A stretch of DNA of 44,004 bases, taken from positions 42,473 to 86,476 of the forward strand of contig NZ_JAAVBE010000003.1 of assembly GCF_014803725.1 (NCBI RefSeq). The letters run 5' to 3'. Shown here one piece after another: positions 1 through 44,004 of the stretch. Source of the stretch: Desulfovibrio sp. (GTDB lineage Bacteria; Desulfobacterota; Desulfovibrionia; Desulfovibrionales; Desulfovibrionaceae). Below the pieces are notes generated by a model. The model had not been told where the DNA came from, searched no databases, and saw only the letters and a program-made list of their open reading frames with translations. The number at the start of each line of letters is the position of its first letter. The stretch's first letter is position 1. A program made the translations under genes and the position numbers.

Positions 1-729
1 GGCCAGGTTGCCGTCCGAAATATTCATGCCGCCGGTGAAGCCCACGGTGTCGCAGACGAGCACCTTGCGGTGGTTGCGCAGGTTGATGGAGAAACGCGGC
101 GGCACGAGCGAGGGCGGCAAAAAGCGCGCCGTCCGCACGCCGCGGCGCTTGAGCACCTCCCAAGGCTTGTGCCAGGAATAGAGCGCGCCCACGCCGTCCA
201 CCAGCACGCGCACGTCCACGCCACGGTCGGCGGCGCGGGTCAGGGCGTCCACAAAGGCGTGGCCGGCCTTGCCGGCATTGAAGATATAGGTGGCGAGAAA
301 GACATGCGACTTGGCGGCGTCGATGGCCTCGAGCATGGCCGGGTACGCCTCGTCCCCGTTGTGCAGCGGCGTCACCGCATTGCCGCCGCACAGCGGCACG
401 CCGGTGAGGCGGCGCCCGGTGCCCGCGAGGATGACGGGCTCTTCCCTCTCCGGCTGGGATTCCGTGCCCGGGGGCACGGGAGAGCAGGCGCGCAGCGCCC
501 GGCCCGGGTCATGGGCGGCCTCGCGGCGCAGGATCTTTTCCGCGTGGCTCTGGGCACGGCTGATGCCAAAGAGCGCATAGAGCATCGGCCCCACGAGCGG
601 CACGAGGAAGACGCACGCCGTCCAGCCCAGAGCGGAGCGGGGATCATGCTTGGTCAGGAGCGCATGGATGGCCGCCACCCAGGAGAGGCTGTGGATGACA
701 AGGCCCAGGAGGATATGGAAAACGAGCAT
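1..729 (-). CDS. cls: Cardiolipin synthase, 5' part (runs off the left edge)
   Basis: Phospholipase-D superfamily enzyme that joins phosphatidylglycerol units into cardiolipin at the inner membrane. The 243 visible codons start at ATG 729. They give two N-terminal hydrophobic segments (about residues 1-20 and 35-55; starts MLVFHILLGL), as in bacterial ClsA-type enzymes. A PLD domain follows, with AIDAAKSHVFLATYIF and then the first HKD motif: NHRKVLVCD followed by GFTGGMN, where H, K and D fit HxKxxxxD. The second HKD motif lies beyond the window. The reading frame is open across the edge. No strong Shine-Dalgarno is seen at this ATG, but the hydrophobic start fits the family. Function is inferred from motif and architecture; a related PLD-type phosphatidyltransferase cannot be excluded. 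Confidence 0.88.
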   Translation of the reverse strand, partial: MLVFHILLGLVIHSLSWVAAIHALLTKHDPRSALGWTACVFLVPLVGPMLYALFGISRAQSHAEKILRREAAHDPGRALRACSPVPPGTESQPEREEPVILAGTGRRLTGVPLCGGNAVTPLHNGDEAYPAMLEAIDAAKSHVFLATYIFNAGKAGHAFVDALTRAADRGVDVRVLVDGVGALYSWHKPWEVLKRRGVRTARFLPPSLVPPRFSINLRNHRKVLVCDTVGFTGGMNISDGNLA

Positions 730-965
730 GGCTAGCGTGCAAGAAGGCGGTTACAGGCAGCGCGGGGGCTGGGACAAGGGCGGCCGCGACAGCGCGGCGC
801 GTACGGGTGCCCCGCACCACCGGCCGGAGCGCGCACAGCGAGTGCGGAGCCGTTGCCGCCAGGGGCGCCAAGCGGCCTTGCGGCTGCCCCCGCTGGCGGA
901 AAAGCGCCTTCCGTGCAGCCCGCGCGGGCGCGGGGCCAGCAGGGAGCGCGTTTCGGGCAAAAGCC

Positions 966-1388
966 CTAGTTGCGCACCGCCAGGAGATCAACGCCCGTAT
1001 TGCGCAGCACCCGCTCGGTGATGGAGCCGAGCAGCATGTCGCTGATACCGTCGCGGCCGTCAGTATACATGACGATGAGGTCGACCTTTTCCTCATCGGC
1101 GATGCGCACGATGGTCTCGGCGATGGTGCCAGGCTCCACGCGGGTGTGGAAGGCCGCGCCCGCATTCTCGAGGATCTCGATGATGGGGCAGAGCAGGGTC
1201 ATGCCCTCGGCCGATTCCTCGCGCTGCAGCTCCACGCGCGCCTCGCCCCCCACCACCTGCGAGATGGGCTCGGTCACATGGAGCAGGACGATCTCGCCCG
1301 AGCAGACGGCCATGGCCTTCTCCAGGGCCTTCCGGGAGCGTTCGCCGCGGGATTCGCCGTTGACCGGCAAAAGAACCTTGCTGTACAT
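966..1388 (-). CDS. Universal stress protein, UspA family
   Basis: A 140-residue single-domain Usp protein starting MYSKVLLPVNGES. The beta1 strand and early loop are present. The C-terminal region VDLIVMYTDGRDGISDMLLGSITERVL resembles the ATP-binding G2xG9xG(S/T) region of UspA proteins, with GISDMLLGS supplying most of it. ATG 1388 is chosen because it follows a near-perfect ribosome site, AAAGGAGG, at good spacing. An in-frame extension upstream starts far from any ribosome site. Such proteins are cytoplasmic and typically bind ATP or support survival under stress or respiratory arrest; the specific role here is unknown. It lies downstream of the Ccm operon's last gene with about 126 bases between, so it probably has its own transcript. 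Confidence 0.88.
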   Translation of the reverse strand: MYSKVLLPVNGESRGERSRKALEKAMAVCSGEIVLLHVTEPISQVVGGEARVELQREESAEGMTLLCPIIEILENAGAAFHTRVEPGTIAETIVRIADEEKVDLIVMYTDGRDGISDMLLGSITERVLRNTGVDLLAVRN

Positions 1389-1514
1389 GACGCCTCCTTT
1401 CGATTCGCGCCCCGGAGCCACCGCATGGCGCGCCATTGCCCGGGCCTTGCGTTTCCATGTTGGCATGTCGCGGCGCTTTGTGCAAGCCCGAAGGCCGCAA
1501 CGGGCAATGCCGCC

Positions 1515-4500
1515 TCACCTCCGCTGGGTCAGGGCGATGCGGTTGCGCTCCACCGAGACCTCGAGCTCGGGGAGCAGGTCGCGGAGCGCGTTCATGTCGC
1601 CGGCGCGCCCGGCCCGCTCAACGCAGCGCGCCATGCGCGCGAGCACCCTGAAACCGAAGCTCTCCGACTCTTCCGCGATGGCCGCTGCGGCCTGGGCCAC
1701 CATCTGCCCGCGCCCCGCGGCATGCGCGGAAACGGCTTGCGCCATGGCCGCGTCCAGGCGCTCCACCAGGGCGAGGATGGCAGGATCCGGGCCGGGAGCC
1801 TCTGGCGCTTGCGGCACGGGCGACGTGGCCGCCGCTTCCGCTGGGGCAGGGGCGTCGGCCTCGTTCCTACCCGGCGCAAATGCCGAAGAAACTGCGCTCG
1901 TCACAAGCGAGACGCTTCTTTCCACAAAGTCCGTCACGCCGCCCGGGGCCTTGGGCGCGGGCTTTTCGGGGGCATCCACTGGCGTGGCGCCCACGATGAA
2001 ATCCATGAACGAACCGCCCTCGTCGGCAGCGGCGCCCGACGCGGAGGCGCTTGCGGCCGCTGCCGCTGCTTCCGCAGGGGCTGCGGGCGCAGCCACTTCC
2101 GCCGCCGACTCCGACTGCGGCGCCTTGCGCAGGATGGGCATGGGCTCGCCCACCCATTCCCCGGGCACGGGCACGCTGGGGCTCGTGTAGCCGGTGCGCG
2201 CTGGCTGCACGGCGTGCGCCGGCCGCGATGGAGCCGGGCGCACCTCTTCCTTCCGGGGTTCGCCGGGCCGGGGAGTTTCAGGCGCTTCCGGCGCGTCACG
2301 GCGCGCCACCGGCGTCCCGATGGGCATGGGTTCGCCCACCCATTCCCCGGGGCTCGCCAGGGCCGGGCTCACATAGACGGACGCCCGTGCGGCCGTTACG
2401 GGCGCGGCCGGCTGGCGCGCTGGGTCTGAACGTGATGGTTCGGGGCGCGGAGGCTCTGCAGCCAGGACTCCGGCAGACTCCTGCACGGGCGTCTCGCCTG
2501 CCTCATGGCCGTCTGCCGGGCCAGCCTCCCGGGCGACGGCTTCCTCCCGCTCCGCTTCAGGCGCGACCACAGGGGCAGGAGCCTGCGGCATTTCCGCGCC
2601 CTGCCCTTCCGGCGTGCTCCCGGCTGCGCTCACTGCCTCCACCGCAAAGTCCATGAGGGAGGAGACGGGCTCGTCGGTGGCCGGCGCAGCGGTCGCCCCC
2701 GCGGGCTGCCCGGGAGTCTCGGGAGTCCCGGCCGCAGGCGTTTCCGCTGCCGGCTCCGACGCGGTCCCGGTTTCGGCCGGGCTTTCCATCGCCTCAGCTG
2801 CGGCCGGCTGTTCGGATTCTGCGGGCGGTTCGGCTGCCGGTGCCTGCTCCTCGGACACGCCGGTATTTTCCGCCTGTTCCGCCAGCAGGAAGTGCCACTC
2901 CTCGCCGCTCAGTTCCCCGGCCGTCTGGCCCTCCCCGGCTTCAGGAGCCGGAGCGGCCGCTTCTGTCACGGCTGAAACTTCCGCTTCTTCCGACGCGGAT
3001 GGCGCCCCGGCCGAGGCGTCGGTCGCTTCAGCTGTAGCGCCGGCATCCTCGGGAGCCGCCTCAGCTTCCGGGGCAGGTGCGACTTCCTGGGCCGGCTCAG
3101 TATCCGCAGTCTCGGCAGCCGGAGCAGCCGCCCCGGCCTCAGGGGTTTCTTCCCCACCCTCCGGGCTCTTTTCCGATGTGCCGGCCTGCGAAGGCGCCGC
3201 AGCTTCTTCAGCATCCGCCGCCGTTTTCTGCGGCGCGGGCCGGCTGCGGCGCACCCCGCGCATCACGTCGCGCACGGTCTGGCGCAGCACCTCGGCGTCC
3301 ACGGGTTCCAGCATGGCATGGGTGAAGCCGCTGTCCGCGAGCAGGTTCCACTGACTGTCGTCCACGGTGACGGCCAGCACCTTGCAGCCGGAAAGGCCGG
3401 CCCCGGCGGCTGCCTCCATGAACCTTGTCACCATGTCCGCCGCGGCGGGCAGGGCATAACGTCCCTGCGCCACCAGGAGCACGGCCGGGTCCGCCTCATG
3501 GCGCCTGAGAGCCTCGTGCTCGCTCGCCGCCTCGCTCACCCGGCAGGGGAGATCCGCCACCATGCGCGCGAGCTCGCGCCGCTGCTTAGGGTCATCCGCC
3601 ACGATGATGACATGCGCAAGGCTCTCGCCCTGCATGTCGTCCGCGCTGTCCTCCAGCGGCTCCAGATGCAGCGAAAAGGCGATGGTCGTGCCATTGGGAC
3701 CATATTCCATGCCCACATAGCCGCCGTGGCGCGCTGCCAGCTCCCAGGCGCGGGCGAGCGCGAGGCTCGAGCGCTCCCGCGGGGGCGCGCCGCTGCCCGT
3801 GTCCGTCACGGTGAAGAGGATATTGCCGGGGTCGCTGCTCTCGGGCACGCGCCGCGCCGAAAGATGCACCGCTCCCTGCCGGGTGGCCCGCACCGCGCTT
3901 TCGAGCAGGAGGCCCAAGGTCTCGCCGAGCGTCTGTGCATCGCCGCGATAGAGCTGCCCGAGATGCGGGGGCATGTACCAGGCAAGGCCGATGCCGGCAT
4001 ATTCCGCGGCCGGCGCCACGGCCCCATGGGCTTCGCGCAGCAGGCGCTGGAGATCGAAGGCCGTACCGGCCTCCGCGCCTTCCGCCGCTGGCGCGCCGTC
4101 ACCCGAAGCACCGCCCTCCCCTGCGTCCGCATGGCTGAGCACATCCGCCATGCGCCGCGCCGCATCCAGCATGGCCGCGGCATATTGCCGCACGGCCGGG
4201 GGCAGCGCGCATTGCTCGAGGGCCGCACCCTCGCGCAAAAGGTCGTCCAGCGGCGCGCGCAGGGCGCCCTCGCGAGCTTCGGCCCGGGCCCGTTCCGCCG
4301 AGCCCGGGGCCTGCGTGGCAGCTTCGTCCGCGGCCTCCCCGCCGCCTTGGGCCTCGGCAGCGGCCGGGGCCTTGCCACCCGAAACGAGACGCAAATTGGG
4401 ATCGTCCAGTGGATGATCGAGATTGATGATGCCGCCCTCGTCCGCGTCCTTTCCGTCAGCCGGCCGCGCCTTGGGAGCGGCGGCTTCCGCTGTCATGTCC

Positions 4501-5774
4501 GCCGGAGTGCCCGTGGCCGCGATGAGCAGCGCGCTCAGGGCCGTGCCCCACAGGGGCGCCGAGGCGAGCAGGTTCGGCGGGATGCCGAAATCCAGCCCGA
4601 GCAGCCCGGCCGCCACGAAGAGCGGCGGCAGCAGGCAGCCGAGCAAAAAGCGGCGCGCCCCGCCAAGGCCCATGAGCCACGCGCCGAGAGCCGTGGGCAC
4701 AAAGAGCAGGGTGCCGGCGGGCCAGAGGTCGAGCCAGCGGTCGAGCCACGCCCAGCCGGGCACGAGCGGCAGCAGGGCCAGCGCCGCGCCGGGCAGGGAA
4801 AGCAGGAGGAGCTGGATGTCGAGCCCGCGGGCGCGCTGGCGCGTGCGCATGAGGTGGCGCCCCACATGCGGCAGGAGCATGAGCGCGATGCCCGGGGCCA
4901 TGGTGGCCGCGGCATGGCCGAGCATGGAGCGGTGCGGGCCGGCCTCCGGCATGCCAAGCAGGGCCTGGCCGAGCGCCACGGCCACATACAGGGCGGTCCA
5001 GACGCGCCATTGCCCGTTTTCGGAGAGCCCGCGCAGAAGGCACAGGAGCATGACCACGCCGAGGGCGAGGATGGCGCCGGTGCGCGCGAGGCTGCCCCAG
5101 TTGGTGGCCGCGTCCGCCGGGGTGCGCACCATGGGCGAGAACCACGGCCCGGGCAGCCCGTCAAGGCGGATATAGCAGGTGAGCGGTTCGGCGCCAGCCT
5201 CGGGCAGGAGCAGCACATTGCGCTGCGCCGGGCTCGATTCGCGCCACTCCAGCGCGCCGCTCAGGTCATTACGCTCCGGCTCGTAGAGCATGGGCGTGCC
5301 GGGGATGCTCTCGCCCATGTCGAGCAGGAGGGTCGCCGGGCGCGCGCCCGCGGCCAGGGGCGCCAGCGTGAAGCGCAGCCACATGACGCCTTCGGTGCGC
5401 GGCAGCTTTTCGAGCGCAAGCGGCACAAAGGCGTCGGCCCGGTCTGGCGCCGCGGCCTCCTCGATGTCGAGACTGCCGCTTTCGTCCAGCAGATAGTCCA
5501 GATAGGGCAAGAGGGACAGGTTGGGGCCGGCGCCCGTAACGGGCAGCATGGCCTGCTGCGGCCGGGCACCCGGTGTACGCGACGCCTGCAATGCGGCGAG
5601 CGCCGGCGCCACGGCGCGGGCGGAGACTTCGGGCCGCGCTTCCGGCAACAGGGCGTCAGCGGCAAGGCTCGGCAGCGCCAGCGAAAGGAGCGCCAGCAGC
5701 GCAACAAGGGCCATGCCCGGCATGAAGGCCCCACGCGGGCGCCGGGCCGGGACTTTTCTCCCCAGGGTCGTCAT
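1515..5774 (-). CDS. 7TMR-DISM hybrid histidine kinase-like protein with degenerate phosphorelay residues
   Basis: 1419 residues from ATG 5774, four bases after the upstream TPR gene stops. Order: signal or TM segment (18-38); periplasmic 7TMR-DISM extracellular-like domain (about 80-220); seven-TM block (230-420); DHp-like helix pair (about 495-550); HATPase_c-like domain (573-710) retaining a G1-type DTGSG (658-662); receiver-like domain (720-840); a roughly 490-residue Ala/Glu/Pro-rich linker; HPt-like helical bundle (1330-1419). By eye the phosphotransfer residues are absent. The H-box reads GALRAPL at 503-509 where HELRTPL is usual. The N-box reads LLLES without Asn. The receiver keeps the acidic pair D727/D728 but lacks the Asp, and its conserved Lys is E823. 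The HPt His position is Ala. It is probably a membrane sensor or scaffold pseudokinase. It is last in the ccm-TPR operon. Domain names are inferred from pattern, not from a search. Confidence 0.82.
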   Translation of the reverse strand: MTTLGRKVPARRPRGAFMPGMALVALLALLSLALPSLAADALLPEARPEVSARAVAPALAALQASRTPGARPQQAMLPVTGAGPNLSLLPYLDYLLDESGSLDIEEAAAPDRADAFVPLALEKLPRTEGVMWLRFTLAPLAAGARPATLLLDMGESIPGTPMLYEPERNDLSGALEWRESSPAQRNVLLLPEAGAEPLTCYIRLDGLPGPWFSPMVRTPADAATNWGSLARTGAILALGVVMLLCLLRGLSENGQWRVWTALYVAVALGQALLGMPEAGPHRSMLGHAAATMAPGIALMLLPHVGRHLMRTRQRARGLDIQLLLLSLPGAALALLPLVPGWAWLDRWLDLWPAGTLLFVPTALGAWLMGLGGARRFLLGCLLPPLFVAAGLLGLDFGIPPNLLASAPLWGTALSALLIAATGTPADMTAEAAAPKARPADGKDADEGGIINLDHPLDDPNLRLVSGGKAPAAAEAQGGGEAADEAATQAPGSAERARAEAREGALRAPLDDLLREGAALEQCALPPAVRQYAAAMLDAARRMADVLSHADAGEGGASGDGAPAAEGAEAGTAFDLQRLLREAHGAVAPAAEYAGIGLAWYMPPHLGQLYRGDAQTLGETLGLLLESAVRATRQGAVHLSARRVPESSDPGNILFTVTDTGSGAPPRERSSLALARAWELAARHGGYVGMEYGPNGTTIAFSLHLEPLEDSADDMQGESLAHVIIVADDPKQRRELARMVADLPCRVSEAASEHEALRRHEADPAVLLVAQGRYALPAAADMVTRFMEAAAGAGLSGCKVLAVTVDDSQWNLLADSGFTHAMLEPVDAEVLRQTVRDVMRGVRRSRPAPQKTAADAEEAAAPSQAGTSEKSPEGGEETPEAGAAAPAAETADTEPAQEVAPAPEAEAAPEDAGATAEATDASAGAPSASEEAEVSAVTEAAAPAPEAGEGQTAGELSGEEWHFLLAEQAENTGVSEEQAPAAEPPAESEQPAAAEAMESPAETGTASEPAAETPAAGTPETPGQPAGATAAPATDEPVSSLMDFAVEAVSAAGSTPEGQGAEMPQAPAPVVAPEAEREEAVAREAGPADGHEAGETPVQESAGVLAAEPPRPEPSRSDPARQPAAPVTAARASVYVSPALASPGEWVGEPMPIGTPVARRDAPEAPETPRPGEPRKEEVRPAPSRPAHAVQPARTGYTSPSVPVPGEWVGEPMPILRKAPQSESAAEVAAPAAPAEAAAAAASASASGAAADEGGSFMDFIVGATPVDAPEKPAPKAPGGVTDFVERSVSLVTSAVSSAFAPGRNEADAPAPAEAAATSPVPQAPEAPGPDPAILALVERLDAAMAQAVSAHAAGRGQMVAQAAAAIAEESESFGFRVLARMARCVERAGRAGDMNALRDLLPELEVSVERNRIALTQRR
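2133..2351 (-). repeat. Two copies of a coding repeat in the kinase-like protein's linker
   Basis: Two nearly identical stretches of about 33 bases begin at 2133 and 2319. Each encodes PGEWVGEPMPI, preceded by a similar YxSP segment. They lie in the disordered Ala/Glu/Pro-rich linker between the receiver-like and HPt-like domains. The conservation of Trp, Gly and Pro inside otherwise low-complexity sequence suggests a short binding motif rather than drift. Confidence 0.7.
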
Positions 5775-5778
5775 AGCG

Positions 5779-6624
5779 TCATTGTCTCCGAGTCGGCTCT
5801 TCCAGCCGCCGCACCATTTCCGAAACCGTGCGGCCGTCCGGCGCGCGCGCCTGCGGATTGAGCGTGAGCAGCCTGCGCCAGGCAGCGATCGCCTCATCCT
5901 TGCGCCCGAGGTCGTTATAGAGCACAACGCCGGCATTAAACAGGGCGTTCTCGTGGCGCGGATCGGCCGCGAAGGCCTTGCGGAAGCACTCCACCGCCTT
6001 TTCCGGCGCCTTGTTTTCCCGATACATGATGCCGAGATCGGTCAGTACGTCCGCATTGCCGGGGGCGAGCGCCAGCGAGCGCTCATAGGCCTGGATGGCT
6101 TCACTGACGCGGCCGGCGTCAAAAAAGAGGTTGCCGAGCTGCGTCCAGTTGTCGGCCGAGGAGGGATCCTTGCGGACGGCCGCTTCCAGCGAGGCGAGGC
6201 GCGCGGCGAGTTCTGGCGGCAGCCCGCGCGCGGCGTCCCCGGGGCCGGGCGCCGGTTGGGCAGGCGACGGCGGTGCGGCAGCGGGCGCCGCTTCCGCGAG
6301 CACCTGCTGCGGCGCGACGGCGGTGTCGCGGCCGCGAATGTCCTGAAGGACGCCGGGCAGGAGCGTCCCCAGATAGAGGCCGAGGACAAGGGTCAGGACC
6401 ATGCCCGCGATGCAGGTGGAGAGCCGCACCGACCGCCCCGGAGCAGGACGCTTGGACGATACGCTCCCCCCAGGTCCCGGCCGCTTCGGCGCCTTCTTTG
6501 CGGTTGGCGCAACGGGAGCTGCCGGGGCCTCGGCAGCCTCGCCGGAAACGGGCGTCTCTTCCTGATTCACCACGGCCGGACGCCGCGGGGCGTCGGCATT
6601 TTTCCTGGATCTGCGACGGGCCAT
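5779..6624 (-). CDS. Membrane-anchored TPR protein of the Ccm operon
   Basis: 281 residues from ATG 6624 (MARRRSRKNA). A basic, Pro/Ala-rich cytoplasmic N-terminus leads to one TM helix (about 70-93). A periplasmic linker and about three tetratricopeptide repeats follow (about 160-265), for example NWTQLGNLFFDAGRVSEAIQ and DVLTDLGIMYRENKAPEKAV. In-frame starts at ATG 6669 and TTG 6702 are possible; 6624 is preferred for its GAGGTGGAG upstream. TPR proteins next to ccm genes (CcmI/CycH/NrfG-like) usually hold apocytochrome c for heme ligation, so that role is plausible but inferred. Its stop lies four bases before the kinase-like gene, which suggests translational coupling. Confidence 0.8.
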   Translation of the reverse strand: MARRRSRKNADAPRRPAVVNQEETPVSGEAAEAPAAPVAPTAKKAPKRPGPGGSVSSKRPAPGRSVRLSTCIAGMVLTLVLGLYLGTLLPGVLQDIRGRDTAVAPQQVLAEAAPAAAPPSPAQPAPGPGDAARGLPPELAARLASLEAAVRKDPSSADNWTQLGNLFFDAGRVSEAIQAYERSLALAPGNADVLTDLGIMYRENKAPEKAVECFRKAFAADPRHENALFNAGVVLYNDLGRKDEAIAAWRRLLTLNPQARAPDGRTVSEMVRRLEEPTRRQ

Positions 6625-6761
6625 CTCCACCTCGCTCGGGCGCGCAGGGCGCCGGGCCGCATGCTCCATAATGGCACCGCCGCCGGGGGAAATGCCCGGC
6701 AACGGGCCGCGATTGTTTCTCTTTCTCTACAACCGGCGCAAAAAAGAGGCAAGGGCGGCCG

Positions 6762-7454
6762 TCAGCGCGTGCCGGCGGGTTGCCCCCCGGTTTTTGCGGG
6801 CCGGCCCTTCTTGGAGGCAGCCGCCTTGGCAGCATCGCCCGAGGGCGCGCCGACCAATTTTTCTTCAGCGCCCTCCCCTGCGGGCAGCGGGGCCTTTTCC
6901 AGCTCCTCGCGGATGGCCTGGCGCAGGCTTTCGTCCGCGTCCGGCGCGTGCAGCGCCTCGGTCAGGTGCTCCACCCCGCGGGCGGGCTCGTTGAGATAGT
7001 GGAGGTAAAGCACGCCCAGGCTGTAGCGCATGGCCGCGCTGTCCTTGTCCCTGAGCGCCTCCTCGAGGAGTTTCGCCGCTTCGGCGTGCTTGCCCTGATT
7101 GTGGCGGATGACGCCGAGCAGGTAGCGCGTGCGGCCGTCGCGCGGGTCCAACGCCAGGGCGCGCGTGGCAAAGCTCTCGGCGCCGTCCCAGCTGCCCATG
7201 GTCATGAGGCGCTCGGCGATCTCCACGAGCGCGGCCTTGTTGCCCGGGTCTTTCGCCACTTCCTGCATGAGGCGCCCCACCTCGTCGGTGCCGGGGGCCG
7301 GGGCCTGCGCCGCGGGCTCGTGCGTGTGGCGGACGGTGAGGCCCGTGGAGGTGAAGCGCTCCGCCAGGGATGCCGCCAGCATGGCCACGAGCGCGATCCC
7401 GAGACTGATGATGAGCACCCGCGCGCGCGCCGGAATGGTGAATTCGCTAGCCAC
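6762..7454 (-). CDS. CcmI-like TPR protein
   Basis: About 230 residues: one N-terminal TM helix (about 10-32, VLIISLGIALVAML) and a periplasmic TPR region (about 60-170), with repeats such as NKAALVEIAERLMTMGSWDGAE and RTRYLLGVIRHNQGKHAEA. The tail is Lys/Ala/Gly-rich. The start is uncertain. GTG 7454, preceded by GGGAG and overlapping the ccmD stop by eight bases, is chosen; TTG 7478 is an in-frame alternative. The architecture and the place directly after ccmD match the CcmI/CycH role of presenting apocytochrome c to the heme ligase. That function is inferred. No Zn or heme motif is visible. Confidence 0.78.
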   Translation of the reverse strand: MASEFTIPARARVLIISLGIALVAMLAASLAERFTSTGLTVRHTHEPAAQAPAPGTDEVGRLMQEVAKDPGNKAALVEIAERLMTMGSWDGAESFATRALALDPRDGRTRYLLGVIRHNQGKHAEAAKLLEEALRDKDSAAMRYSLGVLYLHYLNEPARGVEHLTEALHAPDADESLRQAIREELEKAPLPAGEGAEEKLVGAPSGDAAKAAASKKGRPAKTGGQPAGTR

Positions 7455-7584
7455 GGGCGCTGCGCTCCCACCGGGCAAGACGCAGGGCCAGCGCCCGCTG
7501 CCGCCCGCCCAGGAAGGCGAGATAGGCGCCGAGGCCGATCCAGACCGCGGCGTTGGCGCCCATGAGCCAGTACAGGGTGTCCAT
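7447..7584 (-). CDS. ccmD: CcmD-like small membrane protein
   Basis: A 45-residue protein from ATG 7584 with a strong GGAGG ribosome site. It has one TM helix (MDTLYWLMGANAAVWIGLGA) followed by an Arg-rich cytoplasmic tail (RQRALALRLARWERSARG), the standard CcmD layout. CcmD stabilises the CcmABC complex and helps release heme-loaded CcmE. It sits between ccmC and the TPR genes, overlapping the next gene's start. The identification rests on size, topology and position, because CcmD sequences are poorly conserved. Confidence 0.82.
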   Translation of the reverse strand: MDTLYWLMGANAAVWIGLGAYLAFLGGRQRALALRLARWERSARG

Positions 7585-7621
7585 GATTTCCTCCGTCAAA
7601 AAGACGGCGCGGCCGCGCCGT

Positions 7622-8281
7622 TCAGTCGTCTTCTTCCGCGGCGGCATCCAGCCGGGCCGTGAGGTCGAGCTGGCGCTTGCGCAGCCACACAAGGCCGGCC
7701 CAGAACAGGCCGAGCGCCACCACGCAGGCCACGGCCGTGAGCTTCATTTCCGGCTCGAGGCCCCCCTCCCGGGAGGCGAAGACCGCCGGATGGATGGAAC
7801 GCCAGATTCGCGCCGACACGAAGACCAGCGGCACGTCCAGAAAGGCCGCCACGCCCACCACCGCGCAGACGAGGCGCCGGCGTTCCGGGGCCATGTCGAG
7901 CCCGCGCAGCAGCAGGTAGGCCGCATAGACGAACCACATGACGAGCGCGGTGGAGAGGCGCGGGTCCCACGTCCACCAGACGCCCCAGGAGCGGCGCGCC
8001 CAGAGCATGCCCGTCACGAGGGTCAGGCCGCTGAAGAGCACGCCCACCTCGGCGGCGGCGGCGCACAGCCTGTCGGCCGCGTTGCTGCGCCGCAGGAGCA
8101 CGGCGAGGGAACCCAAAAAAACGATGAAGAAACTGATGAGCGCCCACCACGCGAGCGGCAGGTGCAGATAAAAGATCTTCTGCATCAGGCCGAGGGTGGC
8201 TTCCTCCGGCGCATAGCACCAGATGAGCCATTGCGCCGCGGCCATGGCGAGGGCGCCGGCGAGGGCGAGCAACTGGGGCAT
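7622..8281 (-). CDS. ccmC: Heme exporter/lyase subunit CcmC
   Basis: 219 residues with six predicted TM helices and the WWD heme-handling signature WGVWWTWDPRLSTALVMW. Conserved His residues flank it on the periplasmic side (YLHLP and SIHPAV). CcmC loads heme onto the chaperone CcmE and is the WWD member of the CcmABCD complex. ATG 8281 directly follows the ccmB TAA, so the two are translationally coupled. Length is close to the family norm. The Glu/Asp-rich C-terminus (AAAEEDD) is a small local feature. Confidence 0.95.
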   Translation of the reverse strand: MPQLLALAGALAMAAAQWLIWCYAPEEATLGLMQKIFYLHLPLAWWALISFFIVFLGSLAVLLRRSNAADRLCAAAAEVGVLFSGLTLVTGMLWARRSWGVWWTWDPRLSTALVMWFVYAAYLLLRGLDMAPERRRLVCAVVGVAAFLDVPLVFVSARIWRSIHPAVFASREGGLEPEMKLTAVACVVALGLFWAGLVWLRKRQLDLTARLDAAAEEDD

Positions 8282-8959
8282 TTAGTCCTCCCCCGGATAG
8301 ATGAAGCCGAAGAGCACGAGGCCCGCGCCCAAAAAGACCGCATCGAAGGCCGCCGCCAGCCGGAGCCACGCCGAGGGGCCGTCCGGCGAGGGCGCGCCCA
8401 GGCACTGGGCGCCCACCCCGATGCCCGCCAGGAGGAGCGGTGTCAGCAGCGGGAAGAGGACCACCCCGAGCAGGGACTCGCGCCCGGACTGCCCCTGGCC
8501 CAGCGCCCCGAGCAGCGAACCCAGGGCGCACATGCCCGCATCCACGAGCGCGAGTGTCGCGAGGCCGGCCTGCGGCTGCGCCGTCACGCCCTGCCCGAGA
8601 AAGACCATGGCCGCCGGCAGGAAGACGGCCTGCGCCAGCAAAAGCAGCACCAGCCCGGCCGCGAGCTTGCCGAGCCACACCGCCTGCACGGGCGCCGGGC
8701 AGAGCGCGAGGCCGAGGCGCGCGGCATTGGCCTCTTCGAGGTCATAGAGGCGGTTGAAGATGAGCACCTGCGAAAAGGCGGAAGCCAGCCAGAACATGGC
8801 AGCGGCCGCCTGCGGGCCCACCTTTTCGCCGGGCCCCTGCGCAAGGCTGAACACGAAGAGCAAGAGCAGCCCGAGCAGGAGCGCCTGAAGCAGCCCGTTG
8901 CCGCGCGCCAGGGTGAGCAAAAGGTCCTTGCGGGCGATAGCGAGGCTCAGGCGGAACAT
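8282..8959 (-). CDS. ccmB: Heme exporter permease CcmB
   Basis: 225 residues with about six TM helices, starting MFRLSLAIARKDLLL. It contains the family's LIFNRLYDLEEANAARLGL stretch. CcmB is the ABC-transporter membrane subunit that, with CcmA and CcmC, drives release of holo-CcmE. ATG 8959 has a G-rich ribosome site and overlaps the end of ccmA by 13 bases. Typical length, no anomalies seen. Confidence 0.94.
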   Translation of the reverse strand: MFRLSLAIARKDLLLTLARGNGLLQALLLGLLLLFVFSLAQGPGEKVGPQAAAAMFWLASAFSQVLIFNRLYDLEEANAARLGLALCPAPVQAVWLGKLAAGLVLLLLAQAVFLPAAMVFLGQGVTAQPQAGLATLALVDAGMCALGSLLGALGQGQSGRESLLGVVLFPLLTPLLLAGIGVGAQCLGAPSPDGPSAWLRLAAAFDAVFLGAGLVLFGFIYPGED

Positions 8960-9622
8960 GCGCCCCCCTCTTGGGCGAAAAAGTCCGCCGCCGGCCCGGC
9001 ATAGACGGTCTTGCCCCCGGCGAGCGCCAGCACCCGGTCGGCCAGGGGGGCGTCGCCGGCCAAATCATGGCTCACCAGCACCACGCAGGCGCCGCGGCCG
9101 CGTGCGTCGGAGATCTCCCGGCGCAGGACGGCGCGCGAGGGCGCGTCGAGGCCGGTGGCCGGCTCGTCCAAAAGCAGGATCTCCGGCGCGAGCATGAGCA
9201 CCCGCGCGAGGTTGAGGCGCTGCGCCATGCCGCGCGAGAAGACGCGCGCCCGCTCATGAGCATGGTCTCCGAGGCCCACGCGCTCGAGCAGGGCAAAAAG
9301 GGCGTCCTCGTCCAGCGCGAGCCCGTGGGCCGTGCGCCAGAAGGCGAGATTTTCCAGCGCCGTAAGGCCCGGATAGAGAAAGGTGGCGTGGCCCACATAG
9401 CCTAAGCGCGCTTCCGCGCCGTCCGCCCCCCCGGAGACCACCACGCGGCCCGCGCTCGGCCGGGTAAGGCCGGCCATGATCTTGAGCAGGGTGCTCTTGC
9501 CCGCGCCGTTGCCCCCGGTGAGCAGGGTGACCGTTCCCTGCGGAAAGGCGGCGTCCACCTGGCGCAGCACGCGCGCCGCGCCGTAGCGCTTGCCCACGCC
9601 CTCGAGCAGGAGCGCCGCGTCT

Positions 9623-9630
<8 letters not shown>
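8947..9630 (-). CDS. ccmA: Heme exporter ATP-binding protein CcmA
   Basis: 227-residue ABC ATPase. Walker A is GGNGAGKST, the signature is FSRGMAQRLNLAR (a modified LSGGQ, common in CcmA), Walker B is ILLLDEPATGLD, and the H-loop is LVSHDL. It energises the CcmABCD complex that frees heme-loaded CcmE. The start is GTG 9630, which overlaps the ccmF stop by eight bases. It is smaller than a general ABC ATPase, as expected for CcmA. Confidence 0.95.
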
Positions 9631-11569
<1,939 letters not shown>

Positions 11570-11649
11570 GGGCATTCCTTGCGGGGCCTTGGAGGGGGGT
11601 GCCGCGCGCCGGGGCTGGGCCCGGGCCGGGCCTGTCATGGACAGCCTGA

Positions 11650-11678
11650 CAGATACTTCACCATACGCCGCCTGTCAA
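11650..11678 (-). promoter_or_regulatory. Candidate sigma70-type promoter of the ccm operon with an overlapping inverted repeat
   Basis: On the minus strand a perfect TTGACA (11678-11673) and TATCTG (11655-11650) are separated by 17 bases. This predicts a start about 75 bases upstream of ccmF. TGACAG (11647-11652) and CTGTCA (11672-11677) form an inverted repeat over both elements, which could be an operator. The -10 match is mediocre. Confidence 0.4.
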
Positions 11679-11840
11679 CGGGATGCGGCATTGCGGCGGA
11701 CGGGTTTTCGGGCCCGCCGCGACCGTCCCGGCCCCGGGCGCCGGGATTTCCGCTCGACCTTTTTGGCGCTCTTTGGCACACTGATGCCCCCCGAAACCCG
11801 GCGCGCCGGCCACGCCCCGCGCCCCAACGGCGAGCCAGCC

Positions 11841-13670
11841 ATGAAATTCGTCCCCGCACAGGTCAGCTTCTTTCTCAAGCAGCACAGCGTGCGCCGCAAT
11901 CTCGTCGCCCTCACGCGCTTCATGGCCATGCTCGTGGGGCTCATCCTCCTTTATTCCGCGCTCTTCCACGTCATCATGCACTACGAGGGGCACGACTATT
12001 CGTGGATCACCGGCCTCTACTGGACGCTGACGGTCATGTCCACCCTGGGCTTCGGGGACATCACCTTCCATTCCGACCTCGGCATGGTGTTTTCCATCGT
12101 CGTCCTCCTCTCCGGCGTGATGCTGCTGCTCATCATGCTGCCCTTCGCCTTCATCCAGTTCTTTTACGCGCCCTGGCTCAAGGCGCAGGAAAAGGGCCAC
12201 ACCCCTCGCGCCGTGGCGCCGGACATGAAGGGCCATGTCATCGTGGTCAGCACGAGCCCCATCGCCCTCAACCTCGTGGACGACCTCAAGGGCTATGGCG
12301 CGCGCTGCGTGCTCCTCTGCAATGACAGCCAGAAGACCCTCGACCTGCTCGACCGAGGCTACGACGCCATCGTGGGCGAGCACGACTCCGCCACGGTCTA
12401 CCGCAACCTGCGCCTCGCCGAGGCGGCCATGCTCGTGGTGCTCGACAGCGATGTGCGCAACACCAACATCGTCTTTACCGCGCGTGACGTGGCGCCGGAT
12501 GTGCCCATCGTGGCCTCGGCCCAGAGCGAGGACGCCATCGACATCCTGCGGCTGGCTGGCAGCTCGCGCGTCTTCCAGTTCCACCGGCTGCTCGGCGAAG
12601 CCCTGGCCCGGCGCGTGCTCAACGCCAACGCCCGCTTCAGCATCGCGAGCCGCTACAAGGAGCTGGTGGCCGCGGAAGGCCCGGTCATGCGCACGCCGCT
12701 CGTGGGCAAGACCCTGAGGAAGAGCGGCCTGCGCAACGCCTCTGGCGCAAATGTCGTCGGGCTGTGGGAGCGGGGGCGCTTCGTTTTGCCCGGGCCCGAC
12801 ACCGTGCTCACGGCCACCATGGTCATGGTCATCGTGGGCGACATGCAGCAGATCCAGGCGGCCAACGCCTTTTTGAGCGAGAAGGACGGCCCCGAGGCAG
12901 CGGCGCCCAAAAATGGGGACAAGAACGGCAAGCCCGAGGCCCCCGCCGCCAGGCCCGAGGGCGCGGACGCCGGGGAAAAGGGCGAGAAGGCGGAGAAGAA
13001 GGACAAGCTGGGTGCGGCCCCGGTGGTCATCCTCGGCTGCGGCCGCGTGGGCCGCGACGCCGCGCGCCAGCTCGAGCGCAGCGGGCGCCCCTACAGCGTG
13101 GTGGACAAGACGCCCAAGGGCGGCTTCCTCAAGGACCACCTCGTCATCGGCGACGCCGCGGATCTCGAGGTGCTGGAGCGCGCCGGCATCCGCACCGCGC
13201 CCTCGGTCATCATCACGACGCACGACGACGACACCAATATTTATCTCACCCTCTACTGCCGGCGCCTGCGCGAGGACATCCAGATCATCAGCCGCGCCAC
13301 GCTTGACCGCAACGTGGGCATCCTGCACGCGGCCGGCGCCGACCTCGTGCTCTCGCTGGCCTCCATGGTCACGAGCAGCATCATCAACCTGCTGGCGCCC
13401 GGCAAGGTGCTCATGATCAGCGAGGGACTGAACATCTTTCGCGCCACCGTGGGCAAGAGCCTTGCCGGCAAGCCGCTCATGGGCAGCGGCATCAGGAGCC
13501 TCACGCATTGCAGCGTGGTGGCCCTGCGCGGGGCCGACGGCATCCTCCACGCCAACCCGGACCCGAGCCACGTTTTCGAGGAAGGCGAGGAAATGTACCT
13601 CATCGGCGATTCGGAAGCGGAAAAGACCTTTTACGAGACCTTCGGCAAGAACGAGCCGCTCACGGCCTGA
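11841..13670 (+). CDS. Two-TM potassium channel with tandem RCK (TrkA-N) domains
   Basis: 609 residues from ATG 11841 (MKFVPAQVSF). TM1 spans about 24-46. The pore loop carries filter TLGFGD (68-73), a GFG variant of the K+ filter. TM2 spans about 81-112. RCK1 begins near 131 (HVIVVSTSPIALNLV) and lacks the GxGxxG loop. RCK2 (about 392 on, VVILGCGRVGRDAA) has it. A roughly 40-residue Lys/Glu/Pro-rich spacer separates them. The C-terminus resembles a TrkA-C domain. It probably gates K+ flux in response to a nucleotide or ion ligand. An in-frame upstream extension exists but is Arg/Pro-rich and not membrane-like, so it is excluded. The gene is divergent from ccm and ends 12 bases before the M20 gene stop. 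Confidence 0.88.
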   Translation: MKFVPAQVSFFLKQHSVRRNLVALTRFMAMLVGLILLYSALFHVIMHYEGHDYSWITGLYWTLTVMSTLGFGDITFHSDLGMVFSIVVLLSGVMLLLIMLPFAFIQFFYAPWLKAQEKGHTPRAVAPDMKGHVIVVSTSPIALNLVDDLKGYGARCVLLCNDSQKTLDLLDRGYDAIVGEHDSATVYRNLRLAEAAMLVVLDSDVRNTNIVFTARDVAPDVPIVASAQSEDAIDILRLAGSSRVFQFHRLLGEALARRVLNANARFSIASRYKELVAAEGPVMRTPLVGKTLRKSGLRNASGANVVGLWERGRFVLPGPDTVLTATMVMVIVGDMQQIQAANAFLSEKDGPEAAAPKNGDKNGKPEAPAARPEGADAGEKGEKAEKKDKLGAAPVVILGCGRVGRDAARQLERSGRPYSVVDKTPKGGFLKDHLVIGDAADLEVLERAGIRTAPSVIITTHDDDTNIYLTLYCRRLREDIQIISRATLDRNVGILHAAGADLVLSLASMVTSSIINLLAPGKVLMISEGLNIFRATVGKSLAGKPLMGSGIRSLTHCSVVALRGADGILHANPDPSHVFEEGEEMYLIGDSEAEKTFYETFGKNEPLTA

Positions 13671-13682
13671 GGCCGCGCCCCC

Positions 13683-14894
13683 TCAGGCCTGACTGCCGAA
13701 GCGGGCCGCGGCTTCGAGCGCCGAGAGCGCCAGGAGCTTCGCCCGCGGCACCAGGGTGGAGAGGCGCAAAAATTCCTGTTCCGTGTGGATATGCTCGCCC
13801 TCGGGCCCCATGCAGCAGATGGTGGGCAGCCCGAGCGCGCTCGAGCACAGGCCGGACTCGGCCGCGCTCTCGTAATGCTGGCCGGTGAGGCGCATGCCGA
13901 GGCTTTCGCCCGCTTCCCGCACCAGCGCGAAGAGGTCGTCCCCGGCCTGCGTGCGCTCCAGCGGGTACAGGCGCAGGCCACCGCTCACGCTGGCGCTGGT
14001 GCCCGGCACGTGGACGCGGCGCGCCGCCTCGCGGATGGACTCCACCGTGTTCACGCCGTCCTCAAGGCGCCTGTAGGTGAGGTGGATGAGCGCTTCGGCC
14101 CAGGGCGCCACGGAATTGGCGGAAATGCCCCCCTCGATCATGCCGGCGTTCACCGTGAGGCCGCGGTCAAGATCCAGAAGTTCATTGATCTCCAGCAGCT
14201 TGTGCGCGAGATCGATGACCGCCGAGGCGCCGTCCTCGTAGTTGCGGCCCGCATGAGCGGCCTTGCCCGTGACGCGCAGCCGCATGTGGCCCGAGCCCTT
14301 GCGCGACAGGGTGACGCGCCCGCCAAGGCCCCCGGGTTCGGCGCAGAACACGGCGAGCGCGCCGGGCAGGCGGCTTTTGAGGGCAACCGAGCCGGTGGGC
14401 GAGCCCAGCTCCTCGTCAGGGGAGAACATGAGCGTCAGCGGGCAGGGCAGGAGGCGCCGCAGGGCGCGCGCGGCGAAGAGCATGGCCACGAGGCCGCCCT
14501 TCATGTCCGCGGCGCCCGGCCCCGTGACCGTGTCGGCCGCGCGGTCGACCCGGAAGGGGCGCCGGGCCGCCTCCCCTTCGGGGAACACCGTGTCCATATG
14601 GCCGATGAAGGCGATGCCCGGCCCCGCGGCAAGCGAATGGCTGCGCGCGGTGCGGGCATGGCCGAGCCCCTGCTGCCACGCTTCGTCCGGGGCAATGGGC
14701 GGCTTGGACAGGCGTTCGGTGTCAAAGCCGGCCTCGGCGAGCCACGCGGTGAGCCGGTCGCCCACGCGGTCCACCCCGGCGCCCGAGGCCGTGGGGGAAT
14801 CGATGTTCACCAGTTCTTCAAGCAAGGCGAGCATTTCCCCTTCGGCGCCCGCAAACTCGGCGTCCAGGGCCCGTTTCCACTCCGAAAGATCCAT
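13683..14894 (-). CDS. M20 family metallopeptidase (glutamate carboxypeptidase-like), copy 1
   Basis: 403-residue dinuclear-zinc hydrolase of the CPG2/ArgE type. Visible ligands and catalytic residues: H99 and D101 in GHMDTVF, D130 in DMKGG, the E161/E162 pair in PDEELGS, E186 in CAEPGG, and a late His in GEHIHTEQE. The dimerisation domain (about 200-310) contains KAAHAGRNYEDG. ATG 14894 has AGAGGA upstream. The family removes terminal glutamate or acyl groups from peptides and N-acyl amino acids; the substrate here is unknown. No signal peptide is present at this start. The frame continues upstream to TTG 15122 with a hydrophobic stretch, judged accidental. It is strongly similar to the second M20 copy at 17311-18555. 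Confidence 0.9.
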   Translation of the reverse strand: MDLSEWKRALDAEFAGAEGEMLALLEELVNIDSPTASGAGVDRVGDRLTAWLAEAGFDTERLSKPPIAPDEAWQQGLGHARTARSHSLAAGPGIAFIGHMDTVFPEGEAARRPFRVDRAADTVTGPGAADMKGGLVAMLFAARALRRLLPCPLTLMFSPDEELGSPTGSVALKSRLPGALAVFCAEPGGLGGRVTLSRKGSGHMRLRVTGKAAHAGRNYEDGASAVIDLAHKLLEINELLDLDRGLTVNAGMIEGGISANSVAPWAEALIHLTYRRLEDGVNTVESIREAARRVHVPGTSASVSGGLRLYPLERTQAGDDLFALVREAGESLGMRLTGQHYESAAESGLCSSALGLPTICCMGPEGEHIHTEQEFLRLSTLVPRAKLLALSALEAAARFGSQA

Positions 14895-15131
14895 AACGTC
14901 CTCTGCCAGCAAAGTCACATTGCACGATGTAGTTGAGGGAGATTCCTTAAGTCCGTCTGGAGCGAAGCGGAAGACGGGTGCTGGTGCCGGAAGAATCCTA
15001 AAAAATAAGATTTTTTTCTGACGCAGCCAGCAGCAAAAAGGCTGTTTTTGACGGATAATTTCGGCATTACCCAGGCAGCACAAGCACGCCAACAGCACGG
15101 ACGCAAACAAAATCTCCGGCAACTGCGCCCC

Positions 15132-16187
15132 TCACTGCCCCAGGGCGCCGACAGCTTCCAGATAGCGGGCGTCGATGGCCTCGGCGATGCGCGCAGCGTC
15201 TTCCGCCCGGGCCTCGCCTGCATTGAAGGCCGCCACCTCTTCGAGCCACTTCTGCAACTGGCTTTCGCCGGCTGCACCGGCCATGAGGCGCAGATTTTCC
15301 CGCAGGTCAAAGATCTTGTGGGCCTGGAGGTCCCGTAGGGCTTCCTCTTCCGTCAGGGCCACGCCGGCCCAGGTCTTCAAAAACTCCCTATAGAGCGGGA
15401 GCGCCCCCTGGGCGCCCAGCGCACGCAGTTCGCCCACGGCGCGGAAGTAGACGCCGAGCGTCTTTTCCAGCGTTTCGGGCCGGTCGGCGGCGGCCTTTTT
15501 GTCCGCCACGAGGAGGATGGGCTGCGAGATGCCGCAGTCCCGCGAGTCCGCGGCCATGACAAGGCCCTTCTGTTCCGCCTGGAGCGTCTGCGGCGACCAC
15601 AGCACCACGGCGTCCCCGAGGCCGCCCGCAAAAGCGCCCAGCGCCTTGGCCGGGGGCATGTCGTCGATGCGCACGTCCTTTTCCGTGAGGCCGAGCACCT
15701 TGAGCCAGCCGCGCAGCATCTGCGCCGCCGAGGTATTTTTGGGGCAGAGGATGCGCTTGCCCCGCACGGTCTCAGCGCTGCCGCGCACCCTGGGGAAGGC
15801 CGGGTTGGCCCCCTCGGCCGCGAAGATGAGGCTCCCCTTGCGCACGAAAACGGCGTTGGCGCCCGACTCGTCATTGGCCACGGCGACGATGGAGAGCCTG
15901 TCGCTCAAAATGGCGCCCATGGCGGGCACGGCGCCGCAGCCGGCGAGAAGCCAGTCATAGGCGAGCAGGCCCTGGACGATCTCGGCCCCGGAGGAAAAGC
16001 GGAGCATACGGATCTCGAGCCCCTGTTCCCTGTCCCAGCCCTGCTGCACCGCGTACCACATGGGGAAGGCCTCGTTCTCGCCCATCCACGCGGTCTTGAG
16101 CTCCACATTCTCGGCTGCATGCGCCCCGGAGCAGGCGAAAAGCCCCAACACCACCGCACACGCCCAAGCCAGAAAAAACTTGTTCAT
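15132..16187 (-). CDS. NMT1/SsuA-like periplasmic substrate-binding protein
   Basis: About 351 residues from ATG 16187. A signal peptide (MNKFFLAWACAVVLGLFAC) carries a possible lipobox LFAC, with AHA as an alternative cleavage site. The mature part begins ELKTAWMGENEAFPMWYAVQQGW, the opening of NitT/TauT-type binding proteins. FRKG-type and AAQMLRGWLKVLGL segments follow, as in ABC-type aliphatic sulfonate or pyrimidine-precursor binders. No cognate ABC permease or ATPase gene lies in the window. It lies in the TTT operon, 86 bases after tctC, separated by a strong hairpin. It may serve the TTT permease or act as a sensor; that is inference. Confidence 0.82.
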   Translation of the reverse strand: MNKFFLAWACAVVLGLFACSGAHAAENVELKTAWMGENEAFPMWYAVQQGWDREQGLEIRMLRFSSGAEIVQGLLAYDWLLAGCGAVPAMGAILSDRLSIVAVANDESGANAVFVRKGSLIFAAEGANPAFPRVRGSAETVRGKRILCPKNTSAAQMLRGWLKVLGLTEKDVRIDDMPPAKALGAFAGGLGDAVVLWSPQTLQAEQKGLVMAADSRDCGISQPILLVADKKAAADRPETLEKTLGVYFRAVGELRALGAQGALPLYREFLKTWAGVALTEEEALRDLQAHKIFDLRENLRLMAGAAGESQLQKWLEEVAAFNAGEARAEDAARIAEAIDARYLEAVGALGQ

Positions 16188-16216
16188 CGCCGTCCCCGTC
16201 AAAACTGCATCACAAA

Positions 16217-16260
16217 GGCCCCGATGCGGCGCTTTTCCTGCCGCCGGCCGCATCGGGGCC
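16217..16260 (-). terminator. Intercistronic hairpin between tctC and the second binding-protein gene
   Basis: The arms 16217-16230 and 16247-16260 are perfectly complementary over 14 bp (GGCCCCGATGCGGC), with a 16-base loop. On the minus strand the stem lies directly after tctC and is followed by TTTGT rather than a full T-tract. This fits a partial terminator or a 3' RNA-stabilising stem that raises tctC transcript levels. Confidence 0.6.
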
Positions 16261-16273
16261 GCAAAACACGGGC

Positions 16274-17248
16274 TTACTTCAGGTTGCTCGCCTTCAAAAG
16301 GTCGCCCACGAGGGTCCACATCTGGTCCATCTCCTTCTGGAACTCGGCAGCCGGGAGATAGTCGACAGTGAGGCCGGCCTTGGCGAACTTTTCCTTCACG
16401 TCGGGGTCTTCCAGAGCTTCCTTGACGAGGTTCTGCATGGTGATGACCTTATCGTGCGGCACCTTGGCCTGGGTGATGAGCCCGTGCGGCGACGGGAAGA
16501 CGAATTCCTCGCCCAGCTGTTCCGCAAAGGTGGGCACATCGGGATATTCGGGCAGGCGCTGCGGGCTCGTGACGCCGATGATGCGGAAGTCGCCGGACTG
16601 CACATAGGGCTTCTGGTTGGTGATGACGCCGAAGCCGCTCGTGATGTGCTTGCCAAGCAGGGCCGTGGAGACCTCGTGCCCGCTGGTGTAGGCCACATGC
16701 GGGAGCTCCACCCCCGGGAACTTCTGCATGACGCCGCTCATGAACAGGCGCTGCGAGGAGAGCGCGCCGTGCGTGGCGAAGTTGACCTTGCCCGGGTCGG
16801 CCTTGGCCGCGTTGATGAGGTCCTGGAAGTTCATGATGCCCGAATCCGCGCTCACGGCGAGGCTCAGCCACATGTTGGTGATCTGCACCACGGCCTGGAA
16901 GTCCTTGAGGGTGTAACCGGTCTTCTTCACCTGGGGCGTGGTGGAGAAGGTGGCCAGCGCGGGGAAGCCGAAGGTGTAGCCGTCCGGCTTGGCCTTGGCC
17001 ACGTCCAGCATGGCCGGGGCGCCGGCGCCGCCCGCCTTGCAGATGATGTTGAGCGTGATCTTGTGTTTGGTCTGGAACCACTCGGCGAGGATGCGCGCGG
17101 CAATGTCCACCGCGCCGCCGGGCCCGAAGGGGATGATGATGTTCACGGGCCGGTCGGGATAGGCGGCCTGTGCGGGGGCCGGGGCCACGGGCGCGAGCAG
17201 GGCGCAGGCCAGGGCGCACACGCAGAACATTCGCAACACTCTCTTCAT
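16274..17248 (-). CDS. tctC: TTT-family solute-binding protein (TctC/Bug)
   Basis: 324 residues from ATG 17248, with GGAGG six bases upstream; the extension to 17260 is rejected. A signal peptide ends at AQA before AYPDRPVNIIIPF, the hallmark Bug-family opening. GPGGAVDIAARILAEW and KAGGAGAPAMLDVAKAKPDGYT follow, the loops that bind the carboxylate in TctC proteins. It captures substrate in the periplasm and delivers it to TctAB. Bug proteins bind citrate, dicarboxylates, glutamate and many other carboxylates, so specificity cannot be read here. The neighbouring M20 hydrolases suggest an N-acyl or peptide-like carboxylate (inference). Confidence 0.93.
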   Translation of the reverse strand: MKRVLRMFCVCALACALLAPVAPAPAQAAYPDRPVNIIIPFGPGGAVDIAARILAEWFQTKHKITLNIICKAGGAGAPAMLDVAKAKPDGYTFGFPALATFSTTPQVKKTGYTLKDFQAVVQITNMWLSLAVSADSGIMNFQDLINAAKADPGKVNFATHGALSSQRLFMSGVMQKFPGVELPHVAYTSGHEVSTALLGKHITSGFGVITNQKPYVQSGDFRIIGVTSPQRLPEYPDVPTFAEQLGEEFVFPSPHGLITQAKVPHDKVITMQNLVKEALEDPDVKEKFAKAGLTVDYLPAAEFQKEMDQMWTLVGDLLKASNLK

Positions 17249-17310
17249 CGCTTCCTCCATAACGGGTTATTCGTCCGGGGGCATGCCCCTTTTCCAGTGC
17301 CGTTTGCCGC

Positions 17311-18555
17311 TCAATGCTTCCACTTGCTGAGGTCCACTTTCGGCGAGGCCGTGAAGGCGTGGCCCGCCTGGAGCGCCGTGAGCGCGAGCACCTTGGCCCG
17401 CGGCACGAGCGTGGAGACCGTCACGTATTCGTCCGGCGAGTGCAGCCCGATGCCCTCGGGCCCGAGATTGCACAGCGTGGGCAGGTCGAGGACGCTGGCG
17501 CAGAAGCCGGATTCGGCCGCGCCCTTGGAGACGACGCATTCCAGCGGAAAATCGAGGGCCTTGCCCGAGGCCTGCGCCAGCTCCCACAGCTCCTCCACCT
17601 TGGGCGTGCGCGTGAGCGGGTACAGCCGGATGCCGCCGCTCACCTGCGAGCGCGTGCCCGGCACGCTCACCCTGGCCACATCCTTGCGGATGGCCTCCAC
17701 CAGCTTTTCGCCGTCCTCAAGGGTGCGGAAGGTGAGGTGGATGCGCGCTGTGGCGTTGGGCGCCACGGAATTTGCCGAGATGCCGCCCTTGACGAGGCCC
17801 ACGTTGACCGTGATGCCGCGCTCGAGGTCCACATGCTTCTCGAAGGCGAGGATCTTGTGGGCGAGCTCGATGATGGCCGAGGCGCCGTCCTCATAGTTGC
17901 GGCCGGCGTGGGCCGCCTTGCCCTCGATGTCGAGGAGCATGTGGCCCGAGCCCTTGCGCTCGGTGGAGACGCCGCCCCCGGGGTAGCCGGGTTCGGGGCA
18001 GAGCACGGCGTGCGCCCCGTTGAGCAGGTCAGCGAGGACGCGCGTGCCCGTGGGCGAGCCCAGTTCCTCGTCGGCGGAAAAGGTGAGCGTGAGCGGCACG
18101 TCGAGCAGGCCGAGCTCCTTGAAGGCCCGCGCCACAAACATGTTGAGCACGAGGCCGCCCTTCATGTCGAGCACGCCCGGGCCGGTGGCGCGCCCGCTCG
18201 CCCTGTCCAGGTGGAAGGGCCGCGCCTCGGCCGTGCCCGCCGGGAACACCGTATCCATATGCCCGATGAGCGCCACGCCCGGGCCGGCCTCCCGCGGGTG
18301 GCTGCCGGCGCGCACCACGTTGCCGAGGCTTTCCATCCACGCCTCGTCTTTCGGGAGCGGCGGCTTGGGCATGACCTCGGCCTCGAAGCCGATGGAGCGC
18401 ATCCACGCGGCGATGACCTCGCCCACGCGGTTCACGTCCGCCCCGTCATGGGAGAAGGAATCCATGTTGACGAGGGTCTCGAGCAGCCCGAGCATCTCGC
18501 CTTCCTTGTCCGCAAACCACTCGTCGAGTTTGTTCTTCCAGTGCGTGAGTTCCAT
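17311..18555 (-). CDS. M20 family metallopeptidase (glutamate carboxypeptidase-like), copy 2
   Basis: 414 residues, paralogous to copy 1 almost end to end. H99 and D101 are in GHMDTVF, D130 in DMKGG, E163/E164 in ADEELGS, E188 in CPEPGY, and the dimer-domain stretch is KAAHAGRNYEDG. The late His sits in GIGLHSPDE rather than GEHIHTEQE. The start ATG 18555 follows GGGGAG. No signal peptide is seen, so it is probably a cytoplasmic zinc hydrolase acting on substrate imported by TctABC. It lies between tctA and tctC in the operon. The two copies differ in surface segments and may hydrolyse related but distinct compounds. Confidence 0.91.
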   Translation of the reverse strand: MELTHWKNKLDEWFADKEGEMLGLLETLVNMDSFSHDGADVNRVGEVIAAWMRSIGFEAEVMPKPPLPKDEAWMESLGNVVRAGSHPREAGPGVALIGHMDTVFPAGTAEARPFHLDRASGRATGPGVLDMKGGLVLNMFVARAFKELGLLDVPLTLTFSADEELGSPTGTRVLADLLNGAHAVLCPEPGYPGGGVSTERKGSGHMLLDIEGKAAHAGRNYEDGASAIIELAHKILAFEKHVDLERGITVNVGLVKGGISANSVAPNATARIHLTFRTLEDGEKLVEAIRKDVARVSVPGTRSQVSGGIRLYPLTRTPKVEELWELAQASGKALDFPLECVVSKGAAESGFCASVLDLPTLCNLGPEGIGLHSPDEYVTVSTLVPRAKVLALTALQAGHAFTASPKVDLSKWKH

Positions 18556-18606
18556 CGTCTCCCCCCGGGTGCCGGTGTTTTCCGCTGTTCTGGCCGCGCG
18601 GGCCGG

Positions 18607-20097
18607 TCAGGCCTCGGCCTTCTTCGCCGCCTTGTATTCGTCATAGAAGGACTTGATGAGCACGAGCGCGCTCAGCCCGAGCATCACCAAGACCACCGGG
18701 CTCGTGTAAAAGATGGCGTAATCGTTGTGCGAGATGCTGAGAGCGCGCCTGAAATTGGCCTCGGCGATGGGCTCGAGGATCATGGCGAGCAACAGCGGCG
18801 GCAGCGGGAAGCGGCACTTGAGCATGAGGTAGCCGAGCACGCCGAACACCGCCACGATGAGCAGGTCAAAGGTGGAATTGTTCACCGCAAAGCCGCCGAT
18901 GACGCACAGCGTCACCACGATGGGCATGAGCACGCCGCTCGGGATGGCGGTGATCTTGTTGGCCCCGCGCACGGCCGCGAGCCCGCAGACCAGCATGAGC
19001 ACATTGGCGATGATGAAGGCCGCGAAGATGCCGTAGACCGTGACGGGATGCTCGATGAAGAGCAGCGGCCCGGGCGTGAGCCCCTGGATCATGAGCGCGC
19101 CGAGCATGATGGCGGTCACGATGTCGCCGGGCACGCCCAGGGTGAGCAGCGGGATGAGGGCGCCGCCGCAGACCGCGTTGTTGGAGGACTCGGTGGCCGC
19201 GATGCCCTCGAGGCAGCCCTTGCCGAAGAGCTGGGGCGTCTTCGAGTGCCGCCTGGCCTCGGAATAGGCGAAAAAGGTGGCCGCGCTCACGCCCGTGGCC
19301 GGGATGATGCCGATGGCCGTGCCGATGACCGAGGAGCGGAGGAAGTTGAAGGCGTTGGAGGTCAGGTCGCGCAGCGTGAGTCCCTGCTTCGAGATGGCGC
19401 CGCTCTTGAGCTGCACGCCGCGGATGACATCCTCCACCGTGTTCAGCACCTGGGACATGGCGAAAAGGCCCACGAGCACGGGCACGAGCGAAAGCCCGTT
19501 GAAGAGGTCGGGCATGTCGAAGGTGTTGCGCATGTCGCCCGTCACCGGGTCAAGGCCGATGGTGGCGAAAAACAGCCCGAGGCAGGCCGAGATGAGGCCC
19601 TTGACGAGCTGCCCCTGCGAGAGGGAGGCCACGATGGTCAGCCCGAAGACGGCCACGGCGAAATATTCCGGCGCGGAAAAGGACATGGCCGCCCGGGCCA
19701 GCAGCGGCGCCACGGAAACGAGGGCGAGAGCGCTGAAGATGCCGCCGATGAACGAGGCCACCGTCGCCATGTCGAGCGCCCTGCGCGACTCGCCCTTGGC
19801 CGTAAGCGCGGGCCCCTCGAGCATGGTGGCCGCGGCCGAGACCGTGCCGGGCGTGCCCACGAGGATGGCGGTGATGCAGCCGCCGTAGATGGCGCCGCAA
19901 TACATGCCGAGCAGGGCCGAAAAGGCCTCCACCGAGGGCATGCCGAAGGTCAGGGGGATGAGCAGGGCCACGCCCATGGCCGCGGTGAGCCCGGGCAGCG
20001 CCCCGAAGATGATGCCGAGCACGACCCCCATGAGGTTGGCGAGGATGGCGTTCAGGCTCAGGGCGCTCAGGATGCCGTCGAGGATGGGTGTCAGCAT
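18607..20097 (-). CDS. tctA: TTT transporter large permease TctA
   Basis: 496-residue polytopic membrane protein with 11-12 predicted TM helices. The conserved GALPGLTAAMGVALLIPLTF and the second half's IGIIPATGVSAATFFAY are the duplicated signature loops of TctA. It couples solute import to an ion gradient with TctB and a periplasmic TctC. ATG 20097 has a strong GGGAGG ribosome site. It lies 21 bases after tctB and 51 before the M20 gene. Length is standard for the family. Confidence 0.96.
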   Translation of the reverse strand: MLTPILDGILSALSLNAILANLMGVVLGIIFGALPGLTAAMGVALLIPLTFGMPSVEAFSALLGMYCGAIYGGCITAILVGTPGTVSAAATMLEGPALTAKGESRRALDMATVASFIGGIFSALALVSVAPLLARAAMSFSAPEYFAVAVFGLTIVASLSQGQLVKGLISACLGLFFATIGLDPVTGDMRNTFDMPDLFNGLSLVPVLVGLFAMSQVLNTVEDVIRGVQLKSGAISKQGLTLRDLTSNAFNFLRSSVIGTAIGIIPATGVSAATFFAYSEARRHSKTPQLFGKGCLEGIAATESSNNAVCGGALIPLLTLGVPGDIVTAIMLGALMIQGLTPGPLLFIEHPVTVYGIFAAFIIANVLMLVCGLAAVRGANKITAIPSGVLMPIVVTLCVIGGFAVNNSTFDLLIVAVFGVLGYLMLKCRFPLPPLLLAMILEPIAEANFRRALSISHNDYAIFYTSPVVLVMLGLSALVLIKSFYDEYKAAKKAEA

Positions 20098-20118
20098 GGT
20101 TCCTCCCGCGGGGCGGAC

Positions 20119-20604
20119 TTAGGGCAGCATGACCTGGAAAAACCAGCCGAAGGCGACGAGCAGGCACACCGTCGTCAGGCTGGCCACAAGAAAGACCTCC
20201 AGCGGCTTTCGGCGCCCGAGCAGCGGCAGCGCGAGGCAGAGGAAGAAGAAGGTGCTGACGCCGAAGGCCCCGCCCCAGGCGAAGGGCGGCGACTCCATGT
20301 GCGCGAAGACATCGCCGAGGCCGATGACGCCGGCGAGGTAGAGAAAGAACAGCCCCACGAAGGCGCCCACCTTCTTGAGCACGCGCCGGTCGGGCCAGTA
20401 GGGCCTGGCGGGCGCGCGCACGAAGCCCTTGACGATGAGCACCGCGCTCAGGAAGGAGAGCAGGATGAGCACCGCTTTGGGCACGCCGGCGGGGCCGATG
20501 TTCTCGAGGGTGCCCCCGGCCGGAAGCTCCGCAACGCTTGAAAAGCCGATGGCGCAAAAGACGAGCAGAAGGAGGCCGCTTACAACGTCGGTGGGGCTTT
20601 TCAT
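20119..20604 (-). CDS. tctB: TTT transporter small permease TctB
   Basis: 161 residues, four TM helices (about 8-26, 42-60, 84-104 and 122-155). This is the usual TctB size and topology, and the protein is the poorly conserved partner of TctA. ATG 20604 follows GGAG, and the stop lies 21 bases before tctA. The assignment rests on topology and on the tctB-tctA gene order. No unusual features. Confidence 0.9.
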   Translation of the reverse strand: MKSPTDVVSGLLLLVFCAIGFSSVAELPAGGTLENIGPAGVPKAVLILLSFLSAVLIVKGFVRAPARPYWPDRRVLKKVGAFVGLFFLYLAGVIGLGDVFAHMESPPFAWGGAFGVSTFFFLCLALPLLGRRKPLEVFLVASLTTVCLLVAFGWFFQVMLP

Positions 20605-20623
20605 GGGCCGGCTCCGCGTGGGG

Positions 20624-21346
20624 CTAGAGATTTTGCACCGTATAGGGGTGGTTGCGCCTGACGGACTTCAGGTGCTCCATCACCGCGGCGCGGCATTCGG
20701 GGATGGAACGGCGCTCCAGCGCGTCGATGATCCTCAGGTGCGTCTCCACGGAGAACTGCCGCCATTCGGCGTCGCGAAGTTCGGGCGAGCGGCAGTGTTT
20801 GTAGCGCGCATTGATGGCCTTGATGATTTCCACAAGCGCCTGGTTGCCGCTGCACTGGGCAAGCACGGTATGGAAGGTGGCGTCGAGGTCGCCGTCGTCC
20901 TGCCCGGTGAGGAGGCGCCGCTGCTGGTCACAGGTGATGATCTTGAGCTGGTCGAGCTGCTCCCTCGTGTGGCGCAGGCAGGCGAGCTCGGCGATTTGCG
21001 GCTCCAGCAGCTCTCGGGCCTCGAGAATATCGTCGAATGCCCCGAGCTCCTCCATGACCGCCGGCGAAAGCGGGATGGCAGCGGACGCCGTGCAGACATA
21101 GGTGCCGTCGCCCTGCCGGCTTGTGAGCAGCCCGCGCGCCACCAGCACCTGGATGGCCTTGCGCAGGCTTGCCCGCGAAACACCGAGCGTTTCGGCGAGG
21201 ACGCGCTCGGGCGGCAACTTGTCCCCTTCCTGAAACTTGCCTTCGCGGATGAAGCGCCACAGCTTGTCCAGCAATATCTGGAGAGCCGAGGACGTTTTTT
21301 CGCGCGGCGGGAGGTATTGGATCTTGGAGGCGGTTCGAGGTTCCAT
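20624..21346 (-). CDS. GntR-family regulator, FadR/FCD subgroup
   Basis: 240 residues. The N-terminal winged helix (about 20-85) includes KLPPERVLAETLGVSRASLRKAIQVLVARGLL and the wing SRQGDGTYV. The all-helical FCD ligand domain (about 100-225) has Asp/His residues typical of metal- or carboxylate-binding members (DLDATFHTVL and ETHLRIIDAL). It is the first gene of the TTT operon, so it probably controls it and itself. ATG 21346 has no ribosome site, and the predicted transcription start lies only a few bases upstream. The mRNA may therefore be leaderless. Confidence 0.9.
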   Translation of the reverse strand: MEPRTASKIQYLPPREKTSSALQILLDKLWRFIREGKFQEGDKLPPERVLAETLGVSRASLRKAIQVLVARGLLTSRQGDGTYVCTASAAIPLSPAVMEELGAFDDILEARELLEPQIAELACLRHTREQLDQLKIITCDQQRRLLTGQDDGDLDATFHTVLAQCSGNQALVEIIKAINARYKHCRSPELRDAEWRQFSVETHLRIIDALERRSIPECRAAVMEHLKSVRRNHPYTVQNL

Positions 21347-21354
21347 CAGTGGCG

Positions 21355-21383
21355 AGTATGGAACATTGTGCTTTTTGTGTCAA
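21355..21383 (-). promoter_or_regulatory. Sigma70-type promoter of the gntR-tct operon, with possible operator half-sites
   Basis: On the minus strand a perfect TTGACA (21383-21378) and CATACT (21360-21355) are 17 bases apart in an AT-rich stretch. The start would fall about 2-4 bases before the gntR ATG. TGGTCGTGA and TGGTTGACA lie in direct order across the -35. Their TGGT cores resemble FadR/FCD-type half-sites, so autoregulation is plausible. Confidence 0.6.
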
Positions 21384-21909
21384 CCATTTTCACGACCAAA
21401 GAAATATTTATATCTCATAGATATTTATCATCTTTTTTATTTCATAAAGGGAAAAAATGAAAATTGGGCAGAAAAGGTATGCTAATGGTCTGGATTTTTC
21501 CCTGACCTTAACTCCATTTTTCGGCGCAAGGGGCGCCCACGGGCGCGGGCTCGCAGCGGACGACAATGCCGGGGGCCGCAGACTGTGGGGATGGACGCGG
21601 CCGCAGGGAAAAAGGGGCAACGGCGAAGGTTTCCGACCGTGGACAAAAAAGGGGGGGTGAGGAGACGGAAGGAAGGTCAGGAACTGACTGGAGCGGAGGA
21701 AGAGGGCTGGCCGGGAGCCTGGGATGGTAAGGAGATCAGCGATTTAAGAATGTATGCGGAAAAGCCCACGCCAGCGCACCCGGGCGGCGGAGGCACGGGA
21801 CGGCCGCGGGCATGCGGAGTGCCCCGGGCATGCCCGCCGGTGCCCAAGTGCCGGGTGGTCATGGGCGCCCTGCGCAGCGGGGAGCTGTTTTACCGCTGCG
21901 GCGCCGCTC
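21384..21909. other. Intergenic region between the gntR promoter and polA
   Basis: About 525 bases with no convincing gene on either strand. The part next to gntR (to about 21500) is AT-rich, then GC-rich. It contains a perfect 10-bp inverted repeat (21806-21815 with 21828-21837, arms GCGGGCATGC) and an 8-bp stem just after polA (21873-21880 with 21893-21900). Short open frames here are Arg/Gly-rich and unlike proteins. Confidence 0.5.
21806..21837. repeat. Perfect 10-bp inverted repeat downstream of polA
   Basis: GCGGGCATGC and its exact complement flank a 12-base loop. There is no T-tract on either side. It may form a transcript-end stem for polA or a protein-binding palindrome. The sequence alone does not decide. 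Confidence 0.55.
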
Positions 21910-24654
21910 TCAGTGCGCGCTGCCCCAGTCGCGGCCATAGCCCCAATCCACCACGAGCGGCACGGAAAGTTCGACGCCGCCGGGCCTCACCGACTCCATG
22001 AGGCCGGCCACGCGCGCCCCGGCCTCCCTGGCGCCGGCTTCGGGCAGCTCCAGCACGAGCTCGTCATGCACCTGGAGCACGAGGCCGGCCTTGAGCCGGC
22101 GCAGCTCCGCATCTTCGGCCGCGGCGATCATGGCGAGCTTGATGACATCCGCGGCCGAGCCCTGGATGACCGTGTTCACGGCCTGGCGCTGGGCCTGCGC
22201 CGCTGTCTGCCCGTTGGCGGAGAGGATGCCGGGCAGCCAGCGCCGCCGCCCGGCCAGCGTCACCACATAGCCGCGCTCGCGCGCGCCCTCGATGACGCGC
22301 TCGTAAAAGGCCTTGAGCCCCGTGAGGCGCGCGAAATAGCGGTCGATGAAGGCCCGCGCCTCGGCCGTGGATATCTTGAGCTCCTGCCCGAGCTTGTTGG
22401 CGCCCATGCCGTAAATGAGGCCGAAATTGATGGTCTTGGCCATGCGCCGCTGGTCGGGCAGCACCTTGTCCTGCGGCATGTCGAAGACGAGGGCCGCAGT
22501 GCGGGCGTGGATGTCCTCCCCCTCGCGGAAGGCGTCCAGCAGGGCCGGATCCTGCGACATGTGGGCGAGGATGCGTAGCTCGATCTGCGAATAATCGGCC
22601 GAAACGAGGGCATTGCCCGGGCCGGCCACGAAGCAGGCCCGCATGCGCTTGCCGAGCGGCCCGCGCACCGGGATGTTCTGGAGGTTGGGGTTGCTGGAGG
22701 AAATGCGGCCCGTGGCCGTGGCCTCCTGGTTGAAGGTGGTGTGGATGCGGTCATGCGCGTCCATGTGCAGGGGCAACGGCTCAAGATAGGTGGAGCGCAT
22801 CTTCTCCAGCTTGCGGTACTGGAGGATGTTCTGCACGATGGGCGCGTCCGGCGCGAGGCGTTCCAGGGTCTCCTGGCTGGTGGAGGGCTGGCCGCCGCGG
22901 GTCTTCTTGGGCGCGGGCAGGCGCAGACGTTCGTACAGCACCTCCCCGAGCTTCCGCGCGGAGCGGATGTTGAACTCGCCGCCCGCCTCGGCATAAACCT
23001 CGCGGGTGAGCGTATCGAGCTCGCGCTGCACGTCGTCGAGAAAACTGCGGAAGGCCGCGGGGTCGATGGCGATGCCGCGCTCCTCCATGGCGGCGAGCAC
23101 GGGCACCAGCGGCAGCTCCAGCTTTTCATAGAGTCGCGTGAGCTCGTTGGCCGCGAGCTGCGCCGAGAGCGTGTGCGCCATGCCCAAGCCCACGATGGCC
23201 GGGCCGCGCCCCTCGAGGCCCAAGGCGTCGCTCCAGCGGGCCGCGAGGCGCGACCAGCCGTATTCCCCGGCCTCGGGCCCGAGCAGGTAGGCCGCGAGCC
23301 CCAGGTCGAGCACGCGGATGTTCAGCAGTCCCTTCCAGAAGGGCGCGGCCAGAAGCAGGCTCTTCAGGTCGGCCACGGCCACTTCCGCCGCTTTTTCCAC
23401 CCAGGCGCACAATTCCGTCATGGGGCCTGTCCAGGCATATTCCGTCACGCTGGCGAGCACCGTGGCCGGCGCGGGCTCCACGCCGCCGGCCTTTGCCTCG
23501 GCGGGGGCCACGGCCACGCGCGGCGGCCGCGCGGGGCCCTCGGCCCAGATGAGGGCCACGGTGCGCCCCTCGCAGGGCGGGAGCTGCCCGACCTCTGCTA
23601 CTTCCTCGGCGGCGGGTATGGCGGGCACGCCCAGCTCGAGCTGTGCGCCGGCCTTCCCGGCCCCGGCGGGGGCGTCCCCGCTTGCCTCCCGGGCCGCATT
23701 GGCCCGGTCTTCCGGCGCGCCGGCGGCCGCCGCGGCCATGTCCGGCGCGGTCACATGGGGCGCCCCTGCCTGCACGAGCGCCGCTATCTCGCGCCTGAGC
23801 GCGAAAAGCTCGTATTCCTGCGCAAGCTCCCGACATTCGGCGATATTGATGGGCCCCACGTCGAGCGCGCCAAGGTCGATATCCGCGCACACGCCGCGCG
23901 AAAGCCTGGTGAGCTCGCGCCAGGTGAACATGTCCTCAAGATGCGGGCGCAACTTGTCCTGCAACTTGGGCGGCAGGAGGGCAAAGTGGTCGCGGATGTC
24001 CTCCAGCGTGGGGCAGATGGCGAAGATCTGGCGCGCGGTCTTGGGGCCGATGCCGGGCACGCCGGGGATATTGTCGCTCGCATCGCCCACGAGGGCCTGC
24101 ACGTCGGCCCACTGGGCCGGGGTGACGCCGTTCTCGGCCTCGAAGTCCGCCTCGGTGATCAGGCGCTCGTCCTTGGAGCCCGGGTCCCACATATAGACGT
24201 TGGGCGCGAGGCACTGCTTCAAATCCTTGTCGCCGCTGATGATGACCACCGGCAGTTCCGGCGCGAAGCGCGCGGCGAGCGCCGCGATGCAGTCGTCGGC
24301 CTCGCAGCCCCGGGACTCCTCGAAGGCGAGGCCGAGCGCGTGCACCATGCGCTCGATGGGCGGCAGCTGTTTGGCGAGGTCTTCGGGCATGGCCTCGCGG
24401 TTGGCCTTGTAGTCGGCATAGATCTCATGCCGGAAGTTCTTGCCCCGCCCGTCCTTGAGAAAGAGGAAATGTTTGGGCTTTTCCTCGCGCAGGATGCGCA
24501 GGAGCACGCGCGTGACCACAACGAGGGCATTGGTGGGGAAGCCGTCGGAGCGCTGCATGTGGCGATTGGCGAAAAAGCCCCTGTAGATGAAGGCCGTGCC
24601 GTCCATGAGGAAAACGGGGTCCACGTTGAGGCCGAGACGTTGCTTGAGCGACAT
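21910..24654 (-). CDS. polA: DNA polymerase I
   Basis: 914 residues. The 5'-3' exonuclease (about 1-300) has FLMDGTAFIYRGFFA, EADDCIAALAARFA, VVIISGDKDLKQ and DNIPGVPGIGPKTA. A roughly 60-residue Ala/Gly/Pro-rich insertion follows. Next is a degenerate 3'-5' exonuclease domain in which the acidic DxE motif and the later Asp residues are not recognisable. The polymerase domain has motif A SADYSQIELRILAHMS, motif B RRMAKTINFGLIYGM and motif C LVLQVHDELVLE. It fills gaps after RNA-primer and lesion removal. ATG 24654 gives a family-typical N-terminus, but its ribosome site is weak. The gene is divergent from mlaE. Confidence 0.96.
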   Translation of the reverse strand: MSLKQRLGLNVDPVFLMDGTAFIYRGFFANRHMQRSDGFPTNALVVVTRVLLRILREEKPKHFLFLKDGRGKNFRHEIYADYKANREAMPEDLAKQLPPIERMVHALGLAFEESRGCEADDCIAALAARFAPELPVVIISGDKDLKQCLAPNVYMWDPGSKDERLITEADFEAENGVTPAQWADVQALVGDASDNIPGVPGIGPKTARQIFAICPTLEDIRDHFALLPPKLQDKLRPHLEDMFTWRELTRLSRGVCADIDLGALDVGPINIAECRELAQEYELFALRREIAALVQAGAPHVTAPDMAAAAAGAPEDRANAAREASGDAPAGAGKAGAQLELGVPAIPAAEEVAEVGQLPPCEGRTVALIWAEGPARPPRVAVAPAEAKAGGVEPAPATVLASVTEYAWTGPMTELCAWVEKAAEVAVADLKSLLLAAPFWKGLLNIRVLDLGLAAYLLGPEAGEYGWSRLAARWSDALGLEGRGPAIVGLGMAHTLSAQLAANELTRLYEKLELPLVPVLAAMEERGIAIDPAAFRSFLDDVQRELDTLTREVYAEAGGEFNIRSARKLGEVLYERLRLPAPKKTRGGQPSTSQETLERLAPDAPIVQNILQYRKLEKMRSTYLEPLPLHMDAHDRIHTTFNQEATATGRISSSNPNLQNIPVRGPLGKRMRACFVAGPGNALVSADYSQIELRILAHMSQDPALLDAFREGEDIHARTAALVFDMPQDKVLPDQRRMAKTINFGLIYGMGANKLGQELKISTAEARAFIDRYFARLTGLKAFYERVIEGARERGYVVTLAGRRRWLPGILSANGQTAAQAQRQAVNTVIQGSAADVIKLAMIAAAEDAELRRLKAGLVLQVHDELVLELPEAGAREAGARVAGLMESVRPGGVELSVPLVVDWGYGRDWGSAH

Positions 24655-24711
24655 GGCAGTCCATCCAGAGGGGCGCGCCCGGCCCCCAAGGGCGGACAGC
24701 GCCGGGAAAAA

Positions 24712-24751
24712 GTGTCAGGAGCGCGACACGCTTGCGCTTACCGGGCCGCGT
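24712..24751 (+). promoter_or_regulatory. Candidate promoter of the mla operon
   Basis: GCGACA (24723-24728) and TATGAT (24746-24751) are 17 bases apart. The -10 matches the consensus in five of six positions. GTGTC (24712-24716) and GACAC (24725-24729) form an inverted repeat whose right arm overlaps the -35. The ATG at 24768 lies about 16 bases after the -10, leaving a very short leader. Confidence 0.45.
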
Positions 24752-24767
24752 GGCATATGATAACGGC

Positions 24768-25895
24768 ATGGAAACGAGCCCGCAAGTGACGGCTGGCGCC
24801 GTCGGCGGCGTCTGGCGCGTCAGCGTGGGCGGCTGCTGGAACCTGGACACCCCCTGGCCGGAAACGGCCGACGCGGCGCTCGGCGGCCTTGCCGACCAGC
24901 GCCTGACCGGGCTCACCCTCACCGCAAGCGGCCTCGATTCTTGGGACAGCAGCCTGCTCGTCTTCCTCGTGCAGCTCGTCCGGCGCGCGCGGGCGCGCAA
25001 GCTCAAGGTCACGCTCGACCTCCCCGAAGGGCTCAAGCGCCTCATCGAGATGGCCTTCGCCGTGCCGCCCCGCGCCGGCGCGGAACGCGAGACCGAGCGC
25101 GGCGGCGCCTTCGAGCGCATCGGCGCGGCCGCCCTGGCGCTCCCCCCGCGCATCGCGGATTTTCTCTCCTTTCTGGGCGACGTGAGCATCGCCGTCTGGA
25201 ACCTCATCATCGGCCGCTCGCGCATGCGCTCGCACGACTTCATCAGCGCCATGTATGAGTGCGGCGTGCAGTCGCTGCCCATCATCTCGCTCACGAGCAT
25301 GCTCTTCGGGCTCATCCTCGCCTTTGTGGGCGCGGTGCAGCTCACCCAGTTCGGCGCGCAGATCTATGTGGCGGGGCTCGTGGGCATCGGCATGCTGCGC
25401 GTCATGGGCGCGGTCATGGTGGGGGTGGTCATGTCCGGCCGCATCGGCGCGGCCTATGCGGCGCTCATCGGCACCATGCAGGTCAACGAGGAGGTGGACG
25501 CCCTCGAGACCCTCGGCATCTCGCCGGTGGACTTCCTCGTGTTGCCGCGCGTGCTCGCGCTCATGCTCATGGTGCCCCTGCTCACACTCTACGCCGACCT
25601 CATGGGCATCATCGGCGGCTACCTCGTGGGCACGCTCATGCTGAACCTCAACCCCATGCAATATCTTCAGGCGACAGCGCAGATGGTGCCCTACCGTCAG
25701 ATCCTCATCGGGCTCGTCTACGGCACCCTGTTCGGCGTGGTCATCGCCATCGCGGGCTGCTACCAGGGCATGCGCTGCGGCCGGAGCGCCATGGCCGTGG
25801 GCCAGACCACCACGCGGGCCGTGGTCAATTCCATCGTGGGCATCATCGTCATGACGGCCATCATCACCATCATCTGCAACGTGCTCGGCGTCTGA
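24768..25895 (+). CDS. mlaE: MlaE-type lipid ABC permease with fused STAS domain
   Basis: 375 residues from ATG 24768. Residues about 10-100 form a STAS-like domain (LTLTASGLDSWDSSLLVFLVQLVRRA, with the DSS site typical of MlaB/SpoIIAA-like proteins). The MlaE permease follows (about 120-375, five to six TM helices). It has the conserved GLILAFVGAVQLTQFGA, MVGVVMSGRIGAAYAALIGTM and VNEEVDALETLGISPVDFLV. In E. coli MlaB is a separate STAS protein; here it appears fused to the permease. It forms the inner-membrane channel of a phospholipid transporter with MlaF and MlaD. The frame extends upstream to 24732 with poor sequence. Confidence 0.93.
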   Translation: METSPQVTAGAVGGVWRVSVGGCWNLDTPWPETADAALGGLADQRLTGLTLTASGLDSWDSSLLVFLVQLVRRARARKLKVTLDLPEGLKRLIEMAFAVPPRAGAERETERGGAFERIGAAALALPPRIADFLSFLGDVSIAVWNLIIGRSRMRSHDFISAMYECGVQSLPIISLTSMLFGLILAFVGAVQLTQFGAQIYVAGLVGIGMLRVMGAVMVGVVMSGRIGAAYAALIGTMQVNEEVDALETLGISPVDFLVLPRVLALMLMVPLLTLYADLMGIIGGYLVGTLMLNLNPMQYLQATAQMVPYRQILIGLVYGTLFGVVIAIAGCYQGMRCGRSAMAVGQTTTRAVVNSIVGIIVMTAIITIICNVLGV

Positions 25896-25902
25896 GGGAC
25901 AT

Positions 25903-26805
25903 ATGGCCGATACCTCGCTTGCCTCCACCGCTGCCACAGCCGGGCCGCCGCCGGATTCCGCCCTCAGCGTGCGCGACCTCCAGGTGGGCTATGGTTCCTA
26001 TGTGCTCATGCGGCATGTGAGCTTCGAGGTGCGCAAGGGCGACATCTTCTTCATCATGGGCGGGTCCGGCTGCGGCAAGAGCACCCTCCTGCATGTGCTC
26101 ATGGGCCTCAAGCGCCCGCAGGCCGGCAAGGAATTTTTCGGCAAGGTGGACTTCTGGGGCGGCACGGAAGCCCAGCGCCGCGCCGCCATGCGGCATGCCG
26201 GCGTGCTCTTCCAGAGCGGCGCCCTCTGGAGCTCCATGACGCTGGCCGAGAATGTGGGCCTGCCGCTCCAGCAGTATACCGACCTCGACGACGACGAGAT
26301 CCGCGAGCTCGCCTCGCTCAAGCTCGCGCTGGTGGGCCTCGCGGGCTTTGAGGATTATTACCCGGCGGAGATCAGCGGCGGCATGAGCAAGCGGGCGGGC
26401 CTCGCCCGGGCGCTGGCGCTGGACCCGGAGATCCTCTTTCTCGACGAGCCCTCGGCCGGGCTCGACCCGGTGAGCTCCAACCTCCTGGACGAGCTCATCC
26501 AGGAGCTGCGCGACACCCTGGGCGCGACCTTCGTCATCGTGTCGCACGAGCTCGCGAGCATCTTCAGCATCGCCACCAACGGCATCTTCCTCGACGTGAA
26601 GACGCGCACGGTGACGGCAAAAGGCAACCCCCGCGAACTTGCCGAAGATCCGCACACCCAGGAGGACGCCCTGCTCTTCCTCACGCGCGGCGGCAAGAAC
26701 CCGCTCCGGCCGCAAGGCTGCCCGGCGGCATCCCCCTCGCCACCCGGCGGCGCGCCCGCAGCAGCCGCTTCCCCCGAACCACGGGCCAAGGACGAAAACG
26801 CATGA
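25903..26805 (+). CDS. mlaF: MlaF-type ABC ATPase
   Basis: 300 residues with Walker A GGSGCGKST, Q-loop LFQSGALW, signature ISGGMSKRAGLARAL, Walker B ILFLDEPSAGLDP and H-loop VSHEL. The LFQSGALWSSMTLAENV segment is characteristic of MlaF-like enzymes. A Pro/Ala-rich tail (from about 265) is longer than usual. It begins seven bases after mlaE and overlaps mlaD by four (ATGA), so translation is coupled. It powers lipid movement by the Mla complex. Confidence 0.94.
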   Translation: MADTSLASTAATAGPPPDSALSVRDLQVGYGSYVLMRHVSFEVRKGDIFFIMGGSGCGKSTLLHVLMGLKRPQAGKEFFGKVDFWGGTEAQRRAAMRHAGVLFQSGALWSSMTLAENVGLPLQQYTDLDDDEIRELASLKLALVGLAGFEDYYPAEISGGMSKRAGLARALALDPEILFLDEPSAGLDPVSSNLLDELIQELRDTLGATFVIVSHELASIFSIATNGIFLDVKTRTVTAKGNPRELAEDPHTQEDALLFLTRGGKNPLRPQGCPAASPSPPGGAPAAAASPEPRAKDENA

Positions 26806-27767
26806 CTCCGCAAGCATACAAAACCCTGGTGGGCGCCTTCGTGGTGGGGGGCATCGTGCTCTTCACGCTCGGCATCATCCTGCTCGGCGGCGGGCGCCTG
26901 TTCAACAACGACGTGGAATATGTGCTCTATTTCGACGGCTCGGTGAGCGGCCTGTCCATCGGCGCGCCCGTGGTCTTCCGCGGCGTGCCCATGGGCAGCG
27001 TCACGCAGATAAGCCTCGTGGCCAACGCGCGCGACTCCAACGTGACCATCCCGGTCACCATCCGCATCGACGAGCGCAGCTTCATCCGGGCGAGCGGCCG
27101 GGCACTTTCCGAGTCCGCCCAGCAGGAGATCATCCGCCGCATGGTGGAGCGCGGCCTCAGGGCGCGCCTCCAGCTCCAGAGCCTCATCACCGGCCAGTAC
27201 CGCGTGGAGCTCGACTTCTTCCCCGATACGCCCATGAATTTCCGCTCGGCCACGCCTGATCTCGAGATTCCCACGGTGCCATCGCCCATCGACACGCTCC
27301 AGCGCACGCTGGCGCGCATCCCCATCGACCAGCTCATGGGCGCGCTCTCCAACATCCTTGAAAATGTCTCGGCCGCCGTAGGCAACGGCCAGCTCAAGGC
27401 CGGCATCGAGGCCTTCACCGCCACCTTCACGGAGACGCAGCGCCTGCTCTCCGACAGCTCCCTCAGGCACTCGCTGGAAAACACGCTCTCGCAGGTGGAC
27501 GGCGCCAGCCGCGCCATGCAGAAGGAACTGCCGGGGGCTCTCGCCTCCTTCCATTCGGCCATGGACAATCTCGCCCAGGCGGCGGAGCGCCTGCGCCGCG
27601 TGGCCGACTCCGCCGAGAACACGCTCGGCCGCGATTCGCCCACCATGAACGAGGTGCGCCGCCTGCTCACGGAATCCATCTCCGCCGTGCGCTCCCTGCG
27701 CAACCTCGCGGACATGCTCGAACGCAACCCCGAAGCCCTGCTCATGGGCAGGCAAGGAAAACGCTGA
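26802..27767 (+). CDS. mlaD: MlaD-type MCE-domain protein
   Basis: 321 residues. An N-terminal TM anchor (about 10-30, VGAFVVGGIVLFTLGIILLGG) leads into a periplasmic MCE domain (about 40-120, with SGLSIGAPVVFRGVPMGSVTQI). A long helical region with a heptad-like pattern follows (about 180-310, IDQLMGALSNILENV and MDNLAQAAERLRRVADSAENTL). This is the longer PqiB/YebT-like MCE style. MCE proteins form hexameric tunnels that ferry phospholipids. It overlaps mlaF upstream and the lipoprotein gene downstream by one base. Confidence 0.93.
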   Translation: MTPQAYKTLVGAFVVGGIVLFTLGIILLGGGRLFNNDVEYVLYFDGSVSGLSIGAPVVFRGVPMGSVTQISLVANARDSNVTIPVTIRIDERSFIRASGRALSESAQQEIIRRMVERGLRARLQLQSLITGQYRVELDFFPDTPMNFRSATPDLEIPTVPSPIDTLQRTLARIPIDQLMGALSNILENVSAAVGNGQLKAGIEAFTATFTETQRLLSDSSLRHSLENTLSQVDGASRAMQKELPGALASFHSAMDNLAQAAERLRRVADSAENTLGRDSPTMNEVRRLLTESISAVRSLRNLADMLERNPEALLMGRQGKR

Positions 27768-28366
27768 TGCCCCGCATACTCACGCTCCTGGCGCTTCTGG
27801 CCCTCGGTCTCGCGGCGCTCGCCGGCTGCGGCCGCAGCAAGCCCACCAATTATTATCTCCTCGAAAGCGGCATGCCGCCCGTGACGGCCGACGACCTGCC
27901 CCCCGCCACCCTGCGCGTGGCCATGGTGGAGGTGCCGAGCTACCTCAACCGCAACAATATCGTGAGCCGCGTTGCGGGCGAGACACGCCTCATCCTCGCC
28001 GAGTTCCACCTCTGGGCGGAGCCCGTGAGCAATGGCGTGCGCCGCGTGGTGGAGGAGACCCTGACCCCGCCCCTGCTCGAGGCGGGCGTGACGGTGCTGC
28101 CCACGGGCACGGCCAATGGCGGGGACTATGTGCTGCTCATCGACGTGCAGCGGCTGGACGGCAATTTCAACGAAAAGGCTGTGCTGGAAAGCCGCTGGAC
28201 CCTTCTCGACAAAAAGGAGGCGCCGCTCGCCGACGGCATCTTCGCCGCCGAGGAGATGGTCGGGGGCAACGACTACAATGTGCTCGTGGCCGCGGAAAGC
28301 CGCCTCGTGCGCCGCATGGGTGACTATCTCGCCGAAAAGCTGCCGCCGCTGCTCAAGCGCCGCTGA
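27767..28366 (+). CDS. PqiC-like ABC-type transport auxiliary lipoprotein
   Basis: 199 residues. A lipoprotein signal ends in the lipobox LAGC (Cys about residue 20), followed by GRSKPTNYYLLESG, the opening of PqiC/YmbA-type (ABC auxiliary lipoprotein) proteins. A conserved LAEFHLWAEPVSNGVRRVVEE segment matches the family's RLEYHRWAEPL-type motif. It is probably an outer-membrane-anchored partner of the MCE protein. It occupies the place MlaC or MlaA would have; neither is present nearby. The ATG overlaps the mlaD stop by one base. Confidence 0.88.
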   Translation: MPRILTLLALLALGLAALAGCGRSKPTNYYLLESGMPPVTADDLPPATLRVAMVEVPSYLNRNNIVSRVAGETRLILAEFHLWAEPVSNGVRRVVEETLTPPLLEAGVTVLPTGTANGGDYVLLIDVQRLDGNFNEKAVLESRWTLLDKKEAPLADGIFAAEEMVGGNDYNVLVAAESRLVRRMGDYLAEKLPPLLKRR

Positions 28367-28588
28367 GGTTGGCCGCGCCCCGGCCCACGCGGAAGATAGG
28401 CGTGCCCGGCGAAGATTTCAGGCAAGAAATTGCCGTTCCCGCCGCTTTACGGACGCACGCGGCCCGCGCTATCCTGCACCTGACGGGGCAGGGCCTTCCC
28501 TGCCGCCATCTGCGTTTTTGCGGCCGGCCTCAGGCGGTGAAAACGCGACCCCCAGCCCGCGCGGCAAAGCCGCGCAAGGAGGTTCCCC

Positions 28589-29275
28589 ATGGCTGCCACT
28601 TTTCGCCCCTCCCGGCGCTTCTTCCTGAAACAGACTGCCACCGGCGCCTTGGCGCTGGGCCTGCTGCCCCTCGTGGGCTGCGCCGCCCCGGCCTGGGGCG
28701 CGGAGGCCCAGGCTCCGGCCGCCGGCGCCGCTGCCGCGGCCAAGCCCAAGAAGCCGCTGGTGGTGTATTTTTCCCACAGCGGCAACACGCGCAAACTCGC
28801 GGAGATCATCCACAAGAAGGTGGGCGGAGACCTCCTCGAAATCGAGCCCGCCACGGCCTACCCCTCCGACTACCAGGCAACGGTGGACCTCGCCAAGAAA
28901 GAGCAGCAGGAGAACGCGCGCCCGGCCGTGAAGACCAAGATCGCCGACCCGGACGAATACGGCGTCATCTTCCTCGGCTATCCCAACTGGTGGAGCAGCA
29001 TGCCCATGCCGGTGTGGACCTTTGTGGAGCAGAACAAGCTCGACGGCCACACCATCGCCCCCTTTGACACGCATGGCGGCGGCGGGCTCGGCCACAGCGT
29101 GGACGACCTCAAGAAGCTGGTGCCCCACTCCAAGGTGCTCAAGGGCCTCGCCGTGCGCGGCACGGCCGCTGGCGGCGCGGAAAAGGACGTGGAAAAGTGG
29201 CTCGAGGGCCTGGGCAACGCCCTCATCATGACCACCACGGGCAACCCGGCCATCTATCCCGACGGCGCCTACTGA
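28589..29275 (+). CDS. Tat-exported flavodoxin
   Basis: 228 residues. The N-terminus SRRFFLKQTATGALALGLLPLVGC is an almost ideal twin-arginine signal with a possible lipobox LVGC. A short Ala-rich linker precedes the flavodoxin domain (about 55-228). It has the FMN-phosphate loop SHSGNTRKLAEII, the ring-binding loop GYPNWWSSMPMPV and a late DTHGGGGLGHS loop. Flavodoxins are normally cytoplasmic electron carriers. A Tat signal means it is folded with FMN before export and probably works at the periplasmic face. ATG 28589 has an excellent AAGGAGG. Its electron partner is not identified here. Confidence 0.92.
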   Translation: MAATFRPSRRFFLKQTATGALALGLLPLVGCAAPAWGAEAQAPAAGAAAAAKPKKPLVVYFSHSGNTRKLAEIIHKKVGGDLLEIEPATAYPSDYQATVDLAKKEQQENARPAVKTKIADPDEYGVIFLGYPNWWSSMPMPVWTFVEQNKLDGHTIAPFDTHGGGGLGHSVDDLKKLVPHSKVLKGLAVRGTAAGGAEKDVEKWLEGLGNALIMTTTGNPAIYPDGAY

Positions 29276-29295
29276 GCTTTCAACGCCTGAACGCG

Positions 29296-29336
29296 GAAGG
29301 GCCTTGCGCCGCAAAGGCGCGAGGCCCTTCATTTTT
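29296..29336 (+). terminator. Rho-independent terminator of the flavodoxin gene
   Basis: GAAGGGCCTTGCGCC pairs with GGCGCGAGGCCCTTC around a five-base loop, about 15 bp with one T-G mismatch. ATTTTT follows at once. It lies 20 bases after the flavodoxin stop. Confidence 0.9.
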
Positions 29337-29373
29337 GGGGTGAGGGCGGTCCCACCCTGATATTTTTCGCCGC

Positions 29374-29404
29374 GCCCGAATGCCAGGCACGCCTTCGGGC
29401 ATTT
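29374..29404 (+). terminator. Second terminator-like hairpin before the tetR stop
   Basis: The 7-bp arms GCCCGAA (29374-29380) and TTCGGGC (29394-29400) flank a 13-base loop, followed by ATTTT on the plus strand. It sits 38 bases past the first terminator, on the plus strand, beside the converging tetR gene end. On the minus strand the stem has no adjacent T-tract. Confidence 0.45.
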
Positions 29405-30055
29405 TCACTTCTTCGCTTCTTCCACTCCCATGACTGGCGGCAAAAGTTTCACCCCGCGCACGGCGATGGCGAGCAATTCCGCCTGACAGATGTCCCGCTC
29501 GCGCGCCTGCAGGGTCAGGCCTTCGAAATAATTGGTCAGCGAGCCGGTGATGGCCGGGATGTCCGTATCCGCCGGGATCTCCCGGTCGCGCACGGCCTTT
29601 TTCAGGCGCTCCCGGAAGACCTGGCGCGTGTCCGCGCGCATGTCCGCGATGGTGGCGAGGATGCGCTCCTCCCGGGCGGGCAGCGTCAGGGCGGAAAACA
29701 CGGTCAGGCAGCCGCAGGGCGCGTCCGGCGAAAGCAATATCCTCGCTGTGGCGGCAAAAAGATTCTTTGTCGCCTCATATAAATTTTCCTCGGTGAGATA
29801 GCGCGCGAAGACCGGCCCCCAGTAGGTCGCCTTGTAAAAGGCCAGCGCCTCCAGAAAAAGCTCGGCCTTGCTGCCGAAGGCGCAGTAGAGGCTTGGCGAC
29901 TTGATGCCCATGGCCCGGCAGAGCTGGCTCATGGTGGTCTGCATGTAGCCCTGCTCCCAAAAGAGCCTGAGCGCGTTGCGCAGGGCGAGCTCCCGGTCGA
30001 ATTCCCGCGGGCGCCCCCGCTGGGAGCGCTTTTCGGCAACAGGCTCTTCGGTCAT
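29405..30055 (-). CDS. TetR-family transcriptional regulator
   Basis: 216 residues from ATG 30055, which follows GGGGAGGA. The N-terminal HTH (about 10-60) includes REFDRELALRNALRLFWEQGYMQTTMSQLCRAMGIKSPSLYCAFGSKAELF, a clear TetR DNA-binding domain. The C-terminal ligand domain contains CGC (APCGCLTVF), a possible redox or metal site. It is divergent from the FrnE-like oxidoreductase gene, with a shared 158-base promoter region. It probably represses that gene or the operon; the ligand is unknown. Confidence 0.9.
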   Translation of the reverse strand: MTEEPVAEKRSQRGRPREFDRELALRNALRLFWEQGYMQTTMSQLCRAMGIKSPSLYCAFGSKAELFLEALAFYKATYWGPVFARYLTEENLYEATKNLFAATARILLSPDAPCGCLTVFSALTLPAREERILATIADMRADTRQVFRERLKKAVRDREIPADTDIPAITGSLTNYFEGLTLQARERDICQAELLAIAVRGVKLLPPVMGVEEAKK

Positions 30056-30100
30056 GGGCGTCCTCCCCGCGCGGCGGCGAAAATCCGGCCGCGCCGGCCA

Positions 30101-30151
30101 TTGCATGTTTTTTTGCCAAGTGCTATAAAATCTTCAGGGCGGACAGGTCCG
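30101..30151 (+). promoter_or_regulatory. Promoter of the FrnE-like gene with a candidate TetR operator
   Basis: TTGCAT (30101-30106) and TATAAA (30124-30129) are 17 bases apart on the plus strand. Just downstream, CGGACAGGTCCG (30140-30151) is a 12-base palindrome with a two-base centre inside a longer imperfect dyad. It is well placed to block transcription if bound by the divergently encoded TetR protein. Confidence 0.5.
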
Positions 30152-30213
30152 TCCCGGCGGCCATTTGTGCCGATGGTAGTTCACTTCCCCCTTCAAGGCA
30201 ACGGAGAACGCAG

Positions 30214-30912
30214 ATGCACATCATATACTGGAGCGACTACGCGTGCCCCTATTGCTACATCGCCGAGCGCCGGCTGCACAACGCCATCAGGGCGCTGGGC
30301 ATGGAAGCCGAGGTCACGTTCGAGCCCCGCGCCTTCGAGCTCGACCCGGGCGCCCCCAAGACGGTGCAGTCCGACACGGCCACCCGCTTTGCCCGCAAAT
30401 ACGGGCTGCCGCTGGTGCAGGCGCAAGCCCAGATCGAGCATATCTCGGCCCTCGGGCGCGAGGCGGGCATCGACTTCCGCTACGCGACCACGCAATACAC
30501 CAACACCTTCGACGCCCACCGCCTGATGAAGCTCGCGCTCGCCACTGGCGACAAGGAAATCGCCGCCAAAACCAACGAACTGCTCTTTGCGGCCTATTTC
30601 ACGAAAAACCTCAGGCTCGCGGACGAGTCCACCCTCTTGGACGCGGGCACGGAGGCCGGCCTCGAGCGCGAAAAGATCCTCGCCATGCTCCATTCCGACG
30701 AATTTGCCGACGAAGTACGCGCCGACGAACGCGCCGCGGCCGAGCGCGGTGTGCGCGGGGTGCCCTTTTTCCTCTTCCCGGACGGCATGACCATCCCCGG
30801 GGCCATCTCCGAGCGGGACTTCAAGGAACTGTTGCAGCGCAACCGCACGAGCGCCCCGGCGGCGCAGCAATGCGGCCCCGAGGGCTGCGCGGTCGATTTC
30901 GGCCGCAAATAA
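30214..30912 (+). CDS. DsbA-family oxidoreductase, FrnE-like
   Basis: 232 residues with no signal peptide, so probably cytoplasmic. The opening IYWSDYACPYCYIAERRL places the redox motif CPYC at about residues 11-14. The cis-Pro loop is GVRGVPFFLFPDG. The C-terminal QCGPEGCAVDF carries a second Cys pair, as seen in FrnE proteins. The helical insertion (about 60-170) is family-typical. FrnE-type enzymes act as disulfide isomerases or in oxidative-stress protection. ATG 30214 follows GGAGAA. The gene is divergent from tetR and 45 bases upstream of the MBL hydrolase gene. Confidence 0.9.
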   Translation: MHIIYWSDYACPYCYIAERRLHNAIRALGMEAEVTFEPRAFELDPGAPKTVQSDTATRFARKYGLPLVQAQAQIEHISALGREAGIDFRYATTQYTNTFDAHRLMKLALATGDKEIAAKTNELLFAAYFTKNLRLADESTLLDAGTEAGLEREKILAMLHSDEFADEVRADERAAAERGVRGVPFFLFPDGMTIPGAISERDFKELLQRNRTSAPAAQQCGPEGCAVDFGRK

Positions 30913-30957
30913 CCGCCGCAAGGGCGGCCCTTTCCCCCATTCCCGCAGGAGCAAGCC

Positions 30958-31587
30958 ATGATCCAGCGTGTGGAAGTCAAGGATGTTTTCGCGGAAAACG
31001 CCTATTTCTTCATCGACCCGGCAACGCGCCAGGGCTTTCTCATCGACCCCGGCGCCGAGCCCGAGCGCCTTTTCCAGATTATCGAGCAGAACGGCCTCGA
31101 CATCCAGGCCATCCTGCTGACCCACGGGCATTTCGACCACACGGGCGCCATCCCCTTCCTCCATGAGCGGCTCGGCGTACCCTACTATATCTCGCCTCCC
31201 GGCGAGGCCTACCTCACCGACCCGGCGCTCAACCTGAGCCAGGAATGCGGGCGCTGGTCCGTGCTCACCGAGGCGAAGTTCTTCAAGCCCGGGGATTTCA
31301 TCTCCCTGCCGGCGAACCCGCGCTTCGGGCTCACCGTCATCGCCACGCCGGGGCACACGCCGGATTCCGTCACCTTTTACAGCGCGGCGGAAAACGCGGC
31401 CTTCGTGGGCGACACCATCTTCAGGGGCGGCCCGGGCATCACGCGCTTCCCGGGGGGCAACGAGCGCGACCTGTACGCCAGCATCATGGACCGCATCCTC
31501 ACTCTCCCGGACGCGACCACCCTCTATTCGGGCCACACGCCGCCCACCAGCGTGGGGGAGGAAAAGCCCGCGTATATGGGGGCCTGA
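30958..31587 (+). CDS. MBL-fold metallohydrolase (glyoxalase II-like)
   Basis: 209-residue metallo-beta-lactamase-fold hydrolase. The metal motif THGHFDHTG (HxHxDH) comes after the LIDPGAEPERLF strand. Later ligands are in ATPGHTPDSVTFY, FVGDTIFRGGPG and YSGHTPPTSVGEE. This pattern and length match the glyoxalase II / YcbL / persulfide-dioxygenase-like branch, though the exact thioester or persulfide substrate cannot be told from sequence. AGGAG precedes ATG 30958. It probably shares a transcript with the FrnE-like gene upstream and the DUF262-like gene two bases downstream. Confidence 0.9.
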   Translation: MIQRVEVKDVFAENAYFFIDPATRQGFLIDPGAEPERLFQIIEQNGLDIQAILLTHGHFDHTGAIPFLHERLGVPYYISPPGEAYLTDPALNLSQECGRWSVLTEAKFFKPGDFISLPANPRFGLTVIATPGHTPDSVTFYSAAENAAFVGDTIFRGGPGITRFPGGNERDLYASIMDRILTLPDATTLYSGHTPPTSVGEEKPAYMGA

Positions 31588-31589
31588 CC

Positions 31590-32462
31590 ATGGCCGCCGT
31601 CAACACGCAACGCGCCCTCGACCTTGAGGAAGTGGCCGCCTGGAAGGTGAACTGCCCGGACGCCGGCGAGCAGAAGATCGCGCTCAAGGCTGATTCGGCC
31701 GGCTTCAACTGGTCCGCGCAGGATGTGGAAAACTTCTGGGAGGCCGTGGTCAGCGGGCGCCCGCTGGGCAGCTTCACGCTCCGGCGCGGGGACGGCCTCC
31801 CCGTGCTGGAGGACGGCGAGCAGCGCGCCACCGCCGTGGCCCTGGGTTTTTATGACCCGTGGGAGAAAAATGCCGACGCCTGGGAGGGCCTGCAAAAGGA
31901 GGGCATGCGCCGCTTCTCGCCGCAGCCGGAAGGGCCGCGCGGCATCCTGTGGATAGATTTGGCAAAACCCGCGCAGGAGGGCGTCTCCTACGTGTTCCGC
32001 CTCGTCACCCATGACGAGCCCTGGGGCTTCTTGCGCAACCGAAAGGGGCATTTGCCCGCGCACGGCGCGCGCCTCGCGTGGGAGAACTTCATCCGCGTCG
32101 TTCGCTGCCAGAAGGAGATCCCGGCCAACGAGTCCCTCCCGGGCTGGGCCAGCGGCGACACCCTGCCGCTCGCCTGGGCATGGCCGTGGGACGCGAAAAC
32201 GCCCATGCCCTTCAGCCTGCTCTGCGAGCTCGCCGGCATCGCCACGCCCGAATGGGAAGAATTTTTGCTGTTCAGCATAGAAAACAACCCCATGTGGCAG
32301 CTCGACTGCCCCATGCCCACGGCGGCCACGCATTGCTGGAAGGAAAAGATCTGCCAGATCCTCAAGCACCGCGAAGGCGAGGACTACCAGCGCCTCTCCG
32401 CGCTCGTGAAGCTGCTCCCCGGGGCGCTCAAGGGGCGCATCCCCGTGGTGGAGGCAGAGTGA
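31590..32462 (+). CDS. DUF262-like (GmrSD N-terminal type) small protein
   Basis: 290 residues from ATG 31590. The region 37-85 has NWSAQDVENFWEAVVSG, LGSFTL and LEDGEQRATAVALGF. This is a diverged form of the DGQQR motif and its lead-in in DUF262 domains, the nucleotide-dependent part of GmrSD type IV systems. FRLVTHDEPWGF (136-147) resembles a second conserved DUF262 stretch. No HNH nuclease or second subunit is present, and the rest (Trp-rich, acidic) is unrecognised. It starts two bases after the MBL gene, so it is co-transcribed. The function is unknown; a defence or DNA-processing role is possible but not shown. Confidence 0.7.
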   Translation: MAAVNTQRALDLEEVAAWKVNCPDAGEQKIALKADSAGFNWSAQDVENFWEAVVSGRPLGSFTLRRGDGLPVLEDGEQRATAVALGFYDPWEKNADAWEGLQKEGMRRFSPQPEGPRGILWIDLAKPAQEGVSYVFRLVTHDEPWGFLRNRKGHLPAHGARLAWENFIRVVRCQKEIPANESLPGWASGDTLPLAWAWPWDAKTPMPFSLLCELAGIATPEWEEFLLFSIENNPMWQLDCPMPTAATHCWKEKICQILKHREGEDYQRLSALVKLLPGALKGRIPVVEAE

Positions 32463-32546
32463 AGCGGGCGCCCCGCAGGTTGTGACGGCGTGCGCCCGGC
32501 AACGCGGCGCTTGCGCGCGGGCGCGCTTGCGGCTAGTCTCGCGCCC

Positions 32547-33689
32547 ATGGCTCACCCTGTCTTTACACTGGAACACCAGGACGGCGCGGCCCGGGCCGGG
32601 CGCCTCGCCACCGCCCACGGCGTCATCCCCACGCCCATCTTCATGCCCGTGGGCACCGTGGGCTCGGTCAAGGCGCTGGCGCCCGACGACCTGACGGCCA
32701 TCGGCGCGCCCATCATCCTTGGCAATACCTATCACCTCTATCTGCGCCCGGGCGACGAGCGAATCGCGCGGATGGGCGGGCTGCACCGCTTCGCCTCCTG
32801 GCCCGGGGCCATCCTGACGGACAGCGGCGGCTTCCAGGTCTTCAGCCTGAGCGGCTTGCGCAAGCTCCGCGAGGAGGGGGTGGAGTTCCGCTCGCACCTC
32901 GACGGCTCGCGCCACCTCTTCACCCCGGAATCGGTGGTGAAGATCCAGCGCAATCTCCATTCCGACATCATGATGGCCCTCGACGAATGCGTGCCCTATG
33001 GCGCGGACTACGCCTATACCGAGCGCTCCGTGGGCCTTACCACGCGCTGGGCGGCGCGGGCGCGCGCGGCGTGGCCCGCGGGCTCGGGGCCGAACCTGCT
33101 CTTCGGCATCGTGCAGGGTGGCTTTTTTGAAGATTTGCGCCGGCGTTCGGCGGAGGAGCTTAGGGCGCTCGACTTTGACGGCTATGCCATCGGCGGCCTT
33201 TCCGTGGGTGAAAGCAAGGCCGAGCTGCACGCCATGCTGCGCATGACGGCGCCGCTGCTGCCCGAAGGCAAGGCCCGCTACCTCATGGGCGTGGGCACGC
33301 CGCTCGACATCGTGCTCGGCATCCAGGCCGGGGTGGACATGTTCGACTGCGTTCTGCCCACGCGCAACGCGCGCAACGGCACGCTCTACACGTCCGAAGG
33401 CAAGATCAACATCAAGAGGCGGGAATATGCCGAAGATGAAGGCCCGCTCGACCCGGCGTGCGGCTGCTACACCTGCCGCACCTTCTCGCGCGCCTATCTG
33501 CGGCACCTTTTCGTGAGCAAGGAGCTTCTGTCCTTCCGGCTCAACTCCCTGCACAACCTGACCTATTTTCTCGACCTCATGCGCGGGGCGCGCGCGGCCA
33601 TCCTGGAAGACCGCTTTGCGCCCTATGCGGCCGGCATCGCCGCGCTCTACCCGGACGAAGCGGCGAAAGCGGAAATTCCGGACTTCTGA
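32547..33689 (+). CDS. tgt: tRNA-guanine transglycosylase (queuine tRNA-ribosyltransferase)
   Basis: 380 residues. The active-site loop is [12 protein letters not shown]. The nucleophile region is [18 protein letters not shown], with the catalytic Asp in FDCVLPTR. The zinc site [17 protein letters not shown] supplies three Cys and a His. The enzyme swaps guanine-34 for preQ1 in tRNAs with GUN anticodons. ATG 32547 gives the usual N-terminus; upstream frame codons are Arg/Ala-rich. The gap from the DUF262-like gene is 84 bases. It converges with a VUT-type transporter gene three bases away, suggesting queuosine-precursor salvage. Confidence 0.97.
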
Positions 33690-33692
33690 TAC

Positions 33693-34193
33693 CTACGCCG
33701 GGGCTGCGCCCGGCATGGCCTCGCGCCGCTCGCGGCGGCGCACCAGGAAGAAGACCACAAAGGCGCCCGCCAGCTTGGACAGGCTCATGGCCACGATGCC
33801 CTCGGCCGAGGCGATGCCGATGAGCAGCAGGAAGACGAGGCTGTCCAGCGGCGCACCCAGAAGGCTCGAGAGCAGGATGCGCTGCGAAAAGGGCTTGCGG
33901 GTGAAGGTGAAAAGCCCCCAGTCGCCCAATTCGCCCACGGCAAAGGCCGCGGCGCTGGCCAGCGCGAGCTCCGGCGAGGCCATCCACCAGCTCACGGCGC
34001 AGCCCACGAGCATGGCCCAGAGGATATGGTGGCCGACACGGCGTTGCGCGAAATCCCGCACCACGAAGACAAAGCCCACGATGAGCGACGCCGGGGACCA
34101 CAGTTCGCCGTTGGGCAGTTCCAGGAGCGGCGTGACCACAAAGAGCCAGTTGACCCCAACGATGAGCGCCATGTAGGTGAAGAGCGAAGGCAT
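33693..34193 (-). CDS. VUT-family (YhhQ-like) queuosine-precursor-type transporter
   Basis: 166-residue membrane protein with five to six TM segments, beginning MPSLFTYMALIVGVNWLFVV. The stretch VGFVFVVRDFAQRRVGHHILWAMLVG resembles the signature region of the VUT/YhhQ family. This family includes ECF-independent uptake proteins for preQ0, preQ1 or queuine. Its placement next to tgt, tail to tail, supports that reading. Specificity is inferred. Length is slightly short for the family but complete, with a basic C-terminus. Confidence 0.8.
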   Translation of the reverse strand: MPSLFTYMALIVGVNWLFVVTPLLELPNGELWSPASLIVGFVFVVRDFAQRRVGHHILWAMLVGCAVSWWMASPELALASAAAFAVGELGDWGLFTFTRKPFSQRILLSSLLGAPLDSLVFLLLIGIASAEGIVAMSLSKLAGAFVVFFLVRRRERREAMPGAAPA

Positions 34194-34235
34194 GGCGGCA
34201 CACTAGGCCACGGGCGCGCCGGCGTCAAGCGAGGC

Positions 34236-36032
34236 CTAGATCGGGTGCTCCCGGTCATAGCGCTCGATATGGGCGATGAAGGCGTCCTCCAGCGTGGGAT
34301 CCCTCATGTCCGTGACCTCCGCCTTGAGCTCGTCCGGCGTGCCCACGCTGATGATGGAACCGCGGTAGATGAGCGCGATGCGGTCGCAGTATTCGGCCTC
34401 TTCCATGAAGTGCGTGGTCACGAGCACGGCCGCGCCGGCCGCGGTGAGCGCGGAGATATGCTTCCAGAAATCGCGCCTCGTGCGCACGTCCACGCCGGAG
34501 GTGGGCTCGTCCAGAAAGAGCACCGGTGGCTCGTGGAGCGTGGCGCAGAGGAGCGCCAGCCGTTTCTTGAGCCCCAGCGGTAGGGTGCCCGTGCGGGCCT
34601 TGAGCCACGGCGTGAGGTCCAGCGCGTCGGCGAGCCGGGGCAGGAGCGCGTCTCGCCGCCTGGGGGAGAGCCCGTACAGATCCGCGAAAATGGCGATGTT
34701 TTCCCGGGCCGTGATGTCGGGATAGAGGGAAAAGTTCTGCGCCATGTAGCCCAGGCGCTCGCGCGCGGCGCTGCCCGAGCGCAAAAGGTCCACCCCGTCC
34801 ACGGCGCAGTCGCCCGAGGTGGGCCTGAGCAGCCCGCAGAGCATGCGGAAGGTGGTGGACTTGCCCGCGCCGTTGGGCCCGAGCAGGCCGAAGATCTCGC
34901 CGGCGCCCACCGTAAAGCTGATGTCGCGGGCCGCCACGAAGTCGCCGAACTTACGGGTCAGGCGGTTGGCCACGATGCGCGGACCCGATGGGGGCGATGC
35001 CGCCCCGGGCGCTCCCCCGGCAGCCCCCGGGAGCCTTCCGTACGGCGACGGCCGCTTGTCGATGCCGCCCACCGCGCCCATGTAGGCGTCTTCCAGCCTG
35101 GGCGCCACGGGCTCGCCGCCCCTGGCGAGGACTTCTTCCTTAAGGCCCGGGGGCGCGTCAGCGGCGAGCACCACGCGCAGGGAACTCCCCTGAATGAGCG
35201 CGTCGATGACGCCGGGCTTCATGGTCCAGTACGCCAGCTCCTCCCGGTGGGCGTTCCCCGCCTCGGCCCCCGTATCCCGGTCGCGGATGAGGAAGACACG
35301 GCCCTCCGCCCTGCGGGTAAGCTCTTGCGGGGGCCCGGCGAAGAGCGTGGCCCCGTTGTCCAGCATGACCACCCCGGGGCAGCGCGCGGCCTCGTCGAGG
35401 TAGGAGGTGGACCAAAGCACGGTCATGCCGCCTTTGGAGAGCTCCTGCACCATGCTCCAGAGCTCGCGGCGCGATTGCGGGTCAACGCCCACGCCCGGCT
35501 CGTCCAGAAGGAGCAGGCGCGGCGCGCCCAAAAGCGCGCAGGCGATGCCGAGTTTCTGCTTCATGCCGCCGGAGAGCCGCCCGGCCAGCCGCTCCGTGAA
35601 GGGCGCGAGCGCCGTGAAGGCGAGCAGCCGCCGAAAAAGCGCCTCGCGCGCCGCCCCCTCCACGCCGCGCAGGCTTGCGTAGAGCTCAAGGTTCGCCATG
35701 ACGCTGAGGTCTTCGTAGAGGCCGAAGCGCTGCGGCATGTAGCCGATACTGTTGGGCGCGCGCCTCAAGAGCTCGTCCACAGGCACGCCGAAAATGCGCA
35801 CGCTGCCGCCCGTGGGCGCCATGAGCCCGGCGAGCAGGCGCATGAGCGTGGTCTTGCCCGAGGCGTCCGGCCCCACAAGGCCGGTGATGCGCCCGGCGGG
35901 GATGCTGGCCGAGACGCCCCTGAGGGCGGCCTTGCGCTGCTTCCCGCTTCCGAAGTCCATGCGCACGCCCTCCAGGACGATGGCGGCGGCGTTCTCAAAG
36001 GCTTGCGCGGGCGCCGCCTGCTCCGTCGTCAT
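34236..36032 (-). CDS. Double ABC ATPase (YbhF-like)
   Basis: 598 residues, two ATPase modules in one chain. Module 1 (about 20-250): Walker A GPDASGKTT, signature LSGGMKQKLG, Walker B LLLLDEPGVGVDP, but H-loop position WSTSYLDEA without His. Module 2 (about 350-590): Walker A GPNGAGKST, a degenerate signature LPLGLKKRLA, Walker B VLFLDEPTSGVD and H-loop TTHFMEEAE. Complementary defects suggest one composite ATP site. In E. coli YbhF works with YbhG (HlyD type) and permeases YbhS/YbhR. Here only the HlyD gene adjoins, overlapping by four bases, and no permease gene follows. Confidence 0.9.
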   Translation of the reverse strand: MTTEQAAPAQAFENAAAIVLEGVRMDFGSGKQRKAALRGVSASIPAGRITGLVGPDASGKTTLMRLLAGLMAPTGGSVRIFGVPVDELLRRAPNSIGYMPQRFGLYEDLSVMANLELYASLRGVEGAAREALFRRLLAFTALAPFTERLAGRLSGGMKQKLGIACALLGAPRLLLLDEPGVGVDPQSRRELWSMVQELSKGGMTVLWSTSYLDEAARCPGVVMLDNGATLFAGPPQELTRRAEGRVFLIRDRDTGAEAGNAHREELAYWTMKPGVIDALIQGSSLRVVLAADAPPGLKEEVLARGGEPVAPRLEDAYMGAVGGIDKRPSPYGRLPGAAGGAPGAASPPSGPRIVANRLTRKFGDFVAARDISFTVGAGEIFGLLGPNGAGKSTTFRMLCGLLRPTSGDCAVDGVDLLRSGSAARERLGYMAQNFSLYPDITARENIAIFADLYGLSPRRRDALLPRLADALDLTPWLKARTGTLPLGLKKRLALLCATLHEPPVLFLDEPTSGVDVRTRRDFWKHISALTAAGAAVLVTTHFMEEAEYCDRIALIYRGSIISVGTPDELKAEVTDMRDPTLEDAFIAHIERYDREHPI

Positions 36033-37033
36033 GGCGCGGCCGTATCCACAAAGATGGTCACGGGCATGCCCTGGCGCATGACATTTTCCGGGTCTTCAGC
36101 CCGCACGCGCAGCCGGTAGACCAGGGCTGTGCGCACCTCGCGCGTCTCCACGGTCTTGGGCGTGAATTCCGCCGTGGGCGAGATGAAGCCCACCGTGCCC
36201 GGAAAGGTCTTGCCCGGCGCCGCGTCCACGGCCACGCGCACGGGCATGCCGGGCCTGATCCTGCCGAGGTTCGGCTCGTCCACATAGGCGCGCAGCCAGA
36301 CAGGCTCGGTGAGGGTGAGCGTATACACCGTCTGCCCCGGCTGCACGATGGCCCCGGCCTCGCGCGCCCGGGTGAGGATAACGCCCTTTTGCGGCGCGCG
36401 GAGCACACCGTCGGCAAGGTCAATCTCCGCCCGGCGCAGGCCGGCCTCGGCCGCGGCCACGGCGGCGCGCTGGGCGAGCACGTCCTCCTCACGGTAGCCG
36501 GAGAGGAGCATGTCGAGCTGGTCCTCATTGGAGCGCAGGCGGGCCGCGGCCTCCCGGTCGGCAGCGCGGGCATTGTCGAGCTCCTTCTGCGAGATGGCGT
36601 TGCTCTGGCGCATGGCGGTGACACGCTGGAGATTGATGGCCGCGTTTTCGGCCACGGCCCTGGCCGCCGCCACCTGAGCGCGCGCCTGGGCGACCTCTTC
36701 CGCGCGGTAGCCGCGCTCAAGCCTCGCGAGGTCGGCCTTCTGGCCGGCGAGCCGGGCGGCCGCCTGGTCGCGCTGCTGGCGCAGGATGTCCGCATCCAGC
36801 CTGGCCAGCGGCTCTCCCGCGGCCACTGTGTCGCCCTCGTCCACAAGCACGGACTCGATGCGCCCGCCCACGCGGAAGCCGAGGTCCACCTGGCGGATGT
36901 CCACATTGCCGAAGAGGACGAGGCCCCCGTGCGTGTGGCCAGTATAAAGATGCCAGCCCCATGCAGCGACACCCACGCAGGCGAGCGCACAAATCCCAAT
37001 GACGAGCCACCGTGCCTTGGGGAAAAATGCCAT
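36029..37033 (-). CDS. HlyD-family membrane-fusion adaptor (YbhG-like)
   Basis: 334 residues from ATG 37033. An N-terminal TM anchor (about 8-27) leads to a split biotinyl-lipoyl half (FRVGGRIESVLVDEGDTVAAGEPLARLD). A coiled-coil hairpin of about 120 residues follows, then the second half (VILTRAREAGAIVQPGQTVYTL) and beta-barrel and membrane-proximal domains. It bridges the inner-membrane ABC exporter to the periplasm. It is first in a two-gene unit with the double ATPase. TTG 37063 upstream is rejected because ATG 37033 has GAGG and gives the family start. Confidence 0.92.
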   Translation of the reverse strand: MAFFPKARWLVIGICALACVGVAAWGWHLYTGHTHGGLVLFGNVDIRQVDLGFRVGGRIESVLVDEGDTVAAGEPLARLDADILRQQRDQAAARLAGQKADLARLERGYRAEEVAQARAQVAAARAVAENAAINLQRVTAMRQSNAISQKELDNARAADREAAARLRSNEDQLDMLLSGYREEDVLAQRAAVAAAEAGLRRAEIDLADGVLRAPQKGVILTRAREAGAIVQPGQTVYTLTLTEPVWLRAYVDEPNLGRIRPGMPVRVAVDAAPGKTFPGTVGFISPTAEFTPKTVETREVRTALVYRLRVRAEDPENVMRQGMPVTIFVDTAAP

Positions 37034-37370
37034 GTGCCGCCTCACGAATGCATCCTCGCACAAACCGGGCTCACGCCCCTCCGTCTGCCGTTTTTAATGA
37101 TAGGCGCGGGACATTCTCGTGTCCAGCAAGGAGTAGACAATGGCGTGTTTCTGAATATATTTCGTCTTCATTGGGTGGCCTCACGCCTACCCGCATAAAC
37201 AGAAAGTCAGGTCCGGGAACAAAGAGGAAAGTACCTTCGAAAAAAATTTAACTAAAAAGCACATGGAGTTATAGTATATCAATTTATAAATTGACACATA
37301 AACTGCTATCTAATTTATGTATTCAGATATTTTAAAAATATGTATTTATTTACCATATTCTATAAAAACA
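37034..37370. other. AT-rich intergenic junction with palindromes
   Basis: No gene is supported here. Composition shifts sharply from GC-rich to AT-rich at about 37200. It holds a perfect 16-base palindrome TCAATTTATAAATTGA (37279-37294). A 7-bp inverted repeat lies just after it: ACATAAA at 37296-37302 and TTTATGT at 37314-37320. These sit downstream of the glycosyltransferase-like gene's stop. Confidence 0.6.
37279..37294. repeat. Perfect 16-base palindrome
   Basis: TCAATTTATAAATTGA reads the same on both strands. It lies about 80 bases past the stop of the AT-rich membrane glycosyltransferase gene. It could be a regulator or integration site; there is no T-tract to make it a classical terminator. 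Confidence 0.7.
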
Positions 37371-38624
37371 TTAATTTTCTTTATTATACTTATTTTTTAA
37401 ATATTTATATTTTTCAAAATAATAATCTCCACTTGGATGCCCATTAATTATGGTGCTAATATTTTTTTTCATATCATCAGTAAGGGGTAATGCATTTGAA
37501 AACAAATATGCACGGACTTCATCTCTCTTCGAAATCCCACTCATATACGTCTCTCTAATCAAAAAGAATTGGGAAAGAAAAGTTATAGATAGTATGAGTA
37601 TGCAGAAAAATGAGATATATTTATGTATCTTTAAAGACTGGATACCATATGCAACGGCACATATCACCAATGGGTAAAAAGGTAAAAGCACTCTGTCTAT
37701 GGGGAACCCACGCCCTGTGGCAAGATGTCCGGCCACAGCAAGCATCACATATATTACGCACGCGTAGGTAAAAAGAGGCTTCTGGCCGAAAAGAAGCGAA
37801 TAACATAGAACTGCACATATACTTACGCTGAAAATAAGTGAAAGAAATTTCACTTTAAAAAAAATCTCATTTCCAATTCCCAAAAAAAACATTTCATATC
37901 CCCCAGAATGAATGGGGTACCCTGCTCTCGTCACATAAAACATGAAACATCCCATGCCAATGCATACGGAACAATAAATTATAATTTCATATATATAATT
38001 TTTGATATAGAAAAAAGAACGATTGCCAAAATAACAGGCAATCAAGAGGGATGCGGTAATATAAATGCATATTCCATTCGCCAAGACGGCGAGGGAGGAA
38101 AAAAGAATGAAACAGTCAAATTTAGAACGCACCTCATTATTAATGAATTCAATAAAAAAATAACAGGCAAGCATAATGCACGAAGTTGCAATCCCGTATC
38201 CCCGCGCTTGATAAAAAAATTGAAATAAGGAATAATTAAGTATGAATAATGAAAATATTAAATATCTAAATTTCAATTTGAAAGAAATAAGGTATGCACC
38301 ATAACAATAAAATCCATAAAATATTAAATTTGGCAATCTGATGATAAAATCATTATATCTATCCCCGCTCACCACCTCTAAGATATATATAAGTATCGTG
38401 TTTAATGGATGGTTATTTAATACTTGGCCTCCCCCCAAAAAATTCCCCACACGCGCATAGTGAAGGTAGGTAAATGCCTCGTCATAAAACAGACCCGTAG
38501 TACTCGCCCTGATGACGGCAGCCAGAACCACGAGAAATGAAAGAGCAAAGGCAAACCTTTTAAAGCCCAAGGCGTCAATAAAATACTCAACGCCATGTAC
38601 GGCTGCCGAAAATCTCCCCTGCAT
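37371..38624 (-). CDS. GT-C-like membrane glycosyltransferase (dolichyl/ArnT-PMT type)
   Basis: 417 residues with about ten TM helices. After TM1 the loop GLFYDEAFTYLHY carries the acidic pair D48/E49, at the place of the catalytic acidic motif in GT-C (PMT/ArnT-like) enzymes. The C-terminal 50 residues are charged (YYFEKYKYLKNKYNKEN). The body is strongly AT-rich with AT-preferring codons (many AAA, ATA, TTT), unlike all other genes here. Only the first 60 or so codons are nearer the genome average. It is probably horizontally acquired and may modify lipid A, O-antigen or another lipid-linked glycan. The exact substrate is unknown. Confidence 0.8.
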   Translation of the reverse strand: MQGRFSAAVHGVEYFIDALGFKRFAFALSFLVVLAAVIRASTTGLFYDEAFTYLHYARVGNFLGGGQVLNNHPLNTILIYILEVVSGDRYNDFIIRLPNLIFYGFYCYGAYLISFKLKFRYLIFSLFILNYSLFQFFYQARGYGIATSCIMLACYFFIEFINNEVRSKFDCFILFSSLAVLANGICIYITASLLIACYFGNRSFFYIKNYIYEIIIYCSVCIGMGCFMFYVTRAGYPIHSGGYEMFFLGIGNEIFFKVKFLSLIFSVSICAVLCYSLLFGQKPLFTYACVIYVMLAVAGHLATGRGFPIDRVLLPFYPLVICAVAYGIQSLKIHKYISFFCILILSITFLSQFFLIRETYMSGISKRDEVRAYLFSNALPLTDDMKKNISTIINGHPSGDYYFEKYKYLKNKYNKEN

Positions 38625-38660
38625 TCAACCCTCCTGCGGTGGAAAAGCCTCTTCCATACT

Positions 38661-39032
38661 TCAGAACACAAGCTTTTTACGAAAGAAAAAGTCGCCCACA
38701 AAGCCGACCCGGGTGGCCAAACCCTGCTCCATACGGGTCCCACCCGAACCCGATGAGCCCGGCCGTGATTGTCATATCCGCAGTGCACATTGCCGCCACC
38801 ACGGCGCCGCAGGGAAGGACTTCGTCTTTTGCCGACCAGCGAGCCTTGTGCCGAAAAAGGAGGCAATCCATAAAAAATACTTGCTTATCGCCGCCAAGAG
38901 AAATGCCGACGACGTGCCTAAAGGCGACGCAATCCCGATACTGATAACCATTGAAGGGCATGACAAGGGAGAGTTTGGGAGCGGCGCCTGCCGGTGGAGC
39001 CAGCGGTGTGAGTTTGTGTATGGTGAGGCCAC
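38661..39032 (-). pseudogene. Probable decayed GtrA-like or glycosyltransferase-linked membrane protein gene
   Basis: No intact frame spans this stretch, yet protein-like pieces appear in two minus-strand frames: PKLSLVMPF; a hydrophobic run from about 38951 (VISIGIASPLGTSSAFLLAA); another hydrophobic piece near 38785 (TADMTITAGLIGFGWDP); and a C-terminus LATRVGFVGDFFFRKKLVF with TGA at 38663-38661. The final segment resembles the end of GtrA-family lipid-flippase proteins. The pieces come in order but in different frames, with an in-frame stop, which fits several frameshifts. The end lies 36 bases before the GT-C gene, as expected for an operon partner. Identification is tentative. Confidence 0.4.
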
Positions 39033-39065
39033 ACGGTATATGACAGCCTCCTCATACTGCTATTA

Positions 39066-40523
39066 TCAAAAAAGTATCAGCGACGCAAGCCCCAGGAAGA
39101 TGAAGAAGCCCGCGCCGTCCGTGAGCATGGTCAAGAAGATGCTCGAGGCCTGCGCCGGGTCGCGCCCCAGCGCGCGGAAGATGAGCGGGATAGAGCCCCC
39201 GGCCACGGCCCCGAGGAACATGTCGCAGAGGATGGCGCCGCCCATGACGCCGCCGACCATCAGGTTGCCCGTGAACCACCAGGCGCCGAGAAAGGAGGCC
39301 AGCGCCATGAAGAGGCCGGTGGCGAGGCCGATCTTGCCCTCGCGCAAGACCGCCTTCCAGGCTTTGCGGTGGTCGAAGCGGTCGGTGGCGAGCTGGCGGA
39401 TCATGACGGCCAGCGCCTGCTGGCCCGTGTTGCCGGCCTGGTTGGCCACCATGGGCATGAGCACGGCGAGCACGGCCATCTGCGCGATGGTGCCCTCGAA
39501 CATGTAGACCACCGAGGCCGACAGCGCGGAATTGAGCATGTTCACGGCGAGCCAGGGCAGGCGCTTGCGCACGCTCTCGAGCCACGGCGTGTCCACGCTC
39601 TCTTCCGGGTCCGCGCCCACCATGCCAAGCATGTCGGCGCTGGCCTCATCGTGGATGATGTCCATGATGTCGTCATAGGTGACGACGCCCATGATGTGGC
39701 CCTCGTAGTCCACCACGGGCATGGCGAGATAATTGTAGTGCGAGAGCAGGTTCGCCACCTCGCCCTTGTCCGTGTCATAGGTGACGCTGACCACGTTCTG
39801 GCCCGAAACCGCATCGCCCACCACGGTGCCGGGCCGCGCCAGCATGAGGTCACGCAGGGAGAGCACGCCCACGAGCATATCGTGGTCGTCCACCACATAG
39901 CCGTAATAGGGGCTCTCCTTGTCGGCGTACATCTCGCGCCGGATATGCGCGATGGCCTCGTCCACTGTGAGATCATGCTCGAGCAGGATGATCTCCGTGT
40001 TCATGACGCCGGCGGCGGAGTCCGGGTCGAAATTGAGGAGATTGCGGAGCTCTTCGGAATCTTCGCGGGTGAGCCGTTCGAGGAGGACATCGCGGTGCTC
40101 CTCGTCGAGCTCGTCGAGCACGTCGGCGGCGTCGTCGGGCGCCATCTCGGCGATGATCTGCGCGGCCACGTCCGCGTCGAGATTCTCGAGCACGTCCACG
40201 GCCGCGTTGCCCTCGAGCTCGGCCAAGGCCTCGGCCGCATCCTCGGTGGACATGTGCCTGAGCGCGCAGACGCGCTTTTCGAGACTGAGATTTTCGAGAT
40301 GGTCGGCGAGGTCGGCGGGATGGATGAACTCCGCCTCTTCCCCGGCGTCAAGGCAGATGTCGGGCACGCTCAGGCCGCGCGATTCGCCCTTCTCGCCCCG
40401 CCCCCGGTGGCTGGCTCCGTCCTCGGGCGCGGCGGCAGCGGGAGCCCCGGTTCCGGCACGCGCGCCCGATGCTTCGGGGCTGTCCGCAAGCGGGCGGTGC
40501 TGGTCGGCGCCAGAGTCGGTCAT
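39066..40523 (-). CDS. mgtE: MgtE magnesium transporter
   Basis: 485 residues from ATG 40523, preceded by GAGGGAG. The acidic N-domain (about 60-180) has IHPADLADHLENLSLEKR and DAADVLDELDEE. Two CBS domains follow (about 190-310, YGYVVDDHDMLVGVLSLRDLM and PVVDYEGHIMGVVTYDDIMD). A C-terminal membrane block of about five TMs contains the conserved LMPMVANQAGNTGQQALAVMIRQL. MgtE is a Mg2+-gated channel; the N and CBS domains sense cytoplasmic Mg2+. The disordered N-terminal extension (about 45 residues) is longer than usual. Its stop adjoins the decayed island genes. Confidence 0.96.
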   Translation of the reverse strand: MTDSGADQHRPLADSPEASGARAGTGAPAAAAPEDGASHRGRGEKGESRGLSVPDICLDAGEEAEFIHPADLADHLENLSLEKRVCALRHMSTEDAAEALAELEGNAAVDVLENLDADVAAQIIAEMAPDDAADVLDELDEEHRDVLLERLTREDSEELRNLLNFDPDSAAGVMNTEIILLEHDLTVDEAIAHIRREMYADKESPYYGYVVDDHDMLVGVLSLRDLMLARPGTVVGDAVSGQNVVSVTYDTDKGEVANLLSHYNYLAMPVVDYEGHIMGVVTYDDIMDIIHDEASADMLGMVGADPEESVDTPWLESVRKRLPWLAVNMLNSALSASVVYMFEGTIAQMAVLAVLMPMVANQAGNTGQQALAVMIRQLATDRFDHRKAWKAVLREGKIGLATGLFMALASFLGAWWFTGNLMVGGVMGGAILCDMFLGAVAGGSIPLIFRALGRDPAQASSIFLTMLTDGAGFFIFLGLASLILF

Positions 40524-40782
40524 GTGGGCTCCCTCTTCCTCAACGGGCCTTGCTTGACGCGCGGCGCAGGGCATTTTATGAACAGCCCGGCACGGCTGCC
40601 CGGGGTTGGCTGCGCGGGTGCCGGCCTGCGGGCATCGGCCACAGGCCCCCGGCGTCTTGCGCCGCCACCGGCATAAACGCCGCTTTTACCATGCGCCCCG
40701 CCGTGGGACAAGCCCCCCGGTGCACCCAAGGCCCGCCAAACCTTTCTGCGCACCGGCCGCAGGATGCCGAGGACAGGAATCC

Positions 40783-42384
40783 ATGAAGAATCTTCCCCGC
40801 CGCGCGGCCATCGTCGTCCTCGTGCTTCTGGCGGCCTTAGCCGGCCTCGCCTGCGCGCTCGCCCCGGGCTTTGTGGAGGACGCCGCGCGCCGCCAATTGG
40901 CCGGGCTCCCCGCGGCGCTCGCCGACCGGGGCATCGCCCTTGAACAACCGCAAGTGGAAGAAGTGCAGTTTTCCCTCCCCTCGCGCGAGCTCACGCTGCG
41001 CACTGTGCGCCTTCAGGGTGCGCTCACGGGCGACGGCGGCGCTAGCCGGGGCAGCTTCCTCTCCACCGCCGAAGAGCTCAAGCTGCGGCTCACCGTGCGC
41101 GGCATGCTTCTGACCACGCCGCTCGCGCGCTTCCTCCTGCCGACAGGGGAGCCCGGCGCGGAGCTCATCCCCGTGGCCGACAGCATGGACGCCCGGGAGC
41201 TCACCTGCGCGGTGGCCGAGCCAGGCCTTGCCATGAATCTTTCCGCCACGGACGCCGCGGCCAATGACGTGGCCGTGGACGGCGCCCTTTTGCGCGTCCT
41301 CCTCACAGGCCGCCCCGCCGGGAGTATGCCTGACGCCCTCGACTGGCTCTATGGCTTCGCCGTGGCGAACTCTCGTGTAAGCGGCCTCGCCCTCGCCATG
41401 GACGCGCCGCAAAGCGACGAAAGCCTTTCCCTGAGCTGCGCGGAATTTCTCACGCGCGGCCTCGAGCGCCGCCACATGGCCGAGCAGGAGGCGCGCGGCA
41501 TCCGCTGCGATCTGCCGGACGGGCAGGCCGTCAGCATCGCCTCCCTGCGCGAGGAGGCCATCGCCCTGCCGGAAAAGGCGCTGCTGCGGCCGCTCCTGGA
41601 GGAGCTCGCCCGGCCCACGGTCTCGGAAAAGCGGCTTCAGGAAGCCCTCAAGACCGCCTTGTCCGGCCCCGAGCCGCTGGCCGGCTCCTGCGTCCTCACC
41701 GGCCTTGTCGTGCCCATCGCGGACGCCCCGGCAGGCAGCGACCTCAAGCTCGAGCGCGCCGCCCTCACCTGGCGCGCCACGAAGCCGCTGGATCAGGAGC
41801 TCGCCATCGAGGGCTTTTCCATGCCCACGGCGCCGCTTGAGCAGGCTGGGGGCTTCGCGCTGCCCGGCCTCTCCACGCTCGCGCTCGACGCCACGCTCGC
41901 CGTGCGCGGCACGGGCGCGGGCCCGTCCGGGCCGGAGCAGCACAGCGGCACCATCGCCGCCCGCGAGCTCTGCACCGTGGCCTATGCCTTCACGCTCGAC
42001 CCGCAGGGCTATGGCGCCGAGCTCGCCGCCCTGCGCGGCACCTATTCGGGCGCCTCGCTGCGCTACACCGATGCGGGGCTTTTGCCGCGGCTCGCAGCGA
42101 GCTTCATGCCCTCGGCGGAAGCGGCCATGATGGTCCTCAAGGTGGGCCTCGCCCGCTTCTGCTCCGGGCCCACGCCGGAAAACGCGGCCCTGCGCGCGGC
42201 GCTCGAGACCTTTGTGGAGCGGCCGGGCACGCTCGCCCTGACCGCGCGCAAGTCCTTCAACCTGCTGGAAGCCATCGTCACCGTGGGCGAGGGCAATGCC
42301 GGGGCGCTCGTGAGCGCCGAGGCCACGCCCGGGCCGCTCACTCTGGGGCAGGCCATGCGCCAGGTCGGGAGCGGGGGCCGCTAG
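40783..42384 (+). CDS. Unrecognised exported or membrane-anchored protein
   Basis: 533 residues. An N-terminal signal or TM helix (about 8-28, AAIVVLVLLAALAGLACALA) leads into a large Ala/Leu-rich domain with no motif I recognise. Segments such as EVQFSLPSRELTLRTVRLQGAL and LDATLAVRG alternate beta strands and loops. This is loosely like AsmA/DUF945-type periplasmic proteins, but that is only a resemblance. Codon use matches the genome and the frame is clean, so it is a real gene. It ends one base before the methyltransferase gene, which implies co-expression. Confidence 0.72.
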   Translation: MKNLPRRAAIVVLVLLAALAGLACALAPGFVEDAARRQLAGLPAALADRGIALEQPQVEEVQFSLPSRELTLRTVRLQGALTGDGGASRGSFLSTAEELKLRLTVRGMLLTTPLARFLLPTGEPGAELIPVADSMDARELTCAVAEPGLAMNLSATDAAANDVAVDGALLRVLLTGRPAGSMPDALDWLYGFAVANSRVSGLALAMDAPQSDESLSLSCAEFLTRGLERRHMAEQEARGIRCDLPDGQAVSIASLREEAIALPEKALLRPLLEELARPTVSEKRLQEALKTALSGPEPLAGSCVLTGLVVPIADAPAGSDLKLERAALTWRATKPLDQELAIEGFSMPTAPLEQAGGFALPGLSTLALDATLAVRGTGAGPSGPEQHSGTIAARELCTVAYAFTLDPQGYGAELAALRGTYSGASLRYTDAGLLPRLAASFMPSAEAAMMVLKVGLARFCSGPTPENAALRAALETFVERPGTLALTARKSFNLLEAIVTVGEGNAGALVSAEATPGPLTLGQAMRQVGSGGR

Positions 42385-42385
42385 G

Positions 42386-43564
42386 ATGCGCAGCCTTGTC
42401 CTTAAAAAGGATGAAGACCGCCGCATCCGCGCGGGGCACCTCTGGGTCTTCTCCAACGAGGTGGACACCAAAAAGACCCCGCTCACGGACTTCGCCCCCG
42501 GCGAGGAGGCCACCCTGCTGGACGCGCGCGGCAAGGCGCTCGGCAGCCTCTGCGTCAACCCGGCTTCGCTCATCTGCGGGCGGCTGCACAGCAAAAGGCC
42601 CGGCATCCCGCTGGACGAAAGCCTCCTGCGCGAACGGCTGGCCGCGGCGCTGGCGGCGAGGGAGCAGTATTTTTCCGAACCGTGGTACCGTCTCTGCCAC
42701 GGCGAGGGCGATTACCTCCCTGGCCTCGTCATCGACCGCTACGGCGCCCACCTAACGCTCCAGCTGGGCACGGCGGCCATGGAAGCACGCCGGGAGCTCA
42801 TCGTACGCGCCCTCGAGGAGCTCGTGCATCCCGCTTCCCTGCGCTTTGACAGCGACATCCCGGCCCGCGGCCTGGAAGGGCTTTCCCGTCTGCCGGAGAG
42901 TTCCGGGCCTGTGCCGGAATTTCTCGAAGTGCCGGAAAACGGCTGCCGCTTCACCGTGGCGGCGGCGCAGGGCCAGAAGACCGGCTGGTTCTATGACCAG
43001 CGGGCCAACCGGCGCGAATTCGCCCGCTATGCCAAAGGCGCGGACGTGCTGGACATTTTTTCCTATGTGGGCGGCTTCGGCGTCACGGCGGCGGCACATG
43101 GCGCCCGCTCCGTGACCTTTCTCGACGCCTCGGAGCCGGCACTTGCGCTTTCCCGCCGCAACATGGCGGCCAACGCCCCGGGCGTGCCCGTGGAGACCAT
43201 GCTGGGCGACGCCTTCCAGCGCCTTGGCGAACTGGCGGAGGCCGGCCGGCGCTTTTCGCTCATAAGCCTTGACCCGCCGGCCTTCATCAAGCGCAGGAAG
43301 GACGCGGCCCAGGGCGTCGCCGCCTACCGCAAGATCAACCTTCTGGCCGCGGGCCTGCTCGCGCCCGGGGGCGTGCTCGCCACGTCCTCCTGCTCGCACC
43401 ACCTCGACGGGGCCGAGCTCGGGCGCTCAATAGCCCACGCCTCGGCGAAGCTCGGGCGCCCGGCGCGCCTCCTCTATACCGGCGCGCAAGGGCCTGACCA
43501 TCCCGTGCATGTGGCCATGCCCGAAACGGCCTACCTCAAATGCCGCATCGTCCGCTTCGACTGA
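42386..43564 (+). CDS. Class I rRNA methyltransferase, RlmI-like
   Basis: 392 residues. An N-terminal PUA-like domain (about 1-75, GHLWVFSNEVD) comes before the EEHR-type middle region. The Rossmann methyltransferase follows: motif I VLDIFSYVGGFGVTAAAHGA, SAM-contact LDASEPAL, motif IV LDPPAF and the catalytic-type TSSCSHH. This architecture is that of RlmI, the 23S rRNA m5C1962 methyltransferase. Other COG1092 members such as RlmK-like enzymes cannot be separated. It starts one base after the previous stop. Confidence 0.9.
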   Translation: MRSLVLKKDEDRRIRAGHLWVFSNEVDTKKTPLTDFAPGEEATLLDARGKALGSLCVNPASLICGRLHSKRPGIPLDESLLRERLAAALAAREQYFSEPWYRLCHGEGDYLPGLVIDRYGAHLTLQLGTAAMEARRELIVRALEELVHPASLRFDSDIPARGLEGLSRLPESSGPVPEFLEVPENGCRFTVAAAQGQKTGWFYDQRANRREFARYAKGADVLDIFSYVGGFGVTAAAHGARSVTFLDASEPALALSRRNMAANAPGVPVETMLGDAFQRLGELAEAGRRFSLISLDPPAFIKRRKDAAQGVAAYRKINLLAAGLLAPGGVLATSSCSHHLDGAELGRSIAHASAKLGRPARLLYTGAQGPDHPVHVAMPETAYLKCRIVRFD

Positions 43565-43585
43565 GCGGCCAAGCCCGGAGACACC

Positions 43586-44004
43586 ATGTTCAACAAAGTC
43601 CGCCTGCTCACCCCCGGCCCCACCCCGCTGCCCGAGCGCGTGCGCCTGGCCCTCGCGCAGGACATGATCCACCACCGCAAGCGTGAGTTCGCCGGGATCA
43701 TGCGTCGCGTGCAGGAAAAGCTGCGCCTGCTCTTCGGCACTGAGGGGCCGGTGCTTCCGCTTTCCTGCTCGGGCACGGGCGCCATGACCGCGGCCGTGTA
43801 TTCGCTCTTCGAGCCGGGCGACAAGGTGCTGGTGGTGGAGGGCGGCAAGTTCGGCGAGCGCTGGCGCAACATCGCGGCCTCGCGCGGCCTTGCCGTGGCG
43901 AGCCTGCGCGTGCCGTGGGGCGAGGCCGTGCGCCCCGAGGACGTGCCCGCCGCGCTCGACGCCGACCCGTCCATCAAGGGCGTGCTCATCCAGGTCTGCG
44001 AGAC
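43586..44004 (+). CDS. Class V aminotransferase, N-terminal part (runs off the right edge)
   Basis: 139 codons from ATG 43586, with GGAG upstream. It opens FNKVRLLTPGPTPLPERVRLAL, the N-terminus of alanine-glyoxylate / serine-pyruvate aminotransferases. DMIHHRKREF and the cofactor loop SCSGTGAMTAAVYSLF follow, then VVEGGKFGERW. The Schiff-base Lys lies beyond the window. It uses PLP to interconvert alanine or serine with glyoxylate or pyruvate; the pair cannot be fixed here. It lies 21 bases after the methyltransferase stop and may share its transcript. Confidence 0.9.
   Translation, partial: MFNKVRLLTPGPTPLPERVRLALAQDMIHHRKREFAGIMRRVQEKLRLLFGTEGPVLPLSCSGTGAMTAAVYSLFEPGDKVLVVEGGKFGERWRNIAASRGLAVASLRVPWGEAVRPEDVPAALDADPSIKGVLIQVCE

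Follow-up and report, generated by a model that had tools for sequence, protein, structure and literature searches.

A gene that closes the ccm gene cluster of Desulfovibrio sp. raises the question of what a protein built like a hybrid histidine kinase does when none of its phosphate acceptors appears to be in place. A preliminary description, made from the letters of the DNA, had noted that all three phosphotransfer sites seemed to be lost in an intact reading frame, and had proposed a selected role outside the phosphorelay. The window referred to below is the whole stretch of DNA analysed, with 44,004 nucleotides (assembly GCF_014803725.1, contig NZ_JAAVBE010000003.1, positions 42,473 to 86,476).

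Gene and genomic context

The gene and its neighbours are arranged in the window as follows.

1515..5774, minus strand: whole gene of the pseudo hybrid kinase (1,419 amino acids), delimited by the start ATG at 5774, the open frame and the orthologs
5779..6702, minus strand: TPR protein (CcmH/CycH TPR-like), immediately upstream; syntenic anchor
6762..11638, minus strand: TPR protein, ccmC, ccmB, ccmA and ccmF, upstream genes of a putative operon
966..1466, minus strand: downstream neighbour gene for a universal stress protein, which many orthologs also have nearby

The ATG at 5774 lies 4 bases past the last base (5779) of the TPR gene, and the frame is open throughout, as had been described. 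Orthologs are syntenic with respect to the TPR gene, and many of their loci include the ccm genes too. As a separate anchor, the TPR gene was found in 46 of 60 and in 54 of 79 family genomes asked; among 40 loci around it, the ortholog follows directly in 15 and does not in 25, and other loci share that order. A tie of the receptor to cytochrome c maturation, or to the operon, would be solely positional, drawn from gene neighbourhood.

Elsewhere in the window, the ORF of a TrkA-type channel (11568-13670, plus strand) and the beginning of the ccmF ORF on the opposite strand have 71 bases in common (11568-11638), where start choices may differ. Positions 13683-21346 hold two M20 peptidase genes, NMT1-like, TctC and TctA genes and a GntR/FCD regulator, and resemble an uptake and hydrolysis cluster.

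Domain organization

The protein can be divided into the following segments.

5658..5726, minus strand, residues 17-39: hydrophobic N-terminal segment, probably a signal peptide or first membrane helix, as judged by inspection
5130..5528, minus strand, residues 83-215: 7TMR-DISMED2 sensor (Pfam PF07696 above cut-off, E 2e-5, residues 90-204; family profile)
4488..5102, minus strand, residues 225-429: membrane region corresponding to 7TMR-DISM_7TM (family profile)
4125..4289, minus strand, residues 496-550: pseudo-DHp (family profile; helices in the predicted model, scarcely covered by structure alignments)
3642..4064, minus strand, residues 571-711: pseudo-CA (HATPase)
3237..3620, minus strand, residues 719-846: pseudo-receiver (REC)
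1800..3197, minus strand, residues 860-1325: long linker rich in Ala, Pro and Glu, presumably disordered, fast evolving (composition; dN/dS 0.22-0.80)
1527..1787, minus strand, residues 1330-1416: pseudo-HPt four-helix bundle

By its domain matches, the protein is classed as a DISMED2-bearing receptor of the 7TMR-DISM type, and it was the only protein matched in a search of its genome for a second DISMED2 protein. The membrane profile PF07695 is above cut-off in the ortholog L144 and below it in L112, L156, L103 and L097, and the window protein has no listed match to it. According to the predicted model, the DHp-CA-REC-HPt order and the folds of a hybrid histidine kinase are retained, with the DHp fold scarcely covered.

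Acceptor and catalytic sites

The aligned positions of the acceptor and catalytic residues are given below.

4266..4268, minus strand: Gly503 at the H-box His position, from alignment to active syntenic orthologs
3882..3908, minus strand, residues 623-631: N-box LLESAVRAT, without Asn
3747..3803, minus strand, residues 658-676: G1 Asp658 kept, ATP lid and G2 deleted
3594..3599, minus strand: A726-D727 at the REC acidic pair
3462..3479, minus strand: LLVAQG, with Gln770 at the REC phospho-acceptor Asp
3306..3308, minus strand: Glu823 at the conserved REC Lys
1683..1685, minus strand: Ala1364 at the HPt His position

The readings of the preliminary description were borne out at most of these positions. 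Active syntenic orthologs have the His of SHDLRTP in the column of Gly503, the N-box lacks its Asn, and the receiver has Gln770 in the acceptor column and Glu823 in place of the Lys. The Ala reported at the HPt His corresponds to Ala1364, with a register that depends on profile-profile alignment to the canonical HPts of relatives (E 0.00029, at a moderate probability of only 40.6%). The G1 box is kept as DTGSG at 658. G2 and the lid are removed outright and not simply degenerate: the stretch between the G1 Asp and G2 measures 12 residues, where active orthologs have 32, and about 20 residues of the ATP lid are gone. Only the acidic pair of the receiver (D727-D728), described as kept, needed correction, being half kept; its second acid stands as D727, but the first position holds A726 in the aligned register.

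An acceptor at the true aligned position of DHp, REC or HPt was looked for, and none was found. The idea that one had been overlooked by eye was accordingly rejected. Classical transmitter phosphatase activity was rejected as well, since the H+1 and H+4 residues of the DHp, which belong to the phosphatase motif described for RetS (PMC5992135), are likewise changed. As a control, all six HisKA stretches found in the genome of the window carry a normal H-box His. Autophosphorylation and relay in two-component systems need such acceptors and ATP-site features; with the His, the N-box Asn, the lid, the REC Asp and the HPt His all missing, neither is to be expected from this protein.

Distribution of the losses in Desulfovibrio

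A match was present in 36 of 36 same-genus genomes searched, with G004 holding only a C-terminal fragment at a contig end. In the larger set, 76 of 79 same-genus genomes, that of the window included, have a match without internal stop in the best stretch (E <= 1e-30), and the three without one are 63-77% complete. At the same threshold, a match occurs in 148 of 288 family genomes and in 17 of 44 genera. Many of these records are metagenome-assembled genomes.

Sites were tallied in 84 rows (49 Desulfovibrio, 8 of group g35 and 27 of other genera) after the fragments L038 and L061 had been dropped; gaps were not counted as letters. We take group g24 to be Nitratidesulfovibrio. In the Desulfovibrio rows, the H-box His was found in 0 of 46 with letters, the N-box Asn in 2 of 48 (one of the two without a CA), the REC Asp in 0 of 48, the REC Lys in 1 of 49 (Glu stands there in 38) and the HPt His in 0 of 36 with letters, while the G1 Asp was present in all 46 with letters. 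At the acidic pair, the first position is Ala in 37 of 48 rows and the second Asp or Glu in 34 of 48. Most rows have 12 residues from G1 to G2, while g32 has 8, and g20 and g33 have 13. Across all 84 rows, the HPt column, whose register has moderate probability, holds no His in 68 letters.

Two further sets gave similar counts. Twenty additional Desulfovibrio loci have the H-box His in 0 of 15, the N-box Asn in 0 of 20, the REC Asp in 0 of 19 and the HPt His in 0 of 15; the G1 Asp is found in 13 of 17 letters, and several of these loci have no CA. From the database, 120 proteins were listed out of 181 matching residues 570-850, the first being the protein of the window; this list is biased to close kin and overlaps with the genome sets. 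Among the matches listed, the H-box His (0/116), N-box Asn (0/120), REC Asp (0/120) and HPt His (0/97) are absent, the G1 Asp is present in 120 of 120, and the acidic pair has Ala at the first position in 97 of 120 and Asp or Glu at the second in 116 of 120. The losses thus hold genus-wide in Desulfovibrio, which answers the proposal to check whether orthologs keep the substitutions. A single decayed copy was also considered and was rejected, the acceptor losses being common to the whole genus and purifying selection acting on the dead domains.

Some orthologs are named 'response regulator', 'sensor histidine kinase' or 'HAMP domain-containing sensor histidine kinase' in the database despite the missing acceptors, and such names are misleading for members of this family.

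Active and partly degenerate orthologs

Orthologs with canonical residues do exist. The syntenic group g35, which is assigned to Halodesulfovibrio, keeps the His, the N-box Asn and the full lid in 7 of 8 rows and the REC Asp and Lys in 4 of 8; in its member L112, also syntenic, Pfam detects HisKA (8.8e-13), HATPase (8e-22) and REC (9.6e-16). The 27 rows of other genera, Mailhella and Bilophila assigned among them, have lost the H-box His and the lid, and retain the N-box Asn in 3, the REC Asp in 21 and the REC Lys in 17. An H in the H-box column of L116 was dismissed as an alignment accident, since no DHp was detected in this row.

A tree was built from the sensor and 7TM columns only, with 65 rows (19 of the 49 Desulfovibrio rows were left out); the H-box of L116 was set to 'absent' by hand, and gaps at the REC Asp column were scored 'absent'. 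Desulfovibrio rows fall on one side of a branch with support 97, and g35 on another with support 100. On this tree, which has little support at its deepest forks (53) and long branches for several rows, the H-box His needs 2 changes and the REC Asp 8. If the active state is taken as ancestral, the residues point to an order of loss in the Desulfovibrio line in which the HPt His went before the kinase, and the kinase before the receiver.

This order is not universal. Several further rows lost the REC Asp separately. L144-L146, a branch inside g35, are mirror-image intermediates, with kinase sites intact and the REC Asp and Lys lost; L143, a row of that branch, has lost DHp and CA too.

Domain loss and the linker motif

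The statement that all domains are kept is valid for the copy in the window, but not for some orthologs. DISMED2 and 7TM were detected in every row surveyed except L033, which stops at the end of its contig. DHp escaped detection in several rows (e.g. L031, L064 and L102), CA in L034-L036, L143 and L223-L225, with a remnant in L037, REC in L037, and HPt in L227-L229 and L106. Since each of the four pseudo-domains is undetected in some orthologs, no single one of them serves as a universal output. In L227, L228 and L229, which are Desulfovibrio rows, the detected domains end with the receiver and include no HPt. L115 (G072, group g18, to which Bilophila is assigned) has an open frame of about 2,900 amino acids, in which a large N-terminal extension or fusion precedes the sensor, whose start is near residue 1668.

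The linker of the window protein carries a motif in two copies.

2319..2351, minus strand: linker motif copy 1, PGEWVGEPMPI
2133..2165, minus strand: linker motif copy 2, PGEWVGEPMPI

In the genome of the window, DNA coding for the core of this motif was found twice, both times in this gene. EWVGEPxP-like motifs reach up to 6 copies per protein. Leaving out 4 truncated rows and 2 fragments, the motif is present in 36 of 44 complete Desulfovibrio rows with CA (8 have CA and no motif) versus 0 of 7 without CA. It is also present in 106 of 114 long relatives among the matches listed. Outside Desulfovibrio, 10 of 27 dead-kinase rows and none of the 8 g35 rows have it. On the tree, the CA was lost separately in L034-L036 and in L037; L223-L225 were not placed. 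The apparent association of motif and CA, which depends on few CA losses (at least 2 on the tree), is a lead and no proof. The repeated EWVGEPxP motif is a candidate docking site.

Selective constraint

Rates were estimated by domain with the NG86 method in 8 chosen pairs. The dN/dS ranged over 0.000-0.091 for CA, 0.000-0.463 for DHp, which is a short domain, 0.038-0.187 for REC, 0.032-0.165 for DISMED2, 0.014-0.150 for 7TM and 0.220-0.795 for the linker; for HPt it was 0.029-0.118 in the 3 pairs that cover it. The CA had the lowest value of all domains in 2 of the 8 pairs and shared it with DHp in 1; in 2 pairs only DHp was lower, and in 3 the CA ranked third or fourth.

Neighbour genes served as a control in one pair, the window and L066. 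Here, CA has 0.034 and DHp 0.065, and the neighbours have 0.102 (ccmF, covered in part), 0.104 (ccmB), 0.160 (universal stress protein), 0.168 (ccmC), 0.214 (TPR2), 0.248 (TPR1) and 0.275 (ccmA). Sensor, 7TM and REC, at 0.150-0.187, lie among the seven neighbour genes (0.10-0.28) and are no tighter. The emptied ATPase, at 0.034 against 0.10-0.28, is therefore held tighter than its working neighbours in that pair.

The check on purifying selection that the preliminary description had called for was thus positive on the dead domains (CA 0.00-0.09, REC 0.04-0.19, HPt 0.03-0.12). It had also named, as grounds for giving up its view, orthologs with canonical residues beside a drifting copy; such orthologs exist (in Halodesulfovibrio, and for the receiver only in several genera), but the low dN/dS shows that the Desulfovibrio copies are not drifting neutrally. 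Together, the missing acceptors and the low dN/dS of the dead domains support well the selected non-phosphorelay role that had been suggested.

Proposed function and alternatives

We consider it likely that the protein is a 7TMR-DISM-type receptor whose cytoplasmic phosphorelay was decommissioned in steps and which is kept as a binding and allosteric module. It is probably a phosphorylation-independent receptor or scaffold that signals by shape and binding in place of chemistry, and we infer for it the role of 'conformational sensor or scaffold' proposed earlier. A ligand or an envelope state at the DISMED2 sensor would shift the conformation of the 7TM region and of the pseudo-DHp/CA/REC/HPt stack. 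This stack would signal through protein-protein contact, with the CA surface, the pseudo-HPt and the EWVGEPxP linker motifs as likely contact sites, in a pathway that may be linked, by gene neighbourhood only, to cytochrome c maturation. A receptor relaying its conformation to bound partners would agree with the selection seen on the sensor, the 7TM region and the dead modules. A fuller account, in which a whole phosphorelay protein became a phosphorylation-free allosteric receptor in an order visible in living relatives (HPt His lost first, then kinase chemistry with the lid deletion of about 20 residues, then the REC Asp and Lys, the Lys mostly to Glu), with the emptied ATPase among the most constrained parts and an EWVGEPxP array that evolved in dead-kinase lineages to dock on the ATPase or its partner, is tentative, and we think it somewhat unlikely to hold in every part.

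Two rival explanations are narrower versions of this allosteric receptor, and the degrees of confidence given here are not exclusive. It is quite possible that the protein is a partner regulator like RetS or DivL, its pseudo-kinase core binding a functional histidine kinase or a response regulator to inhibit or tune it. ShkA, RetS, GacS and DivL rank among the best profile matches to solved structures, the predicted CA fold resembles those of RetS and GacS, the six HisKA kinases of the genome are possible partners, and RetS and DivL are published precedents (PMC5992135, PMC4211667). However, two of the three RetS mechanisms in the available text need the REC Asp and HExxT, both gone here (PMC5992135), and the DHp, through which such pairing usually takes place, went undetected in several orthologs and is thus excluded as a route common to all. 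A pseudo-CA that keeps an adenine-type pocket and reads a nucleotide or small molecule without catalysis is a more doubtful proposal. It would agree with the G1 Asp in 46 of 46 Desulfovibrio rows with letters and in 120 of 120 among the matches listed, and with the low dN/dS of the CA (no domain being lower in 3 of 8 pairs, and DHp alone in 2 more), but the N-box Asn, the lid and G2 are lost, the G1 Asp is found in only 13 of the 20 further Desulfovibrio loci, and several orthologs have no CA. DivL, in which the lid is present, binds an ATP analogue only weakly, at 57 uM, in the available account (PMC4211667).

Phosphate could in principle sit on another conserved residue, and His583 and His819 are found in 51 of 63 and 60 of 68 Desulfovibrio rows with letters, respectively. 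We regard such a displaced acceptor as very improbable, since both residues are off the acceptor positions and autophosphorylation is unlikely without the lid and the N-box Asn; moreover, His583, which lies in the CA, is also present in 5 of 7 g35 rows with letters, including L112 and L113 with intact kinase sites, and is thus no replacement for the lost His. In the window, the codons of His583 and His819 are at 4026-4028 and 3318-3320. Neutral decay of a former kinase, to which the loss of domains in places and the fast evolution of the linker might point, is scarcely credible when 76 of 79 same-genus genomes have a match lacking an internal stop, the dead domains are under purifying selection and the G1-to-G2 length is mostly constant at 12 residues.

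Comparison with known systems

We take the sensor of RetS from Pseudomonas aeruginosa to be of the 7TMR-DISM type, as in the receptor of the window. In the available text, RetS has a degenerate CA without G-boxes and does not autophosphorylate, but keeps an H-box with HExxT, and its REC Asp takes phosphate from another kinase (PMC5992135). The family described here is similar in its degenerate CA and in the CA fold, and differs from that description in having neither HExxT nor the REC acceptor and in possessing a pseudo-HPt as well as a long linker with motifs. RetS as so described would have its counterparts in the orthologs that combine a dead kinase with a canonical receiver, whereas Desulfovibrio gave up the receiver too.

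The ABL domain of RcsD is receiver-like. RcsD of enterobacteria, as far as the available account goes, is a membrane protein with an inactive kinase domain and the ABL domain before the Hpt (PMC13317618), but its HPt still has the reactive His and the protein takes part in a phosphorelay, whereas the family of the window has this His in 0 of 68 letters. DivL of Caulobacter also has its acceptor His replaced and its catalytic fold repurposed for binding; in the architecture described in the available text it has PAS sensors, a DHp-CA module only, an ATP lid, and no REC or HPt (PMC4211667). The best profile match was the ShkA structure 6qrj. ShkA, also of Caulobacter, has a pseudo-receiver that works by conformation (PMC7010744, PMC12632262), but in the text available it is a living kinase with a further, phosphorylated receiver (PMC12632262).

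Pseudo-histidine kinases (DivL, RetS, RcsD and a laboratory-evolved ChrS variant) and pseudo-receivers are thus already known from the literature as available, and a search of the open-licence literature returned no paper on this receptor family. On the evidence of the alignments, the family shows the features of a pseudo-histidine kinase, a kinase fold that lacks a catalytic feature and is retained by selection. The published examples compared, to the extent of their available text, keep at least one acceptor or lack other domains, and none is without all three acceptors. A 2025 review gives, in the portion available, acceptor-less fractions of 0.9% for HisKA, 0.9% for Hpt and 2.0% for receiver domains among those detected by Pfam (PMC12632262). 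Pfam HisKA was found in 0 of 31 Desulfovibrio members at E up to 0.1, so a Pfam-based census would overlook these proteins. Since its syntenic orthologs range from fully active through half-dead to fully dead, the family makes the role of a two-component scaffold that works free of phosphate testable by comparison.
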